Assembly (NCBI GenBank): GCA_021730945.1
Contig: JAKFYH010000025.1
Span: 1-64,000, forward strand
Source: Acidobacteriota bacterium
GTDB lineage: Bacteria; Acidobacteriota; Vicinamibacteria; Vicinamibacterales; UBA2999
DNA length: 64,000 bases
Direction: 5' to 3'
Below the pieces are notes generated by a model. It was not told where the DNA came from. It saw only the letters and a list, made by a program, of their open reading frames with translations, and did not search any database. Positions 1-64,000 of the stretch are shown here, in pieces (position 1 is the first letter of the stretch; the number at the start of each line of letters is the position of its first letter). A program made the translations under genes and the position numbers.

Positions 1-82
1 GCCGAACGGCGCCGGCTCGAAACTCGTCACTGAACTGCCGCCGGACTCGTCGGCCGGCCTTGCTTGATCCCATACGTGCCAT
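1..82 (-). CDS. IS3-family transposase OrfA, N-terminal 27 residues only
   Basis: An ATG at 82 on the minus strand opens a frame with no stop to the window edge. The last visible residues, RRQFSDEFRAGAVR, match the start of the helix-turn-helix region of IS3-family OrfA proteins, which typically begins with a basic stretch followed by (Y/F)(S/T)xEFKxxAV. OrfA binds the element ends, and an OrfAB frameshift product would be the DDE transposase. An in-frame ATG three codons on is an alternative start. The fragment is short, but its reading frame, orientation and position just inside the terminal repeat all agree. Confidence 0.65.
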   Translation of the reverse strand, partial: MARMGSSKAGRRVRRQFSDEFRAGAVR

Positions 83-127
83 CGTATCCACCTTTCGGAA
101 GGTGTCCACGAAATCGGGTCAAGCTCA
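1..127. mobile_element. End of an IS3-family insertion sequence, running off the window start
   Basis: The minus strand from 127 downward begins TGAGCTTGACCCG and continues through GTGGACACC, the kind of TG-starting terminal inverted repeat seen on IS3-family elements. About 45 bases inside it an open frame begins that reads like an IS3 OrfA N-terminus. The boundary is set at 127 because the interrupted helicase gene stays in its own reading frame up to 128 and stops at once in the terminal TGA of the element. Only one end is in the window, so target duplication and the second inverted repeat cannot be checked. Confidence 0.7.
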
Positions 128-817
128 AGTTGCCAAGGTCTTGCGAAGGTCGTTGATCTGATGTGTTGTTCTGTTGATTACGATGCCTTCGTCTTTAGTA
201 CGCTTAAAGCCAATACTTGCGAAGTCCGCTTCGTCGTCAATCAGAAGGACGCGTCGTGTCAGGAGCTGTTTGTACTTGGTCGCGAAGATGCTCTTTAATC
301 GGTCCAGGTTATCTGGCTGCTTCTTGGAGACGAAGATCAGCTTCTGATTCAGTTCATACGGCGTCAGGGTTTCGGGGACATTCATGACATCGAAGACCTG
401 CAGCTTGTCGGTTTGAACGAATGTGCTGAAGTCCTTCTTGACCCTAGTAACCGTTTGTTCGCTAAGTGCTTTCGTGCCCTTGGTGAGGACGACCGCAATG
501 TCAAAGCCGTTGTCGAAAGCCAAGGCCGTCACAGCGAGGAAGGTCTTGGTCTTTCCGGACTGGATCTTCCCCAGCAACATCCCGGGATGGTCCGCCGTGG
601 TTGTCGTGTCCAGCAAGGCCTCGACGGTCTCGCGCACGCACGAATGGTCGTCCGTCCTGAACTTGTCTGGATTGCTGGTGAAGGGGACGTAAAACGATCC
701 GTTCAGCTTGAGCTGTGCCACGAATTGACCTCTTGGGGTGTCTGCGGTGAGTCGACTTGAAACCTTACGGTCGCTTCTTGGAAAGCGTGAAGAGTTCACC
801 CGATCGACGTTTGGCAC
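125..817 (-). pseudogene. Z1/DEAD-type helicase, 3' part removed by IS insertion
   Basis: The remaining 230 residues form the first half of a P-loop ATPase of the kind fused to Z1 domains. Walker A is GKIQSGKT (residues 83-90) and Walker B is DDEAD (194-198), followed by an INDLRKTL helix that in this family precedes the TATP motif. Everything after that, including the rest of the helicase core and the Z1 domain, is missing, because the stop TGA is the first codon of the IS3 terminal repeat at 127. The gene overlaps the 3' end of the upstream PLD gene by 53 bases if the ATG at 817 is used, so the two were probably translated together; a later start is possible. Z1 proteins are often found in restriction and phage-defence loci. 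The Z1 assignment rests on the N-terminal half only. Confidence 0.6.
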
Positions 818-2012
818 GAACGGCCTTCCGCCTTAGCACTCTGGGAGTCGAACGTCGCGACACCTCGGATGATTCCGACAGCATAAGAGGCGAGTTGGCA
901 TCCAGCATGCCGGCTGACTCCGATTCCATAAAGTCTCGGCGCTCGAACAAGGCTCTTGGAACAGCTCTCTGAACCAGGGGACGATCCGGACGCGCAAACC
1001 AGTTGCGAAATTCTGGAGGGACGCTCAGGTTTGATTCTTCAACATCGGCCGGCGCCCACGGCTGTGCCGGGGGCAGCTCATAGGTAGCACCGAAGAGCTC
1101 GTCAAGCAGCGTCACCGTCGCCCACGATGAAGCTGCAGAGAGAACATCGGCCGGAGGAAGCGCGGGCCCCTTGATCTCAGGACGAGGAGACCCGTCGTGG
1201 GCTGCGTACACACGCGAATCAAACTCAACCCCGGCACCAGTCAGATGACCGGTATCGCTAATGGTCGCTTCGTACAAGACCTCAATAGCCCCCTCATCGT
1301 CGAGCAGCGAAACGACGATGTTCTTGTCGACGTTCTTGAGGTTCTTGTAGTCCTCCTGAGATCGCCCAAACACAGTCAGTCTGCGGTGGGCATCGAGGAG
1401 GGCACGTGAGCCTCGAAGTTCAAGCACCAAGATTGGCTCCTCGGGAGGGATGCCCTGAAGCCACTTGTAGTAGTCGACCGCATTGGGGTCAAAGGGCTCA
1501 CACTTCAAGCGGACCTGGTCAAGGAACGTTGCTGAGCTCCCGTAGAGTTCAGCATCTCGGTTCAACGTGACCCGGAGAGATGCCTCGACATTCACGCCTG
1601 TCAACGCACGGGCGGTCCAGTTGTGGCTTCCGACCCACAGTTCTGACGCCCCTGCACCATCAAAGAGAAGCATTTTGGGGTGGAGCAGGTGAAGTGGGAC
1701 TTGCGACTTGAGCTCGCCAGGCTGAGGTACCGGGCTCAAGAGGTAGAGAAATACCTTCGCGCCGGCCACGACCATCTCGCACAGTCGGTCGATGTCGGTC
1801 GGCAGATGAATGTCGACGCAGAGATATCCCTCACCGCTGAGACACCGAATGAGGTCAGCGCCAACCCTCTTGTGGTCCACGCACCAGTACGCCACCGCGG
1901 CACGCATGGAGGTGGATTGACGCAGAGAGGATTGCAACCTCCGGACGACCTCGCGGTCGTCAAAGGGCGGAACGAGCTCGATCTCGGATATGCCTGCTAC
2001 GGAACCGCCCAA
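765..2012 (-). CDS. Phospholipase D-like (single HKD) protein, partner of the broken helicase
   Basis: This 415-residue protein has one complete HKD motif in its first third: H111-P-K113, D118, then GSHN at 128-131, within the context WVGSHNWTARAL. PLD-family proteins use two HKD motifs, from one chain or a dimer, to cleave or transfer phosphodiesters through a phosphohistidine. With only one motif here it would act as a dimer, like bacterial Nuc. The C-terminal 250 residues are not recognised; the tail is very basic (RRSTPRVLRRKAVRAKRR), which suits nucleic-acid binding. It is the first gene of a two-gene minus-strand unit with the truncated helicase. PLD-plus-helicase pairs recur in defence loci such as DISARM, but this pair does not match DISARM gene content. 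No signal peptide is visible. Confidence 0.7.
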   Translation of the reverse strand: MGGSVAGISEIELVPPFDDREVVRRLQSSLRQSTSMRAAVAYWCVDHKRVGADLIRCLSGEGYLCVDIHLPTDIDRLCEMVVAGAKVFLYLLSPVPQPGELKSQVPLHLLHPKMLLFDGAGASELWVGSHNWTARALTGVNVEASLRVTLNRDAELYGSSATFLDQVRLKCEPFDPNAVDYYKWLQGIPPEEPILVLELRGSRALLDAHRRLTVFGRSQEDYKNLKNVDKNIVVSLLDDEGAIEVLYEATISDTGHLTGAGVEFDSRVYAAHDGSPRPEIKGPALPPADVLSAASSWATVTLLDELFGATYELPPAQPWAPADVEESNLSVPPEFRNWFARPDRPLVQRAVPRALFERRDFMESESAGMLDANSPLMLSESSEVSRRSTPRVLRRKAVRAKRRSGELFTLSKKRP

Positions 2013-2133
2013 GGGACCTCCCAGTCGCTGCGTGTTGCTTGGTGTCGCATCCTATCTCAGGTGCGGAGCGCGTGTGAAACCGGGGCCTTTAACCGGCTAG
2101 AATGCGCAGCATGTTGACGTCAATGAGGATCGC

Positions 2134-2988
2134 ATGAAGTTGGTCATCCCGAACGAAGCGCAGCTGCGCCGCCCAGAACCGAGGCTGTTTGCCAACGAAG
2201 TTCAGTTGCAGCGGTTTGTCGAGGACCGCGTCTTGCCGAGCTCTGGATTTGAAGTCGTCTCCAGTTCTGAGCAACCAGGGAAGCGACTAGGAAGAATAGA
2301 CACGACGGCGGTGAGTGCGGATGGTATTCCGGTCATTGTCGAGTACAAGCATGACGAAGTCGATGGTGGCGCCATGAGCCAGCTCGAAAAGTATCGACAC
2401 TGGTTGTTGGATCACCGCGAGTTGTTCGAAGAGTCGGCTAAGTCCCAGCTACAAGGCGCCAGCGTCAAGTGGGAGGAGCTGCATAGCGTAGCGGTGGGCT
2501 ACCGATTCCGACTGGACCATCCTCCCATCTCATACGAAGAAGCCGCCGTGACACTCCTGCATTACGGCTATGGCGAAGACAATAACGTTTGGATACGTGA
2601 AGTTGAACGAGGCCTGATCGGTGGCGGACCCCACCCAAAGGTCAGCAAAGACGATTCACTGGACAAGCATCTCGCGAAGACCACGCCTGCGGCAAGACTG
2701 GCCTTTGAGGACCTGAGGTACCGCCTAAAGGGCATTGGCCTTGACGAAAGAATTCACGGCAAGAACCGAGTCAGGTACTGGAGCTCTATGCTGGCGGTGG
2801 AACTGACCTTCACCGACGTTGCCATCCAGTGCTTCTTTGTTGGCGACGGCGTAGAAGACCCTGAAGGGCGAACGCGTGCGACCTCCAAAGGTAGCTGGAA
2901 TTGGACGTGCGGAGTAGCGGGCCAGGCCGACGTTGACTACGCATTTCGAGTGATTCGAGATGCGATCGGGAGGTCGAGTGATGTCTGA
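2134..2988 (+). CDS. PD-(D/E)XK nuclease-like protein with C-terminal DUF5655-like domain
   Basis: The 284-residue protein has a clear PD-(D/E)XK core: D56 in GRIDTT, then E70-Y-K72 at the end of the strand IPVIVEYKH, followed by Q83 on the next helix. The last 100 residues (from about 185) resemble DUF5655, a small domain often joined to endonuclease or transport-like modules in bacteria. The start ATG has a GAGG-type ribosome site about 8 bases upstream. It is transcribed divergently from the PLD gene across a 121-base gap and converges on the next nuclease-like gene. The likely role is a DNA endonuclease of the defence island; substrate and partner are unknown. Confidence 0.65.
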   Translation: MKLVIPNEAQLRRPEPRLFANEVQLQRFVEDRVLPSSGFEVVSSSEQPGKRLGRIDTTAVSADGIPVIVEYKHDEVDGGAMSQLEKYRHWLLDHRELFEESAKSQLQGASVKWEELHSVAVGYRFRLDHPPISYEEAAVTLLHYGYGEDNNVWIREVERGLIGGGPHPKVSKDDSLDKHLAKTTPAARLAFEDLRYRLKGIGLDERIHGKNRVRYWSSMLAVELTFTDVAIQCFFVGDGVEDPEGRTRATSKGSWNWTCGVAGQADVDYAFRVIRDAIGRSSDV

Positions 2989-3016
2989 CCATGCCACGTG
3001 TCAGGCCAGAGACGAG

Positions 3017-3847
3017 CTATGTTTGATCGGTCGGACTGGAATTCACAGTATCGGGTAAACATCCTTCGGACAGCCCGAACCGCTCAACCAAATCAGACCA
3101 GACGACAAAGCCCAGCAGGCGATGAGAAAGCGACGCACGTTCAACCGGCGACAGATGGGGAAGGCTGCGATCGAGACTTGAGCGGGCTTCGGCCATCCCC
3201 GCGACGCCGTCGCGCTCGTTTTCGACCCCGAGAATTACGCCAAACTGCCGTCCGCCCGCCAGAACTTGGGCGCTCTCCACGTTCCGCCAAAGCTGGCTTC
3301 GATGCTTGAACCATCGTGTCGATGCGGAGACGGTCTCGGTCCTCTTCCCTTCAATCAGCAACAACCAGGAATCGGTCATGAGGCAACAGTCGGTGTGGGT
3401 GAACCCTTCAAATGCCCACCATTGGTGCCGGCTGTTATCTGCGCCACACTGGAGGAGCTGGGTCACCCCTTCTAACTGAGCGACCTTTACTTCGGATGAG
3501 TCGTCGGAGAAGAGTCGTCGACGCCATTCCACAGCTGTAGGGCTACTCGCGCCAAGCTGCGTGCGGTCTGCGACCTGCATCTCGTTCGGATGCTCGAGCA
3601 GCCAGTGGAGAAATCGTCCTGGAGGCGCAATCGTTCGCTCGAACACTCGCCCAAGACGGGCATTCCTGGCGCGAGGCGTTTCGGTAGGCAACAGCTCTCC
3701 CATGTCGCCAACCACGGTGGCGTTTCCGCCCTGAGCAGCCGCCAGTTCGCAAAGCTCCTGCAACCAGCCGCGGCCAGTGGGCCAGCGGTCGAGCAGGTCA
3801 TTGAAGACGGGCCGGACACGTGTTTCTGAGCTGTTCTTCGAGCCCAT
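3017..3847 (-). CDS. Putative PD-(D/E)XK-like protein, function unknown
   Basis: I do not recognise the family of this 276-residue protein. It carries a pattern typical of restriction-like folds: D159, then the hydrophobic strand WLLLIEGK with E166 and K168, and a following helix with Q185 and basic residues (KHRSQLWRNVE). The N-terminal 100 residues look helical, with no membrane segment or signal peptide. It is convergent with the upstream PD-(D/E)XK/DUF5655 gene (28 bases apart) and divergent from the EVE-HNH gene (75 bases). The nuclease assignment is inferred from one motif and the company it keeps. Confidence 0.5.
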   Translation of the reverse strand: MGSKNSSETRVRPVFNDLLDRWPTGRGWLQELCELAAAQGGNATVVGDMGELLPTETPRARNARLGRVFERTIAPPGRFLHWLLEHPNEMQVADRTQLGASSPTAVEWRRRLFSDDSSEVKVAQLEGVTQLLQCGADNSRHQWWAFEGFTHTDCCLMTDSWLLLIEGKRTETVSASTRWFKHRSQLWRNVESAQVLAGGRQFGVILGVENERDGVAGMAEARSSLDRSLPHLSPVERASLSHRLLGFVVWSDLVERFGLSEGCLPDTVNSSPTDQT

Positions 3848-3922
3848 GACGGCGGATTATGCCATCCCTTGCTGAACCGGCGGCATCCGACCTTCCAATC
3901 GAATACACTGCGGGCGATCGCA

Positions 3923-4855
3923 ATGCGTTACTGGTGGGTAAACCAGAATCAGACCTACACCACTGAGGTTCGCGGCAACTTCATGTGGTCGCCGAAGGCC
4001 AACGCTAACGGTGCGCGCAATCCTTTCTATGACTTCATGCGCGAGGTCGCCGTCGGTGACATCGTCTTCTCTTTCTGCGACACGCGAATCAAGGCCTTGG
4101 GGGTGGTCACTGGCCCGGCCCAGACAGCGCCGAAGCCAGACTTTGGCAGTGCCGGCTCCAACTGGTCGAAGGAAGGCTGGTACGTCCCGGTCTACTACTG
4201 CGCGTTCGACTTGCCAATCCGTCCAAAGGACCACATGGCGATCATCGGACCGTTTCTTCCGAGCCGATACTCGCCGCTCCAGTTGAGCGGCGACGGCCTT
4301 CAGGGCGTCTATCTGACCGTCGTCCCGGAGCCTCTCGCGAACGCTCTGATTGGGTTGATGGGCCAGCAGTTCTACGACGCTTTAGCCGTCGTGACCGGAT
4401 TCCCGATTGCGCCAGACCTTGAAGAAGCGGATGACATCACGTTTGGCCCTGACATGGGACCGACGTTCAAAGATCAGCTGATCAAGGCTCGACGCGGCCA
4501 GGGTGTGTTCCGGTCGAACGTGCTGCTCACCGAAGAGTCATGCAGGGTCACGGGAGTCAGCGATCCCAAGCATCTGAGGGCGAGCCACATCAAGCCGTGG
4601 AAGGTAGCGAACGATTCCGAGCGCCTGAGCGGCTTCAATGGGCTCCTTCTCTCGCCGCATATCGACCACTTGTTTGACAAGGGCTACATCAGCTTCTCCA
4701 ATAGTCAGGAGCTGTTAGTCGTGCCGGAGGTGAAAGCCGATTTGTTGGAAAAGTGGGGAATCGACCCGGGTACGCGGGTTGGCGACTTCAATCGAGAGCA
4801 GAAGAGCTTTATGGAGTTCCATCGGATCGAGATCTTCAAGGGGCCGTGGCCGTAG
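3923..4855 (+). CDS. EVE/PUA-like domain fused to HNH endonuclease
   Basis: The start at ATG 3923 is chosen because the EVE-like fold begins at once with MRYWWVNQNQTY; an upstream in-frame ATG would only add 18 unrelated residues. Residues 1 to about 165 follow the EVE/PUA-like pattern (basic WSPK segment, then GDIVFSF and IKALGVV strands), a fold that reads modified bases such as 5-methyl- or hydroxymethyl-cytosine. Residues about 205-262 are an HNH_2-type nuclease: CRVTG, ASHIKPW, then N-G-L-L-L-SPHIDHLFD, ending in the GYISF strand. EVE-HNH fusions are candidate modification-dependent (type IV-like) restriction enzymes that cut modified phage DNA. Length is 310 residues, and the gene stands alone in its own transcript direction before the EEP operon 59 bases downstream. 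Confidence 0.8.
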   Translation: MRYWWVNQNQTYTTEVRGNFMWSPKANANGARNPFYDFMREVAVGDIVFSFCDTRIKALGVVTGPAQTAPKPDFGSAGSNWSKEGWYVPVYYCAFDLPIRPKDHMAIIGPFLPSRYSPLQLSGDGLQGVYLTVVPEPLANALIGLMGQQFYDALAVVTGFPIAPDLEEADDITFGPDMGPTFKDQLIKARRGQGVFRSNVLLTEESCRVTGVSDPKHLRASHIKPWKVANDSERLSGFNGLLLSPHIDHLFDKGYISFSNSQELLVVPEVKADLLEKWGIDPGTRVGDFNREQKSFMEFHRIEIFKGPWP

Positions 4856-4914
4856 GCCATGCGACGAGTCCGGAGCGCTACCTCGACTAACGATGGAGAG
4901 GCTGAAGAGACGAG

Positions 4915-5751
4915 ATGCGGATCGTAAGCTGGAACATGAATCATTGCCTGCGCTCAATCCCAGCGCGCAAGCTGGCGTGGGAGTACCTGCGGGACGAATT
5001 GAAGGCAGACCTCGCAATTGTGCAAGAGGCATCGCCGCCGAAGGGCCTCATGTCCGTCTACCATCCGATCAACGAGAAGCATCCGCGCTACAGATGGGGT
5101 TCAGCGGTCGTCGCTCTTAGCCCAGATCTGGTTCTCCGCGAGCGTCCTCGAGTGCCACTTGCGGACTGTCAGATGAAACCGGTGGCAGCGAACGAACTGC
5201 CAGACAGTCACCCGGGGGCATGCGCCGTGGCAGATGTACTGGGCGCACATGGGCAGACCCTATTCACGGCGATTAGCCTCTACGGTCAGTGGGAGGTAAT
5301 GGGGAACGGCCAGATGTACTCCTGCGCGCGACTTCACCGAATGATCTCGGACTTGACCGGGGTGCTCGCCACTTCGCGCCGTAAACCGGTTGTCGTAGCC
5401 GGAGACTTGAATCTGACAACGCAGGTAGCGTACGAAAAGCAGACCCAGGCTGAGACCGACGGAGCCGCAGCGGCCTTCGCTCGCTTGCGCGCGTGGGGCC
5501 TGACGGATTGCATAAGCCATACTCGGACAAGTAGGCCACGCCTGCCGAACTGTAGTTGCTCTGACGGCGACAACTGCTCTCATGTCCAGACGTTCCGGCT
5601 TGGCAACCGCACCAGCAGCCGCCCTACACAGCTCGACTACGCCTTCATTTCAAACTCGATGACGCCGAAGCTTAAGGAGTGCCGTGTCGTTCATGACGAA
5701 GCGGCCTGGCAACTGAGCGATCACTGCCCGATCGTTCTTGAACTAACTTGA
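4915..5751 (+). CDS. Endonuclease/exonuclease/phosphatase (EEP) fold protein
   Basis: All the EEP-family catalytic signatures are present in 278 residues: SWNMN at 5-9, QE at 37-38, GDLNLT near 162, LDYAF near 250 and SDH at 268-270 just before the C-terminus. The fold hydrolyses phosphodiesters with Mg2+; members include exonuclease III, APE1 and the 5'-tyrosyl-DNA phosphodiesterase TDP2. An unusual insertion before the LDY motif carries clustered cysteines (NCSCSDGDNC), possibly a metal site or disulfide. There is no signal peptide, so it should act in the cytoplasm. Its stop overlaps the TTG start of the next gene, so it is translationally coupled to the SprT-like protease and belongs to the three-gene operon ending in the HIT-PLD-helicase. 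The exact substrate cannot be read from the sequence. Confidence 0.8.
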   Translation: MRIVSWNMNHCLRSIPARKLAWEYLRDELKADLAIVQEASPPKGLMSVYHPINEKHPRYRWGSAVVALSPDLVLRERPRVPLADCQMKPVAANELPDSHPGACAVADVLGAHGQTLFTAISLYGQWEVMGNGQMYSCARLHRMISDLTGVLATSRRKPVVVAGDLNLTTQVAYEKQTQAETDGAAAAFARLRAWGLTDCISHTRTSRPRLPNCSCSDGDNCSHVQTFRLGNRTSSRPTQLDYAFISNSMTPKLKECRVVHDEAAWQLSDHCPIVLELT

Positions 5752-6278
5752 CCCCCAGCCAACGTAAGAAGTCACCCGTGGCAGCGGCCTCGTCGCCCTT
5801 TCGAACGAAGGCCTATCTGCGCTCCCTGGCCGGAGCATGGGGTGACACTCGGGTCGCCGAGTTGGGAATCCGGATCAATCCGCGCTTGGTGTCAACCGTC
5901 GCCCGTTTGATGGTCCACGAAGGCGTGATCGAGCTAAACCCGACGGTTGCGGCACTCGACTTACGGAACTGGCGGGAGGTCATTTGCCACGAAGCGGCTC
6001 ATTTTGCTGTGTTGCAACGGCGCCGCAAGGTACTGCGACCCCATGGACCGGAATGGGCGGCACTGGTCCAACAGGCTGGGTTCGAGCCCAAAGCCTCCCG
6101 CGTCCGCTGCGGGCAGTCAAAGCAGAGGCGGCCGGCGACGAAGCGGGCCCTTCTGCACACCTGTCCCGTGTGTCACTTCTCGAAGCGCGCGGCTCGGCAG
6201 ATGCCCCGGTGGCGCTGCCCTGAATGCCGGTCGATTGGACTCGACGGACTGCTGAGAGTCGAGCGCAGCCCTGGTTAG
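5748..6278 (+). CDS. SprT-like zinc metalloprotease
   Basis: This 176-residue protein has the SprT/SPRTN core: HEAAH at 81-85 (the HExxH zinc site) and a third histidine in RPHGPEW at about 99, which in SprT proteins is the HGxxW zinc ligand. The C-terminal part has a zinc ribbon, CPVC near 150 and CPEC about 20 residues later, as in E. coli SprT. Eukaryotic SPRTN digests proteins crosslinked to DNA; bacterial SprT roles are poorly known. The TTG start overlaps the EEP stop (TTGA), and the HIT-PLD-helicase begins 7 bases after its stop, so all three should be made together. The N-terminal 17 residues are basic and disordered-looking. Confidence 0.8.
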   Translation: MTPSQRKKSPVAAASSPFRTKAYLRSLAGAWGDTRVAELGIRINPRLVSTVARLMVHEGVIELNPTVAALDLRNWREVICHEAAHFAVLQRRRKVLRPHGPEWAALVQQAGFEPKASRVRCGQSKQRRPATKRALLHTCPVCHFSKRAARQMPRWRCPECRSIGLDGLLRVERSPG

Positions 6279-6285
6279 TGTTCAT

Positions 6286-9200
6286 ATGAATGATTCGCCC
6301 TGCCCCTTTTGCGATCCCGCGACTGACCGAATCATCTTCGAGACCGGCTTAGTCTTCGGCGTGTGGGATGCCTTTGCCGTTTCGGACGGTCATGCGCTCG
6401 TGGTGACACGCCGCCATGTGGCGAGCTGGTTCGATGCCACGCCAGCTGAGCGAGCTGCCCTGACGGAGGGCATCGCCACGGCCCGCGAGGCTGTGCAACG
6501 TACTCACGCACCTGCCGGCTTCAACATTGGCATCAATGTCGGCGAGGCAGCGGGCCAAACGATTCCACACCTCCACGTCCACGTCATTCCCCGGTATTCC
6601 GGTGACGTTTCGGATCCCCGTGGCGGCGTTCGCCATGTCATTCCAGGGCGCGGCAACTACTTGCTCGCCCCGACTTTGTGGGGTGGCTCAGATAGGCGCC
6701 TGGTCACAGGTGGCGATGATCCACTCTTACCTCACATCGTCTCTGCGTTGGCCACCGCCGACCGTGCCGACATCGTCGTCAGTTTCGTGCTGGAGAGTGG
6801 CGTTGACAGGGTCTTTGAGCACCTGAGAGACCTGCTGGACCGTGGCGGGCAACTCCGAATCCTGACCGGCGACTACCTCGGCATTAGCGAGCCTGACGCG
6901 TTAATGCGTCTACTTGACCTCGAAGGCAACGTGATTCGCCGCGTTTACGAGACGGGCTCCCCAGTTGCTCCTGGGCAGGCGCGCATGGTGCGTTCTTTTC
7001 ACCCCAAGGCGTACATCTTTACGAACGGAGCTTGGGGCGCGGCGTTTGTGGGCAGCTCGAACCTGAGCGCGTCCGCCCTGACCAGCGCCGTGGAATGGAA
7101 TTACCGGGTGGTGCCCTCTAGCGACCATGGTGGATTTGCGGAAATTGTTGGCTCGTTTGAAAGCCTGTTCCGCCACCCGTCGACCAAGCAGCTGGATGCC
7201 GATTGGATTGAGCAGTATCGGACCAGGCGAGCGATTCAGCGGCCAATTGTTGAAGCCGTAGATGTGGCACCCGAGGCGCCAAAGCCGCCGGTTGAACCGA
7301 ACGAAGTGCAAGTTGCAGCTCTGGAGGCTCTGCAGGCGACACGTGCCAAGGGCAACCACGCCGGCCTAGTCGTGCTTGCGACTGGGTTAGGCAAGACCTG
7401 GCTCTCAGCCTTCGATTCGAATCGACCTGAGTTCAAGCGGGTGCTCTTCGTCGCGCATCGGGAGGAGATTCTCAACCAGGCCCACGCCACGTTCAGACGG
7501 ATTCGACCCGGAGCCAACCTTGGGCACTTTACGGGCGAAAAGAAGGAGGGGACCGCGGATGTCTTGTTCGCCTCGATTCAGACGCTCAGCCGACGCGAGC
7601 ACCTGGAACAGTTCGCTCCAGAATCCTTCGACTACATCGTCATCGACGAGTTCCACCACGCCTCTGCTGCCTCTTACCGGAAGCTGATCAGCTACTTCAA
7701 CCCCACGTTCCTGCTGGGCCTTACGGCGACGCCTGAACGCAGTGACGGTGGAGACCTCTTGGCGCTGTGTCAGCAGAACTTGGTCTATCGGTGTGACCTG
7801 GTTGAAGGCGTTCGGCGAGCGCTGCTATCGCCGTTTTCGTACTTCGGCGTACCAGACGAAGTGGACTACGTGAATATTCCCTGGCGCGGCACGCGCTTTG
7901 ACGAGGAAGCGCTGACCACCGCCGTGGCGACACAACGTCGGGCGGCAAATGCCCTTGAGCAGTTTCGCTTACGCGCCGCCAAGCGAGCACTGGGATTCTG
8001 CGTCTCGATGAGGCACGCGGATTTCATGGCCTCATTCTTCTCGGCCCAAGGCGTTCGCGCGGTGGCTGTGCACTCCGGACCCACGTCTGCGCCACGCGCC
8101 TTGTCGCTCGAGCAACTCGAAAAGGGCGAGCTCGACATCGTCTTTGCCGTGGACATGTTCAACGAGGGTGTCGACCTGCCGACCCTGGATACGGTGATGA
8201 TGCTTCGTCCCACAGAGTCGAAGATCCTGTGGCTTCAGCAGTTCGGTCGGGGTCTACGACTCTCGCCTGGAAAAGAGCGGCTCACTGTTATCGACTACAT
8301 CGGCAACCATCGGGTCTTCCTGTTGAAGCCTCAGACGCTGTTCAACCTTCCGCCGGGCGATCGGGAGGTGTACAACCTGATTGAGCGGCTGCAGAGCCAC
8401 ACCCAAGAGCTGCCGCCGGGCTGTGAAGTCACCTACGAACTCGAAGCTATCAACATCCTCAAGTCGCTGCTCCGTCGAAGCGCCACCCAAGACGAAGCGC
8501 TTCAACGGTATTACGAGGACTTCCGAACTGTCCATGGCGTCCGCCCGACCGCGGTGGAAGCCTACCACGATGGTTACAACCCGAGGTCTGTTCGCGAGCG
8601 TTCGGGCTCGTGGACGCAGTTCGTCGCCGCCATGGGAGACCTCACGCCGGAACAACGGCGAGCGCTAGAACTCTACAAAGGCTTCATCACATCTCTCGAT
8701 GCGACTGAGATGGTAAAGAGTTACAAGATGCTCGTCTTGTTAGCGATGATTAGCGCCGATCGATTTCCCGGTGCTATCGCCATCGACGACCTGGCGGGCG
8801 AGGTCGAGCGGCTGGCGACGCGAACCACGCTGGCAGGCGCAGACTTGGGGCAGGCTCTGGGTGACAGGCGGGCGCTCATTCGATTGCTCGAGCAGAACCC
8901 AATCGCCGCATGGTCGGGTGGGCGGGGCACCGGCGGTGTTTCATACTTCGCCTACGAGAACGGCACCTTCAAGACATCGTTCGGCGATGGGCAGGATGTG
9001 GCTGGCGCGGTTCAAGAGATTGCTCGTGAACTGGCGGAGTGGCGACTGGCTGAATACCTGGATCGGGCTCATCGAGACAAAGCCGACTTTACGACCCTCA
9101 AGGTGAGCCATTCAAGCGGCAGTCCCATCCTCTTCCTTCCGACAGGCGACGAGCGCGCAGATCTCCCCAATGGCTGGACGCCTCTCCAGATCGACGGCGA

Positions 9201-9843
9201 GACCTACCAGGCCAATTTCGTGAAGATTGCCGTGAATGTCGTGCGCAAAGATGGAGACGACGCGAATCAGTTGTCGCGAATCTTGCGCGGCTGGTTCGGA
9301 GCGGACGCGGGCGCACCGGGGACCGGGCACGCGGTCTCGCTTCAGCTGAAGGGTTCCGAATGGCACTTGAGCCCGCTCGGCCGGCGACGGGGCGAGCTCA
9401 AACTCTGGCAGAGCTACTCGCGCGAAGAGATTCCCGGGCTCTTTGGCTTGGAGTTCTCGACCGCGATCTGGAACGCCGGCTTTGTCCAAAGGCCTGGCCA
9501 CCTCTTCCTGCTTGTCACTCTCGACAAGTCTGGCCATGCGGAGGACTTCAAGTATCACGACCGGTTCATCAGTCCGACGGAGTTCGAGTGGCAGAGCCAG
9601 AACCGAACGTCACAAGATAGCCCTGTTGGTAGAGCGATCCGAGACCATGCAGCGGAGGGCTTCGTCGTGCATCTGTTCGTGCGCGGTGAGAAGAAGCGTC
9701 CCGGTGGTGGTTCAGCGCCATTCATTTACTGCGGTGACGTGCGCTTCGTTTCATGGGAGGGCGACAAGCCAATTACCGTGAAATGGCAGCTTTCCGCTCT
9801 TGTCCCGGACAGTATCTGGAAGACGGTTCGCAATGAACACTGA
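6286..9843 (+). CDS. HIT-PLD-SF2 helicase-DUF3427 multidomain protein
   Basis: This 1185-residue protein has four modules. Residues 1-125 are a HIT domain with a CPFC zinc pair at 6-9 and the histidine triad HLHVHVIP (95-102). Residues about 150-300 are PLD-like, with HPK at 239-241 and GSSN at 256-259, but the usual aspartate after the lysine is a threonine. Residues about 335-690 are an SF2 helicase: ATGLGKT at 365-371, DEFHH at 454-458, TATPER at 480-485 and the QQFGRGLR motif VI near 660. The remainder to the C-terminus is the DUF3427 region common to PLD-helicases of this type. HIT proteins hydrolyse nucleotidyl bonds (aprataxin removes 5'-AMP from DNA), PLD proteins include 3'-tyrosyl-DNA phosphodiesterase, and the helicase would supply ATP-driven translocation. 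It is the last gene of the EEP-SprT operon. Confidence 0.85.
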   Translation: MNDSPCPFCDPATDRIIFETGLVFGVWDAFAVSDGHALVVTRRHVASWFDATPAERAALTEGIATAREAVQRTHAPAGFNIGINVGEAAGQTIPHLHVHVIPRYSGDVSDPRGGVRHVIPGRGNYLLAPTLWGGSDRRLVTGGDDPLLPHIVSALATADRADIVVSFVLESGVDRVFEHLRDLLDRGGQLRILTGDYLGISEPDALMRLLDLEGNVIRRVYETGSPVAPGQARMVRSFHPKAYIFTNGAWGAAFVGSSNLSASALTSAVEWNYRVVPSSDHGGFAEIVGSFESLFRHPSTKQLDADWIEQYRTRRAIQRPIVEAVDVAPEAPKPPVEPNEVQVAALEALQATRAKGNHAGLVVLATGLGKTWLSAFDSNRPEFKRVLFVAHREEILNQAHATFRRIRPGANLGHFTGEKKEGTADVLFASIQTLSRREHLEQFAPESFDYIVIDEFHHASAASYRKLISYFNPTFLLGLTATPERSDGGDLLALCQQNLVYRCDLVEGVRRALLSPFSYFGVPDEVDYVNIPWRGTRFDEEALTTAVATQRRAANALEQFRLRAAKRALGFCVSMRHADFMASFFSAQGVRAVAVHSGPTSAPRALSLEQLEKGELDIVFAVDMFNEGVDLPTLDTVMMLRPTESKILWLQQFGRGLRLSPGKERLTVIDYIGNHRVFLLKPQTLFNLPPGDREVYNLIERLQSHTQELPPGCEVTYELEAINILKSLLRRSATQDEALQRYYEDFRTVHGVRPTAVEAYHDGYNPRSVRERSGSWTQFVAAMGDLTPEQRRALELYKGFITSLDATEMVKSYKMLVLLAMISADRFPGAIAIDDLAGEVERLATRTTLAGADLGQALGDRRALIRLLEQNPIAAWSGGRGTGGVSYFAYENGTFKTSFGDGQDVAGAVQEIARELAEWRLAEYLDRAHRDKADFTTLKVSHSSGSPILFLPTGDERADLPNGWTPLQIDGETYQANFVKIAVNVVRKDGDDANQLSRILRGWFGADAGAPGTGHAVSLQLKGSEWHLSPLGRRRGELKLWQSYSREEIPGLFGLEFSTAIWNAGFVQRPGHLFLLVTLDKSGHAEDFKYHDRFISPTEFEWQSQNRTSQDSPVGRAIRDHAAEGFVVHLFVRGEKKRPGGGSAPFIYCGDVRFVSWEGDKPITVKWQLSALVPDSIWKTVRNEH

Positions 9844-9893
9844 CCTGCCGCAAAGAGTTCACTCGGTCGTGCCTGGAACGCATCGGTGGCGGC

Positions 9894-10946
9894 TCATTCT
9901 TCGCCAACTTCCAAGTCGTCCCAATCAAGGATGTGCGCGATCGCGGGCCGGCCTTCGGTTCGCCGCTCTTCGTCGGATCTCGGATCATTGAGCGACGCAA
10001 CCCACTGGGCTTTGCCAGTCATCCAGAGGGCGATGTTCGTTGCCAGGCCCTTGCGATAGAAAATGTCCGGGAAAAATGCATTGAACGCCACCGTGTCATT
10101 TTTTCCGTCCGGAGGAACACACCAGCCGCCGTGCAAACAGCTCATCAGCGATACCCCTTTCGCTTCTATCAGGTTGAGTAGGGCGGCATTCTCTGCTGGA
10201 GTTCGGTCGAACGGAGGCGACCAGAGCTTGAGTGTCACATGCAGTCCACTGCCAACGTTGGGGTGCCGTTTCTGCGTGTCGAATTGAAGCAGAGAACTGA
10301 AGTCACGATAAGGAAACTCGACGTTGGCGCCCGTGTCGTCACCGGTCGCAAGCAGACTGGCCCGCCGTAGGATTGCCAGCGCATCCGTCATTGCCTCCCC
10401 GCTCCATTGAGACGGCTCGTCGCTCTGTCGCGCACGGATGCTATTCACCATTGTCGTCAGGTCGTCCGGAGTAGGCCTAGGCCCCGAGGTCGGGTGTCCC
10501 GTCGCCGCAGCGTGACCGCGAAGTAAAGAGGCGATGCCGGGGCCCATGTGTTCGGCTTCCGCCACCTGAATCGCTGCGACGAGCGCGAAGTGGTCGGGCA
10601 ACCATGAAAGGACAGCCTCATGGACAATTGCGCTGGCGATCAAACTCACAACACCATCGTTCCCTAGGACTACTGCGCTTACGGTGGCGGCTGCAGCGTT
10701 GATTTCGCTCAGCACTTGGTAGGAAGAGTCCTCCAAGGCAACGCCCGTCGCGATGGGCGTTCGCGCGATCAAGCGAGAGACGAGGATTCCATTCGACATA
10801 GTGGCTTCAGACGCCACTAGTTCTTGGCAGTACCGGCCACTCCACCACCTGAAACGGCGACTGTCGCGAATGCTCCACTGTTCATCAATGAGCATTCGTG
10901 TGAAGATCGCGTCGAGCGCCGTGGGCCCTGGATTCACGTCGGTCAT
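9894..10946 (-). CDS. Uncharacterised 350-residue protein
   Basis: I recognise no family. The protein is acidic to neutral, has no signal peptide, and shows no P-loop or obvious nuclease motif. The middle (about 60-200) is alanine-rich and helical. The C-terminal third contains a strand-rich section with HVTLKLWSPPFDRTPAENAALL and a cluster around CLHGGWCVPPDGKND that looks like a structured loop. It converges on the 3' end of the HIT-PLD-helicase (50 bases between stops) and is divergent from the RecF/SMC-like ATPase. Its base composition matches the less GC-rich island rather than the next genes. The start ATG at 10946 has no competing upstream in-frame start in view. Confidence 0.55.
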   Translation of the reverse strand: MTDVNPGPTALDAIFTRMLIDEQWSIRDSRRFRWWSGRYCQELVASEATMSNGILVSRLIARTPIATGVALEDSSYQVLSEINAAAATVSAVVLGNDGVVSLIASAIVHEAVLSWLPDHFALVAAIQVAEAEHMGPGIASLLRGHAAATGHPTSGPRPTPDDLTTMVNSIRARQSDEPSQWSGEAMTDALAILRRASLLATGDDTGANVEFPYRDFSSLLQFDTQKRHPNVGSGLHVTLKLWSPPFDRTPAENAALLNLIEAKGVSLMSCLHGGWCVPPDGKNDTVAFNAFFPDIFYRKGLATNIALWMTGKAQWVASLNDPRSDEERRTEGRPAIAHILDWDDLEVGEE

Positions 10947-11071
10947 TGACGGATTCTAATCTTCTAGAAGCGTGCAGCAACCAGCGATGTCGCCGGTCGC
11001 TCGTCAGCCAAATCGGTCCGGCACCCACGGAGCCAGAAGTCTCGCCCAAGGGTTACTATGGCGCACTGACC

Positions 11072-13528
11072 ATGAACAGTGACCTGCGACGCCTTGTCCA
11101 CGACCGTCTCGTTTCCGAGGATCTGGTCCAGAAGAACTGGAGCAACCTCGTCCTCGCCGCATGCGATGGCGAAGACGCCTTGGCCGGCGTTCTCAGCAAC
11201 ACCAAGGCGGCACCTCCGGACACCGAGAAATCGACGGTAACAAAGGGCACAGGCGCATACCTCACCGCCCTCGCCGTCGAAGGCTTCCGCGGCATCGGCC
11301 CCAGGCAAACCCTCACGCTGACCGCCGCCCCCGGCCTGACCATCATCGTCGGGCGAAACGGCTCCGGGAAGTCCAGCTTCGCCGAGGCGCTGGAAGTGCT
11401 GCTCACCAGCGACAACAAGCGCTGGGCGAAGGGTCGCTCAAAGGTCTGGCAAGACGGTTGGCGCAATCTGCATCAGGACAAGACCGCAGCGATCGAAGCC
11501 AAGCTGGATCTGGAGGGCGGCGGACAGGCGACGGTCAGCTGCTCCTGGGATGCTGGCGGCGACCTTAGTGAGCAGAAGACTGGCGCGCAGATTAAAGGGA
11601 AGCCGAAGACCACGCTGCAGGCAATGGGATGGACGGATGCGCTTGAGTCGTATCGCCCGTTCCTCTCCTACAACGAACTGGGCTCCATGCTGGACGAAGG
11701 CCCCTCGAAACTCTACGACGCGCTGTCGCTGGTGCTGGGCCTCGAGGACCTCGTCACGGCACAGGCAGCGCTCGCAGAGTGTCGTCTCGCCCGGCAGAAA
11801 CCCCTCGACATCTCCGATGCGGCGCGCGAGCAGTTCGTCGAGCAACTGAAGACGCTGATCGCTGAAGAGCCCGACGATCGCGCATCGGCGTGCCTGGATG
11901 CCCTGACGACGAAGAACTGGGGACTGGATGCGGTAGAGAAGATAGCGAGCGCGGGCGCAGTCCCGGCCGCGACCCAGGACGTGACCGTGCTGACGCGCGC
12001 GGTGGCGCTGGATGCCGGCGATCCCGCACTGGTCGCCGCCGCCGTGACCGCGCTCAGGGCCGCCGATGCGAAGCTGAAGGCCGTTGCCGGCAGCGATGCC
12101 GATGGCGCGCGGCAGACGGCATCCCTGCTCGAAGCCGCCCTCAACTTCCACGCCGGCCACGGCGACACCGACTGCCCGGTGTGCGGCGGTAAGCCTGGTC
12201 TGAACGCCAAGTGGGCCAAGCAGAGCCGCGCGCAGATCGATCGCCTGAAGATCGCCGCGGCGGCGAGCGACGATGCGCATAGGGGAGCGGAGGGCGCGCG
12301 CCGGAAGGCGATAGAGATGATGCCGGCGCCATCGAAGCTGCTGGCACAGCTCTTCGAGATTGGCGTCGAAGGACTCGACACCGCGCGGAAGCAGTGGGAC
12401 GCCTGGCACGCCGGCGCATCCATAAAAGACCTGACTGAACTCGCAAATCACCTGGAGAGCCATCACGAAGCGTTCGCCGATGCGCTCGATGACCTGAAGA
12501 CGGCCGCGGCGGCGGAGCTGAAGCGGCGGGAAGATCGCTGGCGGCCGATCGCCCAGTCCATCGCCGGCTGGATCGACCTTGCTCGCGACGCGCGCGCGAA
12601 GGCGGAAGACATCCCGCGCATCAAGGACGCCGAGAAGTGGCTGAAGGACGCATCCGCCGACATCCGCAACCAGCGCTTCGCGCCCATCGCCGACAAGGCC
12701 ATGAAGACGTGGGAGCACCTGCGCCAGCAGAGCAACGTCACGCTGGGCAAGATCGAACTGGTGGGCACGGGCACCAAGCGCAAGGTGTCGCTCGACGTCA
12801 CCGTTGACGGCGTCGCCGGTGCCGCCCTTGGCGTGATGAGCCAGGGCGAACTGCACTCGCTGGCGCTCAGCCTGTTCCTGCCACGCGCCACCCTGCCCGA
12901 AAGCCCGTTCCGCTTCGTGGTGATAGACGACCCGGTGCAATCCATGGACCCCTCGCGCGTGGATGGCCTGGCCAGGGCGCTGGAAGAGACCGCGCGCACG
13001 CGCCAGGTGATCGTGTTCACCCACGACGAACGCCTGCCCGAAGCGGTCCGCCGCCTCGGCATCGAAAGCCGCATGTTCATGGTGACCCGTCGTCCTGGGT
13101 CCGTGGTGGAGGTGAGGAAGTCGCTCGACCCCGTCCGCGCGCATATTGAGGATGCGCTGGCGCTGGTGCACACCACCGACCTGCCGAATCCCGTGCTGCG
13201 ACGCACCGTGCCCGGATTCTGCCGGGCGGCACTTGAATCCGCGCTGATCGGCGTGATCCGCAAGCGGCAACTCCTGGCCGGAAAGACCCACGGCGAAGTG
13301 GACGAAGCTCTGGCCAAGGGCGGGAAGCTGACGCCACTCGCCGCCCTCGCGTTCTTCGACGACCGTGAGCGAGGCAGCGAGGTAATGGCCCGCCTGAACA
13401 AATACGGCGGCTGGGCCGGCGATGCGTTCAAGCAGTGCAACGAGGGCGCGCATAAGGAATATGCCGGCGACCTGAAGCAGTTGATCAACGACAGCGAGAA
13501 GCTCGCGGAGAGGATTCAGGCGCTCTGA
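11072..13528 (+). CDS. RecF/SMC-like AAA ATPase with a CPVC zinc motif
   Basis: The 818-residue protein has an ABC/SMC-type ATPase: Walker A GRNGSGKS at 94-101, and a Walker B strand FVVIDDPVQSMDP near 620 followed by the VIVFTHDERL switch strand. Between them lies a helical region with one CPVCGG motif near residue 367, like half of a Rad50 zinc hook, so two molecules could pair through zinc. Residues about 690-818 are an extra helical domain absent from Rad50. The ATG at 11072 is chosen over a TTG at 10946 because the 42 residues between look non-coding and would overlap the divergent gene start. It shares one base (TGATG) with the next small gene, implying coupling. Such ATPases act in DNA repair or in defence systems; which one here is open. 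Confidence 0.7.
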   Translation: MNSDLRRLVHDRLVSEDLVQKNWSNLVLAACDGEDALAGVLSNTKAAPPDTEKSTVTKGTGAYLTALAVEGFRGIGPRQTLTLTAAPGLTIIVGRNGSGKSSFAEALEVLLTSDNKRWAKGRSKVWQDGWRNLHQDKTAAIEAKLDLEGGGQATVSCSWDAGGDLSEQKTGAQIKGKPKTTLQAMGWTDALESYRPFLSYNELGSMLDEGPSKLYDALSLVLGLEDLVTAQAALAECRLARQKPLDISDAAREQFVEQLKTLIAEEPDDRASACLDALTTKNWGLDAVEKIASAGAVPAATQDVTVLTRAVALDAGDPALVAAAVTALRAADAKLKAVAGSDADGARQTASLLEAALNFHAGHGDTDCPVCGGKPGLNAKWAKQSRAQIDRLKIAAAASDDAHRGAEGARRKAIEMMPAPSKLLAQLFEIGVEGLDTARKQWDAWHAGASIKDLTELANHLESHHEAFADALDDLKTAAAAELKRREDRWRPIAQSIAGWIDLARDARAKAEDIPRIKDAEKWLKDASADIRNQRFAPIADKAMKTWEHLRQQSNVTLGKIELVGTGTKRKVSLDVTVDGVAGAALGVMSQGELHSLALSLFLPRATLPESPFRFVVIDDPVQSMDPSRVDGLARALEETARTRQVIVFTHDERLPEAVRRLGIESRMFMVTRRPGSVVEVRKSLDPVRAHIEDALALVHTTDLPNPVLRRTVPGFCRAALESALIGVIRKRQLLAGKTHGEVDEALAKGGKLTPLAALAFFDDRERGSEVMARLNKYGGWAGDAFKQCNEGAHKEYAGDLKQLINDSEKLAERIQAL

Positions 13529-13896
13529 TGCTTGGACACGCGGCCCTCGTCATCGCCGCACGCGACTTGATGGAACGCACCGACCCGGCCACCGCCGGCC
13601 TGTGGCCGCGGGCTACCGCGCTGCTCGCCCGGCAGGCGCTAGAGGGTGCGCTCGATGACTTCTGGCGAAAGCGCTCGCCTGGTGTGGAGCACTGCTCGAT
13701 GAAGGCGCAGCTACTGTGCCTTCCTCACTACCTGGGTGATGAGGAGCTCGCCGAACGCGTCTCCTACGCTTGGGCAGGGCTCAGCGGTGCGTGCCACCAG
13801 CATCCCTATGAGCTGCCGCCTACCTTGGTGGAGTTGCTGGGTTGGCTTGGGACGGTGGAGGAGTTGGCTGCCGGCTTGAAGCCCGCCGGGAACTAG
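13528..13896 (+). CDS. Small helical protein coupled to the SMC-like ATPase
   Basis: This 122-residue protein is almost entirely helical by inspection, with patterns such as ALLARQALEGALDDFW and a conserved-looking SGACHQHPYEL segment. It has no membrane segment. Its ATG overlaps the ATPase stop by one base, so the two should be produced together and probably form a complex. The layout (ATPase followed by a short helical partner) resembles several two-gene defence modules, but I cannot assign it to a named one. It converges on the coiled-coil gene with a 4-base overlap of stops. Confidence 0.6.
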   Translation: MLGHAALVIAARDLMERTDPATAGLWPRATALLARQALEGALDDFWRKRSPGVEHCSMKAQLLCLPHYLGDEELAERVSYAWAGLSGACHQHPYELPPTLVELLGWLGTVEELAAGLKPAGN

Positions 13897-14273
13897 CTGC
13901 GCCGGCCTCGGCGTCGCGCCCGCTCCAATGTCATCACCCGCTGGTTGTGATCGCCGAGGGCCTTGTCGTGGTCCGAGAACTTGGTATCCATTTTCTCGGT
14001 CATCTCGCCGAGCTTGCGCGCGATCCCGTCCAGCGTCCCGCCGTAGGCTTCGGCAGTCGTCGTCACCAGGCCCTTCAAGTCTTCCATGTGGACCTGTAAA
14101 CGACCCTCTAGATGCTCCTGGGCAGTCTCTAGCTGCTGCACAATGACGTGAGTGAGCTTCTCGGTAACACGCTGTTCGCTGGCCGCGAACCGTTCGTCGA
14201 TGTCGCTCGCAATCGCTTGCCGAAGCTCCGTGAATTCCTGGCGCATCTTCTTGATCCGATCTTCGTTGGCCAT
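13893..14273 (-). CDS. Coiled-coil protein, function unknown
   Basis: The 126 residues form a continuous heptad-like helix: a repeated hydrophobic spacing runs through RIKKMRQEFTELRQAI and on through LETAQEHLEGRLQVHMEDL to the C-terminal RVMTLERARRRGRRS, which is strongly basic. No membrane or signal segment is visible. Proteins of this shape are often annotated only as hypothetical. The basic tail suggests DNA or RNA contact. It lies convergent with the ATPase partner gene and upstream of another small coiled-coil gene on the same strand. Confidence 0.55.
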   Translation of the reverse strand: MANEDRIKKMRQEFTELRQAIASDIDERFAASEQRVTEKLTHVIVQQLETAQEHLEGRLQVHMEDLKGLVTTTAEAYGGTLDGIARKLGEMTEKMDTKFSDHDKALGDHNQRVMTLERARRRGRRS

Positions 14274-14447
14274 ACTAGCATCGTCCTCCGTGGCTTAAGT
14301 TCTGCTAACGGAGGGCCAATCGAGATAGGGCGAGATCCCGAACGTCCTTGCGGTTCGCGGGTTCACATGCCGCAGATGTTGCGTACCAGTTGGTCGATTA
14401 GAATCGCAAGAACTGCGCGTTACCAGAGACCACGGCTGGTGGAAGAG

Positions 14448-14696
14448 TCAGGGCTTGAACCCGCGCTCCCGCATGAACGCTTCGTACTTCGCCTTCTCCC
14501 GGTCGGAAGCCTCTTTGAGTTCAGGGAGCCTCTTGAAGAACTCCACTTCCTGGGCGCGTCGATAGTCGTCGATGGCGGCCTGCTTCGCATCGCGGCGCGC
14601 CTTGGCGGTAGCAAACTCCTCGAGCAACACCTCCACCGGAGCCCCGCGCACTTCCAGCTCGAGAGCGGTCAGCCGCTCGTCCAGTTGCTCAATCAA
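14448..14696 (-). CDS. Small coiled-coil protein
   Basis: An 82-residue charged helical protein (LIEQLDERLTALELEV, then KARRDAKQAAIDDYRRAQEVEF) that ends MRERGFKP. I use a TTG at 14696, with an AGGG about 8 bases upstream, because the longer frame from a GTG at 14807 adds 37 residues that look non-coding and starts only 5 bases from the divergent nuclease-helicase. The 174-base gap to the next gene at 14274 holds no feature I can identify. Confidence 0.45.
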   Translation of the reverse strand: MIEQLDERLTALELEVRGAPVEVLLEEFATAKARRDAKQAAIDDYRRAQEVEFFKRLPELKEASDREKAKYEAFMRERGFKP

Positions 14697-14812
14697 TTTC
14701 GCCCTGTGCCGCCTGCGCGAGCACAGTTGCGCGGGTTGAACGAGGAATGCCGTGGCGGTGGTGCCTGCGTGACCCGGCCTGTCACGGTTCGCGGATAGAG
14801 TAGCCACTGCCC

Positions 14813-17800
14813 ATGCGCATCCTCGACGACCAACTCGTCCTCTCTCCCTCCGACCTCGCCAACTTTCTCACTTGCCGCCACCGCGCCGGACTCGATCTGG
14901 CCGCCGCGCGCAAGGTGTTCGACAAGCCCCGCTACGAGGATCCCTACGCCGCCATGTTGAGTCAGCACGGCCAGGATCACGAGCAGGCCTATGTGGAATC
15001 CCTCCGCGCCCGCGGTCTCGCCATCGTCAATGCCAAGCCCAACCAGAAGACGACGGCGGAGGAGTCGACGCGGCTGACGCTGGAGGCCATGCGAGCAGGC
15101 ACGCAGGTTATTGTGCAGGCAAGACTCGCAAAGCCGGCGGAGGGCCGGCCGGCCGAACTGGCAATGGCGGGCTACGCCGACGTGCTGCTGCGGGTGGAGC
15201 AGCCGAGCGATCTGGGCGGCTGGTCGTACGAGGTGCAAGACACCAAGCTGGCGAAAGAAACCAAGGGCGGCACCATCCTGCAGCTCTCCGCCTATTCCGA
15301 CATGGTGGGCCGCATTCAGGGAAGACGGCCGGAGCACTTCTACGTGGTGACGCCGGTCGCCACCGAACGCTACCGCGTTGAAGACTACGCCGCCTATTAC
15401 CGGATGGTCCTCGCCACGCTTCGCGCTGAAGTGGCGAAGGGCCACGAGACGCTGCTCGAGACCTACTACCCCGAGCCGGTGGAGGCCTGCCAGCTGTGCG
15501 CGTGGGAAGGGCGATGCGAGACGCGGCGGCGCAAGGATGATCACCTCTCCTACATCGCGGGGGCGGGACGATCGCACCGGGTTGAGCTCACCGCCCAGGG
15601 CATCACTACGTTGACGGCGGCGGCGCGGATGGCGGTGCCGGTGGAATTCAAGCCCTCGCGCGGCGCAAGGGAGACCTACAACCTCATCGGCGATCAGGCG
15701 CGCGTGCAGCATCTGCAGCGCAGTGAAGGGAGGCCGATCGTCGAGATGCTGCCGATTGAAGAAGGAGCAGGGTTGCGACGGCTGCCTGCTCCTTCACCGC
15801 GAGATCTGTTCCTGGATCTTGAGGGGGCTCGCTTCGCTCGCCAGGACGGGCGCGAATATCTGTTTGGTGCTTATGGTGCGTACGGTGCCTATGGTGCCAA
15901 GGGGGTGAGTGCCACGGGTGCCGGGTACCGTGCCTGGTGGGCGGTGGACGATGCGCAGGAGAAAGCCGCGTTTGAGGAGGTAATGGACCTCATCACCGAG
16001 GCGTGCGAGGCCGATCCCGGCATGCACGTGTATCACTTCAATCACTACGAGCCCACCGCGTTCAAGAAGCTGGCGGGCCGCTACGTGACCCGCGTCGAGG
16101 CGCTTGATGCGTTGCTGCGCGCCGAACGTTTCGTGGACCTCTACCCGATCGTCCGCCAGGCCGTGCGAGCCGGCGTCGAGAGTTACTCGATCAAGAAGCT
16201 CGAGCAATACACCGGATACACGCGACAGGTGGAGCTGAAAAGCGTTCACGATCCGCTGATGGCGGTGGAACTGGCGCTTGATGCGAAAGCGCCCACGCTC
16301 ATCACCACCGAGATCCGCGATGCCGTGCAGGGTTACAACGAGGACGATTGTCGTTCGACGCAGTTCCTGCGCGACTGGCTCGAGCGGCTGAGGACCGAGG
16401 CGATCGCCGGTGGCGCAGATGTGCCGCGCCCGACAGTGGAGGTGAAGGCGCCGCAGGAGAAGACGGTCGCGCTGCAGCAGCGCGCGGAAGCCGTGCGCGC
16501 ACGCATCCTGGCGTCCATTCCGACAGAGGCCGCGACCGCTGGGCACGCGGACCACGCGCAGTGGCTGCTTGCCTATCTGGTCGACTGGCACCGGCGCGAA
16601 TACAACGCCGGGTGGTGGGAATACTTCCGGTTGCGCGATCTGCCCGAAGAAGACCTGTTCGACGAGCGCAAGGCGGTCGCCGGGTTGCGGCATGTGGTGC
16701 ATGTGGGTCCATTCCTCGGCAAGAAGGGCAGGGCCACCAGCTCTATCGTCGACCGCTACTCGTATTCGCCGCAGGAAGTCGAGATTGAAGAGGGCGACAC
16801 CCTCAAGCTGCAGATCGACGAGACGTTCGGCGAGGTGATGGCCCACGATCGCTCAGAGCGCACGCTCGATGTGAAGAAGGGCAAGGCGGCGGCCGCGAAC
16901 CATCCGTCCGCGGCATTTGCCTTCGATGCGTATCAGACCGATGTGCAACAAGAGGCCGTGATCCAGATGGCGGAGTCGGTCGGCCCCGATCGGCTGGAGA
17001 CCTGCGGCATGCAGTTGCTGCACGGGCACGCACCTCGCCTGTTCAGGCAACCGTTCGAGCGCAAGGCCGGCGAGTCGGAACAGGACTTCACCATCCGCAT
17101 CGTCACCGATCTCGATCGCACAACGCTCGCCATCCAGGGACCTCCAGGCGCCGGCAAGACCTACATCGGCGCGCAGATGATCCTGGCGCTGGTGCGGGCC
17201 GGCAAGAAGGTGGGCGTGACGGCGCACAGCCACAAGGTGATCCACAACCTGCTCGAGGACGTGCTGAAGCAGTCGCGTCCTGAGGACGATGCGCGCGTGG
17301 CGGCCAAGGGGGATGAGGACGACGCGAGCGGATTGATCCGGATCATTAAGAAGAACGAAGACGCGCTCGCCGAGGTGACCGGTGGAGAAGTGAACGTGCT
17401 TGGCGGCACGTCGTGGCTGTGGTCGCGGCCGGAGTTTGCCGGCGCGGTCGATGTGTTGTTCGTGGACGAGGCCGGACAGGTGTCGCTGGCCAACGCGCTG
17501 GCGGTGTCGCACGCGGCCAACAGCGTGGTGCTGCTGGGCGATCCTCGGCAATTGGCGCAGCCGTCGAAGGGCAGTCATCCTGACGGTGTCGGCGTGTCGG
17601 CGCTGCAGCACGTGTTGGGCGCCGCCGAGACCATGCTCGCCGAACGCGGCATCTTCCTGCCCGTCACCTGGCGCATGTCGCCCGCGCTCACCGCGTTCAC
17701 GTCGGAGCTGTTCTACGAGGGGAAGCTCACGGCCAAGTCCGGCCTGGAGCGCCAGGTGCTTGCCGGTATCGATGATCTGGCCGGATCGCGATTCTGGATG

Positions 17801-18286
17801 GTGCCGGTGGTTCACGACGGCTGCCGGAGCGCGTCGGACGAGGAAGTGGAGGTGGTCGCCAGTCTCGTGGGGCGGCTGCTGTTGCCGGGATCGATGTGGA
17901 TCGACGAACACGGCGTCGAGAAGCCGCTCACGGCCGCTGACCTGCGCATCGTGGCTCCGTTCAACGCGCAGGTGAACCGGATTGCCCAACGCCTGCGCGA
18001 AGCCCACGGCGACGTGCCCGTCGGCACGGTCGACAAGTTCCAGGGGCAAACCTGCGCCGTCGTCATCTACTCGATGGCCACGTCGCGTCCCGAGGATGCG
18101 CCGAGGGGCTTGGAGTTCCTGTACAGCCTCAACCGGTTGAACGTGGCCACATCTCGGGCGCGCTGTGCGGTGTTCCTGGTGGCATCGCCGCGGCTGTTCG
18201 AGCCGGAATGCCGCACGCCGCGGCAGATGCAACTGGCGAACGCGCTCTGCCGATACCGCGAGATGGCAATTATTGCGAAGGGATGA
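14813..18286 (+). CDS. TM0106-type RecB-like nuclease fused to RNase H-like and SF1 helicase domains
   Basis: This 1157-residue, Dna2-like protein begins with a RecB-type PD-(D/E)XK region carrying cysteines that usually hold a 4Fe-4S cluster (TCRHR near 21, then CQLCAWEGRC near 226-235). Residues about 330-525 are a YprB/RNase H-like exonuclease with LDLEGARF, YHFNHYE and YNEDDC acidic motifs. The C-terminal half is a UPF1/Dna2-like SF1 helicase: GPPGAGKT near 776-783, VDEAGQ near 885, GDPRQLAQ and ATSRAR. It should degrade or process single-stranded DNA or R-loops. A low-complexity stretch YGAYGAYGAKG at about residue 353 is an in-frame repeat expansion beside the first RNase H motif. Its stop TGA lies inside a palindromic repeat that fills the gap to the next gene. 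Confidence 0.85.
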   Translation: MRILDDQLVLSPSDLANFLTCRHRAGLDLAAARKVFDKPRYEDPYAAMLSQHGQDHEQAYVESLRARGLAIVNAKPNQKTTAEESTRLTLEAMRAGTQVIVQARLAKPAEGRPAELAMAGYADVLLRVEQPSDLGGWSYEVQDTKLAKETKGGTILQLSAYSDMVGRIQGRRPEHFYVVTPVATERYRVEDYAAYYRMVLATLRAEVAKGHETLLETYYPEPVEACQLCAWEGRCETRRRKDDHLSYIAGAGRSHRVELTAQGITTLTAAARMAVPVEFKPSRGARETYNLIGDQARVQHLQRSEGRPIVEMLPIEEGAGLRRLPAPSPRDLFLDLEGARFARQDGREYLFGAYGAYGAYGAKGVSATGAGYRAWWAVDDAQEKAAFEEVMDLITEACEADPGMHVYHFNHYEPTAFKKLAGRYVTRVEALDALLRAERFVDLYPIVRQAVRAGVESYSIKKLEQYTGYTRQVELKSVHDPLMAVELALDAKAPTLITTEIRDAVQGYNEDDCRSTQFLRDWLERLRTEAIAGGADVPRPTVEVKAPQEKTVALQQRAEAVRARILASIPTEAATAGHADHAQWLLAYLVDWHRREYNAGWWEYFRLRDLPEEDLFDERKAVAGLRHVVHVGPFLGKKGRATSSIVDRYSYSPQEVEIEEGDTLKLQIDETFGEVMAHDRSERTLDVKKGKAAAANHPSAAFAFDAYQTDVQQEAVIQMAESVGPDRLETCGMQLLHGHAPRLFRQPFERKAGESEQDFTIRIVTDLDRTTLAIQGPPGAGKTYIGAQMILALVRAGKKVGVTAHSHKVIHNLLEDVLKQSRPEDDARVAAKGDEDDASGLIRIIKKNEDALAEVTGGEVNVLGGTSWLWSRPEFAGAVDVLFVDEAGQVSLANALAVSHAANSVVLLGDPRQLAQPSKGSHPDGVGVSALQHVLGAAETMLAERGIFLPVTWRMSPALTAFTSELFYEGKLTAKSGLERQVLAGIDDLAGSRFWMVPVVHDGCRSASDEEVEVVASLVGRLLLPGSMWIDEHGVEKPLTAADLRIVAPFNAQVNRIAQRLREAHGDVPVGTVDKFQGQTCAVVIYSMATSRPEDAPRGLEFLYSLNRLNVATSRARCAVFLVASPRLFEPECRTPRQMQLANALCRYREMAIIAKG
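15865..15935 (+). repeat. In-frame GGTGCC-type repeat inside the nuclease-helicase gene
   Basis: Within the coding frame the words GGTGCTTAT, GGTGCGTAC, GGTGCCTAT and GGTGCCAAG follow each other, then GTGCCACGGGTGCCGGG. They encode four GAY/GAK units. The same GGTGCC vocabulary makes up the intergenic array at 32,549 and, on the other strand, the one at 29,623. Confidence 0.6.
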
Positions 18287-18320
18287 TCGGTGGATGATCG
18301 GGGCCTGGCCCCAATCATCC
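18281..18320. repeat. GGGGCC-T-GGCCCC palindrome filling a convergent gap
   Basis: A near-perfect palindrome, GGATGAT-c-GGGGCC-t-GGCCCC-a-ATCATCC (18292-18320), is preceded by an extra half unit GGATGATCGG. It occupies the whole 34-base space between the convergent stops of the nuclease-helicase and the lipoprotein, and the helicase stop TGA is in its first GGATGA. The stem could act as a bidirectional terminator. Copies occur at 21,351, 21,390 and 57,401. Confidence 0.7.
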
Positions 18321-18902
18321 CTACTTCCTGACGCTCCCCAGCCGCGCGCTAATCGCCGCGATGCCAGGAATGTTGCTGTAGGTCGCGTTGAATTCGAAGA
18401 AGCCGTCCATCGCGTTGCCCGAGGCACGCGTGTCCCAGTAGGTGAGGGTCGCCGTGGCCGTGCCGCTCCTGGCAATGCCGCTCAGCGTCAGCAACCCGGA
18501 CGTGCGAATGGCGCCGTTGACGACGCCGGTAATCTGGCCGAGGGAGATGGTGCCGGAGACGGTCGAGCCGTGTTGCGTGAGATCGAGAGAGATGGGCAAC
18601 GACGAGCCGGGCGGAAACAGTCCCCGCGCGTTGCCGCACAGCAGGTCCTGCACCGACCCCGTGCCATCGCAGCGGTCGATGATGTAGTTGCCCGACCACC
18701 GCCCGCTGAACGGCGTGGCCGGCGGGGCCGGTGTCGTCGCCGGTGGCGTGGCGACTGGCGGCGCGACGGTGGTGGTCGCCGGCGGCGGCGTAGCGATGAT
18801 GGGCGTGGAGCTGGTGGGCGTGTTGGCGTTGCCACCACTGCATGCGCCGGCCGAAATGGCGACGGCGGCAATCCAGGCGGCCTGTCGAAGCGATTTAATC
18901 AT
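18321..18902 (-). CDS. Lipoprotein with Pro/Thr-rich linker and beta-rich domain
   Basis: The start at 18902 gives an N-terminus with positive charge, a hydrophobic run AAWIAAVAISAGAC and the lipobox Cys at residue 21, so the mature 173 residues should be lipid-anchored. Residues about 25-60 are a Pro/Thr/Ala linker; the rest (FSGRWSGNYIIDRCDG, HGSTVSGTISLG) is strand-rich with two cysteines likely to pair in the periplasm. The repeated TVSGTI/GVVNGAI/TATLTY pattern is like small beta-barrel domains that follow FxGxWxG in secreted acidobacterial proteins. The function is unknown. Longer upstream frames were rejected because they lose the signal sequence. Confidence 0.7.
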   Translation of the reverse strand: MIKSLRQAAWIAAVAISAGACSGGNANTPTSSTPIIATPPPATTTVAPPVATPPATTPAPPATPFSGRWSGNYIIDRCDGTGSVQDLLCGNARGLFPPGSSLPISLDLTQHGSTVSGTISLGQITGVVNGAIRTSGLLTLSGIARSGTATATLTYWDTRASGNAMDGFFEFNATYSNIPGIAAISARLGSVRK

Positions 18903-19001
18903 CACGGCATACTGCTCGGTGAGCGCGACACCCCGGGTCACACATCGCCGGCCCACCAACCTGCGACCTCGGCTGTCGCGCTCCATCGCCACACTGGACT
19001 C

Positions 19002-20273
19002 ATGCACCTCCAATCCGATCGCGCGCTGGTTCCCGCCGGCACGCCGGCTGTCCGCTATCTCCACGTCGCGATCAGCGCTCCGCCACCGCCCACGGCGGCT
19101 GACGCCGCTCGCAAGCCCGTCGACATCGCCCTCGTGCTCGACCGCTCCGGCTCCATGGATGGCCACAAGCTGGCCATGGCCCGCGAGGCGGTGACGCACG
19201 CCATTCGATTACTCAAGCCGGTCGATCACCTCGGCGTGGTGTGCTACGACGAGCAGGTCACGACCGTGCTCGACCGCACGCCGGCCACGCCTGAAGCCAA
19301 GGCGCTGGCCACCAAGCGCCTGCGGTCGATCGACGCGCGCGGGTCAACCGACCTGCACGGCGGCTGGCAGCGGGGCGCCGAACTGGCCCGGGCGGCGGAT
19401 GCCGGCGGCGAGGCGGTGTCGAAGGTGCTGCTCCTCACCGACGGCCTGGCCAATCACGGCGTGACCGACCACGGCGAGATGATCGCGAGCGCCGCGCGGC
19501 TGCGGCAGGACGGCATCATCACGTCCACGTTTGGTGTGGGCGCCGACTTTGACGAACGGTTGCTGTCGCGCATGGCCACGGAAGGAGGCGGCCACTTCTA
19601 CTTCATCGAGAAGGCCCGGCAGATCCCCGACCTGTTCGCCAGCGAATTGGGGGAAACGCTGGAGGTGGTGGCCCGCGACGTGGTGTTCGAGGTGTCGTGC
19701 GACCCCGGCGTCGAGGCCATGGCGCTGAATGAGCTGCCCGCCGAATCGGTCGACGGCCGGTTGCGCGTGAAGTGCGGGGACCTGGTGGCCGGCCAGGAAC
19801 TGGAGTTGATCGTCGCCGTGGCGTTCAAGGGCGCGCATCCCGAAGGGGCAAGTCTCGGCGTGCAGTGCCGCGTTCGGGACCGTGGCCAGGTGCTGGTGAG
19901 CGAGCCGATGCCGGTCACGTGGCGTGCGGTGCCCGCGGTGGAGGACGCCGGGCAGACCGTGAATCGCGATGTGCGTCTCGCCGTGGCGTCGATGCTCGCC
20001 CAGCGCGCCCGCGACCTGGCGCTCGTGGCCAATCGCAGGGGTGACTTCGCGGACGCCAAGCGCATCCTGCGGCAGATGGTCGATGACCTTCGCGCGATGG
20101 CACCTGGCGACAAGGGCGTGCTGGCCCTGATCGACCAGTTGCATCACGACGAACTGGAGTTCGGCGAGATGATGTCACCCCTCGCTATGAAGGCGAGACA
20201 CTTCGCCGCTTACCGGATCGCGCACTCCCGCGAAGAGGGAGGGACAGCGCGGCGGAAGAAGCAGCCGGACTGA
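19002..20273 (+). CDS. von Willebrand factor type A domain protein
   Basis: The 423-residue protein has a complete MIDAS metal site: DRSGS at 47-51, a threonine in ARGSTDLHGG, and LLTDG at the fourth strand. In the family this site binds Mg2+ and a ligand acidic residue. No signal peptide or membrane helix is visible, so it is probably cytoplasmic, like the YfbK/CoxE-type VWA proteins. The C-terminal 150 residues form a beta domain (QELELIVAVAF) followed by helices (LAQRARDLALVANRRG). The start ATG at 19002 is chosen since the frame upstream runs antisense through the lipoprotein gene. Its 3' end overlaps the convergent WYL gene by 89 bases. Confidence 0.75.
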   Translation: MHLQSDRALVPAGTPAVRYLHVAISAPPPPTAADAARKPVDIALVLDRSGSMDGHKLAMAREAVTHAIRLLKPVDHLGVVCYDEQVTTVLDRTPATPEAKALATKRLRSIDARGSTDLHGGWQRGAELARAADAGGEAVSKVLLLTDGLANHGVTDHGEMIASAARLRQDGIITSTFGVGADFDERLLSRMATEGGGHFYFIEKARQIPDLFASELGETLEVVARDVVFEVSCDPGVEAMALNELPAESVDGRLRVKCGDLVAGQELELIVAVAFKGAHPEGASLGVQCRVRDRGQVLVSEPMPVTWRAVPAVEDAGQTVNRDVRLAVASMLAQRARDLALVANRRGDFADAKRILRQMVDDLRAMAPGDKGVLALIDQLHHDELEFGEMMSPLAMKARHFAAYRIAHSREEGGTARRKKQPD

Positions 20274-21276
20274 ATGCCGGCTCGAACTGCAGTCTCGGCA
20301 CGTAGAACTCCCGCGCATCGTCCAGCATGGCGAGGATGGCTTGGGCGAGCGTGGACGGCGCGGTCACGCGCACGTGCGGCCCCCAGCTGAGAACCCAGCC
20401 GTGCAGCGCCCAGTCGTGGGACACCTTGAGGCTGAGGCGCAGGCCGCCATCCGGCAGCTCGTCGATCTGCTGCGACTTGTGCCACACCCGCTCGCGCACG
20501 TAGGGCGCGACTCGCGCCGAAAATTCGAGCACCACGCGCTCGGGCCTGGCCGTGCCGAGGCCGAGCGACGGGTCGAAGTCCTCGTCGCCGACGGTCTTCA
20601 CGGGCGTGAACGACTGGTCGGTGATCCGGATGTTCTTAATCCGTTCCACCGCGAACATCCTGACCTCGTCGTACTCGGGCACATAGGCGCGCAGATAGAG
20701 GCCGCCATCGGAGTACTCCACCACGTAGGGATGAGCGGCGTAATCTTTCTGGCGATTGCTGCTCACCGAGAAGTAGCGCATCTCGATCGCCTTGCGCCGG
20801 GTCGAGGCCTCGATCAGGCGGGCGACCATCTCGTTGTAGCCGGCCGACACGTTCTTGCGCGGCTCGGGCCGCACCCGCACGACGTTGGGCAGCTCGTCGA
20901 GAAACTGGCGCGTCTTGGGCGAGAGGGCTTTCTGCACCTTCTTCAGTAGCGAGTTGAGGCCGGCCTCGAAGGGCGAGCCGGTCAGCGTCAGCAGCAGCGC
21001 GCGGCTCATGTAGAGCGAACACACTTCGGTCACCGACAGGCCGGCGTCGGTCAGCGACTTGAGCGGCAAGCGCATCACGCGCCACACGGTCTTGCGATCG
21101 CGCTTGTCGTCGACCAGGGGGAAGCCGGCCTCCTGCAGGGCGGCCAGGTCGCGCCAGACAGTCCGCTTGTTGACGGCCAATTCGGCGGCCAGCTCATCCA
21201 CGGAGCGGCCATGCGCCAGGCCGTCAAGGTGCAGCAGGAGCTTCCACTGGCGGATCACTTCGGCGTTACGCGGCAT
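20185..21276 (-). CDS. WYL-domain transcriptional regulator with DeoR-like HTH
   Basis: Residues 1-65 are a winged helix-turn-helix: VDELAAELAVNKRTVWRDL is the typical recognition region. Residues about 150-330 contain a WYL domain (YNEMVARLIEASTRRKAIEMRY, then HPYVVEYSDGGLYLRAY), which binds small ligands or nucleic acid and regulates DNA damage, metabolism or defence genes. A C-terminal WCX-type segment follows. The start is at 21276 (363 residues), as the frame beyond it runs into palindromic repeat DNA. The last 30 residues overlap the VWA gene and look unconserved. Confidence 0.8.
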   Translation of the reverse strand: MPRNAEVIRQWKLLLHLDGLAHGRSVDELAAELAVNKRTVWRDLAALQEAGFPLVDDKRDRKTVWRVMRLPLKSLTDAGLSVTEVCSLYMSRALLLTLTGSPFEAGLNSLLKKVQKALSPKTRQFLDELPNVVRVRPEPRKNVSAGYNEMVARLIEASTRRKAIEMRYFSVSSNRQKDYAAHPYVVEYSDGGLYLRAYVPEYDEVRMFAVERIKNIRITDQSFTPVKTVGDEDFDPSLGLGTARPERVVLEFSARVAPYVRERVWHKSQQIDELPDGGLRLSLKVSHDWALHGWVLSWGPHVRVTAPSTLAQAILAMLDDAREFYVPRLQFEPAFSPAASSAALSLPLRGSARSGKRRSVSPS

Positions 21277-21350
21277 ATCGGCGAAGTTATCGGGTGTGGC
21301 AGGCTGACAGTTCAGGGCCCGGAGGGCTGACCCCAATCCACCATTTGGTG

Positions 21351-21415
21351 AATGGGGGCCTGGCCCCAATCATCCATCCTGGTGGTGAGAATGGGGGCCT
21401 GGCCCCAATCATCCC
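21351..21415. repeat. Two direct copies of the GGGGCC-T-GGCCCC palindrome
   Basis: Two copies of AATGGGGGCCTGGCCCCAAT followed by CATCC lie at 21351-21375 and 21390-21415, separated by a 14-base spacer, in the divergent space between the WYL regulator and the membrane protein. Each can form a strong stem. They leave an open reading frame on both strands, which inflates both flanking genes unless later starts are used. Confidence 0.7.
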
Positions 21416-21506
21416 GCGAGGCGCGGAATATTTCCCGGAGCGGGACGCTGGTGCCGTGTCTTACTGGCACTTTTTGCTGGCACGGCTGTTGCTCACGAAA
21501 AGCCAA

Positions 21507-22367
21507 ATGGCTGCGCCCCCCGTGCCGGCCCGTCTTGAACTGCTGCGAGTCAAGAGTGACCGGCGGCTGATTCGCACAGTGCTCCTGGTCGGCGTGATTC
21601 CGATCGCGTTCTTTACTGCTTACGACCTGCTGGGATACGCGCCCAACGATCACGGCCTCACCAGCCGGGCATTGGCCAGGGTCATGAGCCTGGCGCTGCC
21701 GGCGCTGGGCCTGTGGCTGACGCGCGGCCGCCACACCCCGCAGTCGCTCTCGCGCGCGGTGTTTGCCATCACGCTGGTTGCCGTCCCGGTAGTCGTCATC
21801 CTCGAACTGCAACAGTCTTCCGGCTCGACACTGGTGATACCCAGCCTGTTGCTCCTCCTGGTCATCATGTACGGGGCCCTGCCCAACACGTTCGTTCGCC
21901 AGGTCCTGCCCCCGTTGCTGCTATCGGTCTTGGTCGCGGGTCCCTACCTGTGGCGGCTGGACGGGACATCCGAACAGCACCTGGCGGCCGATCTCCTGGT
22001 CGTGATGACGGTCAACGTCATTGGCATCCTCACGGTGCAGCGCCGGCTTGCGCTGCAAGACCAGGTGTCCGAATCGTGGCGGCAGGAGGCAGAGGCGTTG
22101 GAGCGCGAGCGGACGGCGCGGCAGCTGGCCGACCAGGCCCTCCACCAATTGAAAACCCTGCACGGGATCATTCCCATCTGCGCCAGTTGCAAGCAGGTGC
22201 GCACTGACGCGGGCGAGTGGCAGGCGATCGAGCGCTACGTCCACGAGCACAGCGATGCCCAGTTCTCGCACGGCGTCTGCCCCTCGTGCGCCAAGCAACT
22301 GTATGCCGACTACCTGACCGACGAATTCGACGGCCGCGCTCCCGACCCGCCTGGCATCACCACCTGA
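21507..22367 (+). CDS. Six-helix membrane protein with coiled coil and Cys-rich sensor-type tail
   Basis: From ATG 21507 the 286-residue protein has about six membrane helices (for example TVLLVGVIPIAFFTAYDLL and SLLLLLVIMYGAL), a short coiled coil (ESWRQEAEALERERTARQ), and a C-terminal tail LHGIIPICASCKQVR followed by CPSCAKQLY. That tail, with its two CxxC pairs, is widely found at the end of two-component and PAS proteins and may bind a metal. No kinase or cyclase domain is present, so it is a sensor-like protein without a visible output. Its end overlaps the convergent PH-domain gene by 11 bases. Upstream residues in the longer frame come from the palindromic repeats. Confidence 0.65.
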   Translation: MAAPPVPARLELLRVKSDRRLIRTVLLVGVIPIAFFTAYDLLGYAPNDHGLTSRALARVMSLALPALGLWLTRGRHTPQSLSRAVFAITLVAVPVVVILELQQSSGSTLVIPSLLLLLVIMYGALPNTFVRQVLPPLLLSVLVAGPYLWRLDGTSEQHLAADLLVVMTVNVIGILTVQRRLALQDQVSESWRQEAEALERERTARQLADQALHQLKTLHGIIPICASCKQVRTDAGEWQAIERYVHEHSDAQFSHGVCPSCAKQLYADYLTDEFDGRAPDPPGITT

Positions 22368-23913
22368 ACGACGTGCTGGCCGCCTGCGCCGACAGGCGCC
22401 CCGACAACTGACGCGCCACCTCGCCGTCAAGATAGGGAATGTCGATGCGGGTGAACTCGCTGGCGCCGGCGGTGTCGACCCGCACCCGCGCCATGGCCGC
22501 CCGGCGATCGAACGGCGACTCGCGCAGCGCGACCGCCTGGATCTTGTTGACGCGGGCCAGCGTCAGCCGCTGCCAGATCCACCCGCTGCGCATGGCCACC
22601 ACCTCGTCTGACTCCGCCCATCCCAGGTGCGCGACAAACTGCCGCGTCGTGAACACGGCCCACGGCAGCATGAGCAAGGCCAGACCCGTCGCCCCTCGGC
22701 CGATGACGATGGCGGCGACGAGCGAGATCAGGACGATGCCGATCAGCTTCGGCTTGATCGCCCGCCGGAACGCCCGCGGATGCACCGGCTGCCAATCAAG
22801 CGACTCGAGCGCGACGCCCGGCACCACCTGCGCCACCAGCCCCGCCACCGCGTCCTGGTGGATCAGCGGGGCCAGCCACTCGCGGACGCTCGCACCCGCT
22901 TGCTGGGTGCCGACGCCGCCCGCGGTCTCCACTCGCACCGTCGCCCGCTTCAACCAGCGATGCAGGGGCCCCGCCGCCACGGTCACGGTCTGCACGCGGC
23001 GAATCGGCACGGTGGCCGTGACGCGCGTGAACAACCCGTACTCGGTCCGCAAGTCATCGCCGATGCGGGTGAGACGGAAGTCGTAGAGCCGGACAAACGC
23101 CCACACCATCGAGACAATCCGCACCACCACCAGGAACACGAGCAACGCCGCCAGGCCGAAGCCAATGCGCGCGAGCGGCAGCGGACCGCCATCGACAAAC
23201 CAGCTGATGAGCGCCCGCACGAAGCTGCGGCCCACCGACTCGCTATCGCCCATCACCCGGCCCATCACGCTGTTGCCCAGGCCACTCTCCCAAATCACGC
23301 CCGAGGCCGCGCCAATCAGCACCATGCCCTTGTTCTCGAGCAAGCCGCACAGCAGCAACTCACGAAGCGGCAGGTGCACCAGCGTCTCGCCGGCCGGCGT
23401 CCCCTCCGTTCCGCGCTCCTCGCTCGTCGCCGGCTCCGCCACTGATTCCACTGCCAGCGGCGCCCGGGCCTGCAGCACGTGCCGCTTCATGTCGTCGAAC
23501 GCCGCCTGCGCCAGCACGCTCAGCCGCGCCTCTTCCTTCTCGCCGCCCGCCGTCTCCACGCGCACTTCGACGACGTGGAAGAAGCGGTGGAACAGGTTCT
23601 GGCTGGCATCGACATTCTGGATGCGGGTGTAGGGCACGTGCCGCTCATTGCGGAAGACCAGGCCCGAGCGAATCACCATCTCGCGCTCGTCGTAGCGAAT
23701 CCGGAACGACAGGTAGCGCGCAACGGTGGCGAGGACGGCCGGCACCAGCATGACCAACAGCCACGGCTCCCATCCCGAAGGGATGCCCCACGGCCCGGCC
23801 GACGATCGCGACGCGCCGACGAGCACCAGCAGGCCTGGCACCGCGAACCGCTTGACGTGTCCGGCCATGTCAAACAGCAGCGTCGCCGGATGCAGCCGCT
23901 GCTCAGACCGCAT
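22357..23913 (-). CDS. PH-domain membrane protein, YdbT type
   Basis: The 518-residue protein carries repeated bPH2 domains: each has a strand like REMVIRSGLVFRNERHVPY followed by RIQNVD and, later, a VRVETAGG-type strand. Segments near VVMR-type W/I helices (LAALLVFLVVVRIVSMVWAF and LIGIVLISLVAAIVIG) are membrane spans. YdbS/YdbT pairs in Bacillus protect the envelope from amine-type peptides; elsewhere the role is unknown. The start at 23913 overlaps the end of the smaller partner by 11 bases, so they are cotranslated. An ORF extending further upstream is a shadow of that partner. Confidence 0.75.
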   Translation of the reverse strand: MRSEQRLHPATLLFDMAGHVKRFAVPGLLVLVGASRSSAGPWGIPSGWEPWLLVMLVPAVLATVARYLSFRIRYDEREMVIRSGLVFRNERHVPYTRIQNVDASQNLFHRFFHVVEVRVETAGGEKEEARLSVLAQAAFDDMKRHVLQARAPLAVESVAEPATSEERGTEGTPAGETLVHLPLRELLLCGLLENKGMVLIGAASGVIWESGLGNSVMGRVMGDSESVGRSFVRALISWFVDGGPLPLARIGFGLAALLVFLVVVRIVSMVWAFVRLYDFRLTRIGDDLRTEYGLFTRVTATVPIRRVQTVTVAAGPLHRWLKRATVRVETAGGVGTQQAGASVREWLAPLIHQDAVAGLVAQVVPGVALESLDWQPVHPRAFRRAIKPKLIGIVLISLVAAIVIGRGATGLALLMLPWAVFTTRQFVAHLGWAESDEVVAMRSGWIWQRLTLARVNKIQAVALRESPFDRRAAMARVRVDTAGASEFTRIDIPYLDGEVARQLSGRLSAQAASTSFRW

Positions 23914-24430
23914 CGTCGGCTCCCGATGGCAGCAGGTGTTCGCGGATGCCAAGGGCGAGTCCGTGCTCGAGGCCGTCGAGCGCCACCCGCGCGTGATCGG
24001 TGCCGGCGGTGTAGAGCACCAGCGTGCCAAGGCCGTAGCGGCGGTCGAGCGGCCCCTGCGACACGTCGATGTGCTGCACCCGCGAGCGCGGCACGTTGAT
24101 CACCGCGCGCCAGTAGACGCCCTTGCGAATCTCGATGCCGTGCTCGTCGACCAGGTACGACGTGTAGGGATAGTGGTGCGACGGCCACCGGTAAGCCACG
24201 ACCGAGGCGGTCGCCACCAGCACGAGCCACGCCACCGGCAGCAGCCGCCGCACCGCGGTGGGGATGTCGTCGCCCACGGTCAGCACGATGGCGAGCACCC
24301 CCAGTGAAGCCAGGGCAAATGCCGCCACCGTCAGGCCGCCGGTGATGCGCTGCAGGGGGATGACCCGCGGATCGAGCCGGTGCTCGAGGCCATCGGCAAT
24401 CGGAGGGGGTTCGCTGGACGGTTCGGTCAC
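23903..24430 (-). CDS. PH-domain membrane protein, YdbS type
   Basis: This 175-residue protein has two membrane helices near residues 30-85 followed by one bPH2 domain (SYLVDEHGIEIRKGVYW, VPRSRVQHIDVSQGPL, GLGTLVLYTAGT). It is the first gene of the pair with the YdbT-type protein, matching the common ydbS-ydbT order and a function as a heteromeric membrane complex. Confidence 0.75.
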   Translation of the reverse strand: MTEPSSEPPPIADGLEHRLDPRVIPLQRITGGLTVAAFALASLGVLAIVLTVGDDIPTAVRRLLPVAWLVLVATASVVAYRWPSHHYPYTSYLVDEHGIEIRKGVYWRAVINVPRSRVQHIDVSQGPLDRRYGLGTLVLYTAGTDHARVALDGLEHGLALGIREHLLPSGADDAV

Positions 24431-24501
24431 TAGATGATTCTACGGACTTTGGCGCCAGGAAGTTGTGCGGCGGCACGGAGCGGCCGCCGGCCGGGCGCCG
24501 G

Positions 24502-24594
24502 TCAGCCGCGCTGCGCCAGCGCGAAAGCGATCGCCATCAGCGCCACCGCAACCGCGGTGAGCACGGCCGCCAGCCTGGCCAGTCTGCTGCGCAT
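24502..24594 (-). CDS. 30-residue single-pass membrane peptide
   Basis: The ORF reads MRSRLARLAAVLTAVAVALM and continues AIAFALAQRG before a TGA. It has a basic start and one hydrophobic helix of about 20 residues. A strong GGAGGA ribosome site lies 8 bases before the ATG, which is unusual in this window and argues that it is real. It begins 39 bases after the ferric-reductase-like gene on the same strand, so it may be a small subunit or regulator of that enzyme. No homologue is known to me. Confidence 0.5.
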   Translation of the reverse strand: MRSRLARLAAVLTAVAVALMAIAFALAQRG

Positions 24595-24633
24595 GAACAC
24601 ATCCTCCGTAGCATCGGTGACGCGCTTGCCGCG

Positions 24634-25944
24634 TCACACCAACTGGAACAGCTCCGAATGCACGCGTGACATCGGCACGCCGAGTGCGTTCAGCTGCCGC
24701 TCGACGGCCTGGGTCATGGCCTCGGGACCACACACAAAGTACTGGCAGTGAACGTCGTCGGGCGGCAGGTGACGTGCCAGCAGCTCGCGGGTGATCCGGC
24801 CCCGCTCGCCCGCCCACTCCTCGTCGGGCTCCTCCAGGAGGTAGACCACCGTGAGCGCGAGCCGCGTCTTGAGCGTCTCGATCTCTTCGTAGAAGGTCAG
24901 CCGCTCCCGGCGGCGGTAGGCGTAGAAGAGCAGCAGCGGCCGCCGGTCACCGCGATTGGCCAGCGCCCGCAGCATGCTCATGATCGGCGCCACGCCGATG
25001 CCCCCGGCTACGAACACCGCGCCGGCTGCCTGGTGGCGGTCGATCGTGAACGCTCCGTACGGCCCGTCCACATACGCCGTCGTGCCGATGGAGACGCGGC
25101 CGACCGTGCGGGTGAAGTCTCCCAACTCCTTGATCGTGAACTGCAGCCGGCCGTCGGCCGGCGCGGGACCCGACGAGAACGAAAACGGATGCTCCCGCAT
25201 CCGGAACGGGCTGCCGCCGATTGTCAGCCACGCGAACTGGCCCGGCTGGAACTCGAAGCCGCGGTGCCCGATCGGTTCCACCGTCAGCGTCCACGCGTCG
25301 CCGCGCTCCGCCACCCGGTTGACGATGCGGTAAGGCCGGCGGTGCAACTGCCATGGCCTGACGATCCGCACGAAGACGACGCTGGCGATCAGCGAAAGCG
25401 CGAACGCGCGCCACAGCGCGTGGGTCCACGGGTTGGCCACGTAGCGCTGCACACCTTCCATGTGCGCGAGCGCCAGGCCCACCGCGGCGATCGCCAGCAG
25501 CGAATGCGCCACGCGCCAGGGTTCGTAGGCCAGGTGGAACTGCCGGCGAAGCGCCGACGTGGCGAGCAGCGTGACCAGCGAGACGATCGACAGGACGCCG
25601 GCGGTCATGTGCCACGGCGCTTCAAGCGGATTGAGCCAACTGACGAGATCCGGACTGTCGGTCAGGAGCAACACCGGATGCAAGACGATGGTGAGCAGGA
25701 TCACACCGCCCAGGTAGCGGTGGAAGTAATAGATGATGTCGATGCCGAAGGGCGCGGTGGCCCGGCGGAAGCGCGCGGTCAACACGAACTGCACGCCCAT
25801 CATCGCCAGGCCGGCGAACCCGAGCGCGATGGCCAGGTCCCACTGAAAGCCCGTGCCCGGCGGCTCCGCTTCGAGCAGCAGCACGGCGAGCGGCGCCAGC
25901 ACCAGCGCCAGATACACGCCGAACCACAGCAGCTTCGACCGCAT
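24634..25944 (-). CDS. Ferric-reductase-like flavocytochrome with FAD/NAD domain
   Basis: The 436-residue protein has six membrane helices in its first 220 residues, with histidines in IIYYFHRYLGGV, LHPVLL, WRVAHSLL and LAHMEG suited to bind two b hemes. Residues about 235-330 are an FAD domain (FQPGQFAWL, MREHPFSFSS) and 330-436 an NAD(P) domain (VAGGIGVAPIMSML, CGPEAMTQAV). It would pass electrons from NAD(P)H across the membrane to iron, oxygen or another acceptor. The start at 25944 has an AGGAAG site. It is divergent from the P-type ATPase; the 211 bases between hold no clear operator. Confidence 0.8.
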   Translation of the reverse strand: MRSKLLWFGVYLALVLAPLAVLLLEAEPPGTGFQWDLAIALGFAGLAMMGVQFVLTARFRRATAPFGIDIIYYFHRYLGGVILLTIVLHPVLLLTDSPDLVSWLNPLEAPWHMTAGVLSIVSLVTLLATSALRRQFHLAYEPWRVAHSLLAIAAVGLALAHMEGVQRYVANPWTHALWRAFALSLIASVVFVRIVRPWQLHRRPYRIVNRVAERGDAWTLTVEPIGHRGFEFQPGQFAWLTIGGSPFRMREHPFSFSSGPAPADGRLQFTIKELGDFTRTVGRVSIGTTAYVDGPYGAFTIDRHQAAGAVFVAGGIGVAPIMSMLRALANRGDRRPLLLFYAYRRRERLTFYEEIETLKTRLALTVVYLLEEPDEEWAGERGRITRELLARHLPPDDVHCQYFVCGPEAMTQAVERQLNALGVPMSRVHSELFQLV

Positions 25945-26155
25945 GATCGACTTCCTGTAAAGCATGTGACGTGCCACGAACGCGGCCCGTGACCGCAGTC
26001 GATCGGTTTGGGGAACATCGGGATTCTTCCCACCCGCCGGGGACTTTCCCTCAACGCGCCACGGCGGCACCTCGGATCGACCGGCGCGCGACGAGCCCGG
26101 CGAGATCACGAATCGTTGGCACGTGGCATGCAGCTTTGGCGAGGTACCCGAACCA

Positions 26156-28630
26156 ATGAAGGGACTGACCACCGCCGCCGCCGCTGCCCGGCTGGCTCAG
26201 GCGGGGCCTAACGCCCTGCCCGAACGCGGCCCCGATCCGTTGTGGCGGCGCTTCGTGCGCCAGTTCGCCAGTCCGCTGATCTACATCCTGCTGTTCGCGC
26301 TCGCCTTTGACCTGGGCCTGTGGCTCTACGAGGGCGCCCGCGGCTGGCCGCTCGAAGCCAGCGCCATCAGCCTGATCCTCCTGTTCAACGCCGCGCTCGG
26401 TCTCTACCAGGAACAACGGTCTGAATCGGCCATGGCCGAGCTCAAGTCGTTGGCCGGCGCCCAGGCGTGGGTGCTTCGCGACGGTCAGTTGGTGCACGTG
26501 CCCACGCCGGAACTGGTTCCGGGCGACTGGGTCCGGCTTGAAGCCGGCGACCGCGTACCCGCCGACGGCACCATCGTCGACGTGCACGGCGCCATGGTGG
26601 ACGAGTCGATCCTGACCGGCGAATCGCTGGCGGTGGAGAAGGCGGACGGCGACGAGGCGTTCAGCGGTACGCTGGTGATTCGCGGCCGGACTTACCTCGA
26701 GATCACGCGCACGGGTGCCGCCAGTGCCATGGGCAGGCTGGCCACCATGCTCGGCGACATCCAGGCGGCGAAGACTCCGCTTGAGCGCCGGGTCGATCAA
26801 CTGGGCCGGCAGATCGCGCGCTGGGTGCTGGCGCTGGCCGGCGGCCTGGGCCTGATCGGCGTGCTCGGCGAAGGCCTTGCGCACGCGCCCGAGATGATCA
26901 TCTTTGCCGTGGCCCTGGCGGTGGCGGCGGTGCCCGAGGGCCTGCCGGCCGTGTTGACCGTGGCCTTGTCACTCGGCGTCGAGCGCATGGCCCGCCACCG
27001 GGCGGTCGTCCGCCGACTGTCGGCGGTCGAGGCGCTCGGATCGGTGTCGGTGATCGCTACCGACAAGACCGGCACGCTGACCGAGAGCCGCATGGACGTG
27101 CGGTCGCTCGATGTCGCCGATCTGCCGCTGGCCCTCAAGGCCATCGTGCTGGCCAACGACGCCGACCTGGCCACCGGCGCGGGCGACCTGCTCGAACTCG
27201 GGCTGCTGCGCCACGCGCAATCCCACGGCGTCGACATCCACCAGTTGCGGCACGCCCACGCCATCGTCGACGAACGTCCGTTCGACAGCACCTGGAAGTT
27301 TTCGCGGGTCACGGTGCGCGAAGACGGCGATCGCCTGGCCAGTTACCTCAAGGGCGCGCCGGAAGTGCTGTTGGGCCGTTGCGCGCTTGGCGACGACGAC
27401 CGCGAGTCGTGGCGCGAGAAGGCCGATGCGTATGCGCACGAGGGCTTCCGGGTGCTGGCGATTGCGTGGGCGGAGGGCCGGGCCGAGGAGCACCTGTCGT
27501 TGCTGGGCCTTGCCCTGTTCTGGGATCCGCCGCGCGAGGAAGTGCCGGTCGCGATGGCATCGGCGCTGGCGGCCGGCATCCGCGTGGTGATGATTACCGG
27601 CGACCATCCGGCCACTGCCCTGGCGGTGGCGCGCCTGGTCGGCATCCCCGGCGTGCGTGTGCTCACAGGAGAGGACCTCGATCGCTACGAAGGCGCGACG
27701 CTGGTCGATGCGCTCACTGAAGTGAACGTCTTCGCGCGCGTCCGTCCTGAGCAGAAACTGCAGATCGTCGAGGCGCTGCAGGCGCAGGGGCAGATTGTGG
27801 CCATGACCGGAGATGGTGTCAACGATGCGCCGGCCCTGAAGCGTTCCGACGTCGGCGTGGCGATGGGGCAGCGCGGCTCCGACGTCAGCCGCGAAGTGGC
27901 CGACATCGTGCTGCTCGACGACAACTTCGCCACCATCGTCCGCGCCATCGAAGAAGGGCGATCGATCTACGAGAACATCCAGAAGTTCCTGCGCTTCCTG
28001 TTCTCGACCAACCTGTCGGAAGTGCTGCTGGTCGCCAGTGGCGCGTTGCTCGCCTTCTCGCTCGACATCCGCAGCGGCGACGGCAGCCTGATGCTGCCGC
28101 TGACGGCGGCGCAGATTCTGTGGATCAACCTGATCACCGACGGCACGCCGGCGCTGGCGCTGGCCTTTGATCGCACGCCGGGTGTCATGCAGCAACCGCC
28201 GCGTCCGGCCGCCTCGCCGCTGCTCGATCGGCCGTCGGTGCGATTCGTGATCTGGGCCGGCAGCATGAAGGCGCTGCTGGCGCTGGCCCTGCTCGGTCTT
28301 GTGCCCTGGCTTGGCTACTCGCTCGATGAAGCCCGCGCGGTGACCTTCCACTTCATGGCCGTCGGCCAACTGCTCCTGACCTATCCGTCGCGCCACACCT
28401 GGATGCATCCGCTGCCGAACCGGTACCTGCACCTGGCGGTGGCTGCCGGCGTCGGCATCCAGCTGGCGGTGGCGAACATGCCGGTGGCGTCGGGCCTGCT
28501 CGGCCACGCGGCGATTAGGTGGGAACTCTGGGGTGTAGTCTTGGGTGGGGCGCTGTTGGCGTTGGGCCTGGCGGAAGTGGCGGCACGGCTGGCCTGGCGA
28601 CACCACGAGCGCGGGAGTACTACTCGATGA
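26156..28630 (+). CDS. P2A-type cation (probably Ca2+) transporting ATPase
   Basis: In 824 residues it has the P-type hallmarks: TGES actuator motif near 157, the M4 motif PEGLP near 260, the phosphorylated aspartate in DKTGTLTE near 303, KGAPE in the nucleotide domain and TGDGVNDAPALK in the hinge. The PEGLP motif and M5-M6 pattern point to the Ca2+/Mn2+ (P2A) group. The start at 26156 is preceded by a GAGG site and begins MKGLTTAAAAARLAQ, as the family cation-ATPase N-terminal region does. Its stop overlaps the next gene start (ATGA), a CaCA exchanger, so both probably export the same ion. The N domain is short for the family. Confidence 0.85.
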   Translation: MKGLTTAAAAARLAQAGPNALPERGPDPLWRRFVRQFASPLIYILLFALAFDLGLWLYEGARGWPLEASAISLILLFNAALGLYQEQRSESAMAELKSLAGAQAWVLRDGQLVHVPTPELVPGDWVRLEAGDRVPADGTIVDVHGAMVDESILTGESLAVEKADGDEAFSGTLVIRGRTYLEITRTGAASAMGRLATMLGDIQAAKTPLERRVDQLGRQIARWVLALAGGLGLIGVLGEGLAHAPEMIIFAVALAVAAVPEGLPAVLTVALSLGVERMARHRAVVRRLSAVEALGSVSVIATDKTGTLTESRMDVRSLDVADLPLALKAIVLANDADLATGAGDLLELGLLRHAQSHGVDIHQLRHAHAIVDERPFDSTWKFSRVTVREDGDRLASYLKGAPEVLLGRCALGDDDRESWREKADAYAHEGFRVLAIAWAEGRAEEHLSLLGLALFWDPPREEVPVAMASALAAGIRVVMITGDHPATALAVARLVGIPGVRVLTGEDLDRYEGATLVDALTEVNVFARVRPEQKLQIVEALQAQGQIVAMTGDGVNDAPALKRSDVGVAMGQRGSDVSREVADIVLLDDNFATIVRAIEEGRSIYENIQKFLRFLFSTNLSEVLLVASGALLAFSLDIRSGDGSLMLPLTAAQILWINLITDGTPALALAFDRTPGVMQQPPRPAASPLLDRPSVRFVIWAGSMKALLALALLGLVPWLGYSLDEARAVTFHFMAVGQLLLTYPSRHTWMHPLPNRYLHLAVAAGVGIQLAVANMPVASGLLGHAAIRWELWGVVLGGALLALGLAEVAARLAWRHHERGSTTR

Positions 28631-29622
28631 TCTGGATTCAGTTCCTGGCGGTCTCGCTGGTGATCGTCTTTGCCGGCGTGCGGCTGGCTCGCAACGGCGA
28701 CGTGCTGGGCGAGAAGATGGGGTTGGGCCGCAGTTGGGCCGGCCTGGTCTTGCTTGCGGCCACCACCAGCCTCCCGGAACTCTTCACCGGCTTTGGCGCC
28801 ACCGCGCTGGCGTCGCTGCCCGACATCGCCATCGGCGACGTGCTCGGCAGTTGCATGTTCAACCTGCTGATCCTGTCGTTCATGGATGCGATTCAGCCCG
28901 AGCCGATCAGCACACGCGCACACCAGGGGCATGCGCTGTCGATCGGGTTCGGCGTACTGCTGGTGAGCGTGGCCGGCTTCGGCATTCTCGGCGGCGCGCG
29001 GTTGCCGCCGCTTGGCTGGATCGGCGTGTCCACACCGGTGCTGATCGTCCTCTACTTCGTCGCCATGCGCGTGGTCTTTACGCACCAGAAGCAGATCCGG
29101 ATGCGCGAGACACAGGAAGTGGCGGAGGAACTGCAGTATGCGGCCACGCCGCTGCAGACCGCGGTCGTGCACTACGGGGTCAGCGCGCTGCTGGTGGTCG
29201 GCGCCGCGCTGGTGCTGCCGCAACTGGGCGCCGAGATCGCGCGCCAGACCGGCCTGGGCGAAGCATTCGTCGGCAGCCTCTTCATTGCGCTCACCACCTC
29301 GCTGCCGGAAATCGTGGTGTCGCTGGCTGCCGTGCGCATCGGCGCGATCGATCTGGGCATCGGCAACATCCTGGGCAGCAACCTGTTCAACCTGCTGATC
29401 CTCGGTCTGGACGACGTGTTCTACCGGCAGGGACCGCTACTGGCCGGCTCCCACCCCAGCCACGCCATTGCCATCGTCGCCGTCGGCGCCATGTACAGCC
29501 TGTTCCTGATTGGCCTCACCTACCGCGTGCTGACCAAACGCTTCGCCGTGGCCTGGGACACCGGCGCCATCGCCGCGGTGTACGTGGTGGCCATCGGGCT
29601 AGCCTACCTGGCACGCACTTAA
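28627..29622 (+). CDS. Na+/Ca2+ exchanger (CaCA) family antiporter
   Basis: The 331-residue protein has the inverted duplication of the CaCA family: TTSLPELFTGFGATAL in the first half and TTSLPEIVVSLAAVR in the second, each followed by GDVLGSCMFNLLIL and GNILGSNLFNLLIL. These two alpha repeats form the ion path. About ten membrane helices are visible. It overlaps the P-type ATPase stop by four bases, so it is coupled to it as a two-gene calcium efflux unit. Confidence 0.85.
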   Translation: MIWIQFLAVSLVIVFAGVRLARNGDVLGEKMGLGRSWAGLVLLAATTSLPELFTGFGATALASLPDIAIGDVLGSCMFNLLILSFMDAIQPEPISTRAHQGHALSIGFGVLLVSVAGFGILGGARLPPLGWIGVSTPVLIVLYFVAMRVVFTHQKQIRMRETQEVAEELQYAATPLQTAVVHYGVSALLVVGAALVLPQLGAEIARQTGLGEAFVGSLFIALTTSLPEIVVSLAAVRIGAIDLGIGNILGSNLFNLLILGLDDVFYRQGPLLAGSHPSHAIAIVAVGAMYSLFLIGLTYRVLTKRFAVAWDTGAIAAVYVVAIGLAYLART

Positions 29623-29670
29623 GCACCCGAGCCCCCTAGCCCCCCAGCACCCGAGCACCCGAGCACCTAT
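29623..29670. repeat. Short AGCACCCG/GGTGCTCGG tandem repeat
   Basis: Between the exchanger stop and the ADOP start lies a cytosine-rich run in which CAGCACCCGAGCACCCGAGC is the core, with related copies on the left. Read on the minus strand it is GGTGCTCGGGTGCT, the same vocabulary as the array at 32,549. Confidence 0.55.
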
Positions 29671-29681
29671 ACAATGTGCCC

Positions 29682-32087
29682 ATGTCCGACTGGGCCTCCG
29701 CCTTCACCTACGCCTTCCGCACGCTGCGCCGCCAGCCCACCTTCGTGCTGGTGTCGATTCTGACGCTGGCGCTCGGCATTGGCGCCAACACGGCCATCTT
29801 CAGCGTGATCAAGACGGTGGTGCTCAACCCGCTGCCGTACGAGGATCCCGAGAAGATCGCGATCCTGTGGGAAGTGAACCCGGACGGCAACCAGGGGCCG
29901 GTGTCGATTCCGACCTTTGAAGACTGGCAGCGCGAGAGCAAGAGCCTGGAATCGCTCGCCGCCTATCGGCACGTGGATTTTTCCTACAAGGGCACCGGTG
30001 ATCCGCAGAACGTGCGCGGCTTGCGCGCCACGCCCGGCCTGTTCAACGTGCTCAAGAGCAATGCCGTGCTCGGCCGCACCTTCACGGCCGATGAGGCCGT
30101 GCCGGGCGCCGACCGCGTGGTGGTGCTCAGTCACGGTTTCTGGACGCGCGTGCTGGCCGGCGATCGCAACATCATCGGCCAGACCATTCAGCTCGACACC
30201 GTACCGTTCACGGTGGTCGGCGTGATGTCGCCGGCGTTCGAGTTTCCGACCAGCACCAAGGTGGAGGCATGGACGCCGCTCGCCTTTGATCCCAAAGACA
30301 TGCACGGCCGTTCGCGCCGGGCGCGGTCGCTCACCGTGGTGGGCCGGATCGCGCCGGGCAGCTCGGCGCAACAGGCGCAGGAAGAAGTGAGCGTGCTGGC
30401 CCGCCGCATTGCCGCCGAGTTCAAGGACAGCAACGAGGGCTGGGGCGCGCGGGTGGTGGCCGCCCACGAGCAACTGGTCGGCGCGTCGCGTCCGGCGCTG
30501 ATGGTGCTGATGGGCGCGGTCGGGTTCCTGTTGTTGATCGTGTGCGCCAACATGGCCAACCTGCTGCTGGCGCGGCTGTCGAGCCGCCGGCGCGAGATGG
30601 CGGTGCGCGGGGCGCTTGGCGCCAGCCGGTGGGAAGTGGCCAAGCCGATCGTGGCCGAGAGCCTGCTGCTGTCGTTTGCCGGCGGCGTGTTCGGCCTGGC
30701 CGCGGCGTTCGGCGGGTTGCGCCTGCTGTCGAATCTTCCTGAAGGCCAGTTGCCGCGCATGGACGGCCTGAGCCTCGACGGCGGCGTGCTGCTGTTCACG
30801 ATGGCGATCTCGATTGGCGTGGCGCTGCTGTTTGGCCTGCTGCCGGCGCTGCACGCCTCGCGGCAGGACTTGCGCGACAACATCCAGGAGTCGTCCGGCA
30901 CTACCGGCAGTCCGTACGCGCGCCGCCTGTTGAGCGGCCTGGTGGTGGTGGAAGTGGCGCTGGCGCTGGTGCTGCTGGTGGGCGCCGGCCTGATGACGCG
31001 CAGCTTCACGAAACTGCTGCAGGTGAGTCCTGGCTTTGACTCCACCAACCTGATCGCGGCGCGGGTGTTGTTGCCGACCACCAAGTATCAGCGCGCGACC
31101 CAGGTGCGATTCTACGAAGACGTGATCGAGCGGATGCGCCGCGCGCCGGGCGTCACCGCTGCTTCGGCGGTGTCGGCCATGCCGCTGCACGATGTCGGCG
31201 CGGCCGGCGCGCTGCCGTTCAACGTGGAGGGGCAGCAGCCGCCGCCCACCGAAGATCCGCTGGCCGATGTCCGCATAGTCGCGCCCGGCTATTTCGAGAC
31301 CATGAAGATCAAGTTGCTCGAGGGCCGCTTCCTCGACGAGCGCGATGCCGAAGTGGGTCCGCGCACCAGCGTGATCAACGAGACGATGGCCCGCCGGTAC
31401 TTTCCGGACCGCAGCCCGCTTGGGCTCATCATCCAGAACCCGCACGGCAAGAGCGAAGTGGTGGGCGTAGTGGGCGACGTGCACAACCAGGGACTGGACC
31501 GCGAGCCGAGGAAGCAGGTCTACCTGCCGATGAAGCAGAGCCCCACCGCCGGCATGGCAGTGGTGGCGCGCACCGACCAGGATCCGATGACGGTGGCCAA
31601 CACCATCCAGCGCGTGATTTGGGATGTTGACCCCGGCCAGCCGATCTACGAGCTGAGCACGATGGATCAGATCCTGGCGCGGGCGGTCTTCCTGCCTCGC
31701 CTCAGCACGACGCTGCTGGCGCTGTTCGCGGTGGCGGCACTGCTGCTGGCCGCGCTCGGTATCTACGGCGTGTTGTCGTACTCGGTGTCGGAACGGACCC
31801 GGGAGATCGGCCTGCGCATGGCGCTTGGGGCCTCGAGCGGCGACACCGTGTCGCTGGTCGTCAGGAGCAGCGTGATTCTCGTGGCCATCGGCGGCGCGGT
31901 CGGCCTGGTGGCCGCCACGCTGCTGGCGCGCTCCATGCAAGGCATCCTCTACGGCGTCGGCCCATTCGACCTCCCGTCGTTCGCGCTGGCCGCCAGCGTG
32001 CTGATGATCGCCGGGGTGGCCGCCAGCGTGCTGCCGGCCCTCAGGACGACGCGGGTGGATCCGATGATTGCGCTGCGGGACCAGTAG
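29682..32087 (+). CDS. ADOP-family ABC transporter permease (MacB/FtsX duplicated)
   Basis: This is a typical acidobacterial duplicated orphan permease: about 801 residues with an N-terminal helix (FVLVSILTLALGIGANTAIF), a large periplasmic MacB-type core domain, an FtsX block of three helices near 270-410, a second core domain, and a final FtsX block (LLALFAVAALLLAALGIYGV, then LRMALGASSGDTVSLV). No ATPase gene is next to it, hence orphan. Start ATG 29682 is preferred over a GTG two codons upstream. The substrate is unknown; MacB-like proteins drive export of peptides or lipoproteins from the periplasm. Confidence 0.85.
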   Translation: MSDWASAFTYAFRTLRRQPTFVLVSILTLALGIGANTAIFSVIKTVVLNPLPYEDPEKIAILWEVNPDGNQGPVSIPTFEDWQRESKSLESLAAYRHVDFSYKGTGDPQNVRGLRATPGLFNVLKSNAVLGRTFTADEAVPGADRVVVLSHGFWTRVLAGDRNIIGQTIQLDTVPFTVVGVMSPAFEFPTSTKVEAWTPLAFDPKDMHGRSRRARSLTVVGRIAPGSSAQQAQEEVSVLARRIAAEFKDSNEGWGARVVAAHEQLVGASRPALMVLMGAVGFLLLIVCANMANLLLARLSSRRREMAVRGALGASRWEVAKPIVAESLLLSFAGGVFGLAAAFGGLRLLSNLPEGQLPRMDGLSLDGGVLLFTMAISIGVALLFGLLPALHASRQDLRDNIQESSGTTGSPYARRLLSGLVVVEVALALVLLVGAGLMTRSFTKLLQVSPGFDSTNLIAARVLLPTTKYQRATQVRFYEDVIERMRRAPGVTAASAVSAMPLHDVGAAGALPFNVEGQQPPPTEDPLADVRIVAPGYFETMKIKLLEGRFLDERDAEVGPRTSVINETMARRYFPDRSPLGLIIQNPHGKSEVVGVVGDVHNQGLDREPRKQVYLPMKQSPTAGMAVVARTDQDPMTVANTIQRVIWDVDPGQPIYELSTMDQILARAVFLPRLSTTLLALFAVAALLLAALGIYGVLSYSVSERTREIGLRMALGASSGDTVSLVVRSSVILVAIGGAVGLVAATLLARSMQGILYGVGPFDLPSFALAASVLMIAGVAASVLPALRTTRVDPMIALRDQ

Positions 32088-32155
32088 GGTCCAGGAAACA
32101 CGCGGCGCTCCCCTCCGCCGCGTGTTCTTGTAAGCACTCGTGACACCGGCAGCGT

Positions 32156-32548
32156 ATGCCGTGCATGGAAAAGGTGCTCGCCCCGTTTCGCCCTCACATC
32201 TACGCCCTCTTGCGCATGGCGGCCGGCCTCCTCTTCTGCCTGCACGGACTCCCGAAGTTGTTTGGCGGCTTCGGCCGCAGCGCGCCGGCCGAATTAATGT
32301 CGCAAATGGGCTTGGCCGGCATCATCGAAGTGATTGGCGGCGGCCTGATTGCCCTGGGCCTGTTCACCAGCCCGGTGGCCTTCGTGGCCAGCGGGCAGAT
32401 GGCGGTGGCCTACTTCCAGGCCCACGCGCCGCGTGGCATGTGGCCGCTCACCAACGGCGGCGAACTGGCCGCGCTCTTCTGCTTCGTGTTCCTGTATTTC
32501 GCCGCCTTCGGCTCCGGCAAGTGGAGCATTGACTCGCTACGCAAGTAG
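32156..32548 (+). CDS. DoxX family membrane protein
   Basis: The 130-residue protein has four membrane helices and the DoxX pattern RMAAGLLFCLHGLPKLFGGF at the start and GELAALFCFVFLYFAAFGSG near the end. DoxX proteins belong to thiosulfate:quinone oxidoreductase-like and stress-related membrane proteins; the function here is unknown. An internal ATG three codons later is an alternative start. The next 155 bases contain a repeat array. Confidence 0.75.
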   Translation: MPCMEKVLAPFRPHIYALLRMAAGLLFCLHGLPKLFGGFGRSAPAELMSQMGLAGIIEVIGGGLIALGLFTSPVAFVASGQMAVAYFQAHAPRGMWPLTNGGELAALFCFVFLYFAAFGSGKWSIDSLRK

Positions 32549-32675
32549 GGTGCCTCGGGTGCGTACAGGTGCCTAAGGGTGCCAAAGGGTTGGTGCCGGG
32601 TGCCAAAGGGTTGGTGCCGGGTGCCAAGATGCCTAAGGGTGCCAAACGGTTGGTGCCGGGTGCCAAGGGTGCGGC
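32549..32675. repeat. GGTGCC tandem array, about 21-base unit
   Basis: GGTTGGTGCCGGGTGCCAAA and close variants repeat at least three times between the DoxX stop and the PIG-L gene start, mixed with GATGCCTAAGGGTGCC. It leaves an open frame that would add a PGAKGLV repeat to the PIG-L protein, which is why a later start is used there. Confidence 0.7.
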
Positions 32676-32703
32676 GGTGCGGTGTGCGTGCTACAAGCTA
32701 CAC

Positions 32704-35232
32704 ATGCATCGCGCAGCCATCGCTGCTGTCTCACTAGTCGCGGTTCTCGTCGCCAGCCCTCGCTCTCAAACCGTCCCTCAGACTAGCGGCGCCGTGGCGG
32801 CGTGGCAGGCCCTGCTCAAGCTGCGCACCACCGCCAGCGTCATGCACATCACTGCCCATCCAGATGATGAGCATGGCGGCGTGCTGGCGAAGTTGAGCCG
32901 CGGCGATGGCGCGCGCGTGGCGCTGCTGACACTCAATCGCGGCGAGTCGGGCGACAACGCCATTGGTCCGCAACTGTTCGATGCCCTGGGGCTGATCCGC
33001 ACCGAGGAGTTGCTGCAGGCCAATCGTTACTACGGCGTGGACGAGCAGTACTTCACGTCGGTGGTGGACTACGGATACTCCAAGACGTTGGAAGAGTCGC
33101 TCGGCAAGTGGGGCCGCGACACCGTGCTCCGCGATGTCGTCCGCATCATCCGCATGAGCCGTCCCACGGTGATCCTGTCGCGGTTCCAGGGCAACGAGCG
33201 CGATGGGCACGGCAATCATTCGACCGCCGGCCTGATGGCGGTTGAGGCGTTTCGCGCCGCCGGTGATGCCACCCGGTTTCCCGAGCAGATCGCCGATGGG
33301 TTGCGGCCATGGCAGGCGGCCAAGGTCTACATCGGTGGCGTGCGCGAGAACGAAGACTGGACGGTGCGCATAAACAGCGGCGAGTTCGATCCGGTGCTGG
33401 GCGATTCGTACGACAACGTAGCTCGCTACGGCTTGAGCTTTCAGCGATCACAAAACAGCGGCCGCTTCACGCCAGCAGCCGGCGCGAACTACTCCTATTA
33501 CAGGCAGCCCGGCGCCACGGGCTCGCGCGAGGCCACGTTGTTTGACGGCATCGACACGACCATCGAAGCCGCAGTCGGTGCGCCGGGCCGGCCGATCGAT
33601 AGGGCGGTGGCGACGGCAATGGCCGCATTCACCCTGACCGACCCATCGGCGGCAGCACCAGCGCTGGCGGACGGGCTGAGGCTGGTGCGGGCCGCGCTGG
33701 CAGGTGCATCGCCAGCGGCCGCCGATCTGTTGCTGATCAAGGAGGCGCAGTTCCAGCGGGCGATCAACGCGGCGCTTGCTGCCGAGCTGCGGGCCGTCAC
33801 CAACCCGCCACAGATGGCCGCGCCGGTGGCCGGCCAGGCGTTCAATGTCGATGTGCGATTCGACGTGCGGGGGCGGATGCCGGTGTCGTCGCCAGTGACG
33901 TCCTTGACCGGCGATACCGGCTGGCGCGTCGATGCGGCAAGCGCGGGCTCCTTCCGCGTGACGCTGGCAGGCGATGTGGCGATCAGTACCAAGCCGTACT
34001 TCTCACGGCAAGGCTTGCAGGCCAGCCGCTACACGATCAGCGATCCGGCGCAGTTCGGCCGGCCGGTCACCCCCGCACCGCTGACTGCGGTAGCCCGCTA
34101 CCAGTTGAACGGCGTGCCGGTGGAGATCCGCGAGACGGTGAAGCGGCGGGAGGCGAAGCTCCCGTACGGCGAGGTGGTCCGCGAAGTGCGGAGCGTGCCG
34201 CGCATTGCGGTGTCGCTCACGCCGTCCCATGCCATCGTGCCGGCCTCTGCGCCGGGTGGTCGGGTGAGCGTCGAGGTGTCGCTGCTGCACAACGCCGATG
34301 CGCCGACTGAAGGCGCCGTGACGCTCCGGATGCCCGCGGGCTGGCACAGCGACCCCGCGTCTGTGCCGTTCTCATTTGCGCGCGCTGGTGAACGAACCCG
34401 GTATCGCTTTGCCGTCACGCTGCCGGCAGGCGGGGCGGGGGAGACGGCCGGCCAATCGGGCGTTGTTGAAGCTGTCGCGATCGCCGCGGGCCGGGAGTAT
34501 CGCGAGGGCTACGAGCTGATCGATCACCGCGACCTCGAGGTGCGGTATCTCTACCGGCCGGCGACCGCCGAGGTGCGCAGCGTGAACGTCGCGACCGTGC
34601 CCGGGCTGAAGGTGGGCTATGTCATGGGCATCGGCGACCAGGTGCCCATGGGCCTGCAGCAACTGGGCGCGGAGGTGACGTTGCTTGGCGAGCCTGAACT
34701 GGCGAGCGCCGACCTGTCGGGCTACGACGCCATCATGACCGGCACGCGCGCCTACGCGGTGCGCGAGGATCTCAAGACCTACAACGGGCGCCTGCTCGAC
34801 TACGTGCGGGCCGGCGGCAACATGATCGTGCTCTACAACACGCAGGAACTGGTGCCCAGCGCGTTTGCGCCGTTCCAGGGTGAACTGCCGCGCAGCGCCG
34901 AGGAAGTGTCGGAAGAGGATTCGCCGGTCACCATCCTGGCGCCCAACCACCAGTCGTTCACCTGGCCCAACCGCATCACGGCGGCCGACTTCGACGGCTG
35001 GGTCGAGCAGCGTGGTTCGAAGTTCTTTACCAAGTGGGACGCGGCCTATGCGCCGATGATCTCGACGTTCGACAAGGGCCAAGCGCCCCAGAGCGGCGGC
35101 TGGTTAACCGCGAAGGTCGGGCAGGGACACTGGACCTACTTCGCCTACGCCCTCCATCGTCAACTTCCATACGGTGTGGCCGGCGCCTACCGAATCACCG
35201 CCAACCTGCTGGCTCTCAGCAAGACGCCCTGA
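32704..35232 (+). CDS. Secreted PIG-L family (LmbE-like) deacetylase
   Basis: The start at 32704 gives a signal peptide (IAAVSLVAVLVASPRSQ). The catalytic site is AHPDDEHGG near residue 52, with HGNHSTAG near 170 giving the third zinc ligand, as in GlcNAc-PI and mycothiol de-N-acetylases. The 842-residue length exceeds a bare PIG-L domain (about 250). The C-terminal half has beta-sandwich repeats and a GATase-like end (GYDAIMTGTRAYAV, GGNMIVLYNTQEL), as in large acidobacterial and bacteroidetal PIG-L proteins. It probably deacetylates an extracellular glycan. Confidence 0.8.
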   Translation: MHRAAIAAVSLVAVLVASPRSQTVPQTSGAVAAWQALLKLRTTASVMHITAHPDDEHGGVLAKLSRGDGARVALLTLNRGESGDNAIGPQLFDALGLIRTEELLQANRYYGVDEQYFTSVVDYGYSKTLEESLGKWGRDTVLRDVVRIIRMSRPTVILSRFQGNERDGHGNHSTAGLMAVEAFRAAGDATRFPEQIADGLRPWQAAKVYIGGVRENEDWTVRINSGEFDPVLGDSYDNVARYGLSFQRSQNSGRFTPAAGANYSYYRQPGATGSREATLFDGIDTTIEAAVGAPGRPIDRAVATAMAAFTLTDPSAAAPALADGLRLVRAALAGASPAAADLLLIKEAQFQRAINAALAAELRAVTNPPQMAAPVAGQAFNVDVRFDVRGRMPVSSPVTSLTGDTGWRVDAASAGSFRVTLAGDVAISTKPYFSRQGLQASRYTISDPAQFGRPVTPAPLTAVARYQLNGVPVEIRETVKRREAKLPYGEVVREVRSVPRIAVSLTPSHAIVPASAPGGRVSVEVSLLHNADAPTEGAVTLRMPAGWHSDPASVPFSFARAGERTRYRFAVTLPAGGAGETAGQSGVVEAVAIAAGREYREGYELIDHRDLEVRYLYRPATAEVRSVNVATVPGLKVGYVMGIGDQVPMGLQQLGAEVTLLGEPELASADLSGYDAIMTGTRAYAVREDLKTYNGRLLDYVRAGGNMIVLYNTQELVPSAFAPFQGELPRSAEEVSEEDSPVTILAPNHQSFTWPNRITAADFDGWVEQRGSKFFTKWDAAYAPMISTFDKGQAPQSGGWLTAKVGQGHWTYFAYALHRQLPYGVAGAYRITANLLALSKTP

Positions 35233-35239
35233 CACGAAC

Positions 35240-36568
35240 TTACGTCCGCGATCGGAAGACGCCGTAGGCCAGCACCCCAGCGGCCAGGAAGCTGAACGAG
35301 AACACGATGCCTTCCAGGGGGCCGGTGAAGAAAATAAACAGCCACAAGGCTCCCGACAGAATGGCCGGCCATGGGTAGAGCCACATGGTGAATGGTTGGG
35401 GGATGTCGGGCCGGTAACGCCGCAGCAGCACCACCGCCGCGCACTGCCAGATGAATCGCAGCAGCACCTGCACCTGGATCAGCCAGCTCACCAGTTGGCC
35501 GAGCGAGAAGAAGCAGAACGGAATCGAGACCACCAGGATCGTCACCAGCGAGACGTCCGGGAATCGCTTGGTGGCGTGCACGTGCGCGAATACCTGGAAG
35601 AAGTCGCCGTCCTTCGCGGCCGCGTAGGGCACGCGCGAATAGCCAAGGATGGTGGCGTAGAGTGACGAAGCCGCCACGAACAGGATCAGCCCGGTCATCA
35701 CGATCCCGGCCAGCCGGCCGGTCTGCGGATCCGCGAACGTGCGTTCGATGAAGATCGAGGCCACTGTGCGCGACTCGCGCACTTCCTGCCACGGGATCAT
35801 GCCCAGGATCACCACGGTCATCAATATGTAGAGCGTCGCCACCAGGAAGGTGCTGAGCACGATCGATCGCGGGATGGTGCGCGTGGGGTCCTTGATCTCG
35901 CCGCCGATGTTGCACACCTGGTTGTAGCCGCCGTAGCTGTACATCGCCAGCACCGACGCCGCACCCACGCTCATCAACAGGCTGCGATCGAACGTGAACG
36001 CCTCGGCCGGAAACGCGAACGCCTGCGCCGGCGAGAAGGTGAACAGGCCGGCGACAATCACCCAGCCCACGGTGGCCAGCACCACCACCAGCATCACCAC
36101 GGCGAGGCGGCCGATGTCTTCGATGTTGCGCCACAAGAGCGCCGTCGATACCACGCACACGGACGCGGCGATCAGGTGATGCTCGAGCGTCGACATGCCG
36201 GTCCAGACAAATTGCAGATAGTCGGCAAACCCCACCGCGCCGCCGGCCACCGAGAGCGGCGCGATCAGGATGGTCTGGAAGATGAAGAGAAACGCCATCA
36301 TCCGGCCGAGGCCGAACGGCTTGAACGCCTCGCGCAGGTAGAGATAGCCGCCGCCGCTGCCGGGCAGGGCCGCGCCCAGTTGCGCGTAGACCAGGCCGTC
36401 GGCCAGCGCCAGCACCAGCCCGGCGATCCAGGCGTAGATCACGTGCGGTCCGTTCATGGCGGCGACCATGAACGGAATGGTGAGGAACGGCCCCACGCCG
36501 ACCATGGAGATGACGTTGGTCGCGGTGGCCTGAAGCAGGCCCATGCCCCGCTTCAGCTCCGTTGTCAC
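35240..36568 (-). CDS. APC family amino acid/polyamine permease
   Basis: From a GTG start at 36568 this 442-residue protein has twelve membrane helices. The first, VISMVGVGPFLTIPFMV, carries the G-rich break typical of APC transporters, and GSGGGYLYLREAF is the conserved second-helix signature. The start overlaps the upstream gene stop (GTGA), so it is the third gene of the kinase-GH4-permease operon. The solute is likely an amino acid or amine; being in a sugar operon, an amino sugar or glycoside is possible but unproven. Confidence 0.8.
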   Translation of the reverse strand: MTTELKRGMGLLQATATNVISMVGVGPFLTIPFMVAAMNGPHVIYAWIAGLVLALADGLVYAQLGAALPGSGGGYLYLREAFKPFGLGRMMAFLFIFQTILIAPLSVAGGAVGFADYLQFVWTGMSTLEHHLIAASVCVVSTALLWRNIEDIGRLAVVMLVVVLATVGWVIVAGLFTFSPAQAFAFPAEAFTFDRSLLMSVGAASVLAMYSYGGYNQVCNIGGEIKDPTRTIPRSIVLSTFLVATLYILMTVVILGMIPWQEVRESRTVASIFIERTFADPQTGRLAGIVMTGLILFVAASSLYATILGYSRVPYAAAKDGDFFQVFAHVHATKRFPDVSLVTILVVSIPFCFFSLGQLVSWLIQVQVLLRFIWQCAAVVLLRRYRPDIPQPFTMWLYPWPAILSGALWLFIFFTGPLEGIVFSFSFLAAGVLAYGVFRSRT

Positions 36569-37860
36569 AGCAGCGTCTCGACCAGTCGCGCTGAATGCTC
36601 GCGCGACGCGACCAGCGGGTTGAGCGCCAGCGCGTCGATCAGTTGATGGCGATCGCCGGTCAGTGCCGCCTTCACCGTGGCTCGTTCGTAAGCCTTCACC
36701 CGCTCGATCCACTCGCGCGGATGATCGGGAATCGGCGCCACCGCCTGCGGCGCCGGCCCGTTGCTGTCCACACGGCACGGCACTTCGACGATGTCCTCAT
36801 CGTCCAGGAAGGGCAAGGTGCCGCGGTTGGCCACATCGAGCGGGATGATGGCGCCCTGGTTGTGGACGATGGCGCGGATGGTCATCAGGGCGATGCGATC
36901 GTAGCCGGACAATTCCGCCCAGTCGGGCTTGATGCGCGGGGCCGTGGTGCCGGTCTCGAGCTGCATGTAGCTGGCGTCGCGGGCGGCGAGGTAGCGCTGA
37001 TAGCGGGCCAGCGGATCGTCATCGGCCGCGACCGGTCCGGCATCGCGAAAGAACGCCTCGGTGAGCTGCGCCACCGCCTGGCCCCGGGTGGAGCCGGCGT
37101 GCTTCATGTGAGCCAGCGCGACTTCTGGCCGGTAGTAATAGTAGAGATACTCGGTCGGCAGCAGCTTCAGTTGCCGCAGTCGCTCCGGTTCGAACAGCGG
37201 CGACCGGTAGGCGGCGAGCAGCCGTTCATCGCTGTCCCACAGCCGATGCAGCTCGCCCTTGCCCTCAAACAGCACGTCGCGCAGCCAGCCGAGGTGATTG
37301 AGGCCGAAGTAGTCGTACGAGCACACCGATGCCGGCAGACCCAGTGCGTGGGCGGCATCTTCGAACATCTCCATGGGTGTGTCGCAGATGCCGATCAGCC
37401 GCGTGTCGGTCTCCTGGTGCACGGCCTGGGTGATCAGGCTGACCGGGTTCGAGAAATTGATCAGCCAGGCCCGAGGCGCGAGGCGCGCCACCAGGCGGCC
37501 GTACTCGACCATGGCCGGAATGGTGCGGACCGCCATGGCAAAGCCGGCCGGTCCCACCGTTTCCTGGCCCACGGCATCAAGTGCGATGCAGGCGGCTTCG
37601 TCTTTCGCGCGCTGGGCGGCGCCGCCCACCCGGATGCTGGTGATGACGAAGTCGGCGCCGGTGATGGCGGTCTCGGCGGTGTCGCGACCGGCCACGCGGA
37701 TTCCCGGCGCCATCTGCTGCGCCAGGCCGGCGATCACGCCAAGCCGATGGCGATCGATGTCGTACAAGTCGATCTGCGAGATACGCAGATCGGATCGCGC
37801 CAGGCCGCCGGTCAAGAGTGGGACGCGGACGCCGGCGCCGCCGATGATCGCGATCTTCAA
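36565..37860 (-). CDS. Glycoside hydrolase family 4 (6-phospho-beta-glucosidase-like)
   Basis: GH4 enzymes use NAD+ and a divalent metal. The N-terminal Rossmann motif reads LKIAIIGGAGVRVPLL, the metal cysteine is C159 in GICDTP, and H189 is in FGLNHLGW. Length 431 fits the family. The TTG start at 37860 overlaps the kinase stop (TTGA), which also makes this the only sensible start. With the PfkB kinase upstream, it may cleave a phosphorylated glycoside formed inside the cell. GH4 also covers alpha-galacturonidases and alpha-glucosidases, so the exact substrate is uncertain. Confidence 0.8.
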   Translation of the reverse strand: MKIAIIGGAGVRVPLLTGGLARSDLRISQIDLYDIDRHRLGVIAGLAQQMAPGIRVAGRDTAETAITGADFVITSIRVGGAAQRAKDEAACIALDAVGQETVGPAGFAMAVRTIPAMVEYGRLVARLAPRAWLINFSNPVSLITQAVHQETDTRLIGICDTPMEMFEDAAHALGLPASVCSYDYFGLNHLGWLRDVLFEGKGELHRLWDSDERLLAAYRSPLFEPERLRQLKLLPTEYLYYYYRPEVALAHMKHAGSTRGQAVAQLTEAFFRDAGPVAADDDPLARYQRYLAARDASYMQLETGTTAPRIKPDWAELSGYDRIALMTIRAIVHNQGAIIPLDVANRGTLPFLDDEDIVEVPCRVDSNGPAPQAVAPIPDHPREWIERVKAYERATVKAALTGDRHQLIDALALNPLVASREHSARLVETLL

Positions 37861-38723
37861 ATGCCGCCCGCCTGCCGCGTTGACGCGGCTCCGATCTTGT
37901 TGCCGGCGGCCAGGCACTGTGCCGGCGACCGCCCGCCGAGCCACGCCGCCAGGAAGCCGGCGTTGAACGCATCACCGGCGCCGGTCGTGTCAACCACCCT
38001 GACCGTTCTCGCCGGGGCATGGATGTCGCGGTCAGGTGCAATCCAGGTGGCGCCGCGCTCACCCTGCTTGACGATGGTGATGCACTGGCGCTGGCGCCAG
38101 TGAGGCAGCGCGGCGGCAAGCGTGGCTTCACCGGTGTAGAGCCTGGCCTCGAGCTCGTTGACGAACACGAAATCGAGCGCGTCAAATAGCGCCGTCAGGC
38201 CTCGATCACTCGTCAGCGGTTCGTTCCAGCCGAAGTCCCACGAGGTGGTCACGCCCTGCTGGCGCAGGCGAGTGGCCAGGCGCGTCCACTGTGCGCAGTC
38301 GTGCGGGTAGAAACAGAGATGAATGTGCGACGGCCGTCGCCCCGCGGGCTTGGGCGGGATCGGCCGGCCCAAGGCCTTTGCCAGCCGGCCTTCCAACTGT
38401 GCGTTCACGCCGTTGAAGGTCACAAACGCGCGGTCCTCGCCGGTGGAGAGCGCGGCGGTGATGGCGTGTGGCTCGCGTGGCTTTCTCAGATTGGTGACGC
38501 TGACGCCTTCCTTCTTCAGGCGGGCCACCGCCGCGTCGCCGAGCGCGCTGATCACGCCGGTGCGCACACCCAGCCTGGCGGCATGGACGGCGGTAATGAC
38601 CGCGCCGCCGCCCACCGTGGCGGTGAAGTGGTCGGTCTTGATCTCTTCACCCAGTTCAGGGAGGCGATCGAGCGAGAAGAACACCAGGTCCTCAAACGCC
38701 TCGCCGGCGCACAGTAGTGTCAT
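37857..38723 (-). CDS. PfkB family carbohydrate kinase
   Basis: The 288-residue protein has both PfkB signatures: an N-terminal GGGAVITAVHAARLG and the C-terminal DTTGAGDAFNAGF with the catalytic aspartate. Members phosphorylate fructose, ribose, ketodeoxygluconate or nucleosides. It is the first gene of the three-gene operon; the GH4 enzyme and APC permease follow with overlapping codons. ATG 38723 is used because the 11 residues before it are repeat-derived. Confidence 0.8.
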   Translation of the reverse strand: MTLLCAGEAFEDLVFFSLDRLPELGEEIKTDHFTATVGGGAVITAVHAARLGVRTGVISALGDAAVARLKKEGVSVTNLRKPREPHAITAALSTGEDRAFVTFNGVNAQLEGRLAKALGRPIPPKPAGRRPSHIHLCFYPHDCAQWTRLATRLRQQGVTTSWDFGWNEPLTSDRGLTALFDALDFVFVNELEARLYTGEATLAAALPHWRQRQCITIVKQGERGATWIAPDRDIHAPARTVRVVDTTGAGDAFNAGFLAAWLGGRSPAQCLAAGNKIGAASTRQAGGI

Positions 38724-38741
38724 TGCGGTGATTATCCACTG

Positions 38742-38846
38742 CTTACAGGAGATCAAGAGAACAGGAGGAATGAAATCACAAATTCAAACCTGGCCGTGCG
38801 GCCCTTAATTCCTGATCTTCTGACCTTCTGATCTCCTGATCTCCTG
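38742..38846. repeat. Self-inverted array of degenerate CTGATCTC repeats
   Basis: One arm reads ACAGGAGATCAAGAGAACAG (about 38745-38764) and the other, about 60 bases on, TCTGATCTCCTGATCTCCTG, which is its inverted form with 8-9 base units. The region separates the PfkB start from the DUF2182 stop and could fold into a long imperfect hairpin. Confidence 0.6.
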
Positions 38847-39461
38847 TTAACCCCAGAGCCGGAGTCCCGCTCCGGCGATCAGGGCAACGCCGATCGGCGT
38901 GCGCAGGCGTTCGCCCCAGGGGGTGACTTGCTCGGCGAAGGTCAGCAGCGCCAGCGCGGCCATCCACCACAGGCTCATGACGCCCACTGCCAGTGAGGTG
39001 GCCATGAGCGCCCAGCAACACCCCACGCAGAACACGCCGTGGCCAAACCCCATCCTGAACTTGCCGGAGGCATCGTCCCTCCACCGGGTGAGGAAGAAGC
39101 TGAGCGGGTTACGGCAGTGGGTGAGGCAGGCCTGTTTGAGCGGCGTGAACTGGTAGAGGCCGGCAAAGGCCAGGATCGCCGCGCCGGCGGCCGGGGCCAG
39201 GCTGCTGAGGCCATCAAGGGTGCCCGCGCGCGCGAGCAGCAGTTGCACCGCCGCGGCTGCGACGGCATAAATGAGCCAGGCGGCCAGGTAGCCACTCGCG
39301 AAGATCGTCGATGCCACCATTCGGGCCGCCCGCCCGGTGCTCGCCGCGTCGATCCGGTCAAAGGCGGCAATCCACGGCCACACCGTCGGCCCCATCATCA
39401 GCGCCATCATGCCGAACCACATGCCGGCGAGCGACCCCAACGACAGATGCAGATGGCTCAT
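38847..39461 (-). CDS. DUF2182 integral membrane protein
   Basis: The 204-residue protein has about five membrane helices. The family signature MWFGMMALMMGPTVWPW is in the first helix, and GVFCVGCCWALMATSLAVG carries cysteines that may hold a metal. DUF2182 proteins are predicted metal-binding membrane proteins often next to DUF1326, as here (the next gene upstream on the strand). Function is unproven. Confidence 0.75.
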   Translation of the reverse strand: MSHLHLSLGSLAGMWFGMMALMMGPTVWPWIAAFDRIDAASTGRAARMVASTIFASGYLAAWLIYAVAAAAVQLLLARAGTLDGLSSLAPAAGAAILAFAGLYQFTPLKQACLTHCRNPLSFFLTRWRDDASGKFRMGFGHGVFCVGCCWALMATSLAVGVMSLWWMAALALLTFAEQVTPWGERLRTPIGVALIAGAGLRLWG

Positions 39462-39495
39462 CGGGTTCGGTCAGAAAAAGGATCAGGCCTTGGTC

Positions 39496-39588
39496 GTTGA
39501 ATCTGCGACATCTGTGTCATCTGTGGCCCTGGCGTCTGCGGCCCTGGCGTCTGTGGCCCTGGTGTGTGTTTCGTCATCTGTGTTGCCA
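39496..39588. repeat. ATCTGTG/GGCCCTGGCGTCTG tandem repeats
   Basis: Units such as CATCTGTGGCCCTGGCGTCT and its variants repeat about four times, preceded by ACATCTGTGTC. The stop codon of the DUF1326 gene lies in the last ATCTGTG unit (TCATCTGTG at 39574). Confidence 0.6.
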
Positions 39589-40179
39589 GTCGAAGTCGGA
39601 GAACAGCCCGTGCGTCTCGGTGTGGCGAAACACGATGCGGCCATCGTCGTAGACGCTGTCGCCGAGGGCAACGACCTGGGTGGGGGCGTGAATCTGGTTG
39701 AAGATGTTCTCGAACAGCACCGGCTTCGACTTGTCGCGGCCGCGGATCTGAGTGACGGCGGCCTTGAGGCGGTCGGTGATGGTGACGCGCTTGGTGGCGC
39801 CTTCGTCGACGAATTCAATGGGGCGCAACTCGGTGGGGAGTTGGGTGGCGACAAACGAGGCAAGCTTGGCCCAGGGGCCGCCTGCCTTCCCGGTGAGCAG
39901 GGTTTCGAGGGCCTGCCGCTGCTCGGGTGACGCGCTGTCGTCGATGATGAGCGACTGGATCCAGTTGCCGTCGATCATTCGCTGCGGGGTGTCGAACCCG
40001 ATCACGGCGCGCAGGCCGCCGAGCGGCACGCCGCCGAAGTTGCCGGCGTCGAAGCGCAGCGCCCAGTAGCCCTTGCACCGTTCGTGCGTGCAGAGCTGGC
40101 TGAAATGCATGTGCCCGGGGCACACCAGCGTGCAGGCGCAGTTTTCGAAGATCAGGCCCTTGGCCCACCACTCAATCAT
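39574..40179 (-). CDS. DUF1326 domain protein
   Basis: The 201-residue protein begins MIEWWAKGLIFENCACTLVC, the DUF1326 signature with paired cysteines, and continues CPGHMHFSQLCTHERCKGYW. The cysteine pattern suggests metal or thiol chemistry. It lies upstream of DUF2182 on the same strand (112 bases apart), the usual gene partnership. Residues before ATG 40179 are another frame. Stop is inside a tandem repeat. Confidence 0.75.
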   Translation of the reverse strand: MIEWWAKGLIFENCACTLVCPGHMHFSQLCTHERCKGYWALRFDAGNFGGVPLGGLRAVIGFDTPQRMIDGNWIQSLIIDDSASPEQRQALETLLTGKAGGPWAKLASFVATQLPTELRPIEFVDEGATKRVTITDRLKAAVTQIRGRDKSKPVLFENIFNQIHAPTQVVALGDSVYDDGRIVFRHTETHGLFSDFDWQHR

Positions 40180-40229
40180 GGTCGTTGAGGAATGGAGGCA
40201 GGTGGTCAGGCCTGTCTCCAGTTCAAGGG

Positions 40230-40739
40230 TTACCGGGCTGCCTGGCGGGCGCGGGTCAGGTGCGGCACGATGCCGATCATGCGCTCCATCAGGAACAACT
40301 GTGCGCGGTGATGCATTTCGTGTTCCTTGACGCCGAGCAGCATCTCGAAGCGTGTCTTCTCGCCGTTTGGCAGTTTCACGATTTCGGCCAGCTTGGCGTC
40401 GGTCATGGACTCGAGACCGGCCGCGAACGCCTCGCCGTCGGCCTTGAGCGCGGCGACGATGGCCGACTTGGTGGTGAGGGACTTCGAGTTGGCGCCGACC
40501 TCGCCCATCCACTTGCCGAAGTCGTCCATGGTGATGGCGACCTTCTGGTCGACGAAGTGGCACTGGTTGGCCCAGTGCGGGGTGGCGGCCAGGTGCGCGA
40601 GCAGTTCGCCGACGCTCATGGTGTCGGGTGCGGCGCGGAATGAGTACTTGTCTTCGGGAATGTCTTCGGCGACCTGGATGGTGTTCTTGCGAACGGTGCG
40701 CCAGCTTTCGGCCATATTCGACGGTCCGTAATAAATCAT
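40230..40739 (-). CDS. DinB-like four-helix protein
   Basis: The 169-residue protein has the DinB/YfiT bundle pattern: MSVGELLAHLAATPHW with a histidine on helix 2 and VKEHEMHHRAQLFLMER with two more near 140. In DinB-fold enzymes such histidines bind a divalent metal; some members are thiol-dependent S-transferases. It is 50 bases upstream of DUF1326 on the same strand and may be cotranscribed. Confidence 0.75.
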   Translation of the reverse strand: MIYYGPSNMAESWRTVRKNTIQVAEDIPEDKYSFRAAPDTMSVGELLAHLAATPHWANQCHFVDQKVAITMDDFGKWMGEVGANSKSLTTKSAIVAALKADGEAFAAGLESMTDAKLAEIVKLPNGEKTRFEMLLGVKEHEMHHRAQLFLMERMIGIVPHLTRARQAAR

Positions 40740-40769
40740 GTCAGAAACCTTTCGGGAAGAGGACAGGCC

Positions 40770-40821
40770 ACCGTCGGGAGCTCACGAAGGCTCCGTCGGG
40801 AGGGTAATTCTGGTCGGGACT
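40770..40821. repeat. CCGTCGGGAGGG-type intergenic repeat
   Basis: The words CACCGTCGGGAG, TCCGTCGGGAGGG and TGGTCGGGACT occur in a row between the DinB-like gene start and the next gene. The segment CCGTCGGGAGGG, 8 bases, GGTCGGG matches the repeat inside the amidase gene at 46,200 with few differences. Confidence 0.55.
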
Positions 40822-40830
40822 AGCCTCCAA

Positions 40831-41640
40831 CTATAGCGTCATTATCGGGCGGCCCAGCAGGGCTATGGTCAGCAGTGCGCCGGTCGCGACCAACCATATG
40901 ACGCCGGCGACGAGCACGACGTTACGCGCCGTCGGGATCAGGATGCTTGGTTGATCGCTGCCGATCGCCTTGTCGAGCAGGAAGCCGAGCAGGGGCAGTG
41001 CCTGCATGGCGTGCATGCCGAAGAAGTGCGCGGTGCGCAGGTCGCCGAACTGCACCGACCAGTTCACGAACGGCAGCCCGGGTCCGCCGTCGGGGCCGGG
41101 CATGGAGTGGGCGTTGTTGGCCACCATCCAGAAGCCCGGTATCACGCTGGACAGGATGAACAAGCCGACGCCAATCCGGATGCCCCACAAGTAGCCGGCG
41201 CGGTTGGACGGCGTGTCGCGGCGCAGGATCCACCAGAACAGCGCCACCGCGATGCTGCTCACCGTGATGGCGGCGCCCATGATGTTGAAGACCGCCAGGT
41301 CGAAGGGCGTGGCGGCGTTGAAGTGCGAGGTGGTACCGCGCATGGCCTGCGTGCCGATCAGGACAATCTCGATCACCATGGCCGAGGCCACGGTCCAGCG
41401 CACGAGCGCCCGGCGCACCGGGTTGGGATCGGTCTCCGGCATGAACCACGCGATGGTCCACAGCAGGATGGTGATGGAGATCAGGAATTTCATCGGCTTG
41501 ACCCAGGGATTGATCCCCAGGATTAGCCGCTGGTCGCCGATCGAGAGCAGCGTGACGACGACCAGGCCAAGCAGCATGGCTGCGCCGGTCCAGAACAGCA
41601 GCGGGTCGCGGGCGCGCAGCTCGGTCACGGTGTCAGACAC
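40831..41640 (-). CDS. Uncharacterised seven-helix membrane protein
   Basis: The 269-residue protein has seven membrane helices, for example LLFWTGAAMLLGLVVVTLL, MVIEIVLIGTQAMRG and VVLVAGVIWLVATGALLTIA, and a histidine-rich loop AHFFGMHAMQAL. I do not recognise the family beyond a general membrane protein. The GTG start at 41640 is part of a repeat palindrome; GTG 41628 would give 265 residues and matches how the palindrome abuts the start at 51,643. It lies just after the RAYT element and is probably in the ABA4/M14 transcript. Confidence 0.6.
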   Translation of the reverse strand: MSDTVTELRARDPLLFWTGAAMLLGLVVVTLLSIGDQRLILGINPWVKPMKFLISITILLWTIAWFMPETDPNPVRRALVRWTVASAMVIEIVLIGTQAMRGTTSHFNAATPFDLAVFNIMGAAITVSSIAVALFWWILRRDTPSNRAGYLWGIRIGVGLFILSSVIPGFWMVANNAHSMPGPDGGPGLPFVNWSVQFGDLRTAHFFGMHAMQALPLLGFLLDKAIGSDQPSILIPTARNVVLVAGVIWLVATGALLTIALLGRPIMTL

Positions 41641-42326
41641 CTTTCCAGAAATTGCGATCTTTCGGAGTCAATTCGGTTCCCCATCGGGTAGTTCCTTCTC
41701 CGCCTTCTTTTCCGGCGAGGTGTCCTGATTCAATAGTCTGTACCAATCGGGTGGCAGCTCGACCGGGAGTTCCCCGATGATGTGGCGGCCCTGCCGCCGT
41801 CGTTCGAACCCGCTGGACCACTCCCAGTGTTCGGCCCACCTGACGAGCCTGGCTCTGGACGCATTGGCTTCGACATAGCGCAGTGCGGTGAGGAAATGCT
41901 CATCGCCGGCAATCACGACCGATCTGAACCGTCCCTGATAAAGGTGGCCGTTGCCTAGGTTTTCGTGGAAATTACGGTATCGCAGGGCGTGCGTTGCCGT
42001 CAGCCACTTCATGTACTTGGAGATGCTGTTGTCGGCCAGCGCCCGCACGATCAGGTGCCAATGGTTGGGCATGACGCAGTAGCCAAGGACATCCACCCAC
42101 GACTTGTCGCGGCCCTCGGCCAGCAGGTCGGCGAAGGCCTGGTAGTCCATCCGGTCGCGAAAGATGGTTCGCCGATCGACCGAGCGATTGACGACGTGAG
42201 CGATGGTGCCCGCGGGTAGTATCCGGCGTGGTCGTCCCATGGTCCAGAGGTAGCGAGCAACTCTGATGCCAACCGAAGGTCCGCCCTAGAAGATCGCAAT
42301 TCTTGGAACGGTGTCTGACACCGTCA
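41627..42326. mobile_element. RAYT element with inverted terminal repeats
   Basis: A REP-associated transposase gene is bounded by arms of about 36 bases: on the left ACGGTGTCAGACACC continuing TTTCCAGAAATTGCGATCT, on the right its inverse, AGATCGCAATTCTTGGAACG then GTGTCTGACACCGT. Each contains the core palindrome GGTGTC-A-GACACC. The element sits exactly between two same-strand membrane genes, so it was inserted in an operon. Confidence 0.8.
41668..42240 (-). CDS. REP-associated tyrosine transposase (IS200-like, RAYT)
   Basis: The 190-residue protein has the Y1 HUH nuclease motifs: HWH at 60-62 in MPNHWHLIV, GHLYQGRF near 99-106, and the catalytic tyrosine in RYVEANASRA (about 122). RAYTs nick and rejoin single strands at REP palindromes. 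The flanking palindromes GGTGTCAGACACC are presumably its substrates. The reading frame is intact, so it could be active. Confidence 0.85.
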   Translation of the reverse strand: MGRPRRILPAGTIAHVVNRSVDRRTIFRDRMDYQAFADLLAEGRDKSWVDVLGYCVMPNHWHLIVRALADNSISKYMKWLTATHALRYRNFHENLGNGHLYQGRFRSVVIAGDEHFLTALRYVEANASRARLVRWAEHWEWSSGFERRRQGRHIIGELPVELPPDWYRLLNQDTSPEKKAEKELPDGEPN

Positions 42327-42749
42327 CAGGTCCAGCGACTTGGTCTTCGCGGTGCGGATAGAGAAGTAGAACAGCAGGCCGATGGGGCCGAGCATGAACG
42401 TCATCACGTAACAGGGCACCATCACCAGGCGCGGGATGCCGAGACGCTGCGAGTCGCGGCTTTCCCATGCGCCGATGAACAGGTCGAACGCCAGGTAGTG
42501 CACCCAGCCAGCCAGCAACAGCTCGTCCTTGCCGAACAGCTTCTTCACTTCCGCCAGCGTGCCGAAGCCGCCGGGGGCATCCGAGAAGTGCAGAAAGATG
42601 TAGGCGAGATAGACGACCGCCAGCGTCAGCGGAATGATCACCCCGCTCAGCAGCTTCGCGCGAGGATCGGCTGGGACCGTCACCAGCAGGATCCAGCCGA
42701 ACAGGGCGATGAACGTCGCGAATGAGAAGACGGTCTCGGGCGCGGGCAT
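42324..42749 (-). CDS. ABA4-like (DUF4281) membrane protein
   Basis: The 141-residue protein has four membrane helices and the ABA4 pattern AGWVHYLAFDLFIGAWESRD followed by RLVMVPCYVMTFMLGPIGLL. ABA4-like proteins are linked to carotenoid chemistry in plants; bacterial function is unknown. It overlaps the M14 stop by one base (TGATG) and is followed at once by the RAYT right arm. Confidence 0.75.
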   Translation of the reverse strand: MPAPETVFSFATFIALFGWILLVTVPADPRAKLLSGVIIPLTLAVVYLAYIFLHFSDAPGGFGTLAEVKKLFGKDELLLAGWVHYLAFDLFIGAWESRDSQRLGIPRLVMVPCYVMTFMLGPIGLLFYFSIRTAKTKSLDL

Positions 42750-45538
42750 CACTGCACGGATGTCCCGTAGTAGATGCTGTTGAACAGGAACTTGAACGTG
42801 CCGTGCGGCTGGGCGCGGAACGTGATCTCCGGTCCGAACAGGAACACCTTGCCCTTGCCGAGTCGGGCCTCGATTGCGGCGGCGCCGCCCTCGAGGTAGT
42901 GCTGGCCCCAGGCCCATCCCGAGCGCAGTGGCGCCTTCGAATCAAACCAAGCCACCGGCTTGATGCCGGCCAGCGATGCATTCGGCGCCAGCTCCATCAC
43001 CGGACTGTTGTCGAAGAACACATCCACCGTCTTGTCAAAGCCGAAGGCGACCGGGTTGGTGTTGTCCACCGCCACCTGCAGCACGCCGCCAGGGATGTAG
43101 TACTTCGTGCCTGGCAGCGGACGCTCGGTGCCGTCCTGTGCCACTTCCACCAGGTGATCGCTCACCGGCAGGCCCAGGTGATGACCAAGCACCGCTGATC
43201 CGCCAAAGGCCACCAGCACTCCGCCGGCCTCGGCGAACGCCTTGAGCTGCGGCACGGTCTTGCCAATCGAGACGCGGCCCAGTTGGTCGCGATACTCGGC
43301 CGGGATATCCTGCGCCGCGGGCGGACGCCCACCGAAGCCGCCACCGGCATTGTCGGTCTCGGGAATGCCACCGTCCGGGAACAGGATGACGTCGTACTTC
43401 GCCTTGAGATTGCCGGCGTCAAGCGTGGCCGGGAACACGCGCTCGAAGTCGAACTCGAACTGCTCGAGCAGCCAGCGCAGGTGGCCCGACGGCATCGAGC
43501 CGCCGTACTGATCCCATAGGCCAATGCGCGGCTTGGTCAGCTTGTACATCGTGCCCGCCGGACGAGTGGTCACGGCCGTGAAATTCAGGCCGAGCTCGGC
43601 CGCCGCCTTCGCCAGCACCGCGCCAGTCGCAGCCTTGGCGGTAATGAAGATGACGCCGGTGCCGTCGCTGCTCTGGTAGCTGCGATCGCCGACAAAGTAC
43701 GCTTCTTCGTTCGCCTTCATCAGCCGGTTGATTGCAATAAATGCGTCGTTGTTGCGGTGATTGACGACATACCCGACGGCGCCGGCGGTTTCGGTCACCT
43801 TGCCGGGGGCCGGTTTGATCAGGTCGGGAATCTTCTCGAATGGCCCATCGAACGCCTCGAGCACCCGGTCGAACTTCAGGCCCATCTGGAACGCCAGCGT
43901 CCAGCCCGCGCTGTCGTACGGCGGAATGGGCGGGCCGCCCGGGTACTGGAAGTCGTTGGGATGATCCTGCGGCTCGAACATGTCGAGCAGGTGCGGCCGG
44001 AACGCCTGCGCCCCCTTGAAGACGAACGACCCGGCTGGATACGCCTTGCCGGCGACCGTGAACGGCGCCGTCGCGCGGTGCGCGGTGAGGCCGCTCTTGA
44101 TCATGATGTTCACGAACTTGGTGGCGGTGAGGAAGTCGCCCTCGTTGGCCGGCAGGATGTAGCCGCGCGGGTCGCGGTACTCGGGCTTGCGGACAATGGC
44201 GTAGTACTTTTCCGGGACGGTGGCAATGCGCCCGCCCATGGCCATGCGCGAGTCGGTGGCGCCATCCAGCTTCTGGTCCCTGGCGATGGCGTCCTTCACT
44301 TCGGCGATGCGGCGGGGATAGATGGTCCAGTTGTCGGTGCTGCCGCGGTTGATGCTGTTACGGCCGGCCAGGTAGATGTTGTAGAGCAGGCTTTCGCGAT
44401 AGCGCTGGGCGAAGTCGAGGACTGCGTAGTTGGCGGTGATCGAGTAGTCGATCGACTGGCGGAAATGCCACACCTGCGGCGTGATCGGGAAGGGCAGGTC
44501 GCCGCGCGCGATGATGCGATCGGGCACGAAGCCGATGGTCTCGGGCGTCGGGTTGCCGATGCTTTCGGTCAGCAGGCCGACCTGGTTGTGGAAGTAGGCC
44601 ATGGTACGCAGGCCGCCGTTCCACCAGGTCGAGTAGTTCGATCCCGACCGCGTGGTTACGCCCGGCTTGCCTTCGGCGTCGAAGCGCGTGTGCATGGCGG
44701 CGCCGACCTGATCGAGGGTGTTGACGACCAGCGGGTCGTAGACGTAGTTGAACGGATCGCGGAAGGGCGGCGAGAACATCACCGTGCCGGTGGGACCGGT
44801 CTGGTGATGGTTGTACATGATCTGCGGGAACCACTCTCGGTACAGGATCCGGTTCATGTTGGTCGATTCCGGCTGGTTCATCATGTAGAAGTCGCGGTTG
44901 TTGTCGTGACCGACGTACTTCTGGTAGAGCCGCGGCAGTTGGCCGGTGCTGCGTTCCTTTTCGTTCGGCTTGCGCATGTACCAGTCGGAGACCAGCTCCA
45001 TGCCGTCGGGATTGGCGTGGGTGGCAAGAATGATCACGTCCTTCAGGATGCGGAGCGTCTCCTCGTCGTTCTTGCTGGCGAACTGGTAAATGGTCTCGAT
45101 CAACTGCTGGGCGCCGAGCACTTCGGTGGCGTGCAGGCCGCCGTCGATCCAGATCACCGCCTTGCCTTCTTTCGCCAGCGCTCTGGCCTGGTCGTCGGTC
45201 AGGCCCTCGGCCAGCGACAGGCGGCGCGAGATCTCCTTGTAGCGGTCGAGCTTCTTGAAGTTCTCGGGCGCGGTGATGATCGCCATCAACTGGTCGCGGC
45301 CCTCGGCGGTCTTGCCGATCGACTGCACGACCATGCGATCCGATTCCGCGTCGAGCTTGCGCACGTACTCGGTGAACTTGGTGTAGTTCGGGAGCACGTA
45401 GTCGGCGCCGATCTGGTGGCCAAAGAACTGTTGCGGAGTCGTGACCTTGGGCGCGGCCGGTGTCTGAGCATTGGGCGCGGCCAGGGAGAGGAGCAGGACG
45501 AGGCAGGCCAGCGAGGCGGAACGAAGTGTCAGGCGCAT
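42749..45538 (-). CDS. Secreted M14 family zinc carboxypeptidase
   Basis: The 929-residue protein starts with a signal peptide (ASLACLVLLLSLAAPNAQ). The M14 zinc motif is GLHATE (HxxE) near residue 137 with a downstream HDNNRDF and HHQTGP. Long versions like this with a C-terminal GATase-like region (FAEAGGVLVAFGGSAV) are common in Acidobacteriota and Gemmatimonadota. It likely degrades peptides outside the cytoplasm. Confidence 0.8.
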   Translation of the reverse strand: MRLTLRSASLACLVLLLSLAAPNAQTPAAPKVTTPQQFFGHQIGADYVLPNYTKFTEYVRKLDAESDRMVVQSIGKTAEGRDQLMAIITAPENFKKLDRYKEISRRLSLAEGLTDDQARALAKEGKAVIWIDGGLHATEVLGAQQLIETIYQFASKNDEETLRILKDVIILATHANPDGMELVSDWYMRKPNEKERSTGQLPRLYQKYVGHDNNRDFYMMNQPESTNMNRILYREWFPQIMYNHHQTGPTGTVMFSPPFRDPFNYVYDPLVVNTLDQVGAAMHTRFDAEGKPGVTTRSGSNYSTWWNGGLRTMAYFHNQVGLLTESIGNPTPETIGFVPDRIIARGDLPFPITPQVWHFRQSIDYSITANYAVLDFAQRYRESLLYNIYLAGRNSINRGSTDNWTIYPRRIAEVKDAIARDQKLDGATDSRMAMGGRIATVPEKYYAIVRKPEYRDPRGYILPANEGDFLTATKFVNIMIKSGLTAHRATAPFTVAGKAYPAGSFVFKGAQAFRPHLLDMFEPQDHPNDFQYPGGPPIPPYDSAGWTLAFQMGLKFDRVLEAFDGPFEKIPDLIKPAPGKVTETAGAVGYVVNHRNNDAFIAINRLMKANEEAYFVGDRSYQSSDGTGVIFITAKAATGAVLAKAAAELGLNFTAVTTRPAGTMYKLTKPRIGLWDQYGGSMPSGHLRWLLEQFEFDFERVFPATLDAGNLKAKYDVILFPDGGIPETDNAGGGFGGRPPAAQDIPAEYRDQLGRVSIGKTVPQLKAFAEAGGVLVAFGGSAVLGHHLGLPVSDHLVEVAQDGTERPLPGTKYYIPGGVLQVAVDNTNPVAFGFDKTVDVFFDNSPVMELAPNASLAGIKPVAWFDSKAPLRSGWAWGQHYLEGGAAAIEARLGKGKVFLFGPEITFRAQPHGTFKFLFNSIYYGTSVQ

Positions 45539-45585
45539 GTCACGAGTATATTCCGCGCGCGCGTGCTCTCGCCCTGCCCGCGGAG

Positions 45586-46977
45586 TCAGGAGCCGTCAAA
45601 ACGGCGCGCGATTCGTAACAATTTGTCGTCGTCTTCACGCCGCGCCATCAGTTGCAGGCCAATCGGCAGCCCGGCGGCATCGGTGCCACACGGCAGTGAG
45701 ATGGCGGGTGTGCCGGCCGCGTTCATCGGCCACGTGTTGCGCAGGATGCGCGTGCCGTCGATCGGACCGGCGATCGGCGGCGCGGTGACCGCCACGGTAG
45801 GCGTGACGATCACATCCACCCGGTCGAACAGCCGGTCGACCGCCTGTTGATAATCCTTGAGTTGTGCACCAGCGGATTCGTATTCACTCACGGTCGGCCG
45901 TTCGGTGGCGAAGAAGCCGGAGAACGACGGAGAGAACAAGCCGGGCGTGAGGCGCCAGTCAGGGCCGTAGCGTCCCCAGATCTCGAAGGCGACGATCGGA
46001 TCGAAGACCCGCGCCATGGTGCCGGCGTCGACCGGAAAGGCGATGTCCTCAACGTTAGCGCCGGTCGCCCGCAGGCGATCGAGGGCGCTTCTGACGCCGG
46101 CCGCCACCGCGGGATCGAGATTGTCGAAGAAGTAGTTGCGCGCGACGCCGACGCGGATGGGAGCACTGCTGGCCGGGAGGGCACTGCTGGTCGGGAGGGA
46201 ACTGCCCGTCGGGAGGGAACCACTGGTCGGGTTGCCGAGCGCGGCGTGGAACATGATCTCGGCGTCGTGGGCCGTGCGCGTGAGGAAGCCGGCATGATCA
46301 AAGGTGGGTGAGGCGCCGAGCAGGCCGCGGGTGCTGATTCTGCCAAACGTGGGCTTGAAGCCGACGCATCCGCACAACGCCGCCGGAATGCGGACACTGC
46401 CGCCGGTGTCGCTGCCGGTCGCGGCGGCGCACAGGCGGGCGGCCACTGCCGCGGCTGAGCCGCCGCTCGATCCGCCGGGAATCCGCGTGCGGTCTACGGG
46501 ATTGCGGGTGGTGCCGAAGAAGGGATTGATGGTCGTGACCCCGCCACCCAGTTCGTGGGTGTTGGTCTTGCCAAGGATTACCGCGCCGGCTCGCTCGAGC
46601 GCGGTAACGATGGCGGCGTTCTGCGTGGGAACGTGATCGGCGAACAGCATGGAGCCCGCCGTCGTGCGGATGCCGGCGGTTTCGAACAGGTCCTTGTGCG
46701 CGATGGGAATGCCGCTCAACGCGCCCGCCTCCACCCGCCTGGCATCGTCTCGCGCGTGAGCGGCGGTCACGGTGATGAAGGCCTTGAGATCGGGGTTAAG
46801 CGCGTCGATGCGCGCCAGATAGGCGGTGGTCAGTTCCAAGGCGGTGAACTCGCGGGCGGCCAGTCGGACTCGGGCCTGCGCGATGGTGAGCAACGTCAAG
46901 TCGCCCGGTGGCGCGGCCGGTTGGCGGCTCGCCCACGGTGTGGCCAACAACGCTGCAATCAGCTCCCGCCGGGTCAT
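45586..46977 (-). CDS. Amidase signature family enzyme
   Basis: The 463-residue protein has the amidase triad: lysine in IAHKDLFE, serine in the GGSSGGSAAAVAA loop, and the cis-serine in TGSDTGGSVR. A start at 46977 gives an N-terminus that resembles a Tat-type or TRRE leader. Near residue 260 it has an inserted SLPTGSSLPTSSALPAS repeat from an 18-base tandem repeat in the DNA (46164-46235). The enzyme hydrolyses amides; the substrate is unknown. Confidence 0.8.
   Translation of the reverse strand: MTRRELIAALLATPWASRQPAAPPGDLTLLTIAQARVRLAAREFTALELTTAYLARIDALNPDLKAFITVTAAHARDDARRVEAGALSGIPIAHKDLFETAGIRTTAGSMLFADHVPTQNAAIVTALERAGAVILGKTNTHELGGGVTTINPFFGTTRNPVDRTRIPGGSSGGSAAAVAARLCAAATGSDTGGSVRIPAALCGCVGFKPTFGRISTRGLLGASPTFDHAGFLTRTAHDAEIMFHAALGNPTSGSLPTGSSLPTSSALPASSAPIRVGVARNYFFDNLDPAVAAGVRSALDRLRATGANVEDIAFPVDAGTMARVFDPIVAFEIWGRYGPDWRLTPGLFSPSFSGFFATERPTVSEYESAGAQLKDYQQAVDRLFDRVDVIVTPTVAVTAPPIAGPIDGTRILRNTWPMNAAGTPAISLPCGTDAAGLPIGLQLMARREDDDKLLRIARRFDGS
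46164..46235 (-). repeat. Four 18-base tandem repeats inside the amidase gene
   Basis: The units are CACTGCTGGCCGGGAGGG, CACTGCTGGTCGGGAGGG, AACTGCCCGTCGGGAGGG and AACCACTGGTCGGGTTGC, each 18 bases, so the frame is kept. They encode a Ser/Pro/Leu repeat. The core GTCGGGAGGG matches the intergenic repeat at 40,770. Confidence 0.75.
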
Positions 46978-47018
46978 CGCCGGAGATTGTAAAGGGGGCA
47001 GGCACCGAAAATGCGAAA

Positions 47019-48905
47019 ATGACGCAGGAACTGCGTACTTTGACAAAATCCACTGCTCCCTACGGCGCCTGGCCGTCGCCCCTCACCGCCGCTCGCGTCA
47101 CCGCCGGCGCCTTGCGTCTCGATCACATTCAACTGGATGGCGACGATGTGTATTGGGTGGAGGGACGGGCGTCGGAGGCCGGCCGATCGGTGATCGTGAA
47201 GTGCGCGCCGAACGGGGTGATCAGCGACGTGACGCCGGCGCCGTTCAACGCCCGCACCCGCGTGCACGAGTATGGCGGCGCCGCCTACACCGTCGATCGC
47301 GGCATCGTCTACTTCTCGAACTTTGCCGATCAGCGGGTCTATCGCCAGTCGGCCGGCCACGCGCCGGTGCCGATCACCCCCGAAGGCTGCTTTTATGCCG
47401 ACTTCCGGGTGGACCGGACCCGCCATCGCCTGATCAGCGTGCGCGAAGACCACACCGGCGCGGGCGAAGCGGTGAACACGATCGTGGCAATTGGCGACGC
47501 CGAGTTGGTGCTGGCCACTGGCGCCGATTTCTACTCCGATCCGATCATCAGTCCTGACGGCGCGACGCTGGCGTGGCTGCAGTGGCATCATCCCAACCTG
47601 CCGTGGGACGGCACCGAGTTGTGTTGTGCGCCCTTCAACGCCGACGGCACGCTGGGCGAGATAGTGATTGTGGCCGGCGGAGCGGCCGAGTCAATTTTCC
47701 AGCCGGAATGGTCGCCCGACGGCGCGCTGTATTTTGTGTCCGATCGATCGGGTTGGTGGAATCTCTATCGCGCTGACGCCGGCGCGATTGACAGCGTGCA
47801 TGCAATGGCTGCTGAGTTCGGCAAGCCGCAGTGGACCTTCAGCATGGTCACCTACGCGTTTGTCGATGCCGGCCGGATTGCCGCCACCTACACCGAGGAC
47901 GGACGGTGGCGGCTGGCGCTGATTGACACGGCGGCGAAGACCTTCACGCCGGTCGCGCTGTCAGTCGAGCCGCTCGAATCGATCCGCGCGAACGCGTCGC
48001 TCGTCTATTTCATTGGCGGTTCGCCCACTGAGCCGATGTCGATTACCCGGTTGGCGCTGGCCGACGGCTCGACGACGAACCTGCGCTCGGCGTCGGCCGA
48101 ACGGATCGATCCGGCCTGGATCTCGGTGCCCGAGGCGGTGACCTACATTGCGGCCGGTCGCGACGTGCACGCGTTCTACTATCCGCCGGCCAACCCGGAG
48201 GTGGCGGCGCCGGCCGGCGACTTGCCGCCGCTGCTGGTGCTGACGCACGGCGGACCGACCGGCGCGACGCTCGATGTGCTCGATCCCAAGTGCCAGTTCT
48301 GGACCAGCCGCGGCTTTGCCGTGCTTGACGTGAACTACAGCGGCAGCACCGGCTATGGCCGCGCCTATCGCGAGCGCCTGAACGGCCAGTGGGGCATTGC
48401 CGATGTCGAGGATGCCGTGGGCGGCGCGCGGGCGATGGTGGCGGCCGGCAAGGCCGATCCGGCGCGGCTGATCATCCGCGGCGGCAGCGCCGGCGGCTAC
48501 ACCACGCTGGCGGCGTTGACCTTTCACGACACCTTCAAGGCCGGCGCCAGCTACTACGGCATTTGCGACCTTGAAGTGCTGCAGCAGGACACCCACAAGT
48601 TCGAATCGCGCTACAACGAGTCGCTGATCGGGCCGTATCCGGCGGCGCGCGACGTCTATTTCGCGCGCTCACCGATCCATTTCACCGATCGGTTGTCGTG
48701 TCCGATCATCCTGTTCCAGGGGCTCGACGACAAGGTGGTGCCGCCCAACCAGTCGGCGATGATGGCCGACGCCCTGCGCCAGAAGGGGCTGAAGGTGCAG
48801 TATGTGACCTTCGCCGGCGAGCAGCACGGCTTCCGCAAGGCCGAGAACATCATCCGCGCCCTCGACGAGGAGCTGGCCTTCTACCGCGACGTGTTCGCCA
48901 TCTGA
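47019..48905 (+). CDS. S9 family prolyl oligopeptidase-like peptidase
   Basis: The 628-residue protein has a beta-propeller N-terminal part and an alpha/beta hydrolase end with catalytic serine in GGSAGGYT, aspartate in GLDDKVVPP and histidine in GEQHGF. No signal peptide, so it is likely cytoplasmic. Start ATG 47019 is used because the longer frame overlaps the divergent amidase gene. Confidence 0.85.
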   Translation: MTQELRTLTKSTAPYGAWPSPLTAARVTAGALRLDHIQLDGDDVYWVEGRASEAGRSVIVKCAPNGVISDVTPAPFNARTRVHEYGGAAYTVDRGIVYFSNFADQRVYRQSAGHAPVPITPEGCFYADFRVDRTRHRLISVREDHTGAGEAVNTIVAIGDAELVLATGADFYSDPIISPDGATLAWLQWHHPNLPWDGTELCCAPFNADGTLGEIVIVAGGAAESIFQPEWSPDGALYFVSDRSGWWNLYRADAGAIDSVHAMAAEFGKPQWTFSMVTYAFVDAGRIAATYTEDGRWRLALIDTAAKTFTPVALSVEPLESIRANASLVYFIGGSPTEPMSITRLALADGSTTNLRSASAERIDPAWISVPEAVTYIAAGRDVHAFYYPPANPEVAAPAGDLPPLLVLTHGGPTGATLDVLDPKCQFWTSRGFAVLDVNYSGSTGYGRAYRERLNGQWGIADVEDAVGGARAMVAAGKADPARLIIRGGSAGGYTTLAALTFHDTFKAGASYYGICDLEVLQQDTHKFESRYNESLIGPYPAARDVYFARSPIHFTDRLSCPIILFQGLDDKVVPPNQSAMMADALRQKGLKVQYVTFAGEQHGFRKAENIIRALDEELAFYRDVFAI

Positions 48906-48930
48906 GCCGACGGCCAGATTTTCGCGCGGT

Positions 48931-48972
48931 TTGGCAATTATATTACTATATGGTTATATAGCGATATATATG
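48931..48972 (+). promoter_or_regulatory. AT-rich promoter with TATAT dyads upstream of the sulfur operon
   Basis: In a GC-rich genome, 48935-48972 is almost pure A/T. A possible sigma-70 promoter is TTGGCA at 48931, a 17-base spacer and TTATAT at 48954. Overlapping it are two dyads: TATAT-GGTT-ATATA (48947-48960) and TATAT-AGCG-ATATA (48955-48968). They could bind the ArsR regulator encoded at the end of the operon. This is a prediction from base content and symmetry. Confidence 0.45.
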
Positions 48973-49005
48973 AAGTCCATTCGGCTGCCATACAATCGCA
49001 GTGCC

Positions 49006-49071
49006 ATGACCTGCGACACCGACCTCATCGTCCAGCGCTTCATCGCCCACGACAGCCGCGTGCGATCATGA
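49006..49071 (+). CDS. Possible 21-residue leader ORF
   Basis: The frame MTCDTDLIVQRFIAHDSRVR plus one serine ends in a TGA that overlaps the start ATG of the TSUP gene (ATGA). The overlap would couple it to the exporter. It has no clear ribosome site and may be chance or a remnant. Only the overlap supports it. Confidence 0.25.
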   Translation: MTCDTDLIVQRFIAHDSRVRS

Positions 49072-49802
49072 CCCTCACGGCCGCGGCCCTGGCAACGGCG
49101 ATGGGCCTGGTTATGGGCATGCTGGGTGGTGGCGGGTCGATTATCGCCGTGCCAGCGCTGACCATCTTCCTGCAGTTCCCGGCGAAGGAAGCGGTGGTGA
49201 TCAGCCTGTCGGTGGTGGCGATTGCCGCGGCGGTCGGCGCGGTGGGCAATTTCGCGCGTGGCACGCTGCCCCTGGCCGCCGGGCTGATCGTGGGTGCGGC
49301 CGCCACCGCGGGCGCGGTGGTCGGCAGTTACATCGGCGCCGGCCTGGCTGATGCCACGCAGCTCCGGATCCTTGGAGTCGTGATGCTGGTGGCCGCGACG
49401 CTGATGCTTTGGCGTCCGGCGGCCGGCGCGGTGCCGGCGGCACGCAGGGCGGCGCCGGTGCTGCTGGCGATTGGGTTCCCGCTCGGCATTCTGACCGGAT
49501 TGATTGGCGTCGGCGGCGGTTTCCTGATCGTGCCGGCCCTGGTCCTGGGGGCTGGCCTGCCCATGCGCGAGGCGGCGGGGGCCTCGCTGGTGGTGATCGC
49601 CATGGCCGCGGTGTCGGGTCTCGCCGGTTATGTCGGCCGCACGCCCCTGAACTTGCCGTTCATCGTCCCGTTTGCACTGGTGGCTGCCGGAGCGACGCTG
49701 GCCGGCGGCATGGTCGGCCATCGCCTGCCGCAGCGGCGGCTGCAACAGGTGTTTGCGGCAGTACTGGTGGTGCTCGCCTTGTGGGTCCTACTTCGTTCGT
49801 GA
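49068..49802 (+). CDS. TSUP (TauE/SafE) family sulfite/sulfonate exporter
   Basis: The 244-residue protein has eight membrane helices in two similar halves: LVMGMLGGGGSIIAVPALTI and LTGLIGVGGGFLIVPALVL, the TSUP pattern. Members move sulfite, thiosulfate or sulfonates. It starts a sulfur operon, 16 bases before the persulfide dioxygenase-like gene. Confidence 0.8.
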   Translation: MTLTAAALATAMGLVMGMLGGGGSIIAVPALTIFLQFPAKEAVVISLSVVAIAAAVGAVGNFARGTLPLAAGLIVGAAATAGAVVGSYIGAGLADATQLRILGVVMLVAATLMLWRPAAGAVPAARRAAPVLLAIGFPLGILTGLIGVGGGFLIVPALVLGAGLPMREAAGASLVVIAMAAVSGLAGYVGRTPLNLPFIVPFALVAAGATLAGGMVGHRLPQRRLQQVFAAVLVVLALWVLLRS

Positions 49803-49818
49803 TCTTCCAGGAGTCAAC

Positions 49819-51252
49819 ATGTTCGTCAAACGATTCTACGAACCGTCCATTGCGCAGGCGAGCTACCTGATTGGGTGCGTCGCCAACGGCGAAGCCATCG
49901 TGATCGACGCCAATCGCGACGTGGATCAGTACATCGACGCGGCGGCGCAGGAGGGCTTGCGCATCACGCACGTGACCGAGACCCACATCCATGCCGACTA
50001 TGTGTCGGGATCGCGGGAGCTGGCGAAGAAGACCGGTGCCACCCTGTTTCTGTCGGATGAGGGCGACGCCGACTGGAAGTACGCCTTCATCAGCGAAGGC
50101 AAGCCGCTTCATCACGGCGACCGCCTGCAGATCGGTAACATCGCGGTCGAGGCGCTCCACACACCCGGGCATACGCCGGAACATCTCTCGTTCCTGATCA
50201 CGGACGGCGCCGCTGCCGATCGGCCGATTGCCGCCGTCACCGGCGACTTCGTGTTCGTTGGCGATGTCGGCCGGCCCGACCTGCTCGAGCGCGCCGCCAA
50301 CATCAAGGGGACGATGGAGGTGGGAGCGAAGACGTTGTGGAAGAGCCTGCAGGCATTCGCGAAGCACGAGGACTGGCTGCAGATTTGGCCGGGGCACGGC
50401 GCCGGGTCGGCGTGCGGCAAGGGTATCAGCGCCATTCCCTCGTCGACGCTCGGCTACGAGCGGCGCTTCAACTGGGCGTTCGGCGTGAAGACCGAGGCCG
50501 AGTTCGTGACGCGCGTGCTCGAGGGGCAGCCCGAACCGCCTGCCTATTTCGCCAACATGAAGCGGGTGAACAAGGCCGGACCGGCGCTACTTGGCGGCTT
50601 TCACGCGCCGCCGCGCCTCGCCGACGGCAAGCTGGCGGACGTATTGGAGGCCGGCGCGCTGGTCGTCGATACCCGTCCGGCCGATCAGTTTGCGGCGCAG
50701 CACGTGCCGGGGACCCTCAACATTCCACTGAACGGATCGTTCGTGTCGTGGGCGGGATGGCTGGTGGCGGCCGATGCCGATCTCTACCTGATCGTCGACG
50801 AGACGACCGCGGCCCGGCTGCCGGAGGTGGCGCGCCTGCTGGCCTTGATCGGGCTCGATCGGATCGCGGGTTGGATCAACACGTCGGCGGTCACGGCCAG
50901 CGAAGTCCTGCGCAGCACGCCGCAGATGTCGGTCACCGAGCTGCAGGGGCGGCTGGCCGCCGGTGCGGTGACCGTGGTGGATGTGCGCGGTGCCAGCGAA
51001 TGGGCGGGCGGGCACCTGCCGGGCGCGATGCACATTCCCCTGGGCTACCTGGCCGGACGTGGCCGCGATTTGCCGACCACCAAACCCATCGTGATGCAGT
51101 GCCAGGCCGGCGCGCGATCGGCAATTGCCACGTCAGTGCTGCAGCGTCTCGGTGTGCCGGGCGTGATCAACCTGACCGGCGGCTATGCCGCCTGGGTGGC
51201 AGCAGGCCTGCCGGTGGAGGGCAGCCATGAGCAGCAAGCCGCTCACCCCTGA
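49819..51252 (+). CDS. Metallo-beta-lactamase fold protein with two rhodanese domains
   Basis: Of 477 residues, the first 245 are a persulfide-dioxygenase-like MBL domain with THIHADYVSG and the HTPGHTPEHL histidine. Rhodanese 1 (about 265-350, VVDTRPADQF) lacks the active cysteine; rhodanese 2 (about 375-470) has it in MQCQAGARS. Such proteins oxidise glutathione persulfide to sulfite, which the TSUP protein next to it could export. A good AGGAG site precedes ATG 49819. Confidence 0.85.
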   Translation: MFVKRFYEPSIAQASYLIGCVANGEAIVIDANRDVDQYIDAAAQEGLRITHVTETHIHADYVSGSRELAKKTGATLFLSDEGDADWKYAFISEGKPLHHGDRLQIGNIAVEALHTPGHTPEHLSFLITDGAAADRPIAAVTGDFVFVGDVGRPDLLERAANIKGTMEVGAKTLWKSLQAFAKHEDWLQIWPGHGAGSACGKGISAIPSSTLGYERRFNWAFGVKTEAEFVTRVLEGQPEPPAYFANMKRVNKAGPALLGGFHAPPRLADGKLADVLEAGALVVDTRPADQFAAQHVPGTLNIPLNGSFVSWAGWLVAADADLYLIVDETTAARLPEVARLLALIGLDRIAGWINTSAVTASEVLRSTPQMSVTELQGRLAAGAVTVVDVRGASEWAGGHLPGAMHIPLGYLAGRGRDLPTTKPIVMQCQAGARSAIATSVLQRLGVPGVINLTGGYAAWVAAGLPVEGSHEQQAAHP

Positions 51253-51556
51253 GACCATCCGCGAAGTCGCTCTGCGGTTCAAGGTACTGGCCGAGCCCGC
51301 GCGGCTGCTGGTGCTCAACGTGCTGCGCGAAGGTCCGCTGAATGTCGGCGAGCTGATCGAGGAGACGGGGTTGAACCAGGCGAATTTGTCGAAGCACCTG
51401 CAGTTGCTGCACGCCGGCGGGTTCGTGTCGCGTCAGCGCGACGGTCTGTATGTGGTCTACGAGCTGTCCGAGGCGAGCGTGTTTGCCTTGTGCGACATCA
51501 TGTGCGGCCAACTGCAGCGGCAGGCCACTGCCCACGCCCGGCGGCTGCGCCGCTGA
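51227..51556 (+). CDS. ArsR family transcriptional regulator
   Basis: The 109-residue winged helix protein has the ArsR pattern LAEPARLLVLNVLREGPLNV and recognition helix NQANLSKHLQLL. There are two cysteines, CDIMC, in the C-terminal helix. In BigR/SqrR-type ArsR regulators, two cysteines sense persulfides through a tetrasulfide bond; here the pair is close together. It overlaps the previous stop by 26 bases and likely represses the operon. Confidence 0.8.
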   Translation: MSSKPLTPETIREVALRFKVLAEPARLLVLNVLREGPLNVGELIEETGLNQANLSKHLQLLHAGGFVSRQRDGLYVVYELSEASVFALCDIMCGQLQRQATAHARRLRR

Positions 51557-51560
51557 CGCG

Positions 51561-51642
51561 ACGGTGTCAGACACCGTTACAAAATTTGCCAGCTATGGGA
51601 CACTCTGAGCGTGGCAAATCCTGTAACAGTGTCTGACACCGT
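51561..51642. repeat. Miniature REP pair, a RAYT-like non-autonomous element
   Basis: Two inverted arms, ACGGTGTCAGACACCGTTAC and its inverse GTAACAGTGTCTGACACCGT, flank a 40-base centre that continues the symmetry (AAATTTGCCA and TGGCAAATC). It carries the same palindrome as the RAYT element at 41,627 and ends at the base before the next start ATG. Confidence 0.75.
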
Positions 51643-52311
51643 ATGAAAAAGATTCTGGGCGGCTGCCTGATCGTGTTCGTGATCGCGCTGGTGGGACTCG
51701 GCGTGGCCGGATTCTATGCCTATCGCGCCGCCAGGCCGATGATCGACAGCGCCGCGGACTACGTGGCGAAGGCTCGCGAGCTGGCCAAGCTCAGCGACGA
51801 GGTGAGGAACCAGTCGCCCTACGCGCCGCCGGCCGACAGCCGGCTTACTGCCGCGCAGCTCGATCGATTCCTGGCCGTGCAGACGCGCGTGCGGTCGGAG
51901 CTCGGTGATCGCTGGACCGACTTCGAGAAGAAGTCCGAGACGCTCCGCAAGAAGGCCGACAGTACACAGTCCGAATGGACGCTCAACGACATTGGCGGCA
52001 TCTTTTCCGACTTCACCAACATCTATCTTGAGGCGCGCAAGGCCCACGTGAATGCGCTCAACGTCCACAAGTTCTCCGACGAGGAGTTCTCGTGGGTGCG
52101 GATGCGGGTCTATGAGGCTGCGGGCATGCAACTGGCCGGCAGCATCGACACCTCGGCCATCGAAGCCCTGGCCCGCGACAGCGCCGGGAAGGACGGCGTC
52201 GCCCTCCCGGCGATTCCGCGGCCGGATGTGCCGGAGGCCAATATCGCCCTGGTCAAGCCGCACGCGACCAAGCTCAAGGAGTGGTTGCCGATGGCCATGC
52301 TGGGGCTGTAG
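51643..52311 (+). CDS. Membrane-anchored helical protein, function unknown
   Basis: The 222-residue protein has an N-terminal membrane helix (LGGCLIVFVIALVGLGVAGF) and then a mainly helical domain facing outside, with DRFLAVQTRVRSELGDRW near 75. I know no family function. It follows the REP pair directly, with no usual ribosome site except the palindrome. Confidence 0.55.
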   Translation: MKKILGGCLIVFVIALVGLGVAGFYAYRAARPMIDSAADYVAKARELAKLSDEVRNQSPYAPPADSRLTAAQLDRFLAVQTRVRSELGDRWTDFEKKSETLRKKADSTQSEWTLNDIGGIFSDFTNIYLEARKAHVNALNVHKFSDEEFSWVRMRVYEAAGMQLAGSIDTSAIEALARDSAGKDGVALPAIPRPDVPEANIALVKPHATKLKEWLPMAMLGL

Positions 52312-52410
52312 CAAGCTCCGGGAGTCGGGAGTCGATCTCGTCACTCTGCCGTAGTGCCAGCGTCACGATTCGTTCAACTCTGATTGCTACTGTCTCGTCG
52401 AGGAGAAACG

Positions 52411-55400
52411 ATGAGACGCGTATTGCTTGCACTAGCTGCCCTGATCTTGTTGGCCACGCCCGCCTGGGCGCAGTTTGAAACCGCCACGGTGGTCGGCGTG
52501 GTGAAGGACTCCACCGGCGCGGTCGTGCCCGCGGCGAAAGTCACGCTCACCAACACCCAGACCGGCGTAACCGCCGAACGCGCCAGCGATGACAACGGCG
52601 CCTACGAATTCTTCAACGTGCGCATTGGCGCCTACGTGATCACGGCCGAGAAGGCCGGTTTCTCGGTGGCGCTGGTCGACAACATCACCGTGACGGTCGG
52701 CGCCCGCCAGCGCGTGGACCTCAGCATGGCGGTGGGCCAGTTGAGCGAGCGGATCGAGGTGAGCGCCCGGGCCGTGCTGCTGCAGACTGATTCCAGCGAC
52801 CGCAGCCAGATCATCACCGCCGACCAGACCCGCGCCCTGCCGCTGAACGGCCGCGAGTACTCCTCGCTGACCTTGCTTTCGCCGGGAGCGCGGCAGTCGG
52901 CGATCGGCTCGTCGCGCGAGGGTTCGTTCAACATCAACGGCCTGCGTTCGACCTTCAACAACTTCCTGATCGATGGCGTCGACAACAATGCCTACGGCAC
53001 CAGCAACCAGGGCTACTCGAACCAGGTGATGCAGCCGGCGCCCGACGCGGTCGGGGAGATCAAGGTGGTCACCAACAACATGAGTGCCGAGTATGGCCGG
53101 TCGGCGGGCGCCACCGTCAATGTCGCCTACGCCAGCGGCACCAACGCCCTTCACGGCTCGGCCTGGGAGTTTGCGCGCCGCACCGAGTTCAATGCCACCG
53201 GCGCGTTCCGTCCGGCCAACGGCATCAAGCCGGCGTTCGACCGCGACCAGTACGGCGGCGTCCTGGGCGGGCCGCTTGTGAGGAACAAGGTGTTCTTCTT
53301 CTCGGACTTCGAGCGGCTGACGCAGACCCGCGGCGGCAACGTCTTCACGTCACTGCCGACCGTGGCCCAGCGCCAGGGCATCCTGGCCGTCGACGTGCGC
53401 AATCCGCTGACCGGCGAGGTGTATCCGGCGGGCACGCCCATTCCCATGAGCGCGTTCGCGCGCAAGGTATTGAACGACCTGCCGGCGCCGATCAACTCCG
53501 GCACCGCCAACAACTTCATGGTGCTGGCCAATCAGACCAACGACACGCCGAAGGCGGGCGGCAAGATCGACCTGCAGCTGAACCCGCGGCTGTCGGCGTT
53601 TGTCCGGGTGGGCTGGCGCGACGTCGACATCTTCGACACGCCCTCGATTCCCGGAGCTTCGGGCGGCGGCGGCAATTCGCGGACCTACGTTCGCAACCAG
53701 CAGGCCTCGGGTGGCGTCACCTATCAACCGGGGGGAACCTCGCTGCTGGAGGTTCGCCTGGGCTGGTCCAGCACCGAGGCCGGCAAGGATCCCAACGCGA
53801 TCGTCAACGGCGAGCCTGGCGCGCTCGAGGCCTACGGCATCAGTGGCCTGCCCACCGACCCGCGCGTGTCGGGCGGACTGATGACGCAGCAGATTACCGG
53901 GTTCTCCGAGTTGGGCCGCCAGGCGACCAATCCGCAGTGGCAGTACCCCACCGTGCTCAATCCCAAGGTCAACTACTCGTGGCTGAGCGGCCGGCACTCG
54001 CTCAAGACTGGCTACGAGTTCCAGAACATCAAGACCCAGGTGCAGGACGTGAACCCGCTGTACGGGCGAGACACTTACGCCGGCCAGTTCTCGCGTCCGG
54101 CCGGTGCCGCCTCTAACAACCTCTACAACCTCGGCGACTTCATGCTCGGTCTGCGTTCGACCTACGCGCTCAGCAATATCCTGGTTGCCGATCTGGTGCA
54201 GAACATGCACTTCCTCTACCTCCAGGACGATTGGCGCGTGAACGATCGGCTGACGCTGAACGCCGGCCTGCGCTACGAGTACGCCACACCGTGGGTGGAG
54301 GAACACAACGTGCTTTCGAACTTCGATCCGGCAACCGGGACGATGGTGCTGGCGAAGGACGGCTCGCTGAAAGAGCGGTCGACCATCGATCCCGATCGCA
54401 ATAATTTCGGGCCCCGTCTCGGCCTGGCCTACACGCTGGCGCCGCGGACGGTGCTCCGCGGCGGCTACGGCGTGAGCTACGTGCACTTTCACCGCGCCGG
54501 GGGCGGCAACGTGCTGCCGATCAACGGCCCGCAAGTGATTAACGCGGTGGTGGTGCAGACCGCGACCCAGGCCGACTTCCGGACCACCCAGCAGGGCTAC
54601 CCGGCCGACCTCACTAACCCGTCGCGGTTCAATCCGCTGGCGGCCAACATCACCTACATGCCGGGCGACTATCGCTCGAGCCGGGTGCAAAGCTGGTTCG
54701 CGTCGGTGCAACGCGAGCTGTGGCAGGGGGCGCTACTCGACGTCGCGTATGTCGGCAATCGGGCAGACGGCCTCCTGCTCTTCGCCAACTACAACCAGGC
54801 GGCGCCCAACAACGCCACCGGCACGCTGACCCTGCAGCAACGGCGGCCGATTCCGGAATTCGCCGATATTACCTACGCCTTCAACGGCGGCAGGTCGGCG
54901 TATCGCGCACTGCAGGCCAAGTTCAACTGGCGTATGGGCGGCAGCGTGTCAATTCTGAGTTCGCTGACGCTATCGCAATCGAAGGACAACGGTGCCGGCT
55001 CGCTCGAAAACAGCAACGGCAACTTCCCGGCGCCGCAGGATGCCACCAACCTCGACGCCGACTACGGCCTGTCGGCCTACCACCAGCCATATAACAGCAC
55101 CACCAGCTTCATCATCGACCTGCCATTTGGCCGCGATCGCAAGTACCTGGCCAACGCCCACCCGGTGGTCAACGCGCTGCTGGGCGGCTGGCAGATCGCT
55201 GGCATCAACACGGTGATTCCAGGCGAACAGGTGACGCTGACCTACACACCCACCGCGGCGCAGCAGGTGTCGGGCATCCAGCAGGACTTCCGCGGCGCGA
55301 ACAACTATCGCCCGAATGTGAATGGCGACGCGCTGGTGGGTACCGGCGACATCACCAACTGGCTGAGCAAAACGGCCGTGACGGTGCCGACCGATCCGAG

Positions 55401-55653
55401 CCAGCCGTTCGGCAACGCGCCGCGCAACAGCGTCCGCGGGCCGCTGACCTGGACCGTCGACCTGGTGGCGTCGAAGCGCTTCCGGATGCCGTGGCGAAAC
55501 AGCTCGCTCGAATTGCGCGGGGAGTTCTTCAACCTGCTGAACCGCGTCAACTACCGCGCGCCGAACGGCAACCGCAGCAGTGCGGCGTTCGGCACCATCA
55601 CCTCGACCTACGACCCGCGGATCATTCAGGTGGGTTTGAAGATGAACTTCTAA
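52411..55653 (+). CDS. TonB-dependent receptor with carboxypeptidase-like N-terminal domain (Oar-like)
   Basis: The 1080-residue protein starts with a signal peptide cut after AWA. Residues 22-110 are a carboxypeptidase-regulatory-like beta domain (VVGVVKDSTGAVVPAAKVTL), then a plug (LNGREYSSLTLL, then GSFNINGLRSTFNNFLIDG) and a long outer-membrane barrel to the C-terminal VGLKMNF. These are abundant in Acidobacteriota. It has a GAGGAG site. The substrate is unknown. Confidence 0.85.
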   Translation: MRRVLLALAALILLATPAWAQFETATVVGVVKDSTGAVVPAAKVTLTNTQTGVTAERASDDNGAYEFFNVRIGAYVITAEKAGFSVALVDNITVTVGARQRVDLSMAVGQLSERIEVSARAVLLQTDSSDRSQIITADQTRALPLNGREYSSLTLLSPGARQSAIGSSREGSFNINGLRSTFNNFLIDGVDNNAYGTSNQGYSNQVMQPAPDAVGEIKVVTNNMSAEYGRSAGATVNVAYASGTNALHGSAWEFARRTEFNATGAFRPANGIKPAFDRDQYGGVLGGPLVRNKVFFFSDFERLTQTRGGNVFTSLPTVAQRQGILAVDVRNPLTGEVYPAGTPIPMSAFARKVLNDLPAPINSGTANNFMVLANQTNDTPKAGGKIDLQLNPRLSAFVRVGWRDVDIFDTPSIPGASGGGGNSRTYVRNQQASGGVTYQPGGTSLLEVRLGWSSTEAGKDPNAIVNGEPGALEAYGISGLPTDPRVSGGLMTQQITGFSELGRQATNPQWQYPTVLNPKVNYSWLSGRHSLKTGYEFQNIKTQVQDVNPLYGRDTYAGQFSRPAGAASNNLYNLGDFMLGLRSTYALSNILVADLVQNMHFLYLQDDWRVNDRLTLNAGLRYEYATPWVEEHNVLSNFDPATGTMVLAKDGSLKERSTIDPDRNNFGPRLGLAYTLAPRTVLRGGYGVSYVHFHRAGGGNVLPINGPQVINAVVVQTATQADFRTTQQGYPADLTNPSRFNPLAANITYMPGDYRSSRVQSWFASVQRELWQGALLDVAYVGNRADGLLLFANYNQAAPNNATGTLTLQQRRPIPEFADITYAFNGGRSAYRALQAKFNWRMGGSVSILSSLTLSQSKDNGAGSLENSNGNFPAPQDATNLDADYGLSAYHQPYNSTTSFIIDLPFGRDRKYLANAHPVVNALLGGWQIAGINTVIPGEQVTLTYTPTAAQQVSGIQQDFRGANNYRPNVNGDALVGTGDITNWLSKTAVTVPTDPSQPFGNAPRNSVRGPLTWTVDLVASKRFRMPWRNSSLELRGEFFNLLNRVNYRAPNGNRSSAAFGTITSTYDPRIIQVGLKMNF

Positions 55654-55656
55654 CGC

Positions 55657-55810
55657 GGATTTGGTGATTTGGTGATTTGGTGAGTTGGTGAGTTGGGTCA
55701 GGGATTTGGTGATTTTGCGACGTTGCGACTTGTCGCCGAATCGCCAATATCCCTCGCGCTCAAGTCTTCAGGTTCGCGACCCCAATCGCCAACCCGCCAG
55801 ATCACGAGAT
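55657..55810. repeat. GATTTGGT tandem repeats in an imperfect hairpin
   Basis: GATTTGGTGATTTGGTGATT at the left and, inverted on the right, GACCCCAATCGCCAACCCGC make two degenerate 8-9 base arrays facing each other. It has the same architecture as 38,742. Confidence 0.6.
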
Positions 55811-55821
55811 CGCGAAATATA

Positions 55822-56265
55822 ATGTTCTCAATGAGCGAGCTGACCCAAATCTGGATCAAGCGCATGCACAAGGGGCCGATGGATCCGGCGTCGAAAGCGG
55901 CGGTGGTGGCCGGACGAGGCATCGTCGGCAACGCCAACCAGGGCGGCAGGCGGCAAGTCACCATCGTGTCGAACCGGAACTGGGAAGCTGTCACGGCGCC
56001 GCTCGGCGCGACGCCCGATCCGCGCATGCGGCGGGCCAACCTGCTGGTCTCCGACATCGACTTCACCGACGCGCGCGGCAAGGTGCTGCACGTGGGGCCG
56101 GTCCGCATTCGCATCTACGGCGAAACCCGCCCGTGCGAGCAGATGGAAGCCGTGACGCCGGGCCTGCAACAGGCTATGAGCGTGCCGTGGGGCGGCGGCG
56201 CGTTCGGCGAGGTGCTGGACGACGGCGAGATTGCCGTGGGCGACGCGGTCGAGCTGCTGGGGTAG
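55822..56265 (+). CDS. MOSC domain protein
   Basis: The 147-residue protein has the MOSC fold with its conserved cysteine in GETRPCEQME near 111. MOSC proteins carry molybdenum cofactor sulfur. A second ATG at 55831 is an equally likely start. Confidence 0.8.
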   Translation: MFSMSELTQIWIKRMHKGPMDPASKAAVVAGRGIVGNANQGGRRQVTIVSNRNWEAVTAPLGATPDPRMRRANLLVSDIDFTDARGKVLHVGPVRIRIYGETRPCEQMEAVTPGLQQAMSVPWGGGAFGEVLDDGEIAVGDAVELLG

Positions 56266-56306
56266 GGCTTGGCCGCTTCGAAGCCGAAGCCCCACCGGCG
56301 CAGAAG

Positions 56307-57362
56307 CTACCGCCGCCCGATCTTCAAGCCGCCGTTGGTCGTGCGCACACGAACCGTCGGTCCGCCCGATCCGAGCTGCGCCGAGATGCCGCGGCGCGAC
56401 GACAACTCGCCCTGGATGGTGATGGGAATGTCGCTGCGGAACCCGCCATTCACCGTGCGGGTTTCCAGTTGCGCGTTGTAGCCGTCAGGCACGGCCACGG
56501 TCACGCCGCCGTTGCTGGTCTCGACATCAATGCCGTCGCCGTCCCAGCGGCTGCCGCCCAGGTTCACCGTCAGTCCGCCGTTCCTGGTGGAACCGTTGAC
56601 GCGGCCACCGAGGTCAGTGAGCTTGACGCCGCCATTGGTGGTGTCAAAGCGCACGTTCCCGGTCACACCGGCGATGGTGATGCCGCCGTTGCTGGCCTGA
56701 AGGTCGAGGTCGTTCTTGCGCGGCACGCTGATGCGATAGCTCACCGACCACCACTCGCGCCGCCCGTAGTCCGGGCCCGAGGCCGAGACGCGGCCCCCGC
56801 CGGCCTGCACCTGTACGCCACCCGCGATCTCGCGAGCGCGCTCCTCGGTGCGGGCGGCGCCGCGGACGATGGCGCGCACGCGGATCTCGTTACGGTCCCA
56901 CGCGTCCACCGTGATGCCGCCGTTGTCGCCGGCGTCGACGGTCAGGGGGCCGGCGGGCAGGGTGGAGTCGCGAACTTCGCAGTGCTGACGATAGTCGCCG
57001 TCGTCGCGCCGGCCGCTACACGGGTCGGCGTCGGTGCCTGACTGATCGAGGTAGCTGGCGATCCGATCGGTCCGGCCGACGTCGGCGATGCGGACACGTG
57101 CCGACGCCCTGACTTCCGCGGCTACCTGCCGGGCCACCCGCGCGTGAATCTGCCGATTAACCTCGGTGGCAACCCGGCTGGAGCGCCTGACGGCGCGGTC
57201 GATCTGCCGGTCGACTTGCTGGCGGGCTCGTTGCAGGGCGCGCTCGTTCCGCTCGCCGAGGTTGGTCTGGCGGCCGTTGGGCTCCCAGCGAAAGGTCTGC
57301 GCGCTCGGGGCGACGGCCAGCCCGGCCAGGATGGCCAGGGTGAACAGGATGCGTAGGGTCAT
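56307..57362 (-). CDS. DUF4097-type beta-helical secreted protein
   Basis: The 351-residue protein has a signal peptide (ILFTLAILAGLAVAPSAQ), a helical middle with an arginine-rich coil (RARQQVDRQIDRAVRRSSRV), and a C-terminal run of NGG-type turns: DLQASNGGITI, FDTTNGGVKL, STRNGGLTV, VETSNGGVTV. Each strand pair ends with a NGG loop, the DUF4097 right-handed pattern. It probably lies in the cell envelope; function is unknown. Confidence 0.75.
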   Translation of the reverse strand: MTLRILFTLAILAGLAVAPSAQTFRWEPNGRQTNLGERNERALQRARQQVDRQIDRAVRRSSRVATEVNRQIHARVARQVAAEVRASARVRIADVGRTDRIASYLDQSGTDADPCSGRRDDGDYRQHCEVRDSTLPAGPLTVDAGDNGGITVDAWDRNEIRVRAIVRGAARTEERAREIAGGVQVQAGGGRVSASGPDYGRREWWSVSYRISVPRKNDLDLQASNGGITIAGVTGNVRFDTTNGGVKLTDLGGRVNGSTRNGGLTVNLGGSRWDGDGIDVETSNGGVTVAVPDGYNAQLETRTVNGGFRSDIPITIQGELSSRRGISAQLGSGGPTVRVRTTNGGLKIGRR

Positions 57363-57400
57363 GGGGGATTGGACGGGAAGTCGCGTCCGGGGGTTGGTCG

Positions 57401-57436
57401 GGGATGAAAAGGGGGGCCTGGCCCCTTTCATCCCTC
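57401..57436. repeat. GGGGCC-T-GGCCCC palindrome
   Basis: GGGATGAAAAGGGGGGCCTG continuing GCCCCTTTCATCCC. The stop codon of the sulfurtransferase gene (TGA, minus strand) is its last ATGA. See the copies at 18,281 and 21,351. Confidence 0.7.
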
Positions 57437-58273
57437 CGTGCTTACCGGCCGGGAGGGGTCGGCGGACCACTCGCTCCAGGATCCTGGGAAAATCTTGACG
57501 CCGTGGATTCCGGCGTGTTCCAGGGCCAGCAGGTTGTGGCACGCCGTCACGCCCGATCCGCAGTACATCACCACGGCCTTGGGGTCCCGTCCCTCGAGAA
57601 TCTGGGCCCACTGCGCCTGGAGCTCCTGCGGCGACTTGAAAGTCTTGTCGTCGGCCAGGTTCTGCTGGAAAAAGTAGTTGGCGGCGCCCGGGATGTGGCC
57701 GCCGACCTTGTCGAGGGTCTCGCCGATGCCGCGATAGCGATCCGGCGTCCGCGCATCCACCAACAACCGCGACGGATCGCCCAGCCCGGCCGCCACTTCA
57801 TCGACCGTCAGGCGCCAGCCCGCTCGCGGCGCGCCCTTGAAGTGCGCCGCCGCCGCCGTTTCCTCGCCCTCGCGCACCGCGTGTCCTTCTCGTTGCCATC
57901 GCGCGAGGCCGCCGTCCAGCACGGCCACCGCATCGTGGCCCATCCAGCGCAGCATCCACCACAACCGTCCGGCATACATGCTGCTGTCGGCGTCGTAGAC
58001 CACGACCTGGCTGTTCGGACTGATACCCAGTTCACTGAAAGTCCGGATCAGTTGGTCGGGAGCGGGGAGCGGATGGCGGCCGTTGGTGCCGGTCTTGGCG
58101 CCCGAGAGGTGATGGTCGAGATGGGCGTAGCGCGCGCCGGGAATATGTCCGGCCCGATACAGCAGCTCGCCCTTGCCGGTGTCGGTCAGGTCGAAGCGGC
58201 AGTCGACAATCACCCAGGACGGGTCGTTCACATGCGGCGCCAGGTCGGCGGGCGAGACGAGGGTGGTATGCAT
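57428..58273 (-). CDS. sseA: 3-mercaptopyruvate-type sulfurtransferase (two rhodanese domains)
   Basis: The 281-residue protein has two rhodanese domains. The active loop is CGSGVTA near residue 242, which marks 3-mercaptopyruvate sulfurtransferases rather than thiosulfate types (CRxGxx). It moves sulfur to cyanide or thiols. A start at 58273 is chosen by the domain boundary. The stop is in a palindromic repeat. Confidence 0.8.
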   Translation of the reverse strand: MHTTLVSPADLAPHVNDPSWVIVDCRFDLTDTGKGELLYRAGHIPGARYAHLDHHLSGAKTGTNGRHPLPAPDQLIRTFSELGISPNSQVVVYDADSSMYAGRLWWMLRWMGHDAVAVLDGGLARWQREGHAVREGEETAAAAHFKGAPRAGWRLTVDEVAAGLGDPSRLLVDARTPDRYRGIGETLDKVGGHIPGAANYFFQQNLADDKTFKSPQELQAQWAQILEGRDPKAVVMYCGSGVTACHNLLALEHAGIHGVKIFPGSWSEWSADPSRPVSTEG

Positions 58274-58278
58274 GGTGG

Positions 58279-59487
58279 TCAGGTCCGAAGCCGTTCCGCC
58301 AGTTGATGGAGGAACAAGCCGACGTCGGTGACGACGCCGACGGTTTGCGCGGAGCCGCGGTCGGACAGTTTCGTGACCACGGCGGGGTTGATGTCGACGC
58401 AGATCACCTTGACCCACGAGGGCAGCATGTTACCGACGCCGATGCTGTGCAGCATGGATGACAGCATCACCACCACGTCGACACCCGCCAGCGCCTTGCC
58501 GTAGGCATCCTGCGCCGCGGTCAGATCCATCATCGTCTCCGGCAACGGCCCATCGTCCCTGATCGAGCCGGCGAGGATGTAGGTGACGTTGTGAGTGTGG
58601 CAGGCGTGCATGATGCCGGTGGCCAGGACGCCGGACTTGACGGCGGCGCCGATGCCGCCGGCGCGGCGCACGGCGTTGATGGCACGCATGTGGTTGCGGT
58701 GGCCGTGTTCGACCGGATGGCCGCTGCCCAGGTCGATGCCGAGCGAGGTGCCCGAGAGCGCCACCTCGATGTCGTGAACGGCGAGGGCGTTGCCTGACAG
58801 CAGCAGGTCGACATAGCCCAGGCGTATCAGGTCGCAGAAGTACTGCGAGCCTCCGGTGTGCACCACGACCGGACCGGCGACGAAGGCGATCCGGCCGCCG
58901 GCGGCCTTGACCTGCCGCATCATGTCGGCGACCTTGCCGACCACCGTCTCGACCCGGCGTTCGGACGACACTTCGTTGCTCATGAAGCCGAAGCTGGGTT
59001 TGTCGCGCTGCTGCACGTCGGGCGAGACCCTCACGCCCTGCATGCCGCACACCACCTGGTCGCCGCGCTTGATGTCGCGCAACTTGCGGCAGGCCACCGC
59101 CCCGTCGCGCACGATCAGCACGGCGTCCATGCGCTGATCGGCCGCGGTCACCCAGGCGCCGCCGAGAAACACCGAGGTGCGGTGATTGGTGGTGGAGTAG
59201 AAGTCTTCGGGCGCCGCTCCGTCCAGGTCGGCGGTCCGGAGCAGGACCGCCGGCGTGTCTTTGACGTAGCAGCCAAACACCGAGAGCCGGGCCAGCAGGT
59301 CCTCGAGCCGGGCCGGGGTGTCGCTGGTCAGCCGCAGGGAAAGGTGTGACCCTTCCTCGTTCTTGCGGCCGACGTCAAAATGCAGGATCTCGTATTCCGA
59401 CCCGTGCTCGACGACGGTGGTGAGGATCGACTGGAAATTGCCGGTGTCGATCAGGTGGCCCTGCGCTTCAACTGTTTCAGAAACCAT
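58279..59487 (-). CDS. TIGR00300 family (LOR/SDH-like, archaeal ornithine cyclodeaminase type) protein
   Basis: The 402-residue protein begins with ETVEAQGHLIDTGNFQSIL, the N-terminal LOR/SDH signature, and has a Rossmann-like second half (VVVMLSSMLHSIGVGNMLPS). Homologues are archaeal ornithine cyclodeaminases and the C-terminal domain of cyanobacterial AgrE/ArgZ. The likely reaction is ornithine to proline with NAD+. The gene is 5 bases upstream of the sulfurtransferase gene on the same strand. Confidence 0.75.
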   Translation of the reverse strand: MVSETVEAQGHLIDTGNFQSILTTVVEHGSEYEILHFDVGRKNEEGSHLSLRLTSDTPARLEDLLARLSVFGCYVKDTPAVLLRTADLDGAAPEDFYSTTNHRTSVFLGGAWVTAADQRMDAVLIVRDGAVACRKLRDIKRGDQVVCGMQGVRVSPDVQQRDKPSFGFMSNEVSSERRVETVVGKVADMMRQVKAAGGRIAFVAGPVVVHTGGSQYFCDLIRLGYVDLLLSGNALAVHDIEVALSGTSLGIDLGSGHPVEHGHRNHMRAINAVRRAGGIGAAVKSGVLATGIMHACHTHNVTYILAGSIRDDGPLPETMMDLTAAQDAYGKALAGVDVVVMLSSMLHSIGVGNMLPSWVKVICVDINPAVVTKLSDRGSAQTVGVVTDVGLFLHQLAERLRT

Positions 59488-59489
59488 AA

Positions 59490-59507
59490 GAGGGGCTTTC
59501 GCCCCTC
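59490..59507 (-). terminator. Stem-loop between htpX and the TIGR00300 gene
   Basis: GAGGGGC-TTTC-GCCCCTC is a 7-base-pair stem; on the minus strand the loop reads GAAA, a stable tetraloop. It follows the htpX stop by 40 bases and has no T run, so it may only attenuate. Confidence 0.5.
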
Positions 59508-59547
59508 CTATTCTGACCGAAACCGCCGTAGGGCGGGCAGATCCCTT

Positions 59548-60426
59548 TTACAGGATCGGCGCCCGCTGCAAGGCGGCGATGCGAGCCTCGAGCGGCGGGT
59601 GGGTCGAGATCAGCGACAGGAAACCCTTGCCGCCGGCAATCTTCATGGTCGCCAGTTGCGGCTGCGAGTTGTCGACCATCTCCTTGTTCTGCATCAGCCG
59701 CTGCAGGGCGCCAATCATGCTGGCCTTGCCGGCCAGGGTGGCGCCGCCGGCGTCGGCCCGGAACTCGCGCGCGCGCGAGAACCACGCCACCACCATCGAA
59801 CCGAGGATGCCGAACGCGATGTCGAACACGATGGTGGTCACGAAGAACACCAGGTGCGAAATCTTCTCGTCGACCATCTGCCGGACGATGTTGGCGATGA
59901 TGCGCGAGAAGAACATCACGAACGCGTTGACTACGCCCTGGATCAGCGTCAGCGTGACCATGTCACCGTTCTGGATGTGGGCGACCTCGTGCGCGAGCAC
60001 GCCCTCCACCTCGTCACGGCGCATCGACCGCAGCAGGCCGGTCGAGACCGCCACCAGGCTGCGGCGCTTGCTCGGGCCGGTGGCAAAGGCGTTCACTTCG
60101 GGCGACTCGTAGATGCCGACTTCCGGCATCGGCAAGCCGGCCTTGCGGGTGAGCTGGCCGACGGTCTGGTGCAGCCAGTCGAGTTCGGCCTGGCCGCTCT
60201 GGCCGTCCACCAGCTTGACCCCCATCGCCATCTTGGCCATGAAGCGCGACATCTGCAGCGAGATGAACGCGCCACCCATGCCCCACACGAGACAGAACAC
60301 CATCAGGGCCGAGTAATCGAGTCCCGACGGCGTGATGTAGCCGCCGACGCCCAGCAAGCTGAGCACGATCGACAGCGTGATCATGACGGCCAGGTTGGTG
60401 GCCAGGAACAAGACGATGCGTTTCAT
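59548..60426 (-). CDS. htpX: HtpX-type membrane metalloprotease
   Basis: The 292-residue M48 peptidase has four membrane helices and the zinc motif HEVAH in GVLAHEVAHIQNGD, with the third ligand in SRAREFRADAGG. HtpX removes misfolded membrane proteins with FtsH. Start ATG 60426. Confidence 0.9.
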   Translation of the reverse strand: MKRIVLFLATNLAVMITLSIVLSLLGVGGYITPSGLDYSALMVFCLVWGMGGAFISLQMSRFMAKMAMGVKLVDGQSGQAELDWLHQTVGQLTRKAGLPMPEVGIYESPEVNAFATGPSKRRSLVAVSTGLLRSMRRDEVEGVLAHEVAHIQNGDMVTLTLIQGVVNAFVMFFSRIIANIVRQMVDEKISHLVFFVTTIVFDIAFGILGSMVVAWFSRAREFRADAGGATLAGKASMIGALQRLMQNKEMVDNSQPQLATMKIAGGKGFLSLISTHPPLEARIAALQRAPIL

Positions 60427-60502
60427 AATGGTCAAGGATAGCAAAGCCGGCGGCGGCTGCTAAATACGTAAATTGGCCGCAACTCTTCGATAAAGTCGAT
60501 GG

Positions 60503-61267
60503 TTAGCGGACCGGGGTGTACCCCTCGGCCAGCTTCTTGCGCGCCGCCTCGACCTCGCGGTGAAACACGAACAGCGCGTCGGCGTTGTCGTTCTTGTCGG
60601 TGAAGTTCCAGGTCTTGGCGCCCTTCTGCTTCACCTGCAGGTTCTTCTTGAGGTAATCCACCGCGAACTGCTCGACCTGGGCGTAGCCCAGGGTGAAGGC
60701 GTCGCCCTTGTTGTCGGTCTCGTACTTGAGGCCGTCGAGGGTGGCGATCAGGGTGCCATTGCACGACCCCATGCCGTGCTTGTGCACCACCGGGACCCGG
60801 GTGTTGAGGCTGACTTCCTTGATGCGCACGGTGACGGCATTGGCACCGGCCACCAGCTCCACGGTCTTCTGGACGCTGTCAAAACCGGTCGCGGTCAATT
60901 GCAGCCGCTTGGTGCCGGGTTCGAGTTTCTCGAGCGTCAGCGGCGTGTTGCCGACGAACTGGCGATCGATGAACACCGACGCGCCGGGGACATCAGATTC
61001 GAGGGTCAGCGTCGCGAGCGTCGGCGCCGCCACCACGACGGGTGCCGCCACCGGTGCCGCCTTCCTGGGCGCGGGCCGTGGCGCGACCGGCTCGGTGGCC
61101 GGCGCGGGTGCGGGTTCCGGCGCGCGAGCCACGGGCGCCGCCGCCGGTGCGGGTGCCGGCGCCTCGACCGGAACGGCCGGCGCCTTGTCCGCTCCGCCCC
61201 TCATGAAGACCACGCCCAGGGCGACCGCGATCGCGATGCCCACCCCAATCATCGGTGCCGGTTTCAT
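60503..61267 (-). CDS. PEGA domain protein with proline/alanine linker
   Basis: The 254-residue protein has an N-terminal membrane helix (IGVGIAIAVALGVVFM), an Ala/Pro linker of about 50 residues, a PEGA domain (LESDVPGASVFIDRQFVG, LEPGTKRLQLTATGF) and a C-terminal 90-residue domain of unknown fold (VVHKHGMGSCNGTLIATLDG). PEGA domains are outer-surface binding modules. Confidence 0.75.
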   Translation of the reverse strand: MKPAPMIGVGIAIAVALGVVFMRGGADKAPAVPVEAPAPAPAAAPVARAPEPAPAPATEPVAPRPAPRKAAPVAAPVVVAAPTLATLTLESDVPGASVFIDRQFVGNTPLTLEKLEPGTKRLQLTATGFDSVQKTVELVAGANAVTVRIKEVSLNTRVPVVHKHGMGSCNGTLIATLDGLKYETDNKGDAFTLGYAQVEQFAVDYLKKNLQVKQKGAKTWNFTDKNDNADALFVFHREVEAARKKLAEGYTPVR

Positions 61268-61369
61268 CGACCCAGATCGTAGCAGATGACGCGCCGGATT
61301 TCCGCCGCCACCCGTGGGCGCCACGTCGATCCGGCGGGTGGCGGCAGTCGTGCCATGATTGGGGCGCCG

Positions 61370-62260
61370 ATGACGCTCGACGTCCTGGAATCAGAGAGCA
61401 TCGAAATCTTTCGCGAGGCCGTCGCCAGTGCCGAACGGCCGGTGCTGTTGTACTCGGTCGGCAAGGACTCGTCGGTGCTGCTGCACCTGGCTCGCAAGGC
61501 CTTCCATCCCGCGCCGCCACCGTTCCCGTTGCTGCACGTCGACACGACGTGGAAGTTCCGCGACATGTATGCCCATCGCGAGCGCGTGGCCGCCGAATCG
61601 GCGATGCGCCTCCTGGTGCATACCAATCACGCCGGGCTGGCCGCCGGCGTCAACCCGTTCACGCACGGGTCGAGTTACTACACCGACGTAATGAAGACCG
61701 AGGCGCTCAAGCAGGCGCTCGATGCCCACCGCTTCGACGTCATCTTCGGTGGTGCCCGCCGCGACGAGGAGGCCTCTCGCGCCAAGGAGCGCATCTGCTC
61801 GTTCCGCTCGGCGGGCCACCGGTGGGACCCCAAGGCGCAGCGTCCCGAGCTCTGGTCGATCTACAACATGCGCCTGCGCCCCGACGAAACCATGCGGGTG
61901 TTTCCGCTGTCGAACTGGACCGAGCTCGACATCTGGCGCTACCTCGAACGCGAGTCGATTCCCGTGGTGCCGCTCTATTTCGCCGCCGTGCGCCCGGTCG
62001 TGCACCGCAGCGGCACCCTGGTGATGGTCGACGACGAGCGCCTGCCGCTGGCACCCGGTGAACAGCCCGAGCATCGATCGGTCCGGTTCCGGACGCTGGG
62101 CTGCTACCCCTTGAGCGGCGCGATTGAAAGCCGCGCCACCACCATCGCCGAGATCATCGCCGAGACGCTGGCGGCGGCGTCCTCCGAGCGCCAGGGCCGC
62201 CTGATCGACAGCGACCAGCCTTCGTCGATGGAGAAGAAGAAGCGGGAGGGATACTTTTGA
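61370..62260 (+). CDS. cysD: Sulfate adenylyltransferase subunit 2
   Basis: The 296-residue protein is close to E. coli Cys[22 protein letters not shown] is the PP-loop and [16 protein letters not shown] and EGYF are conserved. It makes APS from sulfate and ATP with CysN. ATG 61370 fits E. coli CysD; ATG 61355 is an alternative. Coupled to cysNC by a TTGA overlap. Confidence 0.9.
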
Positions 62261-64000
62261 GCCTCCCCCTGCTCCGGCTGATTACCTGCGGCAGCGTGGA
62301 CGATGGCAAGTCGACGCTGATTGGACGGCTCCTGCACGACTCGCGCGCGGTGTTTGATGACCAGGCGAGGGCGCTCGAGGCCGACTCGCGCAAGTTCGGC
62401 AGCCAGGGCGATCGCCTCGACTTCGCGCTGCTGGTCGACGGCCTGCAGGCCGAGCGCGAACAGGGCATCACCATCGACGTCGCCTACCGCTTCTTCTCCA
62501 CGCCCGCCCGCCGCTTCATCGTCGCCGACACGCCGGGCCACGAGCAGTACACGCGCAACATGGCGACCGGCGCCTCCACTGCCGACCTGGCGGTGATCCT
62601 GGTTGATGCCCGCAAGGGCGTGCTCACGCAGACGCGACGGCATACCCGGATCGCGGCCTTGATGGGCATCCGGCACGTGCTGCTCGCGGTCAACAAGATG
62701 GACCTGGTGGACTACTCGCGCGAGGTCTTCACCGCGATCGTCGACGCCTACACGCCATTTGCCGCCGCTCTCGGCGTGACAGTGATCCAGCCGATCCCAA
62801 TCTCCGCGCTCGAGGGCGATCACCTGGTGGCGCGCAGCCTTCACATGCCCTGGTACGAGGGCCCGACGGTGATCTCGTATCTTGAAACCGTCGACGTCAC
62901 CGCTGCCCCGGCGTCGGGGCCGATGCGCATGCCGGTGCAGTGGATCAACCGTCCCGGTCCGGACTTTCGTGGCGTCGCCGGGCGGTTGTGCGCCGGCGTC
63001 GTGCGCCCGGGCGACCGGGTCCGCGTGCTGCCGTCGGGCGTCGAGACCAGCGTTCAGCGCCTCGTCACCTGGGGCGGCGAGCGGGCCCAGGCCGAGACCG
63101 GCGACTCGATCACGATCACGCTCGGCGACGAAGTGGACGTGAGCCGTGGCGACGTGCTGGTCGCCTCCGCCGCGCCCCCTGCGGTCGCCGACCAGTTCGA
63201 GGCGCGCCTGTTGTGGATGGGCGACCACGAGCTGATTGCCGGCCGCTCGTACCTGCTGAAGATGCACGCGAAGGAAGTGCGCGCCTCGGTCACCAGCATC
63301 CGGCATCGGATCGACATCGGCAGCGACGCGCAACTGGCGGCCAAGACCCTCGCCTTGAACGAGATTGGCGTCGTGCACCTGGCCACTGCCCAGCCGGTCG
63401 TGTTCGAACCCTACGCGGTGAATCGCACGCTCGGTGCCTTCATTCTGATCGACCCGCTCACTTTCGAGACAGTGGGCGCCGGCATGATCGAGTTCGCCCT
63501 GCGCCGCGCCTCCAATGTGCATTGGCAGGCGCTCGAAGTTTCGGCCCCGTCGCGGGCGGCGCTCAAGCAGCAGGAGCCGCGCTGCCTCTGGTTCACCGGG
63601 CTGTCGGGATCCGGCAAGTCGTCGATCGCCAACCGCCTCGAACAGCGCCTCTATGCGGCCGGCCGTCACACCTATCTCCTCGACGGCGACAACGTTCGCC
63701 ACGGCCTCAATCGCGATCTCGGTTTCACTGAAGCCGATCGCGCCGAGAATGTCCGGCGGGTCGCCGAGGTGGCCAGGCTGATGGTCGATGCCGGCTTGAT
63801 CGTGCTGGTGGCCTTCATCTCGCCGTTTCGCGCCGAGCGCCGGGCGGCGCGCGATCTCTTCGCGGCCGGCACGTTCGTGGAGGTGTTTGTCGACACGCCG
63901 ATCGAGGAGTGCGAGCGGCGCGATCCCAAGGGCCTGTATGCCAAGGCCCGCAGCGGCCGGTTGCCGAACTTCACCGGCATCGATAGTCCGTACGAGCCGC
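62257..64000 (+). CDS. cysNC: Bifunctional CysN/CysC: sulfate adenylyltransferase GTPase and APS kinase (3' end cut)
   Basis: From a TTG that overlaps the cysD stop, the frame stays open to the window end (581 residues). Residues 1-435 are an EF-Tu-like GTPase: [29 protein letters not shown]. From about 445 an APS kinase begins with P-loop GLSGSGKSS and [11 protein letters not shown]. The two halves are normally fused in many bacteria. The end of the kinase is outside the window. Confidence 0.9.

What the first reader, a model, noticed from the sequence alone, without database searches (positions are those of the whole stretch)
4915..9843. EEP + SprT + HIT-PLD-helicase operon: candidate system for DNA-protein crosslinks or blocked DNA ends
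Three tightly coupled genes (TTGA overlap, then 7 bases) encode an EEP phosphoesterase, a SprT-like protease and a HIT-PLD-SF2 helicase-DUF3427 fusion. In eukaryotes these same folds are used by TDP2, SPRTN, aprataxin and TDP1, which strip proteins, tyrosyl links or AMP from DNA ends. Seeing four of these catalytic folds with a helicase in one operon suggests one machine that clears adducts, or a defence system against phages whose DNA ends carry a covalent protein. The functional link is inference; the domains and coupling are seen in the sequence.
Basis: partly seen in the sequence, partly recalled or inferred. Interest (0 to 1): 0.9.

Follow-up and report, generated by a model that had tools for sequence, protein, structure and literature searches.

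The report
Restriction enzyme paired with SprT protease
Next to a DNA-shredding bacterial restriction enzyme with an extra nucleotide-hydrolase domain sits a gene for a protease related to human Spartan, and the same pair turns up in eight bacterial phyla, which suggests that removing protein from DNA is built into this defence enzyme.

Summary
The three coupled genes are real, but the reading changes. (1) The large protein is not an aprataxin/TDP1 analogue: it is a SauUSI-related PLD nuclease + SF2 translocase + SRA-type reader, a probable modification-dependent (type IV) restriction enzyme, with an N-terminal HIT domain. (2) The recurrent partner is SprT, not EEP. Among the closest relatives with readable upstream DNA, SprT lies upstream in 24 of 47 HIT-fused enzymes, against 1 of 25 without a recognised HIT, and that one has a decayed HIT. 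The pairs span eight phyla by record title. All 26 SprT proteins keep HExxH, a third His and four Cys. SprT and enzyme trees agree beyond shuffled labels (quartets 0.52 against 0.34). EEP directly before SprT was seen only in the window (0 of 19 other readable pairs); it is ExoIII/APE1-like, not TDP2-like. Likely function: shredding of modified foreign DNA, with a dedicated protease that removes stalled restriction complexes (brake) or protein roadblocks. The protease's target is inference. No paper in the held library holds both 'SauUSI' and 'SprT'. New variant of a known kind.

The parts
4915..5751 (+). EEP (ExoIII/APE1-type) phosphoesterase, 278 aa; window-specific first gene of the operon
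   Evidence: Pfam PF03372 7.8e-6; invariant N7, E38, D164, N166, D241, D269, H270 in 5 aligned EEPs; nearest solved structures ExoA/ExoIII/APE1
5748..6278 (+). SprT metalloprotease with C-terminal zinc ribbon, 176 aa; the conserved partner
   Evidence: Pfam PF10263 9.3e-11; H81 E82 H85 H99 W103 and C139 C142 C157 C160 are the invariant columns in 26 operon SprTs
6286..9843 (+). HIT-PLD-SF2-coupler-SRA-type protein, 1185 aa: SauUSI-related restriction translocase-nuclease
   Evidence: Pfam, PADLOC mREase_IV 3.4e-116, SauUSI structure sequence 7clg 2.6e-96
6286..6663 (+). HIT domain (residues 1-126), triad H95/H97/H99
   Evidence: PF01230 2.5e-21; triad kept in 53, 53 and 52 of 53 fused HITs
6694..7275 (+). 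PLD nuclease domain (about residues 137-330), H239-x-K241 and GSSN 256-259
   Evidence: PF13091; alignment to SauUSI; conserved in at least 96% of 81 relatives
7294..8319 (+). SF2 ATPase/translocase core (about residues 337-678)
   Evidence: PF04851 and PF00271; motifs GLGKT, DEFHH, TATP, QQFGRGLR conserved
9385..9843 (+). C-terminal target-recognition domain (residues 1034-1185), SRA-type by profile; D1092 and W1102 pair with SauUSI pocket residues D858 and W868
   Evidence: A2 profile to 7clg 791-918, 1.9e-14; residue pairs read; DUF3427
3869..4855 (+). Neighbour: HNH_2 endonuclease, same strand, 59 bases before the EEP; same family beside this enzyme in three other genomes
   Evidence: PF13391 8.6e-13; clustering and Pfam of L059, L061

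Best explanation
A SauUSI-related, probably modification-dependent (type IV) restriction module. The SRA-type C-terminal domain is expected to read a modified base, the SF2 motor to translocate, and the PLD nuclease (HxK, dimeric by analogy) to shred the DNA. The fused HIT domain is a nucleotide hydrolase accessory. The co-inherited SprT is a DNA-associated metalloprotease that acts on protein sitting on the DNA being processed. I commit, narrowly, to a brake or reset: it removes restriction complexes stalled or trapped on DNA, host DNA above all, as ClpXP does for EcoKI. Shown here: domains, intact catalytic residues, recurrence and co-inheritance of SprT with the HIT-fused enzyme. Inferred: modified-DNA specificity, proteolysis, its target, and the role of HIT. 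EEP is a lineage-specific addition that may trim ends.
For: SauUSI similarity over PLD + SF2 (2.6e-96) and over the SRA domain (profile 1.9e-14) with D858 and W868 counterparts kept (W invariant, D in at least 90% of 39 rows); PADLOC type IV models. SprT upstream in 24 of 47 HIT-fused against 1 of 25 others, Fisher 5.2e-5, eight phyla by title; strong members of this SprT family were found in only 6 of 396 Acidobacteriota genomes. SprT catalytic and zinc residues invariant in 26. Trees congruent: quartets 0.524 against 0.336 (sd 0.046), 0 of 1000, 17 diverse pairs; the window's five-member group appears in both trees (96 and 91 support). Brake: ClpXP degrades EcoKI HsdR in its translocating state (PMC11109961, abstract and passages), and one divergent relative without SprT carries a Peptidase_S24 domain inside the enzyme (2.7e-7).
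Against: Nothing shows which protein SprT cuts. 23 of 47 HIT-fused enzymes have no SprT, so it is not essential. Genomes with SprT do not carry more C5-methyltransferase genes (7 of 26 against 11 of 22, p 0.14), which a brake against self-restriction might predict; carriers as a whole (18 of 48) do not differ from the Acidobacteriota baseline (71 of 199), so no avoidance of self-methylation is seen. The SauUSI HxK(x)4E motif lacks its E here (T246). SauUSI Y831, M829, F841, I842 are F, A, L, V. A distance (Mantel) test on 15 diverse pairs shows no correlation (r -0.11, p 0.72). Four of the six strong SprT genes in Acidobacteriota lie beside unrelated genes.
Confidence: 0.55

Rival explanations
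1. Same restriction module, but SprT works forward: it digests phage or plasmid proteins bound or crosslinked to the invading DNA (roadblocks, terminal proteins), so that the SF2 motor can travel and the PLD nuclease can shred.
For: SPRTN likeness; the zinc ribbon is conserved; SauUSI works by translocation along DNA (PMC7913695 abstract and sections 24-25). Recalled: SPRTN-type proteases act on DNA-bound proteins.
Against: SauUSI is described as shredding by pile-up against a stationary molecule (PMC7913695 abstract), so obstacles need not hinder it. The S24-carrying relative points to regulation instead, as a single case.
Confidence: 0.3
2. One reading: EEP + SprT + HIT + PLD + helicase form one adduct-clearing repair machine (TDP2/SPRTN/aprataxin/TDP1-like).
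For: All domains are present, catalytic residues intact, genes coupled in the window.
Against: Nearest families are SauUSI, Ap4A phosphorylase/Fhit and ExoIII/APE1; EEP absent from 19 of 19 other readable pairs; restriction-type neighbours in 5 of 11 SprT loci where one to three neighbours were given to Pfam.
Confidence: 0.07
3. SprT is an unrelated housekeeping gene that sits beside the enzyme by chance or by hitch-hiking.
For: The same SprT family also occurs beside unrelated genes (histidine kinase, TonB, integrase) in four Acidobacteriota genomes; half of the HIT-fused enzymes lack it.
Against: 24 of 47 occurrences, spacing from -4 to +9 bases in 15 of 26 pairs, eight phyla by title, clustered on the enzyme tree (10 changes against 21.1 shuffled, 0 of 500), and congruent quartets.
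Confidence: 0.05

Closest known systems
SauUSI (Staphylococcus aureus type IV restriction enzyme, PDB 7clg)
   Different: N-terminal HIT domain; SprT partner instead of the MutT/NUDIX gene seen beside the S. aureus and Hymenobacter copies; E of HxK(x)4E replaced by T; pocket Tyr replaced by Phe.
SPRTN / SprT-like metalloproteases
   Same: HExxH, third His, SprT fold by profile; C-terminal four-Cys ribbon.
   Different: Encoded directly upstream of a restriction enzyme; no proteolysis shown.
EcoKI restriction alleviation by ClpXP
   Same: Would be a protease controlling a translocating restriction motor (PMC11109961, passages).
   Different: Here the protease is SprT, is not an AAA+ protease, and is encoded with the enzyme; control itself is inference.
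ExoIII / ExoA / APE1 family (for the EEP)
   Same: Catalytic residues and best solved relatives.
   Different: About 30% identical to its nearest found relatives in 396 genomes; AP-site or 3' activity untested.

Membership tests
SauUSI-type type IV restriction enzyme | PLD nuclease with HxK | tested here: met
   H239, K241, GSSN 256-259 conserved in at least 96% of 81 relatives; aligned to SauUSI H119/K121
SauUSI-type type IV restriction enzyme | Full H(X)K(X)4E motif as written for SauUSI | tested here: not met
   T246 in place of E (motif from PMC7913695 section 24). For this reason I call it SauUSI-related, not a SauUSI orthologue
SauUSI-type type IV restriction enzyme | SF2 ATPase joined by a coupler to a C-terminal SRA-type reader | tested here: met
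   by sequence only
SauUSI-type type IV restriction enzyme | Modified-cytosine pocket (D858, W868, Y831, hydrophobics) | tested here: inconclusive
   D and W kept; Y831 is F1066, M829 is A1064, F841/I842 are L/V (read)
SauUSI-type type IV restriction enzyme | ATP-dependent cleavage of m5C/hm5C DNA | not testable with these tools
   Biochemistry needed
SprT/SPRTN metalloprotease | HExxH plus a third His | tested here: met
   H81 E82 H85 H99 invariant in 26 sequences
SprT/SPRTN metalloprotease | DNA-dependent proteolysis | not testable with these tools
   Assay needed
TDP2 | Nearest EEP relatives are TDP2 chains | tested here: not met
   No chain named TDP2 among 42 (E up to 1) or 19 (E up to 0.01) matches; ExoA/ExoIII/APE1 instead. 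That TDP2 chains are in the PDB is recalled
Aprataxin | Nearest HIT relatives are aprataxin chains | tested here: not met
   HIT matches are Ap4A phosphorylase, Fhit, Hint and HIT family chains; none named aprataxin among 40 at E up to 0.001
TDP1 | Two HKD/HKN halves in one chain, TDP1 as nearest relative | tested here: not met
   One PLDc_2 stretch; nearest is SauUSI, no TDP1 named

The most novel reading that the evidence does not exclude
A crosslink-aware restriction system. It recognises modified foreign DNA that carries covalently bound protein (terminal proteins, crosslinks): SprT digests the protein, the SF2-PLD motor shreds the DNA, HIT hydrolyses nucleotidyl-peptide or other nucleotide remnants, and in this lineage EEP trims the ends. 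It would be the first bacterial defence with a dedicated DNA-protein-crosslink protease.
Probability: 0.15. Interest if true: 0.88.

Novelty: new variant of a known kind. Interest (0 to 1): 0.6.

Why it matters
If true, proteolysis on DNA is an evolved, dedicated part of a restriction system in many phyla. It would link Spartan-type proteases to phage defence, make SprT function in bacteria testable through a clear phenotype (restriction or self-toxicity), and show how a methyl-dependent shredding enzyme without a cognate methylase is kept safe or made effective.

Tried and rejected
EEP as a conserved partner: tested by phmmer, by motif and by an EEP profile on the fetched loci. Apart from the window, EEP hits in enzyme loci were L035 (same strand, 324 bases downstream of a divergent enzyme) and L057, L094, L100 (opposite strand, 2.9, 3.9 and 7.6 kb beyond the enzyme). 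EEP homologues of the window protein in 396 Acidobacteriota genomes: 7 genomes including its own, the others distant; three neighbourhoods were read. One (L005) has a convergent SprT-like gene of another subfamily 46 bases away; I treat it as unexplained. None in plasmid or phage records; none in viral contigs.

Mobile copies: 718 plasmid records match the enzyme, none over 80% of its length; 21 viral contigs hold distant PLD-helicase relatives at 29-42% identity; no relative of the SprT profile in viral contigs.

Self-methylation as a clue to a brake: C5-methyltransferases in carriers, uninformative. Mantel test: r 0.71 (p 1e-4) on all 25 pairs, but r -0.11 (p 0.72) on 15 diverse pairs, so I rely on the quartet test and say so. 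Nudix replacing HIT: a motif scan of the 80 loci, five further loci and the first 20 kb of the window found only three Nudix genes near enzymes, all HIT-fused, so replacement is not shown in this set. Structure comparison of EEP with TDP2/APE1 could not be run.

Literature: eight searches. Papers seen: PMC7913695 abstract and sections 24-25; PMC3874153, PMC7641849, PMC12839542 and PMC11109961 passages (abstract of the last within them); all others in search listings only.
Full report
Observation. Pfam confirms EEP, SprT, HIT, PLD, SF2 and DUF3427, all above the curated cut-offs, though EEP (26.2 against 24.5 bits) and PLDc_2 (28.1 against 27) only just. The EEP keeps the residues shared by the aligned EEPs (N7, E38, D164, N166, D241, D269, H270).

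What the large protein is. PADLOC scores it as a type IV restriction enzyme (mREase_IV, 3.4e-116). Against solved structures the best match is 7clg, SauUSI, over residues 137-758 (2.6e-96). A profile of 39 C-terminal regions matches SauUSI residues 791-918, E 1.9e-14, which is nearly all inside the SRA reader (806-953 by PMC7913695 section 25). Reading the pairs off the alignment, pocket residues D858 and W868 correspond to D1092 and W1102 (W invariant, D in at least 90% of 39 rows); Y831, M829, F841 and I842 correspond to F, A, L and V. The PLD motif has H239-x-K241 and GSSN, but T246 where SauUSI has E126. It is therefore SauUSI-related and probably modification-dependent, but not shown to be so. 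The HIT domain is nearest to Ap4A phosphorylases and Fhit; its H95/H97/H99 triad is kept in 53, 53 and 52 of 53 fused relatives.

Recurrence. With two further loci from whole genomes (L032, L035), and after dropping three that duplicate members of the 80 (L033, L034, L037), 72 of 82 had at least 600 bases upstream or a visible SprT. SprT lies upstream on the same strand in 24 of 47 HIT-fused enzymes and in 1 of 25 without a recognised HIT (Fisher p 5.2e-5). That one, L104, has a HIT-like N-terminus without the triad. The ten loci with too little upstream DNA were not counted, and the window is not in these counts. Including the window, 15 of 26 pairs are spaced from -4 to +9 bases; nine of the other 11 overlap further, most of them because the longest open frame was taken, and L119 (+157) and L128 (+725, HIT in a separate frame) are looser. 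By record title the pairs come from Acidobacteriota, Planctomycetota, Verrucomicrobiota, Myxococcota ('Deltaproteobacteria'), Pseudomonadota, Gemmatimonadota, Binatota and candidate UBP9; most are metagenome-assembled genomes. In a clustering of neighbours within 6 kb SprT is the largest recurrent family (22 loci; the next has 8). These are the nearest relatives of the window's enzyme, so the frequency does not describe all SauUSI relatives.

Control for chance. The SprT profile scores 179-209 bits in only 6 of 396 Acidobacteriota genomes and at most 70 bits elsewhere (41 genomes match in all; the tool scored at most 8 candidates per genome). Two of the six are beside a HIT-PLD-helicase (the window's genome and G278); the other four lie beside a histidine kinase, a TonB protein, an integrase together with a 981-aa protein that ends in an EEP domain, and an unrecognised gene. 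The family thus also exists outside the operon.

Co-inheritance. On the enzyme tree (81 rows) SprT needs 10 changes against 21.1 for shuffled labels, 0 of 500 as low. In the SprT tree the operon genes need 4 changes against 19.3 (0 of 500); the 32 'other' rows include four identical pairs, and most deep branches are weak. The window's group (window, L032, L053, L059, L119) is found in both trees (support 96 and 91). Quartet agreement is 0.62 on 24 pairs and 0.524 on 17 diverse pairs, against 0.336 (sd 0.046), 0 of 1000 permutations. A Mantel test gives r 0.71 on 25 pairs but -0.11 (p 0.72) on 15 diverse pairs, so deep distances carry no signal.

SprT itself. In 26 sequences the invariant columns are H81, E82, H85, H99, W103, C139, C142, C157 and C160, and nothing else: an intact metalloprotease site and zinc ribbon. 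The profile's best solved relative is human SPRTN (3e-7); the window sequence alone finds none.

HIT. Enzymes first counted as HIT-less carry, in 19 of 20 tested N-termini, a weak match to the fused-HIT profile (E at most 0.0014 in a set of 20 sequences; L131 0.021), with the HxHxH triad lost or reduced to remnants. The HIT domain thus decayed in a mainly alphaproteobacterial branch that has no SprT. A MutT/NUDIX gene precedes the SauUSI-like genes of an S. aureus plasmid and of Hymenobacter and stands 3 bases before SprT in L087; for all three the best NCBIfam model is a pyrimidine (d)NTP diphosphatase, below its cut-off. A figure legend in PMC7641849 also notes MutT homologues beside SauUSI homologues. 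A nucleotide hydrolase therefore seems a recurring accessory of this enzyme family; its substrate is unknown.

EEP. No other pair has EEP before SprT (0 of 19 with at least 900 bases readable before SprT). L035, a divergent enzyme without SprT, has an EEP gene 324 bases downstream on the same strand (PF03372 5.9e-15). The window genome has three other EEP genes. EEP is best seen as a local addition.

Mechanism. Two uses of a protease fit. As a brake it would strip stalled or trapped restriction complexes; the precedent is ClpXP degrading HsdR in its translocating state (PMC11109961 passages), and L035 carries a Peptidase_S24 domain inside the enzyme (2.7e-7, above cut-off; no other enzyme showed the motif). 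As a forward tool it would remove roadblocks or terminal proteins. I give the brake a small edge; the methyltransferase test does not support it (7 of 26 SprT genomes against 11 of 22 without, p 0.14).

Context. Of 11 SprT loci for which one to three neighbours were given to Pfam, five have a restriction-type or nuclease neighbour above cut-off (L053 NaeI, L057 HNH, L059 HNH_2, L061 HNH_2 and Mrr_cat, L090 NucS_C at 24.3 against 24 bits) and six do not (L060, L062, L064, L072, L088, L094). In the window, the first 18 kb hold defence-type genes; further right the genes tested look like ordinary chromosome.

Novelty. No paper in the held library contains both SauUSI and SprT, and the other searches brought up no description of this pair (listings only). 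Subscription papers and preprint servers are largely outside that library. I file it as a new variant of type IV restriction.

Noticed in passing
L035:6269-10576 (-): Divergent HIT-PLD-SF2 enzyme without SprT that carries a Peptidase_S24 (LexA-type) domain at residues 1071-1180 and has an EEP gene 324 bases downstream.
   Followed up: partly
L085, L091, L095, L103, L109, L110 and related loci, enzyme N-termini: HIT-derived N-termini that have lost the HxHxH triad, mainly in Alphaproteobacteria: a catalytic domain turned vestigial or structural.
   Followed up: partly
window 3869-4855; L059:4958-5941; L061:6868-7776; L082 (same contig as L037): One HNH_2 endonuclease family lies beside this enzyme in four genomes; its N-terminus in the window looks EVE-like to me (recalled, no Pfam match).
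   Followed up: partly
L087:8631-9020: Nudix gene 3 bases before SprT, giving a Nudix-SprT-HIT-PLD-helicase order.
   Followed up: partly
window 125-2012 (-), 2134-2988 (+), 10946-13528 (+), 14813-18286 (+): Other defence-type genes: a Z1/MzaC-like fragment near the contig edge, a ZacB-like PLD protein, a PDC-S18/NucS-like protein, a MAD3/LmuB-like SMC ATPase, and a RNase_H_2 + AAA_12 helicase.
   Followed up: no
L005:1204-2082 (+) and 2128-2961 (-): A 27%-identical EEP relative lies 46 bases from a convergent SprT-like gene of another subfamily, without the restriction enzyme in the 3.6 kb held.
   Followed up: no
L174:5334-8279 (-) and 8350-8901 (-): A strong SprT-family gene followed 71 bases later by a 981-aa protein whose C-terminus is an EEP domain.
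   Followed up: no
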